Shown: positions 1-50,929 of the stretch, in pieces
Layout of the letters: each line of letters begins with the position of its first letter
Position numbering within the stretch: position 1 is the stretch's first letter
Source: Thermus arciformis
Lineage (GTDB): Bacteria > Deinococcota > Deinococci > Deinococcales > Thermaceae
Direction of reading: 5' to 3'
DNA: 50,929 nt
Assembly: GCF_900102145.1 (NCBI RefSeq)
Contig: NZ_FNBC01000017.1
Span: 1 to 50,929, forward strand
The notes under the pieces: generated by a model
Database searches by the model: none
What the model was told of the DNA's origin: nothing
Seen by the model: the letters and a program-made list of their open reading frames with translations, nothing else
Position numbers and translations under genes: made by a program

Positions 1-336
1 TTCCGGTTTCTGAAGGACCCCCTGTTCTTTGCGGAGAGCACCTTCTTGAAGCGGCCCGAGCGGGTGATGGCCCTGGGGATGGTGATGGCCCTGGCCCTTT
101 TGGTGTACGCCCTGGGGGAGTGGGCGCTGAGGCGGAGGCTTTGGGAGACGGGGTCCAGCCTGCCGGACCAGAAGGGGAGACCCACAGCCAAGCCCACCTT
201 GCGCTGGGTGTTTCAACTGTTCATGTGGGTCCGCCTGGTGGAGCTGGGGGGCAAGTGGCTGGTTCTCAACCTGGCGCCCCATCACGAGACCGCGGTGCGC
301 CTCCTGGGGGCCGGGCGATATTACCTGCTGGAGTAA
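1..336 (+). CDS. IS1634-type transposase, C-terminal part (cut by window edge)
   Basis: The reading frame is open from base 1 and ends at a TAA at 334-336, so only about 111 C-terminal residues are visible. The segment FLKDPLFFAESTFLKRPER followed by a hydrophobic MALGMVMALALLVYALGE stretch is typical of the C-terminus of IS1634-family DDE transposases. The catalytic DDE residues lie upstream of the window. A TTG at 46 is not a likely true start because the frame continues upstream. Whether the element is complete cannot be seen here. Confidence 0.7.
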   Translation, partial: FRFLKDPLFFAESTFLKRPERVMALGMVMALALLVYALGEWALRRRLWETGSSLPDQKGRPTAKPTLRWVFQLFMWVRLVELGGKWLVLNLAPHHETAVRLLGAGRYYLLE

Positions 337-358
337 AGGGGGTGCGGAATGTGGGTTT

Positions 359-400
359 TGGGGCCCCCACCGCGGCTTTCGCCGCGGTGGGGTACTTAAT
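359..400 (+). repeat. Intergenic hairpin with GGGGCCCCC / GGGGTACTT flanks (copy 1)
   Basis: A perfect 12-bp stem (365-376 with 381-392) closes a TTTC tetraloop. It is preceded by GGGGCCCCC and followed by GGGGTACTT. Hairpins of the same design occur at 18613-18638, 27761-27794 and 40506-40540, so this looks like a small dispersed element. It may act as a terminator after the transposase, but there is no T-run of usual length. Confidence 0.6.
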
Positions 401-427
401 CCGCCGAGGCGGGGGTAGGCTAAGGGC

Positions 428-1018
428 ATGGAGGGCATCCGCAAGGCGGCCGAAAGGGCCATCGGGGAGTTTCTGGACCTCTTCCCCATGGGGGAAGGAA
501 GCCTCTTCGTCCTGGGGGGGTCCACCAGCGAGGTCCTGGGGGAAAAGGTGGGCACCCGCCCGAGCCTGGAGGTGGCGGAGGCCATCCTGGAGGGCCTCCT
601 CCCCCCCCTCCAGGAGCGGGGGGTGTGGGTGGCGGTTCAGGGGTGCGAGCACCTGAACCGGGCCCTGGTGGTGGAGCGGGAGGCGGCCCGGGCCTTTGGC
701 CTCGAGGAGGTCACCGTCTTCCCCCACCCCAAGGCGGGGGGGGCCTTGGCCACGGTGGCCTTCCTCCGCTTTAAAGAGCCGGTGGTGGTGGAGTCCCTAA
801 GGGCCCAGGCCCACGGGGGGATGGACATCGGGGGGGTCCTCATCGGCATGCACCTCCGCCCCGTGGCCGTGCCCCTGAGGCTTTCCGTGCGGAAGCTCGG
901 CGAGGCGGTCCTCCTCGCCGCCAAGACGCGCCCCAAGCTCGTGGGCGGGGCCCGGGCCGTCTACACCCGGGAGGAGATGCTCAAGAAGCTGGAAGAATTT
1001 CGTCCAAAACCTCTCTGA
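428..1018 (+). CDS. DUF436 / YwlG family protein
   Basis: This 196-residue protein matches the DUF436 (YwlG, TIGR01440) family over its full length. It has the conserved LGGSTSEVLGEK segment near residue 30, the motif VQGCEHLNRALVVER near residue 75, and GGMDIGGVLIGMHLRPVAVP near residue 135. The biochemical function of this cytoplasmic family is not established. The ATG at 428 is the only reasonable start. Its 3' end overlaps the end of the convergent aminotransferase gene by 38 bp (981-1018), so both reading frames use the same DNA there. Confidence 0.85.
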   Translation: MEGIRKAAERAIGEFLDLFPMGEGSLFVLGGSTSEVLGEKVGTRPSLEVAEAILEGLLPPLQERGVWVAVQGCEHLNRALVVEREAARAFGLEEVTVFPHPKAGGALATVAFLRFKEPVVVESLRAQAHGGMDIGGVLIGMHLRPVAVPLRLSVRKLGEAVLLAAKTRPKLVGGARAVYTREEMLKKLEEFRPKPL

Positions 1019-2040
1019 AGAGGGCCGCCACCCCTAGCGCCTCGTAGCGGTCGTAGGCCCCCATGAGGGAGAGGCGGAATATCCTCCCCTTCAAGGGCCC
1101 CTGCCCCCCGGCGATGACGGCCCCTCTTTGGGCGAAGGCCTCCTTCACCCGGGCGTAGGGCACCCCTTCCGGCAAGTAGAAGGCGGCCACGGCGGGGCTT
1201 TTCTCCTCGGGGACGGCCCTTAGGCCCCGCTCCTCCCCCACCCCGTAGAGGAGGGCGTTCTGCCAGGCCTTGAGGGCGAGGTGGTGGGCAAGGCGGGGAA
1301 GGACCTCTTCCAAGACGGCGGCCACCGCCAGGACGAGGTTGATGGCCGGGGTCCAGGCGCTCTCCCCTTCCCTCTGGGCCTTGAGCTCCCGGGCGAGGTC
1401 CAGGTAGTAGCCCCTGGGCCTTAGGCGCTCCAGGGCCCTGGGGGAAAGGGCCACGAAGCCGAGGCCCGGGGGGCACATGAGGCCCTTCTGGCTTCCCGAG
1501 GCGGCGGCGTCCACGCCCATGGCCTCGAGGGCCACCTCCCGCACGAGGAGGCTCGTCACCATGTCCGCCCCCACCAGGCCCTCGGGGTTTTGCTCCTTAA
1601 AGGCCCGGGCCAAGGCGGGAAGGTCCACGAGGGCCCCGGTGGAGGTCTCCGAGTGGACCAGAAGAAGCCCCGCGTACCCCTCCTTGGCCACGTCCTCGGG
1701 GCGGGGCACCCGGCCGTAGGGGTAGTCCAGGCGGTGGGCCTCGAGCCCCGCCTCCAAGGCGATCTCGTAAAAGCGCTCGGAGAACTTGCCGTAGACCGGC
1801 ACCAAGACCCTTTCCCCGGGGGCGAAGAGGTTCTTCACCAAGGCCTCCATGGCCAGGGTGCCGCTTCCCGTGAGGATTAAGACCTCGCCCTCGGTGCGGA
1901 AGGCCTCCCTTAGGAGCCCCCTCGCCCTCAAGAAGGCCTCCCGGGCGGGCTCGGTGCGGTGGTGGAGCTGGGGCCGGGAAAGGGCCTCCAAGGCCTTGGG
2001 GTGCAGGCGCACGGGTCCTGGGGTGAGGAGCCAGTCCATG
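981..2040 (-). CDS. Class V aminotransferase (serine-glyoxylate / alanine-glyoxylate type)
   Basis: This 352-residue PLP enzyme of the AGXT/SgaA branch starts with LLTPGPVRLHPKALEA, the family N-terminus. It has SGTLAMEA as phosphate-binding loop, a VHSETSTGALVDL segment and SGSQKGLMCPPGL, where the Lys is the predicted Schiff-base residue. Likely reactions are transamination between serine or alanine and glyoxylate or a related keto acid; the substrate is not readable. The ATG at 2040 follows the stop of the hydrogenase-like small subunit by 9 bp, so it is the last gene of that operon. The frame stays open upstream to 2207, but that stretch is antisense-like and lacks family homology. Confidence 0.85.
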
Positions 2041-2049
2041 GGGAAAAGC

Positions 2050-2838
2050 TTAGCGCAAAACCCCGCCCACCAGGCGCTGGCGCACCCGGCCCGCCAAGAG
2101 GAGGAGGCCGAAGAGGATGGCGCCGGGGCGGGGGGGGTCGCCGGGGACGTACACGTCCACGGGCACCACCCGGTCCACCCCGCCTTCCACCTCGGGGCTT
2201 CCGGCAAAGAGCCCGCCGGAGATGGCCTCGTTGCCCACCGCCACCACCCCCTTGGGCTCGGGTACGGCCTCGTAGGTGCGCAAGAGGGCCTCCCTCATGT
2301 TGCGGCTCACCGGCCCCGTGACCAAGAGGGCGTCCGCGTGCCGGGGGGAGGCCACCACGGAGAAGCCAAAGCGGCCCATGTCGTGGAAGGGGTTTCCCAG
2401 AAGGGCGATCTCCGAGTCGGCAAGCCCCGTGTCCCCCGCGCTCACCTCCCGGAAGGCCAGGGTGGGGAGGGCGAGCTCCTTCCGGGGAGGGGGTGGCGGC
2501 CCAGGGTCCAGGAAGGCCCCCCGCTCCAGGTCCACCCGCTGGACCAGGTCCTCCCTCCGGGTGACGGCCACCTCCAGGCGCTTCACCTCCCCCACCGCCT
2601 CGGGATGGGCCAGGGCGCACCGCCCGCAACCCACGCACCGGGCCAGGTCCAGCCCGAAGGTTCTCCCCTCCCGGAAGAAGGCCCCGCTGGGGCAGAGCCC
2701 CACGAGGTCTTCCTGCACCGGCTCCGTGAGGCCCTCGGGGCGCAGGAGGGGGTAGCCGAAGGCGTGGTCCGGCACGCGAAGGAGGGCCTCGAGGGGACGG
2801 GCCAGAAGGCCGATTTTCCAAGTCTTCAAGAGGCTCAT
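2050..2838 (-). CDS. HycG/HyfI-like small subunit that has lost its N2-type cluster ligands
   Basis: This 262-residue protein has an N-terminal ferredoxin-like part and a C-terminal NuoB/HycG fold. One [4Fe-4S] site remains possible: Cys68, Cys71 and Cys74 in CVGCGRC plus Cys49 in GLCP. In the NuoB-like half the framework is intact (LLVTGPVSRNM, VPEPKGVVAVG, VDRVVPVDVYVPG). The four cysteines that hold the proximal cluster in hydrogenases and complex I are gone: GDTGLADSEI replaces GSCNGCDIEI, VGNEAISGG replaces VGACALSGG, and VPGDPPRP replaces VPGCPPRP. It therefore cannot carry the usual proximal cluster. It sits between the large subunit and the aminotransferase. The start at 2838 is 9 bp after the large subunit's stop codon. 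Confidence 0.85.
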   Translation of the reverse strand: MSLLKTWKIGLLARPLEALLRVPDHAFGYPLLRPEGLTEPVQEDLVGLCPSGAFFREGRTFGLDLARCVGCGRCALAHPEAVGEVKRLEVAVTRREDLVQRVDLERGAFLDPGPPPPPRKELALPTLAFREVSAGDTGLADSEIALLGNPFHDMGRFGFSVVASPRHADALLVTGPVSRNMREALLRTYEAVPEPKGVVAVGNEAISGGLFAGSPEVEGGVDRVVPVDVYVPGDPPRPGAILFGLLLLAGRVRQRLVGGVLR

Positions 2839-2847
2839 GCTCCACCC

Positions 2848-4158
2848 CTAAAGGTCGGTCCCGGCGTAGGAGAGGTCAAAGGACTTGTTGCAAAGGGGAA
2901 AGTCCGGAAGGCCTTCCCCGCGCACCGCCAGCTCCAAAGCCCGCCAGTTTTTGAAGGAGGGGTCCACCCCCTCCGCCAAGGCCACCTTGCCGCCCTCCAA
3001 CCGCACGAACCAGAAGACCTCGCCCCGCCCCGCCTCCACCCGGGCCATGGCCTCCCCGTCCCCCGGGGGAAGGTCCTGGGCCAAGGGGCCCTCGGGGAGG
3101 TGGGCGAGAAAGCCCAGGGCGTAATCCAGGGCCTGAAGCGCCTCCTCCGCGTACACCTGGGCCCGGGAGAGGACGTCCCCCCCCTGGCGCACCACCGGCC
3201 GGAACCCGGGGTAGGCGGGGTCCTCCTGCCGCAGGTCCCGGGCCACCCCGCTGGCCCGGGCCGTGGGCCCCACGAACCCATAGGCCTCCGCCTCCACCCG
3301 GCGCACCACCCCCACGTAGCGCATGCGGTCCAGCACCTGGGGGTGCTTGAGGAGGCGGGGCAACAGCCGGGAAAGCTCCTCCCGGTAAGCAGCCAAGGCC
3401 GCCAGGTCGGGCCGCCCCTCCCGCCACACGCCCCCCACCCGCACGAAGTTCCGCCCGTAGCGGTGGCCGGTGAGGCGGTCCACCTCCCCCTGGAGGAGGG
3501 CCCGAACGCGCCCCACCTGGGTGGCCCCGTAGGCGTAGCCGATATCGGTGAAAAGCCCCGCCAGGTGCCCCAGGTGCCCGAAGGCCCGCTCCAGCTCTAA
3601 GGCGGCGAGGCGCAGGGCCTGGGCCCGGGGTGGGGCTTTACGGCCCAAGGCCTCCTCCCAGGCCAGGGCGAAGGCCAAGGCGTGGGCCACGGGCTCGCTC
3701 CCGGCCCGTTCCGCCAGGAGGAGGGCCGCCTCAGGACCCTTCCCCAGGAGGCGGTTTAGGAGGCCCCGGTGCTGGTAACCCAACCGGATCTCCAGGTGCA
3801 GGATCCGCTCCCCCAGGACGCTGAAGCGGAAATGACCAGGCTCAATGATGCCCGCGTGCACCGGGCCCACCGGCACCTCGTGGAGCTCGGGGAACTCCCG
3901 GAAGGCGTAGGGAAGGTCGTGCCGCCTCAGGGGCTTAGGCCCAGGGTGGCCCACCGGGGTGTAGCCCCGCTCCCACAGGGCCCGCTCAAACCAATCCAAG
4001 GAGGGGAAGTCCGAGGCCAGGCTGGGGAAGCTCCCCCCTTCACCCAGGCGGAAGACCCGGAGGGCCCGCCCCACCTCCACCACCAAAACCGCCTGCCCCC
4101 CATCGGGGAAGAGGGCCACGGGACGCCCCTCCCGCAGGGCTTCCTTCACCGCGTCCAC
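2848..4158 (-). CDS. HycE/HyfG-like large subunit without Ni-Fe ligands
   Basis: This 436-residue protein joins a short NuoC-like N-terminus (DWFERALWERGYTPVGHPG, residues 55-73) to a NuoD/HycE-like body (RLGYQHRGLLNRLLGKGPE, residues 125-143). The L1 motif is AERAGSEPVAH (149-159) where hydrogenases have ERICGICSVAH. The L2 motif near the C-terminus is SFDLSYAGTDL (426-436) where hydrogenases have DPCxxC. All four Ni-Fe cysteines are therefore absent, and it should not be called a hydrogenase or formate hydrogenlyase. It is expected on the cytoplasmic side, docked on the HyfC-like membrane subunit. The start overlaps the HyfF-like gene by 13 bp. Confidence 0.85.
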   Translation of the reverse strand: MDAVKEALREGRPVALFPDGGQAVLVVEVGRALRVFRLGEGGSFPSLASDFPSLDWFERALWERGYTPVGHPGPKPLRRHDLPYAFREFPELHEVPVGPVHAGIIEPGHFRFSVLGERILHLEIRLGYQHRGLLNRLLGKGPEAALLLAERAGSEPVAHALAFALAWEEALGRKAPPRAQALRLAALELERAFGHLGHLAGLFTDIGYAYGATQVGRVRALLQGEVDRLTGHRYGRNFVRVGGVWREGRPDLAALAAYREELSRLLPRLLKHPQVLDRMRYVGVVRRVEAEAYGFVGPTARASGVARDLRQEDPAYPGFRPVVRQGGDVLSRAQVYAEEALQALDYALGFLAHLPEGPLAQDLPPGDGEAMARVEAGRGEVFWFVRLEGGKVALAEGVDPSFKNWRALELAVRGEGLPDFPLCNKSFDLSYAGTDL

Positions 4159-5492
4159 AGCACCACCTCCAGGGTCTTAAAGGCCCCCACCGGGGGAAAC
4201 ACCCCGAGAACCAGGAGGAGGGCCAGGAGGAGCCACAGCGCCCACAGGTCAAGCCCTCTGGCCTCGAGGGGTCTTCCCGGACCGAAGCCCATCTGGGTCA
4301 TGGGGCCGAGGAGGCCCACGAAGGCGAGCCCGAGCCCGGCCAGGTAGAGGACGGCCAAGAGGGGAAAGCGCATGGCCGCCTCCACCGCCTTGAACTCGGC
4401 GAAAAAGAGGGGGAAGGGGGGAAGCCCCCCGAGGGCGGCCAGGGCCAGGACGAAGGGCACCCCCAGACCGGGAAGGGAGCGGAAAAGGCCCCCTACCCGC
4501 CCCACCTCCTTGGCGTGGGTGAGGGCCAGGATCCCGCTCGCCCCCAAAAAGGCCAGGGTCTTGGCCAGGGAGTGGGCCAGGGTGTGGAAGAGGGCCAGCC
4601 AGGGCAGGCCCAGCCCCAGGGCGAAGACGGCGAGGCCCATGTGCTCCATGCTGGAGTAGGCCAGAAGGCGCTTGTACTCCTTTTGGCCAAAGAGAAAAAG
4701 CCCCGCCGCCAGCAGGCTTAAGAGGCCGAAGGCGATGAGGAGGCCGGAGGCAAAGGGGAAAAGCCCCGCCGCCTGGGCCAAGGCGGTGTAGCGCAGGAGG
4801 GCGTAGAAGGCCACGTTGAGGAGGGTGCCGGAAAGCAGGGCCGAGGCCGGCCCCGGGGCCTCCGCATGGGCGTCGGGAAGCCAGGCTTGCAGGGGGAAGA
4901 GGCCCACCTTGGTGCCGAAGCCCACCAGGAGGAGGGCAAAGGCCAGCTTAAGGCCCTCCGGGTTGGCCCCCTTTACCAAGGCCCGGGCCTCCCCCCAGTC
5001 CAGGGTGGCCCCGGAAAGCAGGGCGTAGACCAGGATGACCCCCATGAGCCCCAAGGCGATGCCCACGCTCCCCAGCATGAGGTACTTCCAGGTGGCCTCC
5101 AGGGCCCGGGTCCCCCCCTTGTGGTAGACGAGGAGGGCCGAGGCCAGGGTGGACCCTTCCACGAAGATCCAAAGCACCCCCAGGTTGTGGGCCAGGTAGG
5201 CCCCGTGGGCCGCGAAGAGGAAGAGGGCACCCGCCCAGTAGAAGCGCCAGGCCTCCCCCTCAGGGAAGTAGCCCCGGGCGAACAGGGCGATGAGGGCATA
5301 GAGGAGGTCGGTCAGGAGGAGGTAGAAGAGGCCCACCTCGTCCAGGCGAAAAGGCCCCGCCACCTGCCCCAGGAGGAAAGGGGCCAAGGCCGCCGAGAAA
5401 AGGGGCGCCAGAAGGGAAAGCCGCACCAAGGCGTCCCGCTCCCGTCGCCCCAGGAAGGCCAGGAGGGGAAGGAAAAGAAGAAGCCAAAGCAT
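4146..5492 (-). CDS. HyfF/NuoN-like proton-translocating membrane subunit
   Basis: This 448-residue polytopic protein belongs to the Mrp-antiporter/NuoLMN family (Proton_antipo_M). The key channel residues are kept: Glu112 in FVEGSTLASALLVYH (helix 5), Lys195 in FGTKVGLFPLQAWLP (helix 7) and His209 in the following PDAHAEAP loop. The later segment YKRLLAYSSMEHMGL is typical of the family. It is predicted to move protons across the cytoplasmic membrane when coupled to the peripheral arm. It overlaps the large-subunit gene by 13 bp and starts only 3 bp after the stop of the HyfE-like gene, so the genes are translationally linked. Confidence 0.87.
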   Translation of the reverse strand: MLWLLLFLPLLAFLGRRERDALVRLSLLAPLFSAALAPFLLGQVAGPFRLDEVGLFYLLLTDLLYALIALFARGYFPEGEAWRFYWAGALFLFAAHGAYLAHNLGVLWIFVEGSTLASALLVYHKGGTRALEATWKYLMLGSVGIALGLMGVILVYALLSGATLDWGEARALVKGANPEGLKLAFALLLVGFGTKVGLFPLQAWLPDAHAEAPGPASALLSGTLLNVAFYALLRYTALAQAAGLFPFASGLLIAFGLLSLLAAGLFLFGQKEYKRLLAYSSMEHMGLAVFALGLGLPWLALFHTLAHSLAKTLAFLGASGILALTHAKEVGRVGGLFRSLPGLGVPFVLALAALGGLPPFPLFFAEFKAVEAAMRFPLLAVLYLAGLGLAFVGLLGPMTQMGFGPGRPLEARGLDLWALWLLLALLLVLGVFPPVGAFKTLEVVLWTR

Positions 5493-5495
5493 CCC

Positions 5496-6128
5496 CTACC
5501 CCCTTAGGGCCCGCATGCGGGCCGTGTCCACGTGGCCCATCTCCCCCTTGATGCGGAAGATGAGGACCCCCGCCAGGAACACCGCGGCGAAAGCGTCCAG
5601 CGCCACCCCCAGCTCCACGAAGAGGGGCAGGCCGTGGCTCTCCGAGAGGGCCAGGAGGAAGACCCCGTTCTCCAGGGCCAGGAAGCCCAGCACCTGGCTG
5701 ATGGCCTTCTTGCGGCTCACCATGGAGAGCACCCCCAGGAGGACCAGGGAGAGGGCCACCGGCACCCCTTGGGGCAAGGGCGCCTCGGGCAGGACGAAGA
5801 CCGCCCCCACCCGGAAGGCCAGGCCGGTGAGCAAACCCGCCAGGAGGAGGGAGAGGGAAACCGAGAGGTACCCCTCCACCTCGTGGCTGACCTCGAGGCG
5901 GTCCAGGAGCCAGAAGAGGTACCAGGGGATGGCCACCCCCTTGATGAGGAACAGGGCCAGGCCCGCCAGGAGGAAGTGCACCTCGCCCCGGGCCAACCCG
6001 AAGGAAACCAGGGCCAAGAGCACGTTCTGAAGCGCATAAAGCCTGATGACCGCATCCAGGCTCCTGCGGCTCACCATCAGGAAGCCCGTGGCCAAGACCG
6101 CCAGCACCAAGGTGTTCAGAACCTCCAT
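5496..6128 (-). CDS. HyfE-like membrane subunit (NuoK-related)
   Basis: The protein is 210 residues from the ATG at 6128 (MEVLNTLVLAVLATGF). It has about six predicted membrane helices and the HyfE pattern, with a charged loop WLLDRLEVSHEVEGYLS and a C-terminal half resembling NuoK (VLGFLALENGVFLLAL, with the helix-embedded Glu). The frame is open much further upstream, but that part overlaps the HyfC-like gene and is not related to the family. The start overlaps the end of the HyfC-like gene by 13 bp. In Hyf-type complexes this subunit forms part of the proton-pumping membrane arm. Confidence 0.82.
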   Translation of the reverse strand: MEVLNTLVLAVLATGFLMVSRRSLDAVIRLYALQNVLLALVSFGLARGEVHFLLAGLALFLIKGVAIPWYLFWLLDRLEVSHEVEGYLSVSLSLLLAGLLTGLAFRVGAVFVLPEAPLPQGVPVALSLVLLGVLSMVSRKKAISQVLGFLALENGVFLLALSESHGLPLFVELGVALDAFAAVFLAGVLIFRIKGEMGHVDTARMRALRG

Positions 6129-6970
6129 ACCGCCCCCAAAAGCGCCAGCACCCCGAAGAGGGTGTTGTAGGAAAGAAAATCGGGAAGCCGCAGGTAGCGA
6201 AGCTTCACCCCGAAGGTCTCCAGGTACCCCAAGGCCAGCACCCAGGCCGCGGCCAGCCCCAGGAAGACCAGCACCTTGGGGCCTGGCAGGAGAAGGGCCA
6301 TGAGGCCGACGTAGAACAGCATCTTCACGGAGGCGGCCAGCTCGTACAGGGCCAGCAAAGGCCCCCCGTGGTCCAGGAGCTGGGCCTCGTGGATCATGGT
6401 GAGCTCCAGGTGGGTGGTGGGGTCGTCCACCGGCATCCGCGCCCCCTCCGCCAGAAGGGCCACCGCCAAGGAGGCCAGGACCAGGAGGAGCACCAGGGCG
6501 TTTTGCGGGCCGAGCACCGGGAAGCCCGCCATGCGGAGGCCTTCCCCGGCCAGGGCCGCGGCCCCCAGGGCCATCAGGGTCCCCGGCTCGGCCAAGAGGG
6601 TGACCAGGCCCTCCCGGTAGCTCCCCTGGGCCCCGAAGGCGCTCCCCGTGTCCAAAGCGGAAAGCATCTGGAAAAAGCGGCCCAGGTTGAGGAGGTAGAG
6701 GGCCACCAGAAAGTCCCCGGCGAACCCAGGACCCGGCAGCAGGGGAAGGAGGCTCGCCGCCGCCAGGGCGCCCCCTAAGGCTAAAGCTGGGCCCAGGAGG
6801 AAAACGGGGGTGCTTAGGGTGGGCCTCACCCAGGCCTTCCCCCAAAGCTTAGCCAGGTTCCGGTACTCCAGGAGAGGGCTAGCCCCCCGGCGGTGGGTGA
6901 GCCTGGCCTTCAGCCACTTCACGCTGCCCCCGAAGAGGGGGGCAAGGAGGAGGAGCAAGAACGCCGTCAT
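6116..6970 (-). CDS. HyfC/HycD-like membrane anchor subunit (NuoH-related)
   Basis: This 284-residue protein belongs to the NuoH/HycD family, which anchors the peripheral arm in the membrane. The N-terminal segment VKWLKARLTHRRGASPLLEYRNLAKL resembles the family's RxxARxxxRRGPsxLQPYxDLxKL pattern. The conserved acidic loop LAEGARMPVDDPTTHLELTMIHEA (about 185-208) is intact; in complex I this region lies near the quinone and cluster site. It has about eight predicted helices. It overlaps the HyfB-like gene by 4 bp (ATGA type). Confidence 0.87.
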   Translation of the reverse strand: MTAFLLLLLAPLFGGSVKWLKARLTHRRGASPLLEYRNLAKLWGKAWVRPTLSTPVFLLGPALALGGALAAASLLPLLPGPGFAGDFLVALYLLNLGRFFQMLSALDTGSAFGAQGSYREGLVTLLAEPGTLMALGAAALAGEGLRMAGFPVLGPQNALVLLLVLASLAVALLAEGARMPVDDPTTHLELTMIHEAQLLDHGGPLLALYELAASVKMLFYVGLMALLLPGPKVLVFLGLAAAWVLALGYLETFGVKLRYLRLPDFLSYNTLFGVLALLGAVWRF

Positions 6971-8613
6971 AGGAGCACCACCCCCAGGACCACCACCAGG
7001 GTTAGAAGCTGGAGGAGGAGGTAAAAGTGCAGGCTTCCCGACTGCAGGGTTTGGACCAGGCGCGCGAACCGGGAGTAGGCCTTCCCCAGCTGGCGGTAGA
7101 CCCCCGCCAGGGGCTCTTCCAGCCTCGGCCTCTCCCCCACCTCGAGGCGCAGAAAGGGAAAGAGGCGCAGGGCGGGCTCCGAGAAGCCCAGGCCGTTCGG
7201 CTGCATCCTGGGGCTCAAGCGGGGAAAGCCGCAGTCCCAGGTGCCATAGGCCCGGTGGGGCCTCCGGGCAAGCCAGCGAACCAAGCCCAGGGTCAGGAAG
7301 AGGAGGGGAAAAACCCCCCAGTTGGGGTACACCTCCTGGGCCAAAGGCTTCAAGAAAAAGTCCGGTAGCAGGCTCAAAGCCCCCAGGGGAACCGCCAGCG
7401 CCAAAAGCCCCCCGCGCATCCCCGGGCTAAGCTCCGGGCGCACCTCCGCCCGCGCCGCCCCCAGGAAGGCCAGGCCGAAGAGGCGGACGTAGAAGTAGAG
7501 GGCGAGCGCCCCCACCAAAGCCAAGGCCCCGACGCCCAGAACCAGGAAACCGGAAGCGGCGAAAAGGCCTTGGTACAGGGCCCACTCCGCCACGAAGACC
7601 GCCCCCGGAGGTAGCCCCGCCCCCACCGCCACCCCCAACAGCCAAAGGCTCCCCAGAAAGGGCTCCTGCCGCCAAAGCCCCCCCAAGCGGGAGAGCCGCC
7701 GCTCGGCCAAGGCCCCCGAGCCCAGGAAGAGGAGGCCCTTGAAGAGGGCATGCCCCACCTGGTGCAGGAAGAAGGCCGCCAGGAAGAGGGGGGCCCCCGT
7801 GAGGAAGTACCCCCCCAAGGCGGCCAGCATCAGGCCCAGGTTCTCCACGCTGGAGTACGCCAGGGCCCCCTTCAGGTCCTCCTCCCCCAGCCCCCGCACC
7901 AGGGCGTACACCGCCCCCAGGAACCCGAGCAAGGCCAAGGCCAGGCCCACCCACCCCGGGGGCGGACCGAACCAGGCCTGGGCCTGGTAGAGGCCGTACA
8001 GGCCCAGCTTGGTCATGGCCCCGGAGAGGAGGGCGGAGACCGGGCTGATGGCCACGGGGTGGGCCAAAGGAAGCCAAAGGTGGAAGGGGAAGAGGGCCGC
8101 CTTCACGCCGAAGCCCAGCAGGAGGCCCGCCCAGACCCAGTCCGGGCCCAGGTGCCCCTGGCCCAGGAAGGCCAGGTAAAGCCCGGCCCCCGAGAGCCGG
8201 CTCGCCAGGAAAAAGGCCCTGGCCCCCTCCTGGGCCTTAGGCCCTTCCAGGGCCACCAGGAGGTAGCCCAAAAGGGCCATCCCCTCCCAAAGGAAGAGGA
8301 AGGCGAACCCCGGGGGCGCCAGGGAAACCCCGGCCATGGCCAGGAGGAAAAGGGGCACGATCCCGGCGTAGGCCCTGGCCTCCTTGGGGTGGTGGGCCAG
8401 GTAGTCCGGGAGGTAGGGGGCAAGGCCGAGGGTCAAAAGCCCCAAGAGCATCAGAAAGAAGCCGCTGGCGCTGGCCTCTCCCCCCCACAGGGCCCCGCCC
8501 CCCAGGAGGAACCCCAGGCCGCCCGCCCCCAAGAGCCAGGGGTACGCCCTCCCCCTCCCCGCCAAGGCGGAGGCCCCCACGAGGAGGAAGGCGGCCAGGA
8601 GGGGCCAGCTCAC
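6967..8613 (-). CDS. HyfB/NuoL-like proton-translocating membrane subunit
   Basis: This 548-residue polytopic antiporter-like subunit keeps Glu110 in FLFLWEGMALLGYLLV, Lys171 in LGFGVKAALFPFHLWLP, His185 and Lys202, as in active proton channels. The C-terminal part contains the HyfB signature YGTWDCGFPRLSPRMQPNGL and ends with a hydrophobic helix. No long NuoL-type lateral helix is evident. It is the first structural gene of the operon, overlapping the stop of the ArsR-type gene by 4 bp. Together with the HyfF-like protein it gives two candidate pumping modules. Confidence 0.87.
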   Translation of the reverse strand: MSWPLLAAFLLVGASALAGRGRAYPWLLGAGGLGFLLGGGALWGGEASASGFFLMLLGLLTLGLAPYLPDYLAHHPKEARAYAGIVPLFLLAMAGVSLAPPGFAFLFLWEGMALLGYLLVALEGPKAQEGARAFFLASRLSGAGLYLAFLGQGHLGPDWVWAGLLLGFGVKAALFPFHLWLPLAHPVAISPVSALLSGAMTKLGLYGLYQAQAWFGPPPGWVGLALALLGFLGAVYALVRGLGEEDLKGALAYSSVENLGLMLAALGGYFLTGAPLFLAAFFLHQVGHALFKGLLFLGSGALAERRLSRLGGLWRQEPFLGSLWLLGVAVGAGLPPGAVFVAEWALYQGLFAASGFLVLGVGALALVGALALYFYVRLFGLAFLGAARAEVRPELSPGMRGGLLALAVPLGALSLLPDFFLKPLAQEVYPNWGVFPLLFLTLGLVRWLARRPHRAYGTWDCGFPRLSPRMQPNGLGFSEPALRLFPFLRLEVGERPRLEEPLAGVYRQLGKAYSRFARLVQTLQSGSLHFYLLLQLLTLVVVLGVVLL

Positions 8614-8939
8614 GCCTCCTCCTTCAGGGCCTCGAGGCGGCCCCGCTCCGCCTCGAGGTGCCGCTCAAAGATCCGCCGGCCCAGGTCCAAGAAGGCGTAG
8701 ACCTCCGGGTCGCGGGTGCGGTAGTAGACCATCTGCCCCTCCCGCCTGGCCTCCACCAGCCCACGCTCCCTTAACAGGGAAAGCTGCCGGGAAAGCCCCG
8801 ACTGCTCGGCCCCGAGTTCCCGCTGCAGCGAGGAGACCGACTTCTCCCCTTCCCGGAGGGCGTCCAAGATGGCCAGGCGCAGGGGGTGGGCCAAGGCCTT
8901 GAAGAACTCGGCCTTGTACCGGTGGAGGGCGCTAGGCAT
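8610..8939 (-). CDS. ArsR/SmtB-family transcriptional regulator
   Basis: This 109-residue winged-helix protein shows FFKALAHPLRLAILDALREG, then the recognition helix region GAEQSGLSRQLSLLRERGL, then the wing VEARREGQMVYYRTRDP. It has no Cys at the alpha-3 metal site (LQRELGAEQ instead of ELCVCDL) and no cysteine elsewhere, so classical thiolate metal sensing is unlikely. The ATG at 8939 has an AGGAGG 5 bp upstream; the longer open frame to 9026 is not needed. As first gene of the hydrogenase-like operon it is the obvious candidate regulator of that operon. Confidence 0.87.
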   Translation of the reverse strand: MPSALHRYKAEFFKALAHPLRLAILDALREGEKSVSSLQRELGAEQSGLSRQLSLLRERGLVEARREGQMVYYRTRDPEVYAFLDLGRRIFERHLEAERGRLEALKEEA

Positions 8940-8956
8940 ATATCCTCCTGTGACCA

Positions 8957-8966
8957 TATGCGCATA
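8957..8966. promoter_or_regulatory. Palindrome TATGCGCATA upstream of the ArsR-type gene
   Basis: A perfect 10-bp palindrome lies 18 bp upstream of the ArsR start codon, in a local AT-rich island with further ATATG repeats at 8956-8960 and 8971-8975. ArsR/SmtB proteins bind AT-rich imperfect palindromes over their own promoters, so autoregulation is a reasonable inference. No clear -35 box was found. Confidence 0.45.
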
Positions 8967-9046
8967 GCCACATATCTCCACCCTACGCGGCCCCGCCCCG
9001 CCCGTCAACCCCGGAGGTGGTATCATGGCCCGCCGATGGTCTAGCC

Positions 9047-9907
9047 ATGGCCCCCCTCCGCTACGCCCTCCGCTACACGGCCCAAGGCCTCGAGGAGGTC
9101 CTCCTCCCCCTGCCCCAAACCCTCCCGGGGCAGGAGGTGGGGGAGGTCTCCCTCTCCCATAAGCCCCTGGAGGTCTACGAGGCCCAAGGCAACCTCCTCG
9201 CCCGCTTCGCCCTGGAGGAAGGGGAGGCCTTGGAGGTCCGCTTCCGCCTCCGCACCACCCCCCTTCAGGCCAAGCCCTCTTGGCGGGAGGCCCTCCTCCG
9301 GGAACCCCCGGAGGCCTGGCCCGGGATCCTGGCCCACCGGGGCCACCGGGTGGAAAGGGCTCTGGGCTTCCTTCTCTCCGGCAGGCCCCATGCCTGGTTT
9401 CTGGTGGACGGCCTTCCCCTAGACCCTCTCCTCTTCCAGGCCCTCGGGGAAAACCCCGCCCTCCTCCTTCCCCTAGGGGTAGCCCCCGACCCCAGGGGCT
9501 ACCTAGGAGGGCACGAGGGGAAAAGGCTCCTCCTCTTCAAAACCCCCTGGCCCGGGGAAGAGGAACCCCTCCGGCAGAGCCTCCGGCCCCTGGGCCTGGA
9601 CCCCTTGCCCGCCCTGCGCGGTCTCGCCTTGGCCAGCCTGGGGCTTTCCGCGCTGGGCCTGGCCACCGGACCCTGGCCTTATCTCCCCTACCTGGGCCTT
9701 CTCGCCTTCAGGCAAGGGCCAGCCCTAAAAGACCTCTTCAGGCGAAGCCCCCGCCACGCCCTGGAAAGCCTCCTCTTCCACGCCTTCGCCCTTTCCGTGA
9801 CCACAGACCCCAGGCCGGAGCTCGGCCTGGGGTACCTGGGCCTTTTCTTCTGGAATCGGCTTAGGCCTTTTTCCTCAGCTCCTCGAGGATCTCCCGAAGA
9901 AGCTTGA
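9047..9907 (+). CDS. Protein of unknown function, 286 residues
   Basis: I do not recognise this protein. The N-terminal half (APLRYALRYTAQGLEE..., about residues 1-180) is soluble-looking and rich in Leu, Glu and Pro. The C-terminal third has hydrophobic segments (GLALASLGLSALGLA and WPYLPYLGLLAF, about 195-230) that could be one or two membrane helices. A GTG at 9017 would add ten residues. I prefer the ATG at 9047, because TATCAT at 9021-9026 may be a -10 box. It is divergent from the ArsR-type regulator and its end overlaps the end of mscL by 47 bp. Confidence 0.65.
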   Translation: MAPLRYALRYTAQGLEEVLLPLPQTLPGQEVGEVSLSHKPLEVYEAQGNLLARFALEEGEALEVRFRLRTTPLQAKPSWREALLREPPEAWPGILAHRGHRVERALGFLLSGRPHAWFLVDGLPLDPLLFQALGENPALLLPLGVAPDPRGYLGGHEGKRLLLFKTPWPGEEEPLRQSLRPLGLDPLPALRGLALASLGLSALGLATGPWPYLPYLGLLAFRQGPALKDLFRRSPRHALESLLFHAFALSVTTDPRPELGLGYLGLFFWNRLRPFSSAPRGSPEEA

Positions 9908-10241
9908 CCTCCTCAGGGGGCTCAGGAGGCGCAGAAGGAGCCTCCTCGGCCTTTTTCTGCAGGCGGCTCTGCATGGTCTGCATGGGAACCACCACCAGGA
10001 AATACACCGCCGTGCCCACGATCAGGAAGTTGATCAAGGCGTTTAAGAATTTGCCCAAGGCGATGGGCCCCAGCTTGATGCTGGAAAAGTCCGGAGCCCC
10101 TCCAAGGGCGCCGATGAGGGGTGTGATGACGTCCGCCACCAGGCTATTCACCACCTGGTTGAAAGCGGTGCCCACCACCACGGCCACCGCCAAATCCACC
10201 ACGTTCCCCCGCATCAAAAAGTCGCGCAACCCCTTCAACAT
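9861..10241 (-). CDS. mscL: Large-conductance mechanosensitive channel MscL
   Basis: This 126-residue MscL opens under membrane tension and releases solutes during osmotic downshock. It has the N-terminal amphipathic helix MLKGLRDFLMRGNVVDLAVAVVVG, first transmembrane helix, a short periplasmic loop and second helix (FLNALINFLIVGTAVYFLVV), then a cytoplasmic helix ending in KLLREILEELRKK. The ATG at 10241 is preceded by a GGAGG; the frame is open to 10319 but family members begin at MLKG. It is convergent with the preceding unknown gene, with a 47-bp overlap of coding ends. Confidence 0.93.
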   Translation of the reverse strand: MLKGLRDFLMRGNVVDLAVAVVVGTAFNQVVNSLVADVITPLIGALGGAPDFSSIKLGPIALGKFLNALINFLIVGTAVYFLVVVPMQTMQSRLQKKAEEAPSAPPEPPEEVKLLREILEELRKKA

Positions 10242-10320
10242 AAGTTGACCTCCTTCACTGGAAAAACTGAACCCTAAACCGGGCAAGCTCAACCTAGCAA
10301 AACCCAAAAGAAAAATCAAG

Positions 10321-10366
10321 TGGCGGGCCCGGAGGGATTCGAACCCCCGACCTACCGCTTAGAAGG
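10321..10366 (-). repeat. attL: 46-bp copy of the tRNA-Arg(TCT) 3' end
   Basis: These 46 bp are identical to 17218-17263, the 3' half of the intact tRNA-Arg(TCT) gene including the CCA. Homology stops abruptly on both sides (G versus C before it, A versus C after it). This is the displaced host end left by site-specific integration. Confidence 0.9.
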
Positions 10367-10410
10367 AGGCGAAGGGCCATAACTTAGGCTAACCTAGAGT
10401 TGACGAAATG

Positions 10411-10425
10411 CCCGTTCTGAACGGG
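10411..10425 (+). repeat. Short hairpin CCCGTT-CTG-AACGGG
   Basis: A 6-bp perfect stem with a CTG loop is followed by GGTTTTGG. It lies between attL and the arm-type repeats. It could be a weak terminator or a protein-binding site; the sequence alone does not decide. Confidence 0.4.
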
Positions 10426-10464
10426 GGTTTTGGCCGATAGCATAACCCTGGATTACTTCCGGTT

Positions 10465-10508
10465 AGGGGTCAGTTTTGGGGGTCAATGGGGGTCAGGTTT
10501 GGGGGTCA
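10465..10508 (+). repeat. Left cluster of (A/G)GGGGTCA repeats (arm-type sites)
   Basis: There are four copies: 10465-10472 (AGGGGTCA) and GGGGGTCA at 10478-10485, 10488-10495 and 10501-10508. Start-to-start steps are 13, 10 and 13 bp. Matching copies occur just inside the right end (17080-17168). Such end-specific repeats fit integrase or excisionase arm sites. Confidence 0.7.
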
Positions 10509-10523
10509 ACCCGTGAAGCCATT

Positions 10524-10560
10524 CCACGAAAAGAACCCTTTGTAAGAAAGGGTTTCGTGG
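10524..10560. repeat. Inverted repeat CCACGAAA ... TTTCGTGG
   Basis: An 8-bp perfect outer stem (10524-10531 with 10553-10560) has an inner CCCTT/AAGGG pairing. It lies upstream of the first element gene. It may be a terminator or an operator. Confidence 0.5.
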
Positions 10561-10575
10561 GGTGATGCCAGGGTG

Positions 10576-10604
10576 TTGCGAGTGCAGAGGAGGTATGCTA
10601 TCCT
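10576..10604 (+). promoter_or_regulatory. Promoter TTGCGA-N17-TATCCT for the first element gene
   Basis: The -35 box TTGCGA (10576-10581) is separated by exactly 17 bp from the -10 box TATCCT (10599-10604). The ATG at 10614 lies 9 bases after the -10 box, so the transcript should be leaderless or nearly so. The GAGGAGG at 10587-10593 lies upstream of the expected transcript start and so is not a ribosome site here. Confidence 0.65.
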
Positions 10605-10613
10605 ACGGCCAAG

Positions 10614-11252
10614 ATGCAAGAAGCTCTCACGGCCAAGCTACAGCACTTCGCCCAAAGCGAAGCCGTGAGGAGCCTTCAGGCCGTTGTTGACGGCCTTCAG
10701 ACCGCCACCTGGACCCTTCCCCAGGTCCCCCAGGAAACCTTAAGGAACCTTAACGAGGCGGTGGAAACCGCTAGGAGGACTCTACGCCAGACGTTTGAGG
10801 CGGTGGCCCCCCTGGCCGAAGCGGCGGGGGCTGTAATCAAAAGCCTGCAAGATGCGCGGGATAACCTTCTTGGGGCGTTAAGACCCCTGTGGGACTACTT
10901 CGCTTTAGTGAAGCGGCACCTTGCCCAAGGTGCTTTCTTCAGGGGTAGGGTCGCCAAGCGCGGGAGGGTGCGGCTTCGCTTCCGGAGGTTGGCCCATGAG
11001 CGGGTGCTTAAACTCTTTTTCGTTTACCTGCTGAGGTTAAGGCGCGGGAGGAGCCTTAGCGAAGCGCTTAAAATGGCGCTTAAAGCCCTGACCGCGCTCC
11101 TTGCCTTGGCCCTAGACCTCATCCGCCTGACTCACGAACCCCAGAAGACCCTTCCCGAAAGCCTCAAGGAAAGGCCACCCCCTAAAGACCCCACGCAAAA
11201 CCTGACCAAAAGTTTGGTCATCGCCCCCGTTGCCCCGCCCCTGGCGGCCTAA
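10614..11252 (+). CDS. Unknown element protein with coiled coil, basic and hydrophobic parts
   Basis: I do not recognise this 212-residue protein. Residues 1-105 are helical and heptad-rich (ETLRNLNEAVETARRTLRQTF). Residues 105-125 are strongly basic (FFRGRVAKRGRVRLRFRR). Two hydrophobic amphipathic helices follow (VLKLFFVYLLRL, ALTALLALALDLIRL) and then a Pro-rich tail. Codon use is less extreme at third positions than in the chromosomal genes, with more T- and A-ending codons. It has its own promoter, unlike the replication genes, and is the only candidate cargo or maintenance gene at this end. Confidence 0.65.
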   Translation: MQEALTAKLQHFAQSEAVRSLQAVVDGLQTATWTLPQVPQETLRNLNEAVETARRTLRQTFEAVAPLAEAAGAVIKSLQDARDNLLGALRPLWDYFALVKRHLAQGAFFRGRVAKRGRVRLRFRRLAHERVLKLFFVYLLRLRRGRSLSEALKMALKALTALLALALDLIRLTHEPQKTLPESLKERPPPKDPTQNLTKSLVIAPVAPPLAA

Positions 11253-11333
11253 GGCCGTAGGCTCACGGCTTTAGGCTTCCAGGCCGCCCAAGAGGGTGCC
11301 CCACCCTTGGGCCGGAAAAGGCGGGGCAAAAAC

Positions 11334-11540
11334 ATGCGGAAGCTTGGCCTTAGCGTTCGCGAAGCGGCTGAAGCCCTTGGAGTCCATACAAACCACGTTT
11401 ATCGGTTGATTTGGCGCGGTGAACTGAAGGCGGCGCGCCTGGGGGGGCGCGTTATCATCCCCCGGCGGGAGCTTGAACGCCTTCTAGGCGGCCCGGTGGA
11501 CCTGGAAGAAGAGGCCCCCGAGGAGGCCCGGGGGCGGTAA
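11334..11540 (+). CDS. Excisionase-like helix-turn-helix protein
   Basis: This 68-residue protein shows the compact HTH_17/excisionase fold: LSVREAAEALGVHTNHVYRLIWRGELKAARLGGRVIIPRRELERLL. The helix-turn-helix is AAEALGVHTNHVYRLI and the wing is KAARLGGRVII. A TTG at 11307 would add nine basic residues; I chose the ATG at 11334. In an integrative element it may direct excision with the integrase or control the replication genes that follow. Confidence 0.8.
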   Translation: MRKLGLSVREAAEALGVHTNHVYRLIWRGELKAARLGGRVIIPRRELERLLGGPVDLEEEAPEEARGR

Positions 11541-11550
11541 GGAGGTGGCC

Positions 11551-11739
11551 ATGCGTGCCGTTGTGGTCATCATAACGCCCGAGGGGGCCAAAGAGGAAAC
11601 CGCCATCTTGCTAGACGCTTTTCAAGCTATCTTCCTGGCCCTTCCCTGGGGGGAGCGCATTGACGCCCGCAAGCGCATTGACCTCCTCATTGATGCGGCC
11701 CTGGCCCAGGAGGAGGAGGTGAGTAATGAGGCCGATTGA
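11551..11739 (+). CDS. Small unknown protein of the replication module
   Basis: This 62-residue protein (MRAVVVIITPEGAKEE...) starts at an ATG 5 bp after AAGGAGG (11539-11545). It is acidic, with a beta-strand-like beginning and a helical end. I recognise no family. It overlaps the primase-polymerase start by 14 bp, so it is probably translated together with it. Confidence 0.65.
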   Translation: MRAVVVIITPEGAKEETAILLDAFQAIFLALPWGERIDARKRIDLLIDAALAQEEEVSNEAD

Positions 11740-12613
11740 GCACGTCCTGGGCTACGCCCGTCTGGGCTACGCCGTCCTTCCCCTCCTCCCCGGGGAGAAG
11801 CGCCCCCACCCCCGGCTGGTGCCCCACGGGCTCAAGGAGGCCTCCCAGGACCCCGCCACCCTCGAGGCCTGGTGGCGGGCCTGCCCCGAGTGTGGGGTGG
11901 GGATTTTGGCCCCGGAGGGGGTCTTGGTCCTTGATGTGGACCAGGGGGAGGCCTGGGAGGCTCTACGCCGGGACTTCCCGGAGCTTGAGGCCGCCCCCCG
12001 GCAGAGGACCCCCAAGGGAGGCCGCCACGTCTTCCTCCGGCTTCCTGAAGGGGTGAGGCTTTCCGCCAGCGTGCGGGCCATCCCCGGGGTGGACCTCCGG
12101 GGCATGGGCCGGGCTTATGTGGTGGCCGCGCCTACCCGGCTGAAGGACGGGAGGGGGTACGCCTGGGAGGCGCCCCTGGTGGGGCCGGAGGAGCTTCCCC
12201 CGGTGCCCCGGGACCTCCTCTTGAAGCTCCTGCCCCCGCCGCCGCCTCCGAGGGAGGTTTGGACCCCGGTGGAAGGGGCTAGCCCTAAGCGCCTGCAGGC
12301 CCTTCTCCAGGCCTACTGCCACCGGGTAGCCCGGGCACCTGAGGGGACGCGGCACCTGACTTTGCTCAGGTACGGCCTGGCCGCCTACGGCCTGGTGGCC
12401 CACGGCCTCTCCCCCGAGGAGGCGGAAGCCGCCCTTCTGGAGGCCGCCCTGGCCTCGGGCCTGCCGGAGAGGGAGGCCCGGGAGGTGTTGCGCTGGGCCC
12501 GGGAGGTGGGGGAGGCCAAGCCTCTCCCCCTGGAGGCCTCCCCTCCTCTTCCTCCCCGCGTGCGCTGGGCCATGAACCGCCGGGCCCGGGTGAAGGGGGT
12601 GGGCCATGAGTGA
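11726..12613 (+). CDS. Bifunctional primase-polymerase (PrimPol) domain protein
   Basis: This 295-residue protein has an archaeo-eukaryotic primase-type PrimPol domain: GYAVLPLLPGEKRPHPRLVPHGLKEASQD near the N-terminus, the catalytic acidic motif GVLVLDVDQGEAWEAL near residue 67, GGRHVFLRLP near residue 98 and VDLRGMGRAYVVAAPT near residue 125. It should prime, and perhaps extend, DNA during element replication. The C-terminal 120 residues are helical (ASPKRLQALLQAYCHRVA...) and resemble primase C-terminal domains. It overlaps the following ATPase gene by 8 bp. Confidence 0.88.
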   Translation: MRPIEHVLGYARLGYAVLPLLPGEKRPHPRLVPHGLKEASQDPATLEAWWRACPECGVGILAPEGVLVLDVDQGEAWEALRRDFPELEAAPRQRTPKGGRHVFLRLPEGVRLSASVRAIPGVDLRGMGRAYVVAAPTRLKDGRGYAWEAPLVGPEELPPVPRDLLLKLLPPPPPPREVWTPVEGASPKRLQALLQAYCHRVARAPEGTRHLTLLRYGLAAYGLVAHGLSPEEAEAALLEAALASGLPEREAREVLRWAREVGEAKPLPLEASPPLPPRVRWAMNRRARVKGVGHE

Positions 12614-14522
12614 GGCCATCCGCGCCATCGTGGACGCCCTCACCCCGGAGAACTGGGGGCGGGTGCGGAAGGCCCTCTTTGAGGCCCTGGTGGAGGAGGG
12701 CCTGGACTCCGTGGAGGTGGAGGCGGTCCTGAAGGTGGCGGCCCGGAAGGTGGGGGCCACCCTGGAGGCCGTGCGCCAGGCCTGGCGGGACTACCTGGGC
12801 CCGGCCAAGAAGGAGGAGGCCACCGCCGCCAAGACCGCCGTGGACCTGGGCCTGGGGGAGGTGGTGGCCCTCTGGCACACCCCGAGCAAGGAGGCCTGGG
12901 CCACCCTCCCCAGGGACGGGCACGTGGAGCACCATCCCGTGCGGGGGCGGGAGTTTCGCGCCTGGCTTGCCGGGCTTCACTACGCCAAGGAGGGAAAGCC
13001 CCTCTACGCCCAAGCCATGCAGGACGCCCTGGCCGTCCTGGAGGCCAAGGCCCTCTACGAGGGGGAGGAGCACGAGGTGCACACGCGCCTGGCCGGGTGG
13101 GGGGGCAGGGTGTACCTGGACCTGGCCCGCCCGGACTGGCTGGTGGTGGAGGTGGGGCCCGAGGGGTGGCGCGTCATCCCCGCCCACGAGGCCCAGGTGC
13201 GCTTCCGCCGGGGGCGGCACCAGAAGCCCCTGCCCCTACCCGAGCGAGGGGGTAGCCTCGCCCCCCTCCTTGACCTCCTCCCCCTCCAGGAGCGCCGGGA
13301 CGCGGCCCTGGTCCTGGGGTGGCTGGTGGGGGCGCTTTCCCCGAGAGGCCCCTACCCCATCCTGGTCCTGGCCGGGGCCAAGGGGGCGGGGAAGAGCACC
13401 GCCGCCCGGCTCCTCAAGGCCCTGGTGGACCCCCAGGAGGCCCCCTTGCGGGCTGAGCCCAAGGACGTGGAGGCCCTGATGGTGGCGGCCAAGGCGTCCT
13501 GGGTCCTGGCCTACGACAACCTGAGCAAGGTGCCCACCTGGCTATCGGACGCCCTCTGCCGCCTCTCCACCGGAGGCGGGCTGGGCAAGCGGGAGCTTTA
13601 CACGGACTCCGAGGAGCACGTGCTGGAGGCGCAAAGGCCCGTCATCCTCACCGGGATAGGCTTCGGCCTCCTCCGGGACGACCTGGCCGACCGGGTGATG
13701 ATGGTCAACCTGGAGCGCTTGGAGGACGGGGCCCGGAGGCCTGAGCGGGAGCTTTGGGCGGCCTTTGAGCAGGCCCACCCCAAGGTCCTGGGTGCCCTCT
13801 TGGACGCCGTGGCCCTGGCCCTGAGGCGGTGGGAGGAGGTGCGGGCCGCCATGCCCTCCTTGCCCCGCCTGGCGGACTGGGCCATCTGGGCGGAGGCCGC
13901 CGCCCCCGCCCTGGGCCTCGAGGCCGGGGAAGTGGTGCAAGCCTTCTACGCGGTGCAGGCCGGGCTCAACCAGGACCTGCTGGACAACGACCCCGTGGCC
14001 CAGGCCATCCTCCTCCTCACCGCCGACTGGCCCGAGGGGCACCGGGCCGTCTACACCGCAAGCGAACTCCTCGCCGCCCTGGAGGGGGCCATGGGCCTCA
14101 AGGAGGCCCGGGTGAAGCCCGAGGGGTGGCCCCGCACCCCCGCCGGGCTGGGGAAGCACCTGCCCCGGGTGCAGACCGCCCTCCGGGGGGTGGGGGTCAA
14201 GGTGGAGGGGGTGCGGGACGCCCGGGTGAAGCGCCTCCTCTGGGTTTTAGAAAGGAGTGGGGAGCCATCCCCCGCAACCCCCGCAACACCCGCAAACGCC
14301 CTCCAGGACGCTACTCCCGAGCGCGGGAGGTGGGAAGCCCATCCCCCGCAAACCCCCGCCCATCCCCCGCAAACCCCCGCAACCCCCGCACATCCCCCGC
14401 GCGTGCTAAACGGCACCAGGACGCCGTTTGCGGGGGATGCGGGGGATGCGGGAGGTGTTGCCCCTCCTCTTTCTAAAACGGCCCGGGGGGAAGAGGAGGA
14501 CGAGGTGGAGGTGGAGCTGTGA
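12606..14522 (+). CDS. Helicase-like P-loop ATPase of the replication module
   Basis: This 638-residue protein has a Walker A motif GAKGAGKST near residue 260 and a following VLAYDNLSKVPTWLSD segment that can serve as Walker B/sensor region (YDN), as in phage and plasmid SF3-like or D5-like helicases. RPVILTGIGFGLLRDDLADRVMMV follows. The first 90 residues are helical. A Pro/Thr/Ala-rich linker (about 550-610) is encoded by CCCCCGCAA-type DNA repeats and ends in an acidic tail. With the upstream PrimPol it forms a primase-helicase pair. The next gene starts at an overlapping GTGA. Confidence 0.8.
   Translation: MSEAIRAIVDALTPENWGRVRKALFEALVEEGLDSVEVEAVLKVAARKVGATLEAVRQAWRDYLGPAKKEEATAAKTAVDLGLGEVVALWHTPSKEAWATLPRDGHVEHHPVRGREFRAWLAGLHYAKEGKPLYAQAMQDALAVLEAKALYEGEEHEVHTRLAGWGGRVYLDLARPDWLVVEVGPEGWRVIPAHEAQVRFRRGRHQKPLPLPERGGSLAPLLDLLPLQERRDAALVLGWLVGALSPRGPYPILVLAGAKGAGKSTAARLLKALVDPQEAPLRAEPKDVEALMVAAKASWVLAYDNLSKVPTWLSDALCRLSTGGGLGKRELYTDSEEHVLEAQRPVILTGIGFGLLRDDLADRVMMVNLERLEDGARRPERELWAAFEQAHPKVLGALLDAVALALRRWEEVRAAMPSLPRLADWAIWAEAAAPALGLEAGEVVQAFYAVQAGLNQDLLDNDPVAQAILLLTADWPEGHRAVYTASELLAALEGAMGLKEARVKPEGWPRTPAGLGKHLPRVQTALRGVGVKVEGVRDARVKRLLWVLERSGEPSPATPATPANALQDATPERGRWEAHPPQTPAHPPQTPATPAHPPRVLNGTRTPFAGDAGDAGGVAPPLSKTARGEEEDEVEVEL
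14265..14455. repeat. CCCCCGCAA / ATCCCCCGC repeats with inverted copy: candidate origin
   Basis: Within the ATPase gene, CCCCGCAA-type units recur (14268-14300 and 14340-14402), several as CATCCCCCGC. The opposite orientation GCGGGGGATG appears twice after 14427. Between them is a perfect inverted repeat AAACGGC / GCCGTTT (14407-14413 with 14422-14428). The block can form a large cruciform and resembles an iteron array. Confidence 0.55.
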
Positions 14523-14854
14523 GCCCCTGGCGGAAGCTCATCACCCTGGCCCCGGACCTCGCGGCCAAGGTGCGCGCCATGCGCCCGCCTAAGGTCCGGG
14601 TGGTGGCCGATGGCCGGGTGCTCTACTGGGCTCTGGCCATGCCGGAGGAGGAGGACCTGGAGGCCCACGCCGCCTGGCCTGGGCAGAACGCCCCGAGCCT
14701 CGAGGCCTGGCTGGTGGAGCGGTTGAGCTTCCTGGAGGAGGCCTGGCCGGAAGCCCAGGAGGTGGAGCTTCTGGGAGTTTGGGCCGGGAACCCGCCCCGG
14801 CTTGAGCCCATCGCCCGGGCCCGGGTGAAGCGGCGTGAGGAGGTGGGGGCGTAA
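14519..14854 (+). CDS. Unknown element protein, 111 residues
   Basis: I do not recognise this protein (SPWRKLITLAPDLAAKVRAM...). It starts at a GTG overlapping the ATPase stop (GTGA), so it is translationally coupled. The sequence alternates beta-like (KVRVVADGRVLYWALAM) and helical acidic segments (LERLSFLEEAWPEAQEVE type). It may form an antiparallel sheet. No signal peptide or membrane helix is seen. Confidence 0.65.
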   Translation: MSPWRKLITLAPDLAAKVRAMRPPKVRVVADGRVLYWALAMPEEEDLEAHAAWPGQNAPSLEAWLVERLSFLEEAWPEAQEVELLGVWAGNPPRLEPIARARVKRREEVGA

Positions 14855-14879
14855 GCCCGTTCGGCATGGGGGTTAGACG

Positions 14880-15449
14880 ATGATGGAGGAAATCAGGGAC
14901 TTGGACCTGGCGCTTAGGGCCGCCCTCGGGGCGGGAAGGCGCGGCCCTCTCCCCGGGCTGGGGAGGGGACCGGGAAGGCCCTGGGAGGGGATTGCCGAAC
15001 GAACCCCCCAAGTCTGGGCCGTGTGGCTTTCGGAGTGGTGGCGGATGAAGACGGGCCGCCCCCTCCCCGAGAGGCCGCCCGTTTGCTTGACCTTCGGGGA
15101 GCAGGTGGTGCGCCTTGTCGGCGTGGAGCGCCGCTTCGGCCACGAGTGGCAGTTCGTCTGCCCCGGGTGTGGGGGGAAGCGCCGGGTGCTCTACCTGGTC
15201 CGCCGGGGGCTCCTCTGCAGGAAGTGCGCCCGCCTGGGCTATCTCTCGCAGGCTAGGAGAGGGGGGAAGGACCGGGCCCTGGACCTGGGCCTGCCCCTGT
15301 GGGGGAGGTACGCCCTCCGGGCCTTCCCCGAGGCCCTGGCCGAGGACCTGGGCAAAGACTTCCGCAAGGCGCTGGAAGCCCTCTTCTCCGGGCTCAAGCT
15401 CAAGGAGGTGGAAGATGAGGAAGGCGAAGGCGAAGCCGAAGTGGACTGA
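14880..15449 (+). CDS. Zinc-ribbon protein of unknown function
   Basis: This 189-residue protein contains a zinc-ribbon pattern CPGCGGKRRVLYLVRRGLLCRKC (two CxxC knuckles 16 residues apart, about residues 98-119). A region VWLSEWWRMKTGRPLPERP precedes it and an acidic tail follows. Such proteins are common in phage and plasmid modules and may bind nucleic acid, but no function is assigned. Two ATGs (14880, 14883) are adjacent; the first is used. Its 3' end overlaps the start of the broken gene that follows. Confidence 0.65.
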   Translation: MMEEIRDLDLALRAALGAGRRGPLPGLGRGPGRPWEGIAERTPQVWAVWLSEWWRMKTGRPLPERPPVCLTFGEQVVRLVGVERRFGHEWQFVCPGCGGKRRVLYLVRRGLLCRKCARLGYLSQARRGGKDRALDLGLPLWGRYALRAFPEALAEDLGKDFRKALEALFSGLKLKEVEDEEGEGEAEVD

Positions 15450-15696
15450 GCGGTACGAGGCCGCCCGCGCCCGGTGGGAGGAGGCCGAGGCCTAGCGCAC
15501 GCGCCTGGCCGGGCTTGGGGGCAAGGCCGTGGCGGTCCTGGAGAAGGCCCTGGAGGAGGCGGAAGGCCTCAACCCGGAGCACAAGGCCCGGGTGGCCGCC
15601 CTGGCCCTCAAGCTGGCCCTGGCCGCCGCGCCGAAGGCGGAGCCCCATCCCCTCTCCTTCACCGCGGCGGAGTGGCCCTTGGACGAGGAGGGGTAG
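15415..15696 (+). pseudogene. Small helical protein interrupted by an in-frame TAG
   Basis: A frame from ATG 15415 reads 26 residues (MRKAKAKPKWTERYEAARAR...) to a TAG at 15493-15495. The same frame then continues without break for 66 more codons (RTRLAGLGGKAVAVLEKALE..., ending LSFTAAEWPLDEEG) to a TAG at 15694-15696. The helical, Ala/Glu/Lys-rich character is continuous across the stop, and CAG-to-TAG would be a single change. It is either a recent nonsense mutation or readthrough. A separate downstream start (GTG 15529) is the alternative. Confidence 0.6.
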
Positions 15697-15736
15697 CCCT
15701 CTTTGGAAAACGGCAGGGCTAGAAAGCCCCAGAACC

Positions 15737-15779
15737 TTCCCCACACGAGGGGGAGGAGCCTTCCCCTCAGCGTGGGGAA
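15737..15779. repeat. Nested stem-loop TTCCCCAC ... GTGGGGAA
   Basis: The outer stem is TTCCCCAC (15737-15744) with GTGGGGAA (15772-15779); an inner GAGGGG/CCCCTC stem lies inside. It follows the broken gene and may terminate the element's main transcript, although it is followed by only a short A/T stretch. Confidence 0.5.
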
Positions 15780-15855
15780 AATGGCGCAAACTTTCGCCGG
15801 GAAAAACCCGGGGGCGAACCCCCAGGCTACTCCCCCTTCGCGTCATGGGTTGACG

Positions 15856-15899
15856 GGTTGCCCCCGGCAACCTTCGCGAAACAAAACTTTCGCGAAGGT
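15856..15899. repeat. Overlapping inverted repeats upstream of the integrase gene
   Basis: GGTTGCC-CCC-GGCAACC (15856-15872) is followed by the perfect 12-bp inverted repeat ACCTTCGCGAAA / TTTCGCGAAGGT (15870-15881 with 15888-15899). They share bases 15870-15872, so the two hairpins exclude each other. They lie 44 bp before the integrase start and are good candidates for regulatory sites. Confidence 0.6.
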
Positions 15900-15942
15900 C
15901 AACCCCTTGCCCCCCTGTGGCAACGCCAGGTTAGCATGGGGT

Positions 15943-17082
15943 ATGCCGCGCAAAGGACTCAAGGCCCGCAAGCGTAAGGATGGGCGCTGGGAGGTGCGCC
16001 CTTACCTCCGGGAGCCCGATGGGCGGTATAGGCGGGTGAGCGTCTTCGGCAAGACCGCCGAGGAGGCCCTGCGCAAGGCCCGGGAGCTTGTGGCCCAGCA
16101 CGAGAAGGGCCTGCTTCCCACCAGGGACGCCACTACCCTGGCCACCTTCGCGGAAAAGTGGCTTGCCCGCAAGCGGGCTACCCTGGCCCCCAAGACCTTC
16201 ATCAACTACCAGCGGGAGGTGGGCTATCTCCTCACCTACCTGGGCCACATGCGGCTCCAGGCCATCAAGCCTGCCGATGTCCGGGAGGCCTTGGACCGCA
16301 TGGCCGCCCAGGGCCTAGGCCCGAGGGCCATCCGCAAGGCGCTTACCCACTTGCGGGCCCTCTTCAAGGAGGCCCTGGCCCTGGAAATCGTCCACCGGGA
16401 CCCTACGGCCTCCATCCGCCTTCAGGCCCCCACGCGCCGCACCGCCGGGAGGACCCTGGAGCCTCACGAGGTGGCCGCCCTCCTCAAGGCCCTGGACGCT
16501 TGGCCCACCTGGGAGGTGGGCACGGCCCTGCGCCTGTGCCTGGCGGTGGGCCTCCGGCCTGGGGAGGCCCTTGGGCTCAAGTGGGGGGACGTGGACTTCG
16601 AGGCGGGCACCCTGGCCGTGCGCCGGGCCTGGACCAACCTCAAAGGGAGGGGGGTACTCACCACCCCCAAGACCCCCTCCAGCCTGCGCACCATCCCCGT
16701 CCCCCCCAAGACCCTGGAGCGCCTTCGGGCCCGGTGGGGGGCCCTGGTGGAAGCGGGAGTGGACCCCCTGGACCTTCGGGAAGCCTGGGTGTTCCCGAGC
16801 GCCAAGGACCCCTCCCAGCCCCTCAACCCCCACAGCCTGGCCCACGCCCTCCGAAAGATTGTGGCCAGGTTGGGGCTACCCCCCATCCGCCCCCACGACC
16901 TTCGGCACACCTACGCTTCCCTGCTCCTGGCGGAGGGGGCCCCTCCGGAAGTGGTGGCGGGCCGCCTAGGGCACGCGCGGCCCTCCATCACCCTGGATAT
17001 CTACCGCCACCTGCTGGCCAGGGAGAAGGAGGCGTGGACCTTTGACCCCGAGGACCTGGTGGCCCCCAACCCCCAGGCCTGA
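15943..17082 (+). CDS. Tyrosine recombinase (integrase)
   Basis: This 379-residue phage-type integrase has an N-terminal arm-binding domain (GRWEVRPYLREPDGRYRRVSVFGKT), a SAM-like core-binding domain (LATFAEKWLARKRATLAPKTF) and a catalytic domain. The catalytic residues are all readable: Arg in GLRPGEALGLKWGDV, Lys in TTPKTPSSLRTIPV, HxxR in PHDLRHTYASLLL, His in RLGHARPSI and the nucleophile Tyr in TLDIYRHLL. It should recombine the 46-bp tRNA core. The ATG at 15943 begins the conserved basic N-terminus. The gene lies next to attR, as usual for tRNA-targeting elements. Confidence 0.93.
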   Translation: MPRKGLKARKRKDGRWEVRPYLREPDGRYRRVSVFGKTAEEALRKARELVAQHEKGLLPTRDATTLATFAEKWLARKRATLAPKTFINYQREVGYLLTYLGHMRLQAIKPADVREALDRMAAQGLGPRAIRKALTHLRALFKEALALEIVHRDPTASIRLQAPTRRTAGRTLEPHEVAALLKALDAWPTWEVGTALRLCLAVGLRPGEALGLKWGDVDFEAGTLAVRRAWTNLKGRGVLTTPKTPSSLRTIPVPPKTLERLRARWGALVEAGVDPLDLREAWVFPSAKDPSQPLNPHSLAHALRKIVARLGLPPIRPHDLRHTYASLLLAEGAPPEVVAGRLGHARPSITLDIYRHLLAREKEAWTFDPEDLVAPNPQA

Positions 17083-17168
17083 CCCCCAAAGCTGACCCCC
17101 AAACCGCCCCCGGCCTCGAGGCCGGGGGTGAGGTTTGCCCTCCCTTTGGGGGTCAAGTTTGGGGGTCA
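17080..17168. repeat. Right cluster of GGGGGTCA repeats, two inverted pairs
   Basis: TGACCCCC occurs at 17080-17087 and 17093-17100, and GGGGGTCA at 17148-17155 and 17161-17168. Both pairs are spaced 13 bp and the pairs face each other around the terminator. The unit matches the left-end cluster, supporting a role as integrase/excisionase arm sites. Confidence 0.7.
17107..17128 (+). terminator. Terminator-like palindrome after the integrase
   Basis: A 22-bp perfect palindrome of the form CCCCCGGC-CTCGAG-GCCGGGGG lies 25 bp after the integrase stop. It would give a very strong hairpin but is not followed by a T-run; it may also be part of the attachment complex. Confidence 0.55.
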
Positions 17169-17217
17169 ACCCTGCTACTGCCTTACTTCCGAGTGCGGAA
17201 GATTTGCGTTCTGGAGC

Positions 17218-17263
17218 TGGCGGGCCCGGAGGGATTCGAACCCCCGACCTACCGCTTAGAAGG
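17218..17263 (-). repeat. attR: 46-bp core inside tRNA-Arg
   Basis: This copy of the 46-bp direct repeat covers the CCA end, T-arm, variable loop and anticodon stem-loop of tRNA-Arg(TCT). The element supplies a functional 3' end, so the tRNA gene survives integration. Confidence 0.9.
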
Positions 17264-17293
17264 CGGCTGCTCTGTCCCCTGAGCTACGGGCCC
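17218..17293 (-). tRNA. tRNA-Arg (anticodon TCT)
   Basis: The 76-nt minus-strand cloverleaf has acceptor stem GGGCCCG pairing with CGGGCCC, T-loop TTCGAAT, anticodon loop CTTCTAA and an encoded CCA end. It is the last tRNA of a Pro-Gly-Arg operon and the integration target of the adjacent element. Confidence 0.95.
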
Positions 17294-17326
17294 AAACAGG
17301 GAGCCGGGGCCAAAGCCCCGGCCATT

Positions 17327-17402
17327 TGGAGCGGGAGACGGGACTCGAACCCGCGACCCTCGGCTTGGAAGGCCGATGCTCTACCAACTGAGCTACTCCC
17401 GC
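17327..17402 (-). tRNA. tRNA-Gly (anticodon TCC)
   Basis: The 76-nt minus-strand tRNA has acceptor stem GCGGGAG / CTCCCGC, anticodon loop CTTCCAA, T-loop TTCGAGT and an encoded CCA. It is the middle gene of the tRNA operon. Confidence 0.95.
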
Positions 17403-17403
17403 G

Positions 17404-17480
17404 TGGTCGGGGCGGCCCGATTTGAACGGGCGACCCCCTGCTCCCAAAGCAGGTGCGCTACCGGCCTGCGCTACGCCCCG
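17404..17480 (-). tRNA. tRNA-Pro (anticodon TGG)
   Basis: The 77-nt minus-strand tRNA has acceptor stem CGGGGCG / CGCCCCG, anticodon loop TTTGGGA, T-loop TTCAAAT and an encoded CCA. It is first in the operon, one base from tRNA-Gly. Confidence 0.95.
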
Positions 17481-17503
17481 GAGGCCGTGGCCACCCACAG
17501 GCC

Positions 17504-17532
17504 ACGATAGCACCTGGCCCAAGGAGGGTCAA
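17504..17532 (-). promoter_or_regulatory. Promoter of the tRNA operon: TTGACC-N17-TATCGT
   Basis: On the minus strand TTGACC (17527-17532) and TATCGT (17504-17509) are spaced by exactly 17 bp and point at tRNA-Pro, which begins 23 bp downstream. It is the best consensus promoter in the window. It lies back to back with the tatA promoter. Confidence 0.8.
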
Positions 17533-17539
17533 GGCGTGC

Positions 17540-17545
17540 TATCAT
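17540..17545 (+). promoter_or_regulatory. -10 box TATCAT of leaderless tatA
   Basis: TATCAT ends 6 bp before the tatA ATG, so transcription should start at or next to the start codon. No good -35 box was found. Confidence 0.5.
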
Positions 17546-17551
17546 GGCCCC

Positions 17552-17713
17552 ATGCGCTTAGGACCCTTGGAAATCCTCCTCATCCTCTTGGTCATCCTCC
17601 TCCTCTTCGGGGCCAAGAAGCTTCCGGAGCTGGCCCGGGGCATCGGCCAGTCCGCCCGGGAGTTTAAGAAGGGCCTCCAGGAGGAGGAGAAGAGGGACGA
17701 GCCTAAGGCTTGA
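17552..17713 (+). CDS. tatA: Twin-arginine translocase subunit TatA
   Basis: This 53-residue protein has the TatA layout: a short N-terminus, one membrane helix (LEILLILLVILLLFG), the FGAKKLPELARGIGQ hinge with amphipathic helix, and a charged tail. TatA forms the size-variable pore that exports folded proteins. No tatC is present here. There is no ribosome-binding site and a -10 box sits just upstream, so the mRNA is probably leaderless. The last 11 bp overlap the end of fdhD. Confidence 0.9.
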   Translation: MRLGPLEILLILLVILLLFGAKKLPELARGIGQSAREFKKGLQEEEKRDEPKA

Positions 17714-18443
17714 GGGCCCCCTCGGCCACGGGCATGCCTCCGGGAGCGTAGAGGCGGTAGCCCGTGGGCCGCACGTAAGCGGCTAGGGCCAGGCCGTAGG
17801 CCCGGGCCAGGGCCACCGCGGGGGCCGTGGCCCCGGTGCGGCTGGCCAGGAGGGCCGCCCCCATGCCGATGGCCTTGGCCGCCATCTCTTGGCTCACCCG
17901 CCCCGTGGAGGCCAGGAGGACCGGGGGGGTTACCCCGTGGAGGAGCATGAAGCCCGCCAAGCGGTCCACGGCGTTGTGGCGGCCGATGTCCTCGCTGAGG
18001 TAGAGGAGCCGCCCAGAGGGGTCAAAAAGGGCCGCCCCGTGGATGCCCCGGGTCTCGGCGTACCGGGCCGCCCTCTTGCGGAGTTCGGCCAAGAGGTGAA
18101 GGGGAAGCCCCGGGTCCAGGGCCACCCGGGGCACGGGAAAGAGCCGGGGCTCCCCGTAACGGAGCCCGGCGGCGGCGCACCCGCTATCCCTGACCCCCAG
18201 GCCCCGCTCGGGATCCTCGGGAAGGTCCACGGCCACCACCCCGTCCCCCACCAGGTACCGCACCCCCTCGAGGCCCCGGAGCACCCCGCTCAGGAAAAGA
18301 TGCCCCAGGGCCAAGTAGACCTCGTCCCCCGGGGTGTAGCTGAAGGCGGTCCAGGGCTTACCGTTCACCACCAAGAGGAGGCGCTTCTCCTCGGGGAGGG
18401 CAAAGGCCTCCTCCCGGAACCGCCCCCCTTCATACCGCCACAT
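17703..18443 (-). CDS. fdhD: FdhD sulfurtransferase for formate dehydrogenase maturation
   Basis: This 246-residue protein matches FdhD, which passes sulfur from a cysteine desulfurase to the molybdenum cofactor of formate dehydrogenases. Diagnostic segments are DSGCAAAGLRYGE (containing the single Cys of the active loop here; E. coli has a CxxC), ETRGIHGAALFDPSGRLLYLSEDIGRHNAVDRLAG and GRVSQEMAAKAIGMG. The ATG at 18443 has a GGAGGGGG upstream; the frame is open to 18623 but that part is not FdhD-like. No formate dehydrogenase gene is in the window. It converges on tatA with an 11-bp overlap. Confidence 0.9.
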   Translation of the reverse strand: MWRYEGGRFREEAFALPEEKRLLLVVNGKPWTAFSYTPGDEVYLALGHLFLSGVLRGLEGVRYLVGDGVVAVDLPEDPERGLGVRDSGCAAAGLRYGEPRLFPVPRVALDPGLPLHLLAELRKRAARYAETRGIHGAALFDPSGRLLYLSEDIGRHNAVDRLAGFMLLHGVTPPVLLASTGRVSQEMAAKAIGMGAALLASRTGATAPAVALARAYGLALAAYVRPTGYRLYAPGGMPVAEGALKP

Positions 18444-18612
18444 GGGCTTCCCCCTCCCCAGGGCGCCCGGCCTGGGCCCGCGAGGCGGGCAGGGCCAGGC
18501 GGAGCCTCCAAGCCCCAACCCGCGCGCCCTCCCAGATCCCCCGCACGGCCTACCCCCTTCAGGAACCAGGCTACCCCTTCTCCACCCGCGAGGAAGGAAG
18601 CCGCTCACACTC

Positions 18613-18638
18613 AAGCACCCCACCGCGGCGGGGCCCCC
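18613..18638 (-). repeat. Intergenic hairpin of the GGGGCCCC / GGGGTGCTT type (copy 2)
   Basis: Read on the minus strand, GGGGGCCCC is followed by GCCGCGGTGGGGTGCTT, a shortened version of the element at 359-400 with the loop lost. It lies between the TPR gene and fdhD. Apart from this hairpin I see nothing in 18444-18684. Confidence 0.5.
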
Positions 18639-18684
18639 AAAAAGCCTTTTCTCAGCCCCGGCCTAAGCGTCCCTGATTGCGAGG

Positions 18685-19749
18685 CTAAAGCCTGCGCAGG
18701 ACCTCCTCGGCCTCCTTGTAGCCCGGTTTCAGCTTCAAGGCCTCCTGGCACTGGTACCGGGCCCCCTCCTTGTCGCCGAGCTTCTCGTTGGCCAGACAAA
18801 GCCCGTAGCGGTACTCCGCCCGCTTGGGCTCGAGGCGCACCGCCACCGTGAGGCGGCTTCTCGCCTTCTCATAGTCCCCCAAGGAGAGGTAGACCTGCCC
18901 CAGGTAGTAGTAGGCGGCGGGGAAGCGCAAGGGGGCCAGGGCCACGGCGTTTTCCAGGGCCACCCCGGCCTCCTTGGTCCGGCCCAGGGTGAGGTAGGCC
19001 TGGCCCAGAGTGTACCACCCTTCCGCGTCCAGGGGCTTGAGCTTGTGGCCCTCCTCCAGGACCCTCGCCGCCTCCTCGGCCTTCCCCTTGAGGAGGAGGG
19101 CGGAGGCGTAGCGGACCCTAAGGTCCTGGTCCTTGGGGGCCAAGGCCACGGCCTTGGCGTACTGCTCCAAGGCGTCGTCCAGGCGGCCCAAGGAGAGGTA
19201 AAGCTCGGCCAACGCCGCCCTCACCTCCGCGGAATCCTGAAGACTAAGGGCCTTCTTAAAGGCCTCCTCCGCCCTATCCGGCTGGCCCAGAAGGGCGTAG
19301 ATCAGGCCCCGCTGGGCGAAGAGGGGCGCGTAACGGGGGTTGATTTTTTCCGCGTCCCGCAGCACGGAAAGGGCCTGCTCCAGGTAGGCCTTGGCCTTCT
19401 CCCGGTCCTCCGAGGCCCGGTAAAGGGCCACGTAGGCCTCGGAGAGGACCATGTACCCCCCGATGTAGCGGGGGTTTTTGGCCACCAGGCCCTTGGCGTT
19501 CTCCAAGGCGGGGTTCAGAAGGCCCATCTTCAGCTGGGCCCGGGCCAGCCAGTAGAGGGCGTCGGGGTTCTGGGGGTTCTCCTTGGCCGCCCGCTCAAAG
19601 AGGGCCAAGGCCGCCTCATACCGCCCCAGGGCGTAAAGCTGCACCCCCATCTTCAGGGGGTCCTGCTGGGCCTGCCCCGCCGGGGGCGGGGGCGTCTGGG
19701 CCAGGGTGGGTGCGGCCAGCAAGCTCAGGGCCAAGAGAAACCAGCGCAT
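18685..19749 (-). CDS. Secreted or periplasmic TPR-repeat protein
   Basis: The 354 residues begin with a signal peptide (MRWFLLALSLLAAPTLAQ, likely cut after the Ala-Gln region) and a Pro-rich linker. About eight to nine tetratricopeptide repeats follow, visible as repeated ALYWLARAQLKMG, AEVRAALAELYLSLGRLDDALEQYAKAVALAP and GWYTLGQAYLTLGRTKEAG. TPR solenoids bind other proteins; the partner is unknown. It is last in a minus-strand operon after hslU, 12 bp downstream, though a link to HslUV function is unlikely across the membrane. Confidence 0.85.
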   Translation of the reverse strand: MRWFLLALSLLAAPTLAQTPPPPAGQAQQDPLKMGVQLYALGRYEAALALFERAAKENPQNPDALYWLARAQLKMGLLNPALENAKGLVAKNPRYIGGYMVLSEAYVALYRASEDREKAKAYLEQALSVLRDAEKINPRYAPLFAQRGLIYALLGQPDRAEEAFKKALSLQDSAEVRAALAELYLSLGRLDDALEQYAKAVALAPKDQDLRVRYASALLLKGKAEEAARVLEEGHKLKPLDAEGWYTLGQAYLTLGRTKEAGVALENAVALAPLRFPAAYYYLGQVYLSLGDYEKARSRLTVAVRLEPKRAEYRYGLCLANEKLGDKEGARYQCQEALKLKPGYKEAEEVLRRL

Positions 19750-19761
19750 ATCCTTAACCTC

Positions 19762-21012
19762 CTACAACACGAACCGCGTCAGGTCCGGCGAGGCGAAGAC
19801 CGCCTCCAGCCTTTGCTCCACGTAGGCCCGGGTGATCTCCACCCGGCCGAGGTCCGTTTGGAAGCTCACCTCCTCCAAGACCTTCTCCAAAACGGTGGCG
19901 AGCCGCCTTGCGCCGATGTCCTCCAGCTCTTGGTTGGCCCGGTGGGCCGCCTTGGCGATGGCCCAAAGGGCCTCGTCCTCAAAGACAAGCTCCGTGCCGT
20001 CCGCCTTGAGGAGCTCCGTGTACTGGCGGATAAGGGAGTTCTCCGGCTCCTTGAGGATGCGGTAGAACTCCTCGGGGCCCAAGGGGGAAAGCTCCACCCT
20101 GATGGGAAACCGCCCCTGGAGCTCGGGGATCAGGTCCGATGGCTTGGCCACGTGGAAGGCCCCGGCGGCGATGAAGAGGACGTGCTCCGTGGAGATGGGG
20201 CCGATGCGGGTGGAGACCACCGTGCCCTCCACGATGGGGAGGAGGTCCCGCTGCACCCCTTCCCCGGAGACGTCAGGGCCCACGGCCCCTTCCCGGCGGG
20301 CGATCTTGTCAATCTCGTCAATGAAGACGATCCCCTCCTCCTGGGCACGGCGCCTCGCCTCCTCCTTGAGTTCCTCCTTGTCTATAAGGCGCTCGGCGTG
20401 CTGGTTCTTGAGCGCCTCCCGGGCCTCCTTCACCGTCATCCGCTTGCGCACGGGCCGCTTGGGGAGGAGGCCTTTCAGCATCTCCCCCATCCCCCCAAAA
20501 GCCTCGCCCCCCAAGACCCCCATGAAGGGGAGGGCCACCTCCTCCTCCACCTGGACCTCCACGAAGTGACCGTCCAGGCGGCCCGAGCGCACCTCGGCCA
20601 CCGAGGTGCGAAGCAGGGTGGCAAGCTCCTCCTCGGCGAGGGCCAGGGCCTTTTCCTCCACCTTCTTCTTCATCTCCTCCAGCACGAGCCCATAGCTCGC
20701 CTCCGCCAGATCGCGGACGATGGCGTCCACGTCCCGGCCCACGTACCCCACCTCGGTGAACTTGGTGGCCTCCACCTTCACGAAGGGGGCCCCGGCCAGG
20801 CGGGCGAGGCGGCGGGCGATCTCCGTCTTCCCCACCCCCGTGGGCCCGATCATGAGGATGTTCTTGGGGGTTACCTCCCGGGCAACCTCTGGGGAGAGCT
20901 TCTTGCGGCGGTAGCGGTTCCTTAAGGCCACGGCCACGGCGCGCTTGGCCGCCTCCTGGCCCACGATGTGCTTGGAGAGCTCCCGGACGATCTCGGCGGG
21001 CGTCAGGTTCAT
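19762..21012 (-). CDS. hslU: HslU ATPase subunit of the HslUV protease
   Basis: This 416-residue AAA+ unfoldase feeds substrates to HslV. It has Walker A GPTGVGKTE (residues 56-64), the pore motif GYVGRD, Walker B GIVFIDEIDK with the upstream intermediate domain, sensor 2 in the GARRLATVLEKVLEEVSF region, and the C-terminal tail LTRFVL that inserts into HslV. The length fits HslU (around 440) with a shortened I-domain. Its ATG overlaps the hslV stop by 4 bp. Confidence 0.95.
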   Translation of the reverse strand: MNLTPAEIVRELSKHIVGQEAAKRAVAVALRNRYRRKKLSPEVAREVTPKNILMIGPTGVGKTEIARRLARLAGAPFVKVEATKFTEVGYVGRDVDAIVRDLAEASYGLVLEEMKKKVEEKALALAEEELATLLRTSVAEVRSGRLDGHFVEVQVEEEVALPFMGVLGGEAFGGMGEMLKGLLPKRPVRKRMTVKEAREALKNQHAERLIDKEELKEEARRRAQEEGIVFIDEIDKIARREGAVGPDVSGEGVQRDLLPIVEGTVVSTRIGPISTEHVLFIAAGAFHVAKPSDLIPELQGRFPIRVELSPLGPEEFYRILKEPENSLIRQYTELLKADGTELVFEDEALWAIAKAAHRANQELEDIGARRLATVLEKVLEEVSFQTDLGRVEITRAYVEQRLEAVFASPDLTRFVL

Positions 21013-21575
21013 GCCTCCCCCAGGGTGAGGACGGTCACCTGGCCCGAGGTGTAGAGGTCCACCTCGGCGGCGATTCTTATGGCCTCCTCGGCGATCTCCT
21101 TGGCGGAAAGCCCCGTGTGCCGGTAAAGGGCCTTGGCGGCGGCGAGGGCGTAGGGCCCCCCAGAACCCACCGCCAAAAGGGGCTCCTCCGGGGCGATCAC
21201 CTCCCCGCTTCCCGAGAGCAGGACCATACCCTCCCGGTCCGCGGCCACGATCATGGCCTGGAGGTGGCGGAGGACCCGGTCGGTGCGCCAGAGCTTGGCC
21301 GTCTCCACCGCACCCCTTAGGAGGTTCCCCTTGGCCTCCTTAAGCCGCTCTTCAAAGCGCTCCAGAAGGGCCATGGCGTCGGCCACGCCCCCGGCGAAGC
21401 CCACGAGGACACCCTCCCCCACCTCCAGCTTCCGCACCTTCACCGCCCCCCGCTTGAGCACGGTCTGGCCGAAGGTGACCTGGCCGTCCCCGGCGAGGGC
21501 GGTGACCCCGTCCTTGCGGACGGCGAGGATGGTGGTGCCGTGAATCTCCACGCCGCCAAGATACTTCCCCCCCAT
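21009..21575 (-). CDS. hslV: HslV threonine protease subunit
   Basis: This 188-residue proteasome-like peptidase has the catalytic Thr after a 13-residue propeptide (GGVEIHG, then TTILAVRKDGVTALAGDGQVT). Other family blocks are KVRKLEVGEGVLVGFAGGVADA, ADREGMVLLSGSGEV and AVGSGGPYALAAAKAL. It forms the double-ring chamber of HslUV. It is coupled to hslU and sits 10 bp after the nucleotidyltransferase gene upstream. Confidence 0.95.
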   Translation of the reverse strand: MGGKYLGGVEIHGTTILAVRKDGVTALAGDGQVTFGQTVLKRGAVKVRKLEVGEGVLVGFAGGVADAMALLERFEERLKEAKGNLLRGAVETAKLWRTDRVLRHLQAMIVAADREGMVLLSGSGEVIAPEEPLLAVGSGGPYALAAAKALYRHTGLSAKEIAEEAIRIAAEVDLYTSGQVTVLTLGEA

Positions 21576-21585
21576 GAGAAGGGCG

Positions 21586-21954
21586 TTAGGCTAGGCGGCG
21601 GAGGGCCTCCCAGGCCCCCTCCCGCTCAAAGAGGAGCTTCCCTTCCCTGAGGGCGGCCGGGACCACGCCGAAACCCCCCTTGAGGCCCGCCACGGCCTCG
21701 CTCAGGGTGTAAGGGAAGACCTCCACCCGGCGCACCCCTTCCGGGCGGTAGCGCACGAGCCTTTCGGGGAAGGGAAGAGGGGTGTCCCGGAGGAGGACGA
21801 GGAGGTCGGCGTCGCTGAAGGCGGTGGCCTCCCCCCGGGCCAGGGAGCCGAAGAGGACCACGGCGAGGACCTCGGGGCGCTCCCCCAAGGCCTTGGCCGC
21901 CTCGGCCACCTCCTTAAGGCGGGCCTTGGGGTCAAAGCGGAAGACGCGGGTCAA
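21586..21954 (-). CDS. MNT-type nucleotidyltransferase domain protein
   Basis: This 122-residue minimal nucleotidyltransferase has the motif [20 protein letters not shown] (GSxxxGxxxxxSDxDL). MNT proteins usually pair with a HEPN-domain partner as toxin-antitoxin modules in which MNT AMPylates or otherwise silences HEPN. The start is a TTG that overlaps the TGA of a 15-codon upstream frame (TTGA), with a GGAGG inside that frame. No full HEPN gene is adjacent. It is the first long gene of the hslV-hslU-TPR operon. Confidence 0.75.
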
Positions 21955-21998
21955 AGCTTTTCCTCCACGAAGGCCAGCCAGTCCCGGGCCCGGTTCAC
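21951..21998 (-). other. 15-codon upstream frame resembling the start of a HEPN protein
   Basis: From GTG 21998 the frame reads [15 protein letters not shown] and stops at TGA 21951-21953, overlapping the TTG start of the MNT gene. HEPN proteins that pair with MNT commonly begin M-N-R-A-x-D-W-L, so this looks like a HEPN N-terminus cut short. It contains the ribosome-binding site of the MNT gene and may now act as a translation-coupling leader. Confidence 0.5.
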
Positions 21999-22058
21999 CC
22001 CCTTATTATCCCACGCCCTAGGGGAACCCACGGCACACACCCCGCCCACCCCTTCCCC

Positions 22059-22064
22059 TAGACT
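22059..22064 (+). promoter_or_regulatory. -10 box TAGACT of a leaderless MoxR gene
   Basis: TAGACT is followed by 7 bp and then the GTG start at 22072. The same hexamer and layout precede mglB (45349-45354). No clear -35. Confidence 0.45.
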
Positions 22065-22071
22065 GGTAAGG

Positions 22072-23466
22072 GTGAAGGCCAAGACCCTAGGCGAACTCAG
22101 GCGCACCTACCCCCTGGAGAAGCTCCGCCGCACCGTGAAGGACGAGGCCCGGGAGAACCTCCGGGAGAAGCTCAGGCGTGGGGAGAGGCTCTTCCCCGGC
22201 ATCCACGGCTACGAGGACACGGTGATCCCCGCCCTGGTCCAGGCCATCCTCGCCAAGCAGAACTTCATCCTCCTCGGCACCCGGGGCCAGGCGAAAAGCC
22301 GGATCCTGCGAAGCCTCACAGGCCTCCTGGACGAGGAGGTCCCCGCCCTCGCCACGGAGCTTCGCGACAACCCCCTCTTTCCCATCTCCCCCGAGGGAAA
22401 GCGCCTTCTGGAGGAGGCTGGGGACGACGCCCCCATCGTCTGGCTTTCCCGGGAGGACCGGTACGTGGAGAAGCTCGCCACCCCCGACACCACCGTGGCC
22501 GACCTCCTCGGGGACATGGACCCCATCAAGGCGGCCAGGCGGGGCACGGGGATGGCGGACTTGGAGAGCATCCACTACGGCCTCCTGCCCCGGGCGAACC
22601 GGGGGATCTTCGCCGTGAACGAGCTCGCCGACCTCGCCCCCAAGGTGCAGGTGGCCCTCTTCAACATCCTCGAGGAGGGGGACGTCCAGATCCGGGGCTA
22701 CCCCCTCCGGCTTCCCCTGGACGTCTGGCTCGTCTTCACCGCCAACCCCCAGGACTACACCGCCCGGGGCAGGATCGTGACCCCCCTCAAGGACCGCATC
22801 GGGAGCGAGATCCGCACCCACTACCCCCGCTCCCTGGAGGAGGGCGCCCGGATCAGCGCCCAGGAGGCCTACGTGCCGGAGGGGGTCCTGGTCCCGGAGT
22901 GGGTGAGGCTTTCCGTGGAGGCCGTGGCCTTCGCCGCCCGGGAGGACCGCCGCGTGGACCAGACGGCGGGGGTCTCCCAGCGCCTCGCCATCAGCCTTTT
23001 GGAGGTGGTGGCGGCAAGCGCCGAAAGAAGGGCCCTCCTCTACGGAGGAAGGCCCGTGGCGAGGCCTCTGGACCTCTACCAGGGGCTTCCCGCCATCACC
23101 GGAAAGCTGGAACTGGAGTACGAGGGGGAGCTCCAGGGGGCGGAGAGGGTGGCGCGGGAGATCGTGCAAAGGGCCTTCGGCCTGGTCCTCCCCCGCTACC
23201 GCCTGAGGACCGAGCCCATCGTGGCCCACTTTGAGGAGGGGAACCTCCTCACCCTGCCCGAAGGGGACGTGGAGGAGGCCCTTAGGGCCATGGCCGGGGT
23301 CCCGGGGCTTCTGGAGGCGGCCCGGGCCCTGGCCGAGGGGGAAGCCCCTGAGGTTTTGCTTTCCGCCGGGGAGTTCGTCCTGGAGGGCCTCGTGGGGCGG
23401 CGGAAGCTCTCCCGGGGCGAGGCGAGCTACCAGGCGGCGGAGCGCCCGAGGAGCTATGGCAACTAG
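22072..23466 (+). CDS. MoxR / ChlI-like AAA+ ATPase
   Basis: This 464-residue ATPase has a P-loop variant [10 protein letters not shown] (near residue 70), [40 protein letters not shown] as Walker B (NE rather than DE, as in this ChlI-like subgroup), and [15 protein letters not shown] as sensor 1. MoxR and Mg-chelatase-type ATPases work with von Willebrand A partners as chaperone or metal-insertion machines. The VWA partner is two genes downstream. It starts at a GTG without ribosome-binding site. The 3' end overlaps the nucleotidyltransferase gene by 11 bp. Confidence 0.85.
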
Positions 23467-23758
23467 CCTGGACCGGGACAAGGAGGCGGTCCTAAAGGCC
23501 CTGAGGCCCTTCCTCCAGGGCACGGGGACGAGGCTTTTCCTCTTCGGCTCCTTCGCCCGGGGGGAGGGGCGGCAGGCCTCCGACCTGGACCTCGCCCTCC
23601 TCTCTCCCACCCCCCTCGCGGACCTCATGCCCCTCCTTCGGGAGGCCCTGGAGGAGGCCCCCGTGGTGCGGCGGGTGGACCTCGTGGACCTCGCCGAGGC
23701 CGACCCCGCCTTCCGGGAGCGGGTGCTTAGCGAAGGGGTCCTATGGGCCGAGTTTTAG
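23456..23758 (+). CDS. MNT-type nucleotidyltransferase inside the MoxR-VWA operon
   Basis: This 100-residue protein has [23 protein letters not shown], the nucleotidyltransferase signature, and a C-terminal [24 protein letters not shown] block common to MNT proteins. The ATG at 23456 lies inside the end of the MoxR gene. Placement between a MoxR ATPase and its VWA partner is unusual; the family normally accompanies HEPN. It may modify a protein of this complex or be a passenger. Confidence 0.8.
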
Positions 23759-23774
23759 GGCTTAGGAGGTGGCG

Positions 23775-24998
23775 ATGAAGGCCATCCGCTACAGCCGCTA
23801 CGAGGGAGGCCTGGAAGAGCTTTCCCCCGAGGAGATCCTCTCCCTCCTGGAGGACTTCCTCCTGGACTCGGGGTTTTCCGACCCCTTCCAGCGCTACGAC
23901 CCAGACCCTAACCGCGCCCCCACCCTCGAGGACCTCTACGACGCCCTCCTCCAGGCCCTCCTCAAGAACGAGCTCGTCCCCGAGGACTGGCTCCGCGAGG
24001 CCCGCTTCGCCAACCGCAAGGAGGAGACGAGGCTCTACCAGGCCATCCAGGGGATGATCCGGAAACTCCAGGAGGCGGGCTACCTGCGCCTTCCCGGGGA
24101 GGACCCCACGGAGCCCGCCCAAGGAGGGTACCGGGGCGAGGCGGGGGAGGCCCGCCTGGAGCTCACGGAGAAGGCCTCGGACTTCCTGGGCCTGAAAAGC
24201 CTCCGGGAGCTCCTCGGGGCCCTGGGCCGCAACCCCCCGGGCCTCCACCCCACCCCCCACCACGCCCCCGGGGTGGAGAAGACGGGGGAAACCAAGCCCT
24301 GGGAGTGGGGGGACCCCTTGGAGCTCAACGTTCCCGAGACCCTCAAGAAGGCCGTGGCCAAGGGGCTGGAAGGCCTTTCCCACGAGGATCTGGTCATAGA
24401 CCTCGCCGAGTACACCGCCAGCATGAGCACCGTGGTCCTCCTGGACTGCTCCCACTCCATGATCCTCTACGGGGAGGACCGCTTCACCCCGGCCAAGAAA
24501 GTGGCCCTCGCCCTCGCCCACCTCATCCGCACCCAGTACCCCGGCGACCGGGTCCGCTTCGTCCTCTTCCACGACACCGCCGAGGAGATCCCCCTGGCCA
24601 AGCTCCCCCTGGCCCAGGTGGGCCCCTACCACACGAACACCAAGGCGGGCCTGGAGCTCGCCCGGACCCTCCTTAAGAAGATGGGCGGGGAGATGAAGCA
24701 GATCATCCTCATCACCGACGGCAAGCCCTCGGCCTTAACCCTGCCGAGCGGGGAGATCTACAAAAACGCCTGGGGCCTGGACCCCTTGATCCTGGCCGAG
24801 ACCCTCAAGGAGGCCACCTTGGCGAGGCGGGAAGGGATCCCCATCCACACCTTCATGCTCGCCCGGGAACCCGAGCTTCTCGCCTTCGTGAAGAAGCTTT
24901 CCCAGATCACCCGGGGCAAGGCCTACCTCACGAGCCCCAGGAACATCGGCAAGTACCTCCTCCTGGACTTCCTCAACAAGAAGGTGCAGAGGAACTGA
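23775..24998 (+). CDS. VWA-domain protein, MoxR partner
   Basis: This 407-residue protein has an N-terminal helical region ([21 protein letters not shown]) and a C-terminal von Willebrand A domain. The MIDAS motif is [20 protein letters not shown] (D-x-S-x-S type), with Thr in [11 protein letters not shown] and Asp in [10 protein letters not shown] completing the metal site. Such proteins use Mg to bind partners and are remodelled by MoxR ATPases. The ATG at 23775 has an AGGAGG spaced 6 bp; GTG 23769 is less likely. It is coupled to the last small gene by TGATG. Confidence 0.85.
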
Positions 24999-25222
24999 TG
25001 GCCCCCTTGCGCTTGGCCCTTCTCCTAGAGCGCTTGAGGCGCCCCAAGGTCTTCCCCAAACCCCTCCCCGCCTTGGTGCGGCAACACCTCGAGGTGCGGC
25101 CCCCCCTCTCCCTGGACCTTCCCTACTACGCCGCACGGAGGGAGAGGGGCTACGCCCTCATCCCCTGGGACCGCTACATGGAGGAGGCCGAGAGGGCGCT
25201 GGAGGAAGCGGCCCGCCTTTAG
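24998..25222 (+). CDS. Small protein at the end of the MoxR-VWA operon
   Basis: This 74-residue protein (APLRLALLLERLRRPKVFPK...) begins at an ATG sharing its A with the VWA stop. It is basic at the N-terminus and acidic-helical at the end (RYMEEAERALEEAARL). I recognise no family. The tight coupling suggests a function with MoxR and VWA. Confidence 0.65.
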   Translation: MAPLRLALLLERLRRPKVFPKPLPALVRQHLEVRPPLSLDLPYYAARRERGYALIPWDRYMEEAERALEEAARL

Positions 25223-25291
25223 CCCTTCCGCTCGGCCAGAACCCGGCCCTCCGTCAGGGCCCGCCGGGCCAGGGGATTGGCCTCGGCCCTC
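25219..25291 (-). pseudogene. Fragment resembling a nucleotidyltransferase C-terminus
   Basis: On the minus strand a short frame reads ANPLARRALTEGRVLAERKG before a TAA at 25219-25221. The pattern (N-P-x-x-R-x-A-L-x-E-G-x-x-L) resembles the C-terminal end of MNT nucleotidyltransferases. It follows a HEPN-like fragment, so the two could be the remains of one HEPN-MNT pair. The match is short. Confidence 0.35.
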
Positions 25292-25667
25292 GGGGCAAAA
25301 TAAACGCTTTGAGGGCCTTCTCCGCTGCCGCATCTGGTCGCGCGCCCTGCCACCCGATGGCCCAGGCCGCCTCCCGCACCTGGGAGAGGTTGGGGGAGCC
25401 GTCCTCCAGGGAAGGGGTGCCCACGCTCAGGAAGACCACCTCCGCCTGGGGGATGGCCTCTTGGTACCGCGTGGTGAAGGAGAGCCGGTCCCGCACCAGG
25501 GCCAGGGTCTCCTTGGCGTGGGGCTCGTAGAAGGGCGGCTCGCCCCGCTTAAGCCCGGCCACCTTGCCCTCGTCCAGGTCCACCCCCACCACCTCGTGCT
25601 CCACGTAGGCGAGGCTTAGGGCGGTGGTGAGGCCCACGTAACTCGTTCCAATGACGTCGACTTTCAT
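25254..25667 (-). pseudogene. Truncated UDP-sugar dehydrogenase fused to a HEPN-like fragment
   Basis: From ATG 25667 the first about 105 residues are the N-terminus of a UDP-glucose/GDP-mannose dehydrogenase: a Rossmann motif GTSYVGLTTALSLAYVEHEV with VGVDLDEGKVAGLKRGEPPFYEP and VVFLSVGTPSLEDGSPNLSQV. A full enzyme has about 430 residues. After AAWAIG the homology breaks and ARPDAAAEKALKAFILPRG follows, which resembles the QAAEKALKALLL helix of HEPN domains. A deletion probably joined the two. The product is unlikely to be an active dehydrogenase. Confidence 0.7.
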
Positions 25668-25734
25668 CGGCCCCTCCACATTCCCCTTCTTTGTTCTAGC
25701 ACGTGAGGGGTGGGAGCCAGGCTAAAAGCGCGCC

Positions 25735-25885
25735 TCACCCTTCCTCTAGCCTTTGCGCCTCCTCTAAAAGCGCCCGGAGGAGCCCGGGGCTTGGGGCCTC
25801 CACGTAAACCCGCACCACGGGCCCCGTGCCCGAGGCCCGGAAGAGGACCTAGGCCCCCTCGATGGCGACGCGGAAGCCTCCGGCA
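25735..25885 (-). pseudogene. Phosphomannomutase/phosphoglucomutase C-terminal remnant with amber codon
   Basis: The minus strand reads GFRVAIEGA, a TAG, then [20 protein letters not shown] and [15 protein letters not shown], ending in a TGA at 25735-25737. This is the C-terminal phosphate-binding domain of a phosphohexomutase, where WVLFRPSGTEP is conserved; the TAG stands where Trp is expected. The rest of the enzyme (about 400 residues) is missing. With the truncated UDP-sugar dehydrogenase it marks a lost exopolysaccharide locus. Confidence 0.7.
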
Positions 25886-25984
25886 CCGAAGCAAACTGCC
25901 TCCATCGGGGGGATATACCAGGAAACCGAGGGCGCTCGGTGCGAATGCCCGCCCTCCCCCCGGGCCGATGGGGAAAATGAGGCC

Positions 25985-26467
25985 ATGGGAAAACTCTGGC
26001 CCTTCCTCCTCTTCCTCCTCCCCCTGGCCCTGGCCCAGGACTGGGCCCTCACCCGTAGCCAGACCCTCACCGCCCAAGGGGCCAAGGCCTGGCGCTACAC
26101 CCTAAGCCCCCGGGGCGGGGAGGCCCGGGCCCTCTGGGAGGCCCTTTCCCTCCAGTACCGCGACCACCTTCGGGCGGGCTACCGGGTGGACCTGGGAAGC
26201 TGGCGGCTTTACTTCCTCGGGGGAAAGCTCCGCCTGGAGAGGCACTGCCAGGCGGTGAACCCCGCCTGCTTCACCTTCGGGGCCCTGCCGGTGGAGAAGG
26301 CCCGGCAGGACCGCTTCCTGCTGGAGCTTTCCGCCCTCCTGGACCAGGCCCTGGGGGAGGCGGCCAAGACTGGGGGCGCGGTCACCTTAAGCCGGCTTTT
26401 CCGGGCGGAGCTAAGGCGGAACCAGGCCCCGCCCTACCCGGCGGCTCCTTCGGGCTGGAGGCCCTGA
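25985..26467 (+). CDS. Secreted protein of unknown function
   Basis: This 160-residue protein has a clear signal peptide (MGKLWPFLLFLLPLALAQ). The mature part contains LSLQYRDHLRAGYRVDLGSWRLYFLGG and two cysteines (LERHCQAVNPACFTFG) that could form a disulfide. No family is recognised. The open frame extends upstream to 25862, but the signal peptide fixes the ATG at 25985. A small membrane-protein gene follows 12 bp later. Confidence 0.7.
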   Translation: MGKLWPFLLFLLPLALAQDWALTRSQTLTAQGAKAWRYTLSPRGGEARALWEALSLQYRDHLRAGYRVDLGSWRLYFLGGKLRLERHCQAVNPACFTFGALPVEKARQDRFLLELSALLDQALGEAAKTGGAVTLSRLFRAELRRNQAPPYPAAPSGWRP

Positions 26468-26479
26468 AGGGGTTCCGGT

Positions 26480-26623
26480 ATGCCCTTCCCCATGAAGCGG
26501 GTGCTGGTCTGGGCCTTCATTTTGGGCGCCGCCCTGGCGGGCCTCGGGGTTCTTCCTCCTGAGCTTGGGGCCTGGGGGGCAGACCTCCTTTTCCTCCTCC
26601 TGGGGCTTCGCGCCCTGCGGTAG
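26480..26623 (+). CDS. Small membrane protein, 47 residues
   Basis: The frame from ATG 26480 encodes MPFPMKRVLVWAFILGAALA followed by a polar turn and a second hydrophobic helix (GADLLFLLLGLRALR). It therefore has two predicted membrane helices. An in-frame ATG at 26492 is an alternative start. It lies between the secreted-protein gene and bshA on the same strand. Function unknown. Confidence 0.55.
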   Translation: MPFPMKRVLVWAFILGAALAGLGVLPPELGAWGADLLFLLLGLRALR

Positions 26624-26664
26624 ACTCGGGGCATGATCCGGCCTGGGCCTTCGGAGGGAAAGCG

Positions 26665-27759
26665 GTGAGGCCCCTCCGCCTGGGCCTCGTGGCCTACCCC
26701 GGGCTTGGGGGAAGCGGTATCGTGGCCACGGAGCTCGCGGAAAGGCTCGCCCGGATGGGGCACCAGGTCTACCTCTTCGCCACGGAGAGGCCCTTCCGCC
26801 TCTCCCGGGAAAGCCCGGTGACCTACGTGCCCGTGGACCTCCCCTACTACCCCGTCTTCCCCGGGCCCCTCTACACCCTCTCCCTGGCGGGGACCCTGGA
26901 GCGGGAGGCCAGGCGGCTCGGACTGGACCTGGTCCACACCCACTACGCCATCCCCCACGCGGCGGCGGCCTACCTGGCCTTCGGCGAGGCCTTTCCCCTG
27001 GTCCACACCCTCCACGGCACGGACGTCTCCCTCCTGGGGATGGACCCCGCCTTTCATGGGCCCACGAGGCGGGCCCTCCAGGCGGCCCGGGCCACCACGG
27101 CGGTGAGCCGGGCCCTGGCCAAGGAGGCGGAAAGGGCCTTTGGGGTGCGGCCCCGGGTGATCCCGAACGCCGTGGACCCGGAGCGCTTCCGGCCCCGGCC
27201 GGAGCACAAGAGGCGCTACGCCGAGGAGGGGGAGTGGCTCCTTCTGCACGCCTCCAACTTCCGCCCCATCAAGCGGGTGCCGGACCTGGTGCGGGCCTTC
27301 GCCAAGGTGCGGCGGAGGCTTCCCGCGAGGCTTCTCCTCCTGGGCAAAGGCCCCGAGGAGGCCGAGGCCCGGCGGGTGGCGGAGGAGCTCGGGGTGGCCC
27401 CCTGGGTCACCTTCCACCCCCCCACCCCCCACCCCGAGGAGGTGCTGGGGGCGGGGGACCTCTTCCTTTTGGCCTCGGAGGAGGAGTCCTTCGGCCAGGC
27501 GGCCCTCGAGGCCCTGGCCTCGGGGGTGCCGGTGGTGGCCACGGCGGTGGGGGGGGTGCCGGAGCTCGTCACCCCGGAGGTGGGGAGGCTTGTGGAGCTT
27601 GGGGACCTGGAGGGCTTCGCCCAGGCAGTGCTGGAGCTTCTAGAAAGCCCAGATCTAAAGAGGATGCGCGAACGGGCCCGGGAGTACGCCGTGGAGCGCT
27701 TCCACCCCGAGAGGATCACGCGAGAATACCTGGAGGTCTACCAGGAGGCCCTGGGTTAA
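26665..27759 (+). CDS. bshA: BshA: GlcNAc L-malate glycosyltransferase of bacillithiol synthesis
   Basis: This 364-residue GT4 glycosyltransferase joins UDP-GlcNAc to L-malate, the first step of bacillithiol synthesis. BshA-specific segments are YPGLGGSGIVATELAERLA at the N-terminus, DLVHTHYAIPHAAAAYLA, LVHTLHGTDVSLLG, and HASNFRPIKRVPDLVRAF. The donor site has EEESFGQAALEALASGVPVVA (E-x7-E). The GTG at 26665 follows GGAGG with suitable spacing. The other bsh genes are not in the window. Confidence 0.9.
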   Translation: MRPLRLGLVAYPGLGGSGIVATELAERLARMGHQVYLFATERPFRLSRESPVTYVPVDLPYYPVFPGPLYTLSLAGTLEREARRLGLDLVHTHYAIPHAAAAYLAFGEAFPLVHTLHGTDVSLLGMDPAFHGPTRRALQAARATTAVSRALAKEAERAFGVRPRVIPNAVDPERFRPRPEHKRRYAEEGEWLLLHASNFRPIKRVPDLVRAFAKVRRRLPARLLLLGKGPEEAEARRVAEELGVAPWVTFHPPTPHPEEVLGAGDLFLLASEEESFGQAALEALASGVPVVATAVGGVPELVTPEVGRLVELGDLEGFAQAVLELLESPDLKRMRERAREYAVERFHPERITREYLEVYQEALG

Positions 27760-27760
27760 G

Positions 27761-27794
27761 GGCCCCGCCCTGGCTAAAGCCAAGGCGGGGTACC
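27761..27794 (+). terminator. Hairpin between bshA and lon (GGCCCCGCC / GGCGGGGTACC; copy 3)
   Basis: A 12-bp stem with one C/A mismatch (27763-27774 with 27779-27790) closes a TAAA loop and is followed by TACC. It separates two convergent genes and shares the flanks of the dispersed hairpin at 359-400. It could terminate bshA and lon from either side. Confidence 0.6.
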
Positions 27795-30212
<2,418 letters not shown>

Positions 30213-30322
30213 GGCGTTCCTCCTTTCCTCTTGGCTCGTTTCCTTTGGGTCCATAGTCTAAGCCTACCCATATCAAGTTTACTGCGAAATGGCTTTTCAC
30301 GCAAAGGGGGAAGGCCCTGGCG

Positions 30323-30328
30323 TATGCT
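30323..30328 (+). promoter_or_regulatory. -10 box TATGCT of a leaderless DUF1517 gene
   Basis: TATGCT is followed by 6 bp and the GTG at 30335. This layout implies a leaderless transcript. It lies in the divergent lon / DUF1517 region. Confidence 0.5.
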
Positions 30329-30334
30329 CTAGGG

Positions 30335-33717
<3,383 letters not shown>

Positions 33718-33725
<8 letters not shown>

Positions 33726-34243
33726 GGACTGGGAGGCCTTCTACCGGGAAGCCCTAGAGGAAAGGAAGCCCGCCTTCGTGGTGCGGGCCTACGGCCCCTT
33801 CGTCCCCGAAGGGCCGGTGCTGGACCTGGCAGGGGGCTTGGGGCGGAACGCCCGCTACTTCCTAGGGCGGGGCCACCCCGTGGTCCTGGTGGAGAAGAGC
33901 CGGGAGGCCCTGAAGAGGCTCCGGGGGACCCCGGGGCTTTCTCTCCTGGAGCTGGACCTCGAGGCCCCCGGGGCCCTGGCCCGCCTGCCCCAAGGCCCCT
34001 TCGCCGGGATCGTGATGGCCTACTACGTGAACCGGCCCCTCCTCCAGGGCCTCGCCCCCCTCCTCCTCCCCGGGGGGCTTCTCCTCGTGGAGGGCTTCTC
34101 CCGGAAGGAGGCCCAAAGGCGGGGAAGGCCCCATAGCCCCTTCTACTGGGAAGAGGAAGAGCTCCTCACCCCTCCCCCGGGCCTGGACTTAAGGGCCTTT
34201 GGGGAGGGGTGGATGGAGGGGTACCGGGCCTACGCCGTCTACC

Positions 34244-34254
<11 letters not shown>
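33718..34254 (+). CDS. Class I SAM-dependent methyltransferase
   Basis: The 178 residues include the SAM-binding motif I VLDLAGGLGRNARYFLGRGH, an acidic residue after the second strand (VVLVEKS), motif II ELDLEAPGALARL and a post-motif LLLPGGLLLVEGFSRKEA. It resembles TehB-like small-molecule methyltransferases; the substrate is unknown. It ends in an 11-bp convergent overlap with the Fe-S oxidoreductase gene. Tellurite-resistance tehB and terC homologues side by side are suggestive but not proof of a metalloid role. Confidence 0.82.
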
Positions 34255-36229
<1,975 letters not shown>

Positions 36230-36250
36230 GGGCGCCACCTCCTTATACTC

Positions 36251-36264
36251 GGTAAAAGTTTACC
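36251..36264. promoter_or_regulatory. Palindrome GGTAAA-AG-TTTACC between divergent genes
   Basis: A perfect 6-2-6 inverted repeat lies 22 bp upstream of the Fe-S oxidoreductase start and 40 bp upstream of the divergent small gene. It overlaps the expected promoter region of the former, so it may be an operator. Confidence 0.4.
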
Positions 36265-36289
36265 CCATACCCCAGGCTTGGCAAGAGCG

Positions 36290-36295
36290 TACAAT
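36290..36295 (+). promoter_or_regulatory. -10 box TACAAT of a small membrane-protein gene
   Basis: TACAAT is followed by 8 bp and then the ATG at 36304, again suggesting a leaderless or near-leaderless mRNA. Confidence 0.45.
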
Positions 36296-36303
36296 GGCCT
36301 GCC

Positions 36304-36507
36304 ATGGAGACGGCGGCCTTTCTCCTCATGGCCTTCTTCGGGCTTCTGAACCTCTGGGTGTTCCATCGCTTCCGCAGGCCCCTCCTGCCCCTGGTGGCGG
36401 CCCTCTTCGTGAGCTTCTTCGTCTTCTTCCTCTCCCCCGCCCTAGGCCTCCTCGTCTTCCTCCTGGGCCAGACCCTGGCCTTCTACCAGGCGGGGAAGAG
36501 GGCGTAG
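36304..36507 (+). CDS. Small membrane protein, 67 residues
   Basis: Two hydrophobic helices (AAFLLMAFFGLLNLWVF and LLPLVAALFVSFFVFFLSPALGLLVFLL) are separated by a basic HRFRRP turn. It may lie in the membrane with both ends on one side. No family recognised. Its end overlaps the end of the convergent DUF212 gene by 25 bp. Confidence 0.65.
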   Translation: METAAFLLMAFFGLLNLWVFHRFRRPLLPLVAALFVSFFVFFLSPALGLLVFLLGQTLAFYQAGKRA

Positions 36508-36938
36508 ACGGCGAGGGCCACCAAAAGGCCCAGGAGGGCCCCCACCAGGACCTCGAGGTAGGTGTGGCCCAGAAGCTCCTTCAGGGGCTCCTGGGCGAAG
36601 CCCTTCTCCACCAGCTTCTGCAGCTCCTCCACCAGCTGGTTGAGGAGCTGGGCGTGGAGGCCCGCCGCCCGGCGGATGCTCGTGGCGTCGTACATGACGA
36701 TGAGGGCGAAGACGGCGGCCACGGCGAAGAGGGGGCTGTCAAACCCCTCCCTCAGGCCCACGCTCACCGCCAGGGCGCTCACCGTGGCGGAGTGGGAGCT
36801 GGGCATCCCCCCGGTTTCCAGGAAGCGCTCCCACTGGAAGCGGCCCTCGAGGCGGTAGTAGAGGAAAAGCTTCAGGGTCTGGGCCAAGAGGTTGGCCAGG
36901 AGGGCCGTCCAGAAAACCCCGTTAGCGAGGAGTTCCAT
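36483..36938 (-). CDS. DUF212 / YuiD-family membrane protein
   Basis: This 151-residue protein matches the DUF212 family, related to the PAP2 acid-phosphatase fold: ANLLAQTLKLFLYYRLEGRFQWERFLETGGMPSSHSATVSALA near the N-terminus and VMYDATSIRRAAGLHAQLLNQL in the middle. The S-S-H-S motif corresponds to PAP2 motif 2, but the other catalytic residues are not obvious, so enzymatic activity is uncertain. It overlaps folD by 17 bp. Confidence 0.85.
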   Translation of the reverse strand: MELLANGVFWTALLANLLAQTLKLFLYYRLEGRFQWERFLETGGMPSSHSATVSALAVSVGLREGFDSPLFAVAAVFALIVMYDATSIRRAAGLHAQLLNQLVEELQKLVEKGFAQEPLKELLGHTYLEVLVGALLGLLVALAVYALFPAW

Positions 36939-37773
36939 GCCGCCTGAGAAGGGCCGCCTTGAGGGTGTTGGCCATGAGCATGGCCACGGTCATGGGCCCC
37001 ACCCCCCCGGGCACGGGGGTGAGGGCGGAGGCCACCTCGGCCACCTCGGGGTGGACGTCGCCGAGAAGCCTCCCCTCCACCCGGTTCACGCCCACGTCCA
37101 CCACGATGGCCCCGGAGCGCACCCACTCCTTCCGCACCAGGTGGGGCCGGCCCACGGCCACCACCAGCACCTCCGCCCGCCGGGTGACCTCGGGCAGGTC
37201 CTGGGTCTTGGAGTGGGCCAGGGTCACCGTGGCGTCCTCCCGCAGGAGAAGGCCCGCCAAGGGCTTCCCCACGATGTTGGACCGCCCGATCACCACCACC
37301 TCCTTGCCCCTAAGCCCCACCCCGTAGTGCCTGAGGAGGCGGACCACCCCCAAGGGGGTGCAGGGGAAAAGCCCCTCCCCCCCGCTCCAAAGCCTCCCCA
37401 CGTTCAAGGGGTGGAAGCCGTCCACGTCCTTCAGGGGGTGGATGGCCTCGAGGACCCGCTCGGGGCGGATGTGGGGGGGGAGGGGCAGCTGGACGAGGAC
37501 GCCGTCCACCTCGGGGTCGGCGTTGAGCTCGGCGATGCGCTCAAGGAGGGCCTCCTCCGAAAAGCTTTCGGGGTAGACCTCCACCTGGCTCCTGAAGCCC
37601 AGCTCCCGGGCCTTCTTGTCCTTGAGGCGCACGTAGGACACCGAGGCCGGGTCCTCCCCGAGCCGGATCACCCGCAAGGAGGGGACGAAGGGGAGGGAAG
37701 CGAGCCTGGCCTGAAGCTCGGCGTACACCGCCTGGGCCGCCTCGTGGCCGGAAAGAAGCCGTGCCTTGACCAT
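36922..37773 (-). CDS. folD: FolD: methylene-THF dehydrogenase / methenyl-THF cyclohydrolase
   Basis: This 283-residue bifunctional enzyme makes 10-formyl-THF from 5,10-methylene-THF. Motifs are SYVRLKDKKARELG with the catalytic Lys, DGVLVQLPLPPHI, KDVDGFHPLNVG, the NADP site VVIGRSNIVGKPLAGLLL and the C-terminal PVPGGVGPMTVAMLMANT. It belongs to the nusB-folD-DUF212 run, starting 1 bp after the nusB stop. Confidence 0.95.
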   Translation of the reverse strand: MVKARLLSGHEAAQAVYAELQARLASLPFVPSLRVIRLGEDPASVSYVRLKDKKARELGFRSQVEVYPESFSEEALLERIAELNADPEVDGVLVQLPLPPHIRPERVLEAIHPLKDVDGFHPLNVGRLWSGGEGLFPCTPLGVVRLLRHYGVGLRGKEVVVIGRSNIVGKPLAGLLLREDATVTLAHSKTQDLPEVTRRAEVLVVAVGRPHLVRKEWVRSGAIVVDVGVNRVEGRLLGDVHPEVAEVASALTPVPGGVGPMTVAMLMANTLKAALLRRHGTPR

Positions 37774-37774
37774 C

Positions 37775-38230
37775 TCAGTCCTCCTTGGGGGCCGCCTTCA
37801 CCTCCCCCTCCTGGATGCGGCGGAAGAGGCGGCCCAAGACCCCGTTCACGAAGGCCCCGGAGTGCTCCCCCCCGTAGCGCTTGGCGATCTTCACCGCCAC
37901 CTCTATGAGGGGGGCGAAGGGGGTGGGCTCGTGGAGCATCTCGTAGGCCGCGAGGCGCAACACGGTGAGGTCGGTCTTGGACATCTGGCCGAAGTCCCAC
38001 CCCTCCACCGTCTCCTTCAAGACCCGATCCACCTCCTCCTGGTGGGCCTTGTAGCCGAAAAGGAGCCTCCGGGCGAAGGCCACCCCCTCCTCGTCCAGGG
38101 GGTCCCCGTAGGGGTCGTCCTCCCCGCCCATCTCCTCCAGGGCGTGGCGCAGGGCCTCCTCCAGGTCCACGCCCCCCTGGGTGTGGGCGAAGAGGGCCCG
38201 CATGGCGAGTTCCCGCGCCCGCCTACGCAT
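37775..38230 (-). CDS. nusB: Transcription antitermination factor NusB
   Basis: The 151 residues show the all-helical NusB pattern: RRRARELAMRALFAHTQGG at the N-terminus, MSKTDLTVLRLAAYEML in the middle and GAFVNGVLGRLFRR near the end. NusB binds boxA RNA with NusE (S10) to support rRNA transcription. It overlaps the Asp23-like gene by 8 bp. Confidence 0.93.
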   Translation of the reverse strand: MRRRARELAMRALFAHTQGGVDLEEALRHALEEMGGEDDPYGDPLDEEGVAFARRLLFGYKAHQEEVDRVLKETVEGWDFGQMSKTDLTVLRLAAYEMLHEPTPFAPLIEVAVKIAKRYGGEHSGAFVNGVLGRLFRRIQEGEVKAAPKED

Positions 38231-38552
38231 GCCCCTCCGGACGGTAGGCCACCTGGGCCACCGTGACGTTCACCGCCTTCACCTTTTCCCCCGTGGCCAA
38301 AAAGAGGGCCTCGGCCACCGCCTTCTGCACCTCCCGGGCCACCTCGGGGATGGCCACCCCGTAGTCCACGGAGAGGACCACCTCCACGGAAAGCCCTTCC
38401 GGGGAACGCTCCACCTTCACGGGCTTCATCCGGCGGAACACCTCCCCCAAGGAACGGGGAGGCGCCTCCAGAAGCCGCGCCCCCTGGAAGCCCGAGAGGG
38501 CGTGGACCACCAGGCCCTCGAGGGCGTGGTCGCTGATCTCGTAGTCCACCAT
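38223..38552 (-). CDS. Asp23/Gls24-family protein
   Basis: This 109-residue protein has the Asp23 (DUF322) pattern: YEISDHALEGLVVHALSGFQG at the start, then VERSPEGLSVEVVLSVDYGVAIPEVAREVQKAV and a final VKAVNVTVAQVAY strand. The family acts near the envelope in Firmicutes and lies beside nusB and accBC in many genomes. Starts at ATG 38552 or GTG 38555 cannot be separated. Confidence 0.85.
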   Translation of the reverse strand: MVDYEISDHALEGLVVHALSGFQGARLLEAPPRSLGEVFRRMKPVKVERSPEGLSVEVVLSVDYGVAIPEVAREVQKAVAEALFLATGEKVKAVNVTVAQVAYRPEGHA

Positions 38553-38564
38553 CACAGGCCCAGT

Positions 38565-39902
38565 CTACATCTCCATGCGCCGGGCCACGAAGTTGGTGTA
38601 GACGGCCCCCCGGCGGAAGAAGGCGTTCTGGAGGACCTTCTGGTGGAAGGGAATGGTGGTCTTGAGGCCCGGCCCCTCAATCACCGTCTCGGAAAGGGCC
38701 CGCTCCATGCGCCTTATGGCCTCCTCCCGGGTGGGGGCCCAGGCGAGGATCTTGGCGATGAGGCTGTCGTAGTGGGGCGGGATCTGGTAGCCCGCGTAGA
38801 GGTGGCTGTCCACCCGGATGCCCGGCCCCCCGGGGAAGAGGAGGGTCTCCACCTTGCCGATGGAGGGCCTGAAGCCCTTCTCCGGGTCCTCGGCGTTGAC
38901 GCGCACCTCTATGGCGTGCCCCCGGACCTGGATCTCCTCCTGCTTGAGCCAGAGCTTCTCCCCCTGGGCGATGCGGAACTGGGCCTGGACCAGGTCAATC
39001 CCCGTGATCATCTCGGTGACGGGGTGCTCCACCTGGATGCGGGTGTTCATCTCAATGAAGTAGAAGTTCCCCTCCTTGTCCACCAAAAACTCCAGGGTGC
39101 CCGCGGAGACGTACCCCACGTGCTCGGCGAGGCGCCGCGCCGCCTCGGCAATGGCCCGGCGGGTCTCCTCGGGAAGGAGGCTTGGGGCCTCCTCAAGGAG
39201 CTTCTGGTGGCGGCGCTGGATGGAGCAGTCCCGCTCCCAAAGGTGCACCACCCGCTCCCCGTCCCCCAGGACCTGGATCTCAATGTGCTTGGGCTCCTCA
39301 ATGTACTTCTCCAGGTAGACGGCGGGGTTCCCGAAGGCGGCCCGGGCCTCCTCCTGGGCCTGGAGCACCGCCCGCTCCAGCTCCTCCTCCGTGTGGACCA
39401 CGCGCATCCCCCGGCCCCCGCCTCCCGCGCTCGCCTTGAGGATCACGGGGTAGCCGATCTCCTGGGCCGCCCGCTTGGCCTCCTCCACGCTACCCAGCTC
39501 GTCCGTGCCCGGCACCGTGGGCACCCCCGCCTCCCGGGCCACCTTCCTCGCCGTGGCCTTGTCCCCTAGGGCCCTCATGTTCTCCGGAGTGGGGCCGATG
39601 AAGGTGATCCCGTGCTCCCGGCACATCTCGGCGAAGGTGGCGTTCTCCGCCAGGAAGCCGTAGCCCGGGTGGATGGCGTCCGCCCCGGTAACGATGGCCG
39701 CGGAGAGGAGGTTGGGGATGTTGAGGTAGCTCTGCCCCGAAGGAGGCGGCCCGATGCAGATGGCCTCGTCGGCGAGGAGGACGGGAAGGCTCTTCTCGTC
39801 GGCGGTGGAGTGGGCCACCACCGTCTTGATCCCAAGCTCCTTGGCCGCTCGGAGGATCCTTAAGGCGATCTCGCCCCGGTTGGCGATGAGGACCTTCTTC
39901 AT
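38565..39902 (-). CDS. accC: Biotin carboxylase subunit of acetyl-CoA carboxylase
   Basis: This 445-residue ATP-grasp enzyme carboxylates biotin on AccB with bicarbonate and ATP. Seen are [19 protein letters not shown] at the N-terminus, [17 protein letters not shown], the Gly-rich ATP loop [22 protein letters not shown], and the catalytic ENMRA and [14 protein letters not shown] blocks. It overlaps accB by 4 bp; the two subunits act together in fatty acid synthesis. The carboxyltransferase genes are elsewhere. Confidence 0.95.
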
Positions 39903-40396
39903 ACCGGCTGAATAAGGAAAAGGGGCTGGCCGTACTCCACGGGCTCTCCGTTTTCCACCAGGATCTTCTTGACGATCCCCGAGACCTCGGACTCGATCTC
40001 GTTCATCAGCTTCATGGCCTCAATGATGCAGAGGACCTGCCCCTTCTCCACCCGGTCCCCCTCCTTCACGTAGGGAGGGGCGTCCGGGGCCGGGGCCCGG
40101 TAGAAGGTGCCCACGATGGGGGCCCGGACCTCCACGCACCCCGGGCAGTCGTCCTGGGGCTCCGCCTTGGCCTGGGGCTGGGGCCCCGCCGCCGGGGCCG
40201 CCGGCGCGGGCGGGGTCGGGGCCGGTACCTCCGGGGGGGCCGCCAGAATGGGGGCCTGGACCTGGGGAACGCTCACCACCTGCACCTCCCCGCCCCGGCG
40301 CACGGTGAGCTTGTAGTCCGGGGTCTCCAGGGTGAGCTCGCTCACCCCGTGCTCCACCAGGGCCTGCAGGATCTGCTTGAGCTCCTTGGGCGTCAT
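39899..40396 (-). CDS. accB: Biotin carboxyl carrier protein AccB
   Basis: The 165 residues have an N-terminal helical part ([23 protein letters not shown]), a long Ala/Pro linker (about 48-85), and the biotinyl domain with the acceptor Lys in [17 protein letters not shown]. An unusual DDCPGC pair of cysteines precedes the domain. The ATG at 40396 has GGAGG upstream. The open frame to 40534 is rejected because it lacks homology and crosses a hairpin. Confidence 0.93.
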
Positions 40397-40505
40397 GGGT
40401 CCTCCTTGCGGCAACAAGCATACCTGAAGGAAAGGGGGGGGCCGACCCTCTTGTACCCGGTCAAAGCCCCCCGGAAGGGACCGGCCTAATGGAGAACCCT
40501 TTGCC

Positions 40506-40540
40506 GGGGCCCCCATGCTGGCTTGCGCCAGCATAGGGTG
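40506..40540 (+). repeat. Intergenic hairpin of the GGGGCCCCC type (copy 4)
   Basis: A perfect 8-bp stem ATGCTGGC / GCCAGCAT (40515-40522 with 40527-40534) closes a TTGC loop. GGGGCCCCC lies before and AGGGTGGC after. It lies between efp and accB, pointing against both genes. Confidence 0.55.
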
Positions 40541-40543
40541 GCA

Positions 40544-41098
40544 TCAGGCCCGGCCCACGTACTCCCCGGTGCGGGTGTCCACCTTGATGACCTCTCCCGG
40601 CTCCACGAAGAGGGGCACCTGGACCACGGCCCCCGTCTCCAAGGTGGCGGGCTTGGAGCCTCCGGAGACCGTGTCCCCCCGCACCCCGGGAGGGGTGTCC
40701 ACGATGCGAAGCTCCACCACCGTGGGGAGGGCGATCTTCAAGGGTCGCCCCTCGTACATGTCCCCCAGGACGGTCATCCCTTCCTTCAGGAAGCGGGCCC
40801 CCTCCACCCGGCCCTTGGGCACGTGGAACTGCTCGTAGGTCTCCAGGTCCATGAAGACCAGGTCCTCCCCGTCGGGGTAGAGGTACTGGAGCTCCCGGGT
40901 TTCCACGTAGATGTCCTCCAGCTTCTCCCCGGAGTTGAAGGTGCGCTCCACCGTGGCCCCGGTCTCCAGGTTCTTGAACTTGGCCACCACCTTGGCCCCC
41001 CCGCGGCCCAGCTTCTGGTGCTGGTACTCCACGCACTCCCAAAGGCCGCCGTCCATTTTCACCTTGGTGCCGGGGCGGAGATCCGTCACGCTGATCAT
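40544..41098 (-). CDS. efp: Elongation factor P
   Basis: This 184-residue EF-P rescues ribosomes stalled at polyproline stretches. It has the three beta-barrel domains: MISVTDLRPGTKVKMDGGLW and the tip loop QHQKLGRGGAKVV (Arg at the tip, so the EpmA-type lysine modification is not expected), then domain II and the C-terminal SGGSKPATLETGAVVQVPLFVEPGEVIKVDTRTGEY signature. It starts 13 bp after the upstream gene and probably shares its transcript. Confidence 0.95.
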   Translation of the reverse strand: MISVTDLRPGTKVKMDGGLWECVEYQHQKLGRGGAKVVAKFKNLETGATVERTFNSGEKLEDIYVETRELQYLYPDGEDLVFMDLETYEQFHVPKGRVEGARFLKEGMTVLGDMYEGRPLKIALPTVVELRIVDTPPGVRGDTVSGGSKPATLETGAVVQVPLFVEPGEVIKVDTRTGEYVGRA

Positions 41099-41111
41099 GT
41101 TTCCTCCAGGC

Positions 41112-42014
41112 TCACTGGGCTTCTCCCAGGTCCAGGACCTGGGGCTTAAGCCCCAGTTGGTCAATATACCGAAGGTAGTCCTCCTCCCCAAGCTCCCGCC
41201 CGGCCAGGGCCACCAAAAGGGCCTCCACCACGTTGGTGCCGAAGCTTCGGCCGCTAAGCCTCGGGGTGGTGGTGACGAGGCGCCTCACCCCCCGCTCCCG
41301 GAGGAAGGCCACGTCCTCCTCCGTGGTGGTGTTGGTGAGGACCGTCTTGCCCCGCATGTCCTTGGGCATGTGGCGGCGGAGGTAGTGCCAGTCCCCGGCC
41401 ACCACGTCGGCCCAGAGGTAGTAGCGGCTCCGCCAGTCCTCCTGCACCTCCTCCTGCTTCTTCCCCGTGGGGTAAAGGAGGCCGAAGGGAAGCTGGGTGA
41501 AGAGGGGGAGGAGCAAAAAGGCGAGCTTCTGCAGGAAGGAGAGGCTGTAGAGGGGGATGGGCAGGCCCAGGGCGAAGATGAAGTCCCCGTAGAGCACCCT
41601 CGCCCCCGCCTCGTCCAGGGCCTCGGCGAGGCCGAACCGGTCCACGGCCGAGGGCAGGAGGACCTTGGTTTTCCTCCAGTCTATAAGGGAGGCGAGCTCC
41701 CCCACCGCCCGCCTCTCCAAGGTGTGCTTGAGGCCCGAGCCGTCCACCACCGGGGTCTTCCTGGCGGCCTCCTTGAGCCTCCTCGCGTCCCTTAGGGTGT
41801 AGCGCCGCCCCCCCGCCACCAGGTAGAGGTCAATCCCCCCGAGGCCGATGGCGTCCACCTTCCCGTCCAGCTCCCGGATGAGGCAGAGGGCCCCTTGGAA
41901 GTCCCCGTCCGTGCCCCGCCTCTCCAGGACGATCTTTTCCCCCAGGAGCTCAAGCTCGGCCACCGCGTCCCGGCGGCGGCTGCCCAGGGAAACGGAAACC
42001 ACGCGCTTCGCCAC
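41112..42014 (-). CDS. Conserved protein often labelled quinate 5-dehydrogenase; function unproven
   Basis: The 300-residue protein begins VVSVSLGSRRRDAVAELELLGEKIVLERRGTDGDF and contains KVDAIGLGGIDLYLVAGGRRYTLRDARRL and RGVRRLVTTTPRLSGRSFGTNVVEALLVAL. Homologues in Thermus and Deinococcus are commonly annotated as quinate 5-dehydrogenase, but I see no Rossmann dinucleotide motif of the shikimate dehydrogenase type, so the label is doubtful. The central hydrophobic stretch (LYSLSFLQKLAFLLLPLFT) may associate with membranes. It is directly upstream of efp. Confidence 0.65.
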   Translation of the reverse strand: MAKRVVSVSLGSRRRDAVAELELLGEKIVLERRGTDGDFQGALCLIRELDGKVDAIGLGGIDLYLVAGGRRYTLRDARRLKEAARKTPVVDGSGLKHTLERRAVGELASLIDWRKTKVLLPSAVDRFGLAEALDEAGARVLYGDFIFALGLPIPLYSLSFLQKLAFLLLPLFTQLPFGLLYPTGKKQEEVQEDWRSRYYLWADVVAGDWHYLRRHMPKDMRGKTVLTNTTTEEDVAFLRERGVRRLVTTTPRLSGRSFGTNVVEALLVALAGRELGEEDYLRYIDQLGLKPQVLDLGEAQ

Positions 42015-42020
42015 GAAGGG

Positions 42021-42185
42021 CTATTCTAGCCGGAAAAGAAGGGCGAAGAGCAAGAGGAGAAGGGCCGAGGCGAAGAAGGGCCAAACCCTCCTGGCCCCAA
42101 GGAGCCTGGCCAAGACGCCGAAAACCGCCGCCCCAAAGGCCAAGGCCAGGAAAAGGGCGGAAAGGTTCGCCAAGAAGGCCGCCAT
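42021..42185 (-). CDS. Small membrane protein, 54 residues
   Basis: From ATG 42185 the frame encodes MAAFLANLSALFLALAFGAA, a basic turn (ARLLGARRVWP) and a second helix (FFASALLLLLFALLFRLE), ending at TAG 42021-42023. It fits exactly between the hydrolase gene upstream (10 bp) and the next gene downstream. Two membrane helices are predicted. Function unknown. Confidence 0.55.
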   Translation of the reverse strand: MAAFLANLSALFLALAFGAAVFGVLARLLGARRVWPFFASALLLLLFALLFRLE

Positions 42186-42195
42186 CCCCTAAAGC

Positions 42196-43083
42196 CTAGC
42201 GCAAAACCCGCCCGAGGAAGGAGAGCGCCCTCCCGCGAAAGGCCCGGTCCACCTCCCCCCGGAAGAGGTGCCCCCCGGGGTAGCGGAAGCACTCCACGGG
42301 CTTTTTCAGGGCCTTGAGCCTGCGGCAGAGCTCCCAGGACCACTCCGGGGGCACCTGGGCGTCCTGGGTGCCGTGGTGAACGCTCAAGGGCACGGAAAGC
42401 TCCGCCAGGTAGGTCCAGGCCGAGGCCTGGCGGAGGACCTCCGGGGAAAGGGCGAAAAGCTCCTCTCCCCGGCTTCCCCTGGACCAGTAGCGGATCCGCT
42501 CTAGGTTCCGCCGCTCGTCCCCGCTCATGCTCCCGTAGAGGACCGCGCCCTTGAGGCCGGGGTCCACTAGGCTCACGATCTGGGCCACCCCGCCCCCCAT
42601 GGAGTGGCCGAAGAGGGCGATGCGGGAGGCCTCCGCCTGGGGAAAGGCCCCCCGGCGCACCTCGGCGAGGAGGTTCAGCACGTCCACGGCGTAGACGTGG
42701 CGGAGGCCTTGGGCCGGGGCGCCCTCGGAAGGGGGGTGGCCCCGAAAGTTAGGGTGGAGGACGAGGTAGCCCCTTTCCGCCAGGAAGTCAGCGTAGGGGG
42801 TGGTATAGGCGAGGAGGCGGTAGCGGCTTGGCTCCACGTAGCCGTGGAGGACCACCACCACCGGGAAAGGCCCCCTTCCCTTGGGCAGGTTGGCGAAGCC
42901 GTGGACCCGGAGGCCGTCCGAGAGGTGGGAGAACTGGACCCGGGTGAAGGCGGGCCTCTCCTCCAGGACCCGCTCCAGGCGAAACCCCCCCTCCCCGTAG
43001 GTCCGCGCCCGGAGGCCAGGGAGGGTGAGGACCTGGGCCAGGGCCGGGAGGAGGAGGAAGGGAAGCCAAAGCCCGAGGCGCAT
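42196..43083 (-). CDS. Secreted alpha/beta hydrolase (prolyl oligopeptidase-like)
   Basis: This 295-residue protein has a signal peptide (MRLGLWLPFLLLPALAQ), an oxyanion-hole region VVVVLHGYVEPSRY, the nucleophile Ser in IALFGHSMGGGVAQ, a likely Asp in HHGTQDAQVPPEW and the His in RYPGGHLFRG. The complete triad suggests an active periplasmic esterase or peptidase; the substrate is unknown. Confidence 0.83.
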   Translation of the reverse strand: MRLGLWLPFLLLPALAQVLTLPGLRARTYGEGGFRLERVLEERPAFTRVQFSHLSDGLRVHGFANLPKGRGPFPVVVVLHGYVEPSRYRLLAYTTPYADFLAERGYLVLHPNFRGHPPSEGAPAQGLRHVYAVDVLNLLAEVRRGAFPQAEASRIALFGHSMGGGVAQIVSLVDPGLKGAVLYGSMSGDERRNLERIRYWSRGSRGEELFALSPEVLRQASAWTYLAELSVPLSVHHGTQDAQVPPEWSWELCRRLKALKKPVECFRYPGGHLFRGEVDRAFRGRALSFLGRVLR

Positions 43084-43111
43084 GCCCCCAGGCTAAGGGG
43101 AACCTCTCGGG

Positions 43112-43993
43112 CTAAATGTGGTCCACTTCTTGGGAAAGCCAGCCCGCCTGAAGCCCCTTCAGGCCGATGGCGTGGTAGACGAGCTGGGCCGCGGTCATCT
43201 CGGCGTGGAACTGGCCGTTGGGGGAGAGCTCCACGAAGTCCATGCCCACCACCTCTTTCTCCTGGAAGAGGGCCTCGAGGAGGTCCACCACCTGGCGGTA
43301 GGAAAGCCCTCCCGGCAAGGGCGTCCCCACGCTGGGCATCACCGAGGGGTCCAGGGCATCAAAGTCCAGGCTGACGTAGACCCGCTTCCCCAGGGCCTTA
43401 AGGATCTCCTCCAGGGGAAGCCCCTCCCGGTGGATCCGGTGGGCGGGAAAGAGGGCCACGCCCTTCTCCTGAGCCAAGCGCAAGGCCTCCCGGTCCATGG
43501 CCCGGATCCCCACCTGGACCAGGGAAAACCCCTCCGTGAGGAGGCGGTAGAAGGGGCTTGCGTGGGAGTAGACCGAGCCCTGCCACTCGGGGTAGAGGTC
43601 GGCGTGGGCGTCAATGTGGAGGAGGGAGAAGTCCCCCAAGGCCTCCCGGTGGGCCTGGACCAGGGGGTGGGTGATGGAGTGGTCCCCGCCCAGGGCCACC
43701 ACCCACTTGCCCGCCTGGAGGTGCCTCAGGGCCTCCTCCCGGATCAGGCGGTGGCTTTCCTCGGCCATCCCCGCCACCCAGGGCACCGGCTCGGCGGCGT
43801 GGACCCCCACCTCCTCGGGGGCCACCCCGAGCTCAAGAAGGAAGGGCTCGAGCTCACGGCTTGCGAGGAAGATGGCCTCGGGGCCCCGCCTGGCCCCCGG
43901 GAGGAAGGAGAGGGAGAGGTCGTAGGGCACGGGCAGGACCACCACCCGGGCCTCCTCGTAGGGCGTGTCGCGCTCGCCAAAGATCAGGCGCAT
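43112..43993 (-). CDS. speB: Agmatinase/ureohydrolase family enzyme (SpeB-type)
   Basis: This 293-residue arginase-fold enzyme has all Mn ligands: GGDHSITHP, HIDAHADLYPEWQGSVYSHASPF and SLDFDALDPSVMPSVGTPLPGG. In T. thermophilus the homologous SpeB hydrolyses N1-aminopropylagmatine to spermidine and urea, a route known for Thermus; plain agmatinase activity is the alternative. The polyamine genes speA and speE are not in the window. Confidence 0.88.
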   Translation of the reverse strand: MRLIFGERDTPYEEARVVVLPVPYDLSLSFLPGARRGPEAIFLASRELEPFLLELGVAPEEVGVHAAEPVPWVAGMAEESHRLIREEALRHLQAGKWVVALGGDHSITHPLVQAHREALGDFSLLHIDAHADLYPEWQGSVYSHASPFYRLLTEGFSLVQVGIRAMDREALRLAQEKGVALFPAHRIHREGLPLEEILKALGKRVYVSLDFDALDPSVMPSVGTPLPGGLSYRQVVDLLEALFQEKEVVGMDFVELSPNGQFHAEMTAAQLVYHAIGLKGLQAGWLSQEVDHI

Positions 43994-44020
43994 ACCCCAA
44001 GAGCCTAGCAGAAACCGCCC

Positions 44021-45346
44021 TCAGTGGCCCAGGAAGAAAAGCTCCAAGAGCCTGAGAAGGGCCAGGGTGCCCCGCTCAAAGTCCCGCACGCGGATGTGCT
44101 CGTTGGGGCTATGCACCCGGCTTCCCGGGTAGCCCACCCCGAGGCCCACCGCCGGGGCCTTGAGGTGGTGGAGGAAGGGGTGCATGGGCCCCGAGCCCGC
44201 CATGTTGGGGTAGAGGACGGCCTTTTCCCCGAAGGCCTCCTCCAAGGCCCGCCGCGCCAGGGCCACGAAGGGGTGGGCGAGGTCGGAGCGGGCCGGGCGT
44301 TCCCCCTTCTCCAAGACCACCACCTCCACGTCGTGGAAGCCCTGGGCCTCGAGGTGGCGCCGAAGAAGCTCCGGCACCTCCTCCGGGTCCTGGTCGGGGA
44401 CGAGGCGGAAGTCCAGCTTGGCCCGGGCCTCCGCGGGGAGGACGGTCTTGGACCCGGGGCCCCCGTAGCCCGCGTGGAAGCCGTTGAAGTTCACGCAGGG
44501 CTCCGTGTAAAGGCGCTGGTTGAAGTCCAAGTTCCTCGCCCCGCCCAGGAAGTCCCTCACGCCAAAGGCCTCCCGAAGGGCCTCCGACTCGTCCGGGATC
44601 TCGGCCAAGACCTCCATCTCCAAGGGGGTGAGGGGGCGCACCTTGGCGTAAAACCCCGGGATCAAGACCCGCCCCTCCTCGTCCCGAAGGGAGGCCAGGG
44701 CCCGGCTCAAGCGGTAGATGGGGTTTTCCACCACCGCCCCGTAGGAGGAGTGGAGGTCAAAGGCCGCGGTGCGCGCCCTAAGCTCCAGGGCCACGATGCC
44801 CTTGAGCCCGGCGTAGAGGTAGGGCCTGCCCTTGGCGTCCACCCCCCCGGCCTCCCAGAGGATGGCCTCGGCCTTCAGGCGGTCCCGCTTCTCCGCCACG
44901 TAGGCCTCGAGGTGGGGGCTTCCCACCTCCTCCTCCCCCTCCACCACGAACTTCACCCGGGGCAGGAAGCCGTGCTTCTTCTGGAAAAGCCTCAGGGCCA
45001 TCACCCGGGCCACCAGCTCCCCCTTGTCGTCGTGGGCGCCCCGGGCCCACCAGGCCCCCTCCCGCTCGGCGAGGACGAAGGGGTCCGTGTCCCAAAGCTC
45101 CAGGGGGTCTGGGGGCTGGACGTCGTAGTGGTTGTAGAAGAGGAGGGTCCTCTCCCCCTCCCCCCCTTCGGCGAAGACCACGGGGGGGCCATAGCCTTCG
45201 TGGAGCTCAGGGCGAAGCCCCAGGCCCTCCAAAACCTCGGCCACCTTCGCCGCCCCTTCCCGCAAGGCCCGCCCTTCGGCGCTCACGGAAGGGATGGCCA
45301 CAAGCTCCGCAAGGAGCGCCCGCGCCTCCTCAAGAAAGGCCTCCAT
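44021..45346 (-). CDS. M20-family metallopeptidase (dipeptidase-like)
   Basis: This 441-residue di-zinc peptidase has the ligands His in LLFYNHYDVQPPDP, Asp in WARGAHDDKGELV, and the catalytic/ligand Glu pair in VVEGEEEVGSPHL. The C-terminal AVGLGVGYPGSRVHSPNEHI supplies the last His. It resembles dipeptidases of the ArgE/DapE/CPG2 clan acting on short peptides. It is divergent from mglB, with only 17 bp between the start codons. Confidence 0.88.
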   Translation of the reverse strand: MEAFLEEARALLAELVAIPSVSAEGRALREGAAKVAEVLEGLGLRPELHEGYGPPVVFAEGGEGERTLLFYNHYDVQPPDPLELWDTDPFVLAEREGAWWARGAHDDKGELVARVMALRLFQKKHGFLPRVKFVVEGEEEVGSPHLEAYVAEKRDRLKAEAILWEAGGVDAKGRPYLYAGLKGIVALELRARTAAFDLHSSYGAVVENPIYRLSRALASLRDEEGRVLIPGFYAKVRPLTPLEMEVLAEIPDESEALREAFGVRDFLGGARNLDFNQRLYTEPCVNFNGFHAGYGGPGSKTVLPAEARAKLDFRLVPDQDPEEVPELLRRHLEAQGFHDVEVVVLEKGERPARSDLAHPFVALARRALEEAFGEKAVLYPNMAGSGPMHPFLHHLKAPAVGLGVGYPGSRVHSPNEHIRVRDFERGTLALLRLLELFFLGH

Positions 45347-45348
45347 GG

Positions 45349-45361
45349 TAGACTGAGCATA
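45349..45361. promoter_or_regulatory. Interlocked divergent -10 boxes for mglB and the M20 peptidase
   Basis: On the plus strand TAGACT (45349-45354) lies 9 bp before the mglB ATG. On the minus strand TATGCT (45356-45361) lies 9 bp before the peptidase ATG. Both messages should be leaderless or nearly so. Confidence 0.5.
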
Positions 45362-45363
45362 CT

Positions 45364-45852
45364 ATGGTGGAACCCTCCCTGGTCCTCTACGGGGCCCTCT
45401 ACGAGGAGGCCCTCCGGGTGCTGGAGGAAGCCCTTCGGGAAACCGGGGCCCGCTACGCCCTCCTCGTGGACCGGAAGGGCTTCGTCTTGGCGCACAAGGA
45501 AGCCCTCTGGGCCCCCAAGCCCCCGCCCCTGGACTCCCTGGCCACCCTGGCGGCGGGGAACGCCGCCGCCACCCAGGCCCTGGCCAAGCTCCTGGGGGAA
45601 GCCCGCTTCCAGGAGCAGGTTCTCCAGGGGGAGCGCATGGGCCTCTACGTAGACGAAGCGGGAGAGCACGCCCTTTTGCTCCTCGTCTTTGACGAGAACG
45701 CCCCCTTGGGCAAGGTGAAGCTCCACGGCAAGCGGGCGGCGGAAGCCCTCGCCCGGCTGGCCGAGGAAGCCCTCGCCCACCCGCCCAAGCTCCACCTGGA
45801 CACGGAGTACCGCGAGGAAGCCAAGGCCCTCCTGGACGAGCTTTTCAACTAG
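45364..45852 (+). CDS. mglB: MglB: Roadblock/LC7 GTPase-activating protein
   Basis: The 162 residues have the Roadblock fold: [27 protein letters not shown], then [22 protein letters not shown], then [21 protein letters not shown]. MglB accelerates GTP hydrolysis by MglA; the Thermus pair is a well-studied structural model of the Myxococcus polarity switch. mglA starts 1 bp after the stop, so the two are one operon. Confidence 0.9.
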
Positions 45853-45853
45853 C

Positions 45854-46444
<591 letters not shown>

Positions 46445-46459
46445 GCGCTTCCGGGTTGG

Positions 46460-46481
46460 GCTGGGCTCCTCCGAGCCCGGC
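46460..46481 (+). terminator. Terminator-like hairpin after mglA
   Basis: An 8-bp stem GCTGGGCT / AGCCCGGC with one G-T pair (46460-46467 with 46474-46481) closes a CCTCCG loop 15 bp after mglA. No T-run follows. The rest of 46482-46611 shows no gene. Confidence 0.45.
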
Positions 46482-46611
46482 CTACGGCGCCGTTTTCCAC
46501 CAAGGACCCCCCCGGGCCGGGGTGGGATTACCCTCACCCCGTACTGCAACCATGAGAAGGGACAAATGTACCTCTCACTTTCCTCCCAGCTTCGCTACCA
46601 TGGGCAGTGTA

Positions 46612-46628
46612 TACGGCAACCTGCCGTA
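46612..46628 (+). promoter_or_regulatory. Hairpin TACGGCA-ACC-TGCCGTA in the cbaD leader
   Basis: A perfect 7-bp inverted repeat with 3-bp loop lies immediately upstream of the cbaD ribosome site (GGAGGAAGG, 46630-46638). It also overlaps TATACG, a possible -10 box (46610-46615). It could be a DNA operator or an mRNA hairpin influencing translation or stability of the ba3 operon. Confidence 0.5.
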
Positions 46629-46640
46629 GGGAGGAAGGGT

Positions 46641-46745
46641 ATGGAAGAAAAACCGGTGGGCGCCATAGGAGTGATCGTGGTTCTTACCCTCGCCATCCTG
46701 GTCTTCTGGCTGGGGGTATACGCCGTCTTCTTCGCTAGGGGGTAG
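46641..46745 (+). CDS. cbaD: CbaD: ba3 oxidase subunit IIa
   Basis: The 34-residue single-helix protein (MEEKPVGAIGVIVVLTLAIL, then VFWLGVYAVFFARG) matches subunit IIa of the Thermus ba3 cytochrome c oxidase in size and composition. It packs against subunits I and II. It has a strong GGAGG and lies 3 bp before cbaB. Confidence 0.88.
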   Translation: MEEKPVGAIGVIVVLTLAILVFWLGVYAVFFARG

Positions 46746-46748
46746 GGT

Positions 46749-47255
46749 ATGGTGGACGAGCACAAAGCCCACAAGGCCATTCTGGCGTACGAGAAAGGCT
46801 GGCTCGCCTTCTCCTTGGCCATGCTGGTGGTCTTCATCGCCCTCATCGCCTACACCCTGGCCACCCACACCTCGGGGGTCATCCCCGCAGGAAAGCTGGA
46901 GCGGGTGGACCCCACCAAGGTGCGCGCCGAAGGCCCCTGGGCCGACCCCGCCCAGGCGGTGGTGGAGACCGGCCCCAACCAGTACACGGTCTACGTCCTG
47001 GCCTTCGCCTTCGGCTACCAGCCGAACCCCGTTGAGGTGCCCAAGGGCGCGGAGATCGTCTTCAAGATCACGAGCCCGGACGTGATCCACGGCTTCCACG
47101 TGGAGGGCACCAACATCAACGTGGAGGTGCTCCCGGGCGAGGTCTCCACCGTGCGCTACACCTTCAAGAAGCCCGGGGAGTACCGGATCATCTGCAACCA
47201 GTACTGCGGCGTAGGCCACCAGAACATGTTCGGCAAGATCGTGGTGAAGGAGTGA
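46749..47255 (+). CDS. cbaB: CbaB: ba3 oxidase subunit II (CuA)
   Basis: This 168-residue protein has a single N-terminal helix (WLAFSLAMLVVFIALIAYTL) and a cupredoxin domain carrying the binuclear CuA centre: His in DVIHGFHVEG and ligands in CNQYCGVGHQNMFG. It receives electrons from cytochrome c552. It is the short form typical of ba3 (B-family) oxidases, starting 3 bp after cbaD. Confidence 0.95.
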   Translation: MVDEHKAHKAILAYEKGWLAFSLAMLVVFIALIAYTLATHTSGVIPAGKLERVDPTKVRAEGPWADPAQAVVETGPNQYTVYVLAFAFGYQPNPVEVPKGAEIVFKITSPDVIHGFHVEGTNINVEVLPGEVSTVRYTFKKPGEYRIICNQYCGVGHQNMFGKIVVKE

Positions 47256-47258
47256 GCC

Positions 47259-48947
47259 ATGGCGGTGCGTAGCGGTGAAATGAGCCGGATCTACGAGGCC
47301 CACCCAGAGAAGAAGGCGACCCTCTACTTCCTGGTCCTGGGCTTCATCGCCGTCATCGTGGGTAGCCTCTTTGGCCCCTTCCAGGCCCTGAACTACGGGA
47401 ACGTGGACGCCTACCCCCTCCTCAAGCGCCTCCTCCCCTTCGTCCAGTCCTACTACCAGGGCCTGACCCTGCACGGGGTCTTGAACGCCATCGTCTTCAC
47501 CCAGCTCTTCGCCCAGGCCATCATGGTCTATCTCCCCGCTAGAGAGCTGAACATGCGGCCCAACATGGGCCTCATGTGGCTCTCCTGGTGGATGGCCTTC
47601 ATCGGGCTCGTGGTGGCCGCCCTTCCCCTCCTCGCCAACGAGGCCACGGTGCTTTACACCTTCTACCCGCCCCTCAAGGGGCACTGGGCCTTCTACCTCG
47701 GGGCAAGCCTTTTCGTCCTCTCCACCTGGGTGAGCATCTACCTCGTCCTGGACCTATGGCGGCGCTGGAAGGCGGAGAACCCGGGGAAGGTGACCCCCTT
47801 GGTCACCTACATGGCCGTGGTCTTCTGGCTCATGTGGTTCATCGCTTCCATCGGGCTCGTGCTGGAGGCGGTCCTCTTCCTCCTGCCCTGGTCCTTCGGC
47901 CTGATCCAGGGCGTTGACCCCCTTATCGCCCGCACCCTCTTCTGGTGGACGGGCCACCCCATCGTCTACTTCTGGCTCCTCCCCGCCTACGCCATCATTT
48001 ACACCGTCCTTCCCAAGCAGGCCGGGGGGAAGCTGGTCTCCGACCCCATGGCCCGCCTCGCCTTCCTCCTCTTCCTCCTCCTCTCCACCCCCGTGGGCTT
48101 CCACCACCAGTTCGCCGACCCCGGGATTGACCCCACCTGGAAGATGATCCACTCCGTCCTCACCCTCTTCGTGGCCGTGCCGAGCCTCATGACCGCCTTC
48201 ACCATCGCGGCAAGCCTGGAGTTCGCGGGGCGCATGCGGGGCGGCAAGGGGCTTTTCGGCTGGATCCGGGCCCTCCCCTGGGACAACCCCGCCTTCGTGG
48301 CCCCGGTCCTGGGCCTCCTCGGCTTCATCCCCGGGGGCGCCGGGGGCATCGTGAACGCCAGCTTCACCCTGGACTACGTGGTGCACAACACCGCCTGGAT
48401 CCCCGGCCACTTCCACCTCCAGGTGGCAAGCCTCGTGACCCTCACCGCCATGGGCTCTCTTTACTGGCTCATCCCCAACCTCACGGGGAAGCCCATCTCT
48501 GACGCCCAGAGGCGGCTCGGCCTGGCGGTGGTGTGGCTCTGGTTCCTCGGCATGATGGTCATGGCGGTGGGCCTCCACTGGCAGGGCCTCCTCAACGTGC
48601 CCCGGCGGGCCTACATCGCCCAGGTGCCGGACGCCTACCCCCACGCCGCTCTCCCCATGGTCTTCAACATCCTGGCGGGGATCATCCTCCTCGTGGCCCT
48701 GCTCCTCTTCATCTACGGGCTTTTCAGCGTCCTCTTGGGCCGGGAGCGCCGCGCGGAGCTCGCCGAGGCCCCCGTGCCCTTCGCCGAGGCGATCTCCGGA
48801 CCGGAAGATCGGCCTCTGGTCCAGGCCATGGACCGGATCGGCTTCTGGTTCGCCGTGGCGGTGATCCTCGTGGTCCTGGCCTACGGGCCCACCCTGGTGC
48901 AGCTTTTCAGCAACCTGAACCCCGTGCCGGGCTTCCGCCTCTGGTGA
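47259..48947 (+). CDS. cbaA: CbaA: ba3 oxidase subunit I
   Basis: The 562 residues form the haem b / haem a3-CuB subunit that reduces O2 and pumps protons. Visible sites are the low-spin haem His in LTLHGVLNAIVFTQ, the CuB His and cross-linked Tyr in WTGHPIVYFWLLPAY, the His pair in GFHHQFADPG, and the a3/b ligands in HNTAWIPGHFHLQVA. B-family features include the absence of the E(H)G-type K/D channel residues of A-family enzymes. The enzyme works at low oxygen. The operon ends with a strong terminator. Confidence 0.95.
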   Translation: MAVRSGEMSRIYEAHPEKKATLYFLVLGFIAVIVGSLFGPFQALNYGNVDAYPLLKRLLPFVQSYYQGLTLHGVLNAIVFTQLFAQAIMVYLPARELNMRPNMGLMWLSWWMAFIGLVVAALPLLANEATVLYTFYPPLKGHWAFYLGASLFVLSTWVSIYLVLDLWRRWKAENPGKVTPLVTYMAVVFWLMWFIASIGLVLEAVLFLLPWSFGLIQGVDPLIARTLFWWTGHPIVYFWLLPAYAIIYTVLPKQAGGKLVSDPMARLAFLLFLLLSTPVGFHHQFADPGIDPTWKMIHSVLTLFVAVPSLMTAFTIAASLEFAGRMRGGKGLFGWIRALPWDNPAFVAPVLGLLGFIPGGAGGIVNASFTLDYVVHNTAWIPGHFHLQVASLVTLTAMGSLYWLIPNLTGKPISDAQRRLGLAVVWLWFLGMMVMAVGLHWQGLLNVPRRAYIAQVPDAYPHAALPMVFNILAGIILLVALLLFIYGLFSVLLGRERRAELAEAPVPFAEAISGPEDRPLVQAMDRIGFWFAVAVILVVLAYGPTLVQLFSNLNPVPGFRLW

Positions 48948-48958
48948 GGACCTAAAGC

Positions 48959-48994
48959 GGTCAAGGGCCAGGGCCTCCTGGCCCTTGACCTTTT
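48959..48994 (+). terminator. Rho-independent terminator of the cba operon
   Basis: A perfect 14-bp stem (48959-48972 with 48977-48990, GGTCAAGGGCCAGG and its complement) closes a GCCT loop and is followed by TTTT. It lies 11 bp after the cbaA stop and is the most canonical terminator in the window. Confidence 0.9.
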
Positions 48995-49013
48995 CCCCGG
49001 AAGGAAAGAGGCT

Positions 49014-49499
49014 ATGCCTGTGGGTTTCCTACCCTCGCCCGCCCTTCCTCGGATCGCGGGGCTCAACCTCCTTCCCTTTTTCCTGCAGTTTCTCGGCCTG
49101 GGCCTAGGGGAAACGCTCGGCCAGGGGCTTTGCGGAAGCGCCCTTGGGGTTTCCGAGGCCGAGGCGGTGCGGTACGGGCTGGTGAGCGAGTACTACTTTT
49201 ACGGGCAGCTCTTCCTCATCCTTTTGGCCCTGAAGGTCACCTACGCCCTGGGGCTTGTGGTCCTCCACTTCATGTACCCCGGGGAGGACCCCTCCTTCGC
49301 CCCTTTGGTGTGGCGGCTTGGGGTGGGGCTTTCCCTGGCCCTTCTCCTCCTCTTCCTCCTCACCCGCACCCTGCCCCTTCCCTTCGCCACGCCCCTCGGC
49401 CTGGCCTTCCTCTCCCCCGCCCCCTTAGACCCCCTTTCCCTCCTCATGGTCCTCCCCGAGCCCTTCCTGCTTTGGCTTTTCTGGAGGCACCGCCCGTGA
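49014..49499 (+). CDS. Membrane protein of unknown function
   Basis: This 161-residue protein has about four hydrophobic segments: LNLLPFFLQFLGLGLGE, YYFYGQLFLILLALKVTYALGLVVLHFMY, LGVGLSLALLLLFLL and a C-terminal LLMVLPEPFLLWLFW. No family is recognised. The ATG at 49014 has an AGGAAAGAGG upstream. It is separated from the oxidase operon by a terminator and coupled to the MFS gene (GTGA), so they form a second unit. Confidence 0.65.
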   Translation: MPVGFLPSPALPRIAGLNLLPFFLQFLGLGLGETLGQGLCGSALGVSEAEAVRYGLVSEYYFYGQLFLILLALKVTYALGLVVLHFMYPGEDPSFAPLVWRLGVGLSLALLLLFLLTRTLPLPFATPLGLAFLSPAPLDPLSLLMVLPEPFLLWLFWRHRP

Positions 49500-50659
49500 A
49501 GCTTCCCCCCGTGGTCTACCTCCTGGGCCTGGTGAGCTTCCTCATGGACGTGGCGAGCGAGATGGTCTACCCCCTCCTCCCCCTCTTCCTGGCAAGCCTG
49601 GGAGCGGGCCCCGGAACAATCGGGCTGGTGGAAGGGGTGGCGGAGGCCACGGCGAGCCTCTTCAAGGTGGTGGGGGGGAGGCTTTCGGACCGGCTCGGGA
49701 AGAGGCGCCCCTTCCTCCTCCTGGGGTACGGCCTCCCCGCCCTCTTCCGCCCCATCCTCGCCCTGGCCTCCCATCCCCTGCACGTGCTCCTCTACCGCTT
49801 CCTGGACCGGACGGGGAAGGGCCTCCGCACCGCCCCGCGGGACGCCCTCATCGCCGAAAGCGCCCCCCAGGAGGCCCTGGGCCGGGCCTACGGCCTCCAC
49901 CGGGGCCTGGACACCCTGGGGGCCACCCTGGGCCCTTTGGTGGCCTTCCTCCTCCTGCCGGTGGTGGGGGTGCGGGGGGTGTTTTGGCTTTCGGCGGTGC
50001 CCGCCTTTTTGGCCTTTCTCCTTCTTCTCCGCCTGAGGGAGGCCGAAAGGCCCCCCAAGGCCCTCCCCCCCTTGCGTCTGGCCCGCATGGACCCGGGCTA
50101 CCGCCGCTTCCTCTGGGTCTCCGGGGTCTTCACCCTGGCCCTTTCCTCCAACGCCTTTTTGCTCCTAAGGCTGAAGGACCTGGGCCTTTCCGAGGAGCGG
50201 GTGACCCTGGCCTACACCCTCTACAACCTGGCCTACGCCCTCCTCGCCTACCCCTTGGGAAGCCTGGCGGACCGGGTGGGCCTGCGCCGGGTGGTGGCCC
50301 TGGGCTACGGCCTCTACGCCCTGGTCTACCTGGGCTTCGCCGTGGCCACCTCCGCCCCCCTCGCCCTGGCCTTCCTCCTCCTCTACGCCGTTTACTCCGC
50401 AGCCTTTGAAGGGGCGAGCCGGGCCTACCTGGCCACCCTGGTCCCCGAGGAGGAAAAGGCCAGCGCCATCGGCCTCTACCACACCCTCATGGGGCTTCTC
50501 CTCCTCCCGGCAAGCCTCCTCTTCGGCCTCCTCTGGCAGAGCCTGGGGGCCGCGTGGGCCTTCGGGGTAGGGGGAAGCCTGGCCCTGGCAGCCCTTTTCC
50601 TCTTCCTGGTGGGCTTGCCTTGCAAAGGTCAGGAGGACGGGTGTATATCTCCCTCCTGA
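49496..50659 (+). CDS. MFS transporter with IS-altered C-terminus
   Basis: This 387-residue major facilitator protein of about 12 helices has the family motif GGRLSDRLGKRRPFLLLGYG between helices 2 and 3 and a repeat of it (GSLADRVGLRRVV) in the second half. DRTGKGLRTAPRDALIAESAP after helix 4 is typical of the YfkF/YxaM-like drug or metabolite transporters. The substrate is unknown. The last residues, PCKGQEDGCISPS, are encoded by the end of the following insertion sequence, so the native tail was probably replaced. Confidence 0.85.
   Translation: MKLPPVVYLLGLVSFLMDVASEMVYPLLPLFLASLGAGPGTIGLVEGVAEATASLFKVVGGRLSDRLGKRRPFLLLGYGLPALFRPILALASHPLHVLLYRFLDRTGKGLRTAPRDALIAESAPQEALGRAYGLHRGLDTLGATLGPLVAFLLLPVVGVRGVFWLSAVPAFLAFLLLLRLREAERPPKALPPLRLARMDPGYRRFLWVSGVFTLALSSNAFLLLRLKDLGLSEERVTLAYTLYNLAYALLAYPLGSLADRVGLRRVVALGYGLYALVYLGFAVATSAPLALAFLLLYAVYSAAFEGASRAYLATLVPEEEKASAIGLYHTLMGLLLLPASLLFGLLWQSLGAAWAFGVGGSLALAALFLFLVGLPCKGQEDGCISPS
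50628..50658 (+). repeat. Inverted repeat TCAGGAGG ... CCTCCTGA at the IS start
   Basis: An 8-bp perfect inverted repeat (TCAGGAGG, then CCTCCTGA) flanks the GTG at 50641. The left arm is the ribosome-binding site of the transposase, so the hairpin can hide it, as many insertion sequences do to limit their own expression from outside transcripts. Confidence 0.5.
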
Positions 50660-50929
50660 TGGGCAAGCGCGGCTTCGTTCGCCGGGAGGCAAGCCCCAAG
50701 GAGGTCCTGGAACACTGCCTGCGCCTGGCCCGGGAGGTGGCCCCTCCCACCCCCAAAGGCAAGCGGGGCCGCCCCTGGCGCTACAGCCACGCCCTTTACC
50801 TGGCCCTCCTTCTCTTCCGCGCCTTCTTCCACCTCACCTACCGCGAGACGGAGGCCTCACTCCAGGACCTGATGGAAGGCCCCTTCCCTTCCCACCAGTC
50901 CCTGGCCCGCTACGCCCTCAAGCACCTGG
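50641..50929 (+). CDS. Transposase N-terminus, IS5-like (cut by window edge)
   Basis: The frame from GTG 50641 (VYISLLMGKRGFVRREAS) runs to the end of the window; AGGAGG is spaced 6 bp before it. KGKRGRPWRYSHALYLALLLF followed by LTYRETEASLQDLMEGP is typical of the N-terminal region of IS5/IS903-type DDE transposases. The catalytic residues lie beyond the window. An ATG at 50659 is the alternative start. The first bases also encode the end of the MFS gene. Confidence 0.7.
   Translation, partial: MYISLLMGKRGFVRREASPKEVLEHCLRLAREVAPPTPKGKRGRPWRYSHALYLALLLFRAFFHLTYRETEASLQDLMEGPFPSHQSLARYALKHL

Follow-up and report, generated by a model that had tools for sequence, protein, structure and literature searches.

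The closest described system is ICETh2 of Thermus thermophilus HB27, in which a primase-polymerase (PrimPol) gene is followed by a putative helicase gene, accompanied by conserved small open reading frames (ORFs) of unknown function, a tyrosine integrase and an excisionase. ICETh2 and its relatives target the 3' end of tRNA genes, carry repeats of about 47 bp and measure 7.5 to 12 kb, and relatives have been published for T. aquaticus, T. oshimai and SG0.5JP17-16 (PMC7693054). In HB27, ICETh2 relies on ICETh1 for transfer. Deletion of ppol in this strain did not abolish the circular form of ICETh2, which was slightly raised, and replication after excision was low; ppol mutants took up environmental DNA 100 to 1000 times better, and in a helicase mutant the element-free site was more abundant, and the circle less abundant, after UV treatment (PMC7693054). 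The ppol mutants also select for loss of addAB (PMC9751324). The role of the PrimPol-helicase pair in replicating Thermus elements has been a question since the ppol mutants kept their circles.

In SaPIs, the C-terminal domain of Rep binds iterons located just 3' of its own gene (PMC7581432). The pRN1 family of Sulfolobus has a PrimPol-helicase with a winged helix, whose gene is directly followed by a stem-loop origin (PMC4234260). The published replication loci of the Streptomyces theta plasmids pFP11 and pWTY27 consist of one or more rep genes and iterons, pWTY27 replicating with repA, the primase/polymerase gene repB and an iteron with a long inverted repeat. Here, we compare these systems with an element in a 50,929-nucleotide contig of Thermus arciformis (NZ_FNBC01000017.1), referred to below as the window. 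A preliminary description had read positions 10321 to 17263 as a self-sufficient integrative element with a plasmid-like replication module; the iteron array, the dif-like site, the arm-type sites and a second related element in the same genome, reported below, go beyond that description.

Insertion site, integrase and gene content

The two copies of the direct repeat that had been described as perfect (10321 to 10366 and 17218 to 17263) are indeed identical at 46 of 46 positions, and at 49 of 50 over 50 bp, and their spacing of 6897 bp gives an element of about 6.9 kb. The repeat is the 3' part of tRNA-Arg(TCT), which lies on the reverse strand at 17218 to 17293, so the tRNA is intact at the right end of the element; the right-hand copy is the tRNA-side attachment site and the left-hand copy the distal one. 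Joining window positions 9861 to 10320 to 17218 to 17500 produced a sequence that aligns without a break over 742 bp (81%) with a naturally empty site of another species (G016), where mscL is the neighbouring gene as in the window. Since the joined flanks align continuously to this empty site, the repeat is not due to chance, and the proposed integration into tRNA-Arg(TCT) is borne out. The absence of any strain with an empty site had been named as an argument against integration; at the species level, empty sites exist. A near-complete sister element, syntenic over all nine genes, occupies the same tRNA-Arg(TCT) of a second species (G004). No extrachromosomal contig of the element was seen, and the helicase gene at 100% identity is single copy in the assembly.

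The tyrosine integrase (379 amino acids, 15943 to 17082, forward strand) is complete, as claimed before (PF00589, E = 6e-27; PHROG 1, E = 4e-80), and the motifs GLRPGEA (203), HDLRHT (318), GHARPS (343) and DIYRHL (352) supply the catalytic R, HxxR, H and Y residues. Its start is more likely the ATG at 15943 than the mechanically assigned TTG at 15703, because the latter would read through a non-coding structured region, and because the sister integrase has its start at the corresponding ATG. Integrase relatives in viral contigs were distant only (22 to 33%). Near the left end of the element, four GGGGTCA repeats are found with a spacing of 13-10-13 (10463 to 10512, forward strand), and near the right end (17080 to 17169) two copies are inverted (17080, 17093) and two direct (17149, 17162); the two end blocks hold 9 of the 21 copies in the window. 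The same spacing recurs in the G004 sister and in a tRNA-Ala element (L090) with a 65% identical integrase, and the cluster is not present in a compared element with a different integrase. These clusters are probably the arm-type sites of the integrase.

The other genes of the element are also on the forward strand. An excisionase-like helix-turn-helix (HTH) protein is encoded at 11307 to 11540 (HTH_17, E = 7.5e-15; TIGR01764, E = 8.4e-13). The ORFs of unknown function are orf212 (10614 to 11252; 73% identical in G004, dN/dS 0.45), orf64 (11545 to 11739; 98% identical in G004), orf111 (14519 to 14854), the most widely shared accessory protein (56 to 97% in G003, G004, G005 and G026), orf189 (14880 to 15449), with a zinc-ribbon-like CPGC...CRKC motif and 67 to 90% in other elements, and orf55 (15529 to 15696), 100% identical in G004 and in the tRNA-Val element of G003. 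In agreement with the earlier reading, no capsid or conjugation families were found with Pfam, PHROGs and NCBIfam, and PADLOC gave a single defence match, of a generic HTH kind, to the excisionase-like protein. Pfam and NCBIfam scans found no relaxase, coupling protein, or secretion or translocation genes in the element, which is therefore integrative and not conjugative. A search of phage and plasmid DNA with the whole element returned tRNA-Arg matches and weak partial matches only.

PrimPol and helicase genes

A PrimPol gene (11726 to 12613, forward strand; PF09250, E = 4e-31, and alignment) overlaps at its end the gene of an initiator-helicase candidate (12606 to 14522, forward strand), a pair that agrees with the replication module proposed before. 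The PrimPol has the AEP motifs DVD (residues 70 to 72), GGRH (98 to 101) and VD (122 to 123), and its profile matches ORF904 of pRN1 (E = 0.002). Alignments, a structure model and a fold search place the helicase candidate with SaPI Rep and D5-like AAA+ proteins. It contains a Walker A motif (257 to 265), DN (304 to 305), DR (362 to 363) and a winged helix at about 480 to 550; the predicted structure has a pLDDT of 85, with the last ~80 residues (558 to 638) predicted to be disordered. The best match of the model was the SaPI5 primase-helicase (7ola, Z 20.4), with poxvirus D5/E5 at Z 18 and SCCmec Cch (5dgk) at Z 13.5. Searched against PDB sequences, the helicase profile returned Walker A matches only, mostly to ABC transporters. 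When viral contigs were scanned with the helicase, PrimPol and orf189 as single proteins, no close relatives were found; an alignment-based scan of IMG/VR contigs yielded many helicase relatives. In phage records the one homologous helicase was that of Microbacterium phage Zeta1847, with an alignment covering 36% of the length.

A candidate origin within the helicase gene

The densest repeats of the whole window are located at 14269 to 14454, within the helicase reading frame. The repeat unit is 9 bp long (CCCCCGCAA), and the array comprises nine forward and three reversed copies of CCCCCGCA, eight of them exact and four with one mismatch; it encodes the helicase tail that is predicted to be disordered. 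Around it lies a dyad (14244 to 14479) with 64-nt arms (14244 to 14307 and 14416 to 14479) that are 78% complementary, which folds at z = -6.3 versus shuffles and includes a small hairpin, AAACGGC/GCCGTTT, at 14408 to 14429. We read the array as a candidate replication origin.

Thermus and Meiothermus relatives keep the layout although the unit changes (CCCCCGCAA, ACCACCGCA, AATAGCCGCA), and the tail residues encoded by the arrays differ among relatives (TTATTA, IAANAA, PPHPPQ). Among the 18 metagenomic relatives with at least five repeats, the densest array lay at most 300 bp from the helicase stop in 14 (1.4 expected, P = 3e-13), at several loci just beyond the stop codon. Many distant helicase relatives showed no clear array, and in the sister element of G026 the helicase is swapped for another P-loop protein, with no array at that position. 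In Thermaceae, particular wings go with particular iterons: VKRLLW with CCCCCGCA, TKRHRW with AATAGCCG, TKTLTW with TCTACCGC, and TKNLRW with CCACCGCA, the last in both Thermus and Meiothermus. When codons were shuffled with the protein preserved, 10 of 300 shuffles reached the repeat score of the window, and the part of the gene that holds the iterons showed no clearly stronger conservation at synonymous sites than the rest. For G010, G005 and M. rufus, 0 to 1 of 300 shuffles of either kind reached the observed score.

A dif-like site upstream of the integrase gene

A 28-bp sequence that precedes the integrase gene (15871 to 15898), CCTTCGCGAAA-CAAAAC-TTTCGCGAAGG, has the 11-6-11 format of Xer/dif sites, two inverted 11-bp arms around 6 bp. 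The motif was found in 26 of 27 Thermus genomes, and a reversed control gave almost no matches. In seven of seven chromosomes, the chromosomal copy lies 0.476 to 0.547 of the way round from dnaA (P about 6e-8), at the replication terminus, and the site is found about 55 to 90 bp upstream of many chromosomal xer-like genes. As in known dif/Xer systems, the chromosomal copy adjoins an xer-like gene opposite the origin; the variant described here differs in lying inside an integrative element that integrates at another site, a tRNA gene. Most chromosomal copies have one common centre, whereas plasmid and element copies are varied: variants that differ in the 6-bp centre are found in integrative elements at tRNA-Arg, tRNA-Val and tRNA-Ala, mostly upstream of the integrase, and on many small contigs that are probably plasmids. 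The site in the window would be a plasmid-type dimer-resolution site used by host Xer.

It is part of a non-coding, structured region that leads up to the integrase gene (15697 to 15898, forward strand) that is identical in G004 and 74% alike in G003, where it adjoins a different integrase. The RNA fold of 15690 to 15950 scored z = -5.7, and an Rfam scan of the element gave chance-level matches only. Because the best-conserved piece of this region is the dif-like palindrome, we set aside its reading as a pure RNA gene; it may have a regulatory RNA role. The near-total identity to G004 at 15580 to 15897 is weakened as a sign of constraint, since 11581 to 11880 is equally identical and recent exchange accounts for part of the identity.

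Relation to known systems

The element is of the ICETh2 type, related to ICETh2 of HB27, with which the preliminary description had proposed a comparison, and has the same PrimPol-helicase module and another integrase and target. The two share the PrimPol-helicase pair, small ORFs of unknown function, a tyrosine integrase, an excisionase (in the window, a TIGR01764 domain) and a repeat at a tRNA 3' end; the window element differs in its target, tRNA-Arg(TCT), its size of 6.9 kb, and the lack of an Int2-type integrase, defined by 88 to 97% identity within Thermus and a tRNA-Val target. As its integrase is only about 41 to 43% identical to the tRNA-Val-type integrases compared, HB27 Int2 not being among them, we class the element as a variant and not as ICETh2 proper. 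The same genome contains a second, ICETh2-like element with a tRNA-Val target, a 47-bp repeat and a length of 7.9 kb, which is likely the ICETh2 orthologue; its PrimPol and helicase are 75% and 84% identical to those of the window, where the definition of ICETh2-type elements asks for at least 40% identity to the HB27 proteins.

With SaPI Rep/Pri and its origin, and with SCCmec Cch/Cch2, the element shares the helicase fold, a primase partner and iterons at the helicase 3' end, but its iterons are inside the reading frame instead of downstream, its primase is a separate PrimPol protein, and it lacks the packaging or capsid-remodelling families of SaPIs and PICIs (Pfam, PHROGs, NCBIfam). Going by the modelled helicase and the 3'-end iterons, the element would work like a SaPI or PICI without being a member of that group. 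In the Streptomyces plasmids pFP11 and pSTS2, a PrimPol stands next to a homologous helicase-like protein (34 to 36% identity), and a dense two-orientation repeat array lies about 0.5 to 0.6 kb past the helicase stop; unlike the window element, the Streptomyces plasmids are free and have their iterons in non-coding DNA, and pFP11 and pSTS2 carry FtsK-type transfer genes. The pRN1 family likewise combines PrimPol-helicase and winged helix with an origin near the gene end, but in one fused protein and with a long stem-loop where the window element has iterons. A fused PrimPol-helicase form was also found on an archaeal 12-kb plasmid.

Discussion

We consider it likely that the element is an integrative plasmid, which excises, replicates from its own origin, has its multimers resolved by host Xer and lacks transfer genes. 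We infer replication, origin function, helicase-DNA pairing, dimer resolution and transfer route as follows. The integrase, the HTH excision factor and the GGGGTCA arm sites would recombine the 46-bp sites, moving the element in and out of tRNA-Arg(TCT). In the circle, the helicase would use its C-terminal winged helix to bind the 9-bp iterons, arrayed as a dyad within the 3' end of the helicase gene itself; it would form a ring at this place and open the DNA, and PrimPol would prime synthesis. Plasmid-like replication would give rise to multimers, which the Xer recombinase of the host would resolve at the 28-bp dif-like site. The element would move by outside means, either natural competence or the machinery of another element; an ICETh1 transfer partner was not found in this genome, which has no NurA and whose HerA-domain matches are FtsK and a VirB4-like protein only. 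The proposed self-sufficiency therefore holds for integration and probably for replication, but not for transfer, as nothing in the element resembles a transfer apparatus.

The PrimPol-helicase pair might instead serve defence or DNA maintenance, controlling incoming DNA or the AddAB balance, in an element copied passively with the chromosome that excises only to move. The HB27 ppol mutants, which keep ICETh2 circles yet show strongly improved DNA uptake and select addAB loss, speak for such a role, but the HB27 helicase mutant shifted the balance of forms, and the initiator-type fold and the free plasmids that have the same pair with a nearby iteron array fit replication, so that we regard this explanation as unlikely. 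Defence or maintenance and replication roles of the pair can coexist. A SaPI/PICI-like phage satellite that depends on a helper phage for packaging would have the same kit of integrase, excisionase-like HTH protein, primase and Rep-type helicase with iteron array, and both the SaPI5-like fold and the many helicase relatives in IMG/VR contigs agree with it. This reading is nevertheless very unlikely, given that no capsid-size, terminase or other packaging gene was found in the families searched, that phage Zeta1847 provided the only, partial helicase homologue among phage records, and that single-protein searches of viral contigs found no close relatives of the helicase, PrimPol or orf189.

The iterons could also simply be what encodes a low-complexity Pro/Ala/Thr tail of the protein, without acting as an origin, since GC-rich low-complexity coding sequence readily yields repeats. 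The 10 of 300 codon shuffles matching the window and the lack of a clear drop in synonymous changes are in line with this, but not the two orientations of the repeats, the similar layout in relatives with different units and residues, the shuffles of G010, G005 and M. rufus, or the arrays at the helicase end of 14 of 18 metagenomic loci, several past the stop codon as on the Streptomyces plasmids; a tail without origin function seems quite improbable to us. The 28-bp palindrome, for its part, might be a transcription terminator or an operator of recombinase genes, as its perfect 11-bp stem could act in RNA, and several integrase genes and many chromosomal xer-like genes have it in their upstream regions. 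We think this improbable in view of its dif-like spacing, the chromosomal copy opposite dnaA in all seven genomes, and the contrast between a mostly common chromosomal centre and the varied centres of plasmids and elements, including the variants on many small, probably plasmid, contigs.

More generally, there may be a wide class of PrimPol and D5/SaPI-Rep-like helicase modules with the origin inside the helicase 3' end. In such modules, translation would turn each 9-bp iteron into one tripeptide of a repetitive, disordered tail, and a change of iteron unit would go along with a change in the wing of the winged helix just upstream; we give this generalization about an even chance. If the origin is indeed in the helicase gene, origin and initiator would spread and diversify as one unit, inseparable by recombination, and the design may be common in PrimPol elements far outside Thermus. 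As the element carries what looks like a complete small-plasmid kit, self-replication is now directly testable, and the candidate origin and dimer-resolution site would allow this to be done in a laboratory strain of Thermus that carries a mini-element. If true, the proposal would provide a thermophilic replicon of small size and an initiator helicase that is thermostable and whose target is known, and it would give the genus Thermus a candidate dif site.

Insertion in tRNA-Arg(TCT) and gene content

The perfect 46-bp direct repeat reported in the preliminary description was confirmed, and bounds 6.9 kb at the 3' end of the tRNA-Arg(TCT) gene (10321-17263). The tRNA-Arg locus was examined in 27 Thermus genomes, one per species (G000 is the window genome). 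Besides the window genome, a second copy of the attachment site (att) was present 7-13 kb away in G004, G005 and G026. G018, G021 and G024 carry an integrase or integrase remnant beside tRNA-Arg, with no second att copy within the stretch fetched, and in 17 other genomes neither was found within the ~2 kb fetched. The proposed comparison with strains lacking the element yielded an empty site in G016: mscL directly adjoins tRNA-Arg there, matching the arrangement of the window, and the window flanks, once rejoined, align to this locus unbroken over 742 bp at 81% identity. The insertion is therefore real. Thermus phage phiLo has its own tRNA-Arg gene (L119; MH673673.1:21202-21275), near-identical (96%) to the attachment site, which could be an alternative target or decoy.

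The interior contains nine reading frames in 6.9 kb, all in one orientation. Scans with Pfam, PHROGs and NCBIfam assigned families to the integrase (15943-17082, +), an excisionase-type HTH protein and the Prim-Pol (11726-12613, +), matched the 638-aa helicase (12606-14522, +) solely to generic P-loop models, and gave no confident family for orf212, orf64, orf111, orf189 and orf55. The integrase frame was mechanically called from 15703, but homology begins at the ATG at 15943. The dN/dS ratio was 0.23-0.50 where synonymous change permits it, including orf212, orf111 and orf189; for orf64 and orf55, conservation is too high to give a score. Around mscL and the element's left end (10001-11000), GC content dips to 0.58; elsewhere in the window it is ~0.69.

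Related elements and exchange of modules

The G004 element has all nine genes in the same order and in the same tRNA (integrase 91%, helicase 97%, PrimPol 90% identical). A second element in the window genome, 7.9 kb long and sited in tRNA-Val(CAC), has a 47-bp repeat and matches the published description of ICETh2 (PMC7693054); its helicase and PrimPol are 84% and 75% identical to those of the window element, its integrase only 41%. G010 carries the PrimPol-helicase module (72%) close to tRNA-Ala, and G005 a helicase (65%) in tRNA-Arg with a different integrase. A tRNA-Val element in G003 shares orf55 (100%), orf111 (97%), orf189 (90%) and PrimPol (67%), with no helicase homologue within the stretch read. 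These mixed identities indicate that integrase, replication and accessory genes are swapped among elements. In a tRNA-Arg element of G026 (L083, G026:C1:1454556-1471000; 6388-7566), with a PrimPol of 79% identity, a different P-loop protein stands in place of the helicase, and that position shows no iteron array.

The 50.9-kb window has 21 copies of GGGGTCA, 9 of which fall in two end blocks that together span 222 bp (P ~1e-16, for a motif picked after the repeats had been seen). The four left-end sites are spaced 13-10-13 in the window and likewise in G004; the same spacing recurs in G008, in a tRNA-Ala element with an integrase of 65% identity. The tRNA-Val element, which has another integrase, is without these sites. 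They are probably arm-type integrase binding sites.

A probable origin inside the helicase gene

Alignments showed that the helicase Walker A, DN box and DR motif are kept in Thermus, Meiothermus, Methylobacterium, Streptomyces and a methanogen plasmid. The helicase model (pLDDT 85) resembled the SaPI5 primase-helicase (Z 20.4), pox E5/D5 (Z 18) and Cch (Z 13.5), and ends in a winged-helix-like domain, then a disordered tail, residues 558-638. Repeat density in the window peaks in the gene segment that encodes this tail, where an array enclosed by a 236-bp dyad has 9 forward and 3 reversed copies of CCCCCGCA, with a small hairpin between the forward and the reversed copies. This layout is retained with unit CCCCCGCAA in G004 and the tRNA-Val element of the window genome, ACCACCGCA in G010 and Meiothermus rufus, and AATAGCCGCA in G005; the array is missing in the more distant helicases of G001, G007 and G017. 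The wing of the winged helix varies along with the iteron unit in Thermaceae, which with four classes is no more than a hint.

Among 47 metagenomic helicase relatives, 18 loci had at least 5 repeat copies; in 14 of these, against 1.4 expected (P=3e-13), the densest array lay no more than 300 bp from the helicase stop, often within the reading frame. Streptomyces pFP11 and pSTS2 share this gene pair and have a dense array ~0.5-0.6 kb beyond the stop. There are precedents in the literature: replication of pFP11 and pWTY27 requires rep plus iterons; the C-terminal domain of SaPI Rep binds iterons downstream (PMC7581432), and pRN1 requires a stem-loop following its PrimPol-helicase gene (PMC4234260). 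The array is a probable embedded replication origin.

G005 has a second array of the same unit (AATAGCCG; L066, G005:C106:1740000-1756500; ~4501-4800). It lies 6 kb from the helicase-gene array, in a short frame resembling the helicase tail, and may be a separate copy of the origin or the remains of a helicase that has been replaced.

A dif-like site upstream of the integrase

At 15871-15898 the element carries a dif-like site, CCTTCGCGAAA-CAAAAC-TTTCGCGAAGG. Of the 27 Thermus genomes, 26 contain the generic form TNCGCGAAA-N6-TTTCGCGNA, and the reversed control gave almost no matches. Most genomes have one chromosomal copy, usually with centre TGTACC, beside an xer-like recombinase gene; its position in seven near-complete chromosomes is 0.476-0.547 of the way round from dnaA (P ~6e-8). 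Since it adjoins the xer-like gene and lies opposite dnaA, this copy is probably the Thermus chromosomal dif, of which we found no prior account in the literature searched. The probable chromosomal dif of the window genome (G000:C37:61919-61942) is a short distance upstream of an xer-like gene.

Integrative elements in tRNA-Arg, tRNA-Val and tRNA-Ala have versions of the site with different centres, mostly upstream of the integrase; such versions are also present on small contigs, probably plasmids. As the element integrates at a tRNA by its own integrase, the most likely role of its dif-like site is to resolve dimers of the circular form. On contig G003:C1, dif-like sites recur at 12.2-kb intervals, a pattern that suggests an assembled concatemer of a small plasmid bearing two such sites.

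Transfer and a proposed plasmid-like phase

Nothing transfer-like was found in the element, in line with the earlier statement that it lacks conjugation genes. In HB27, ICETh2 and ICETh1 are mutually dependent for transfer (PMC7693054). In the 88-contig draft assembly of the window genome, we found no NurA homologue and no HerA-type proteins beyond FtsK and a VirB4-like protein, although in a draft such absence falls short of proof. The VirB4-like protein, a VirB4/TraC-like ATPase, is located on contig C32 together with a TrbC/VirB2-like pilin (L240, G000:C32:23000-33000; 3883-7105), and the two are part of a possible type IV secretion cluster.

Overall, the element belongs with the ICETh2-type integrative elements as a variant, of a known kind with a new integrase-target pairing. 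The main evidence against a plasmid-like phase is genetic: in HB27, PrimPol was dispensable for ICETh2 circles (PMC7693054). The novelty lies in having both a probable origin inside the helicase gene and a dif-like resolution site, and together these argue for a plasmid-like phase.
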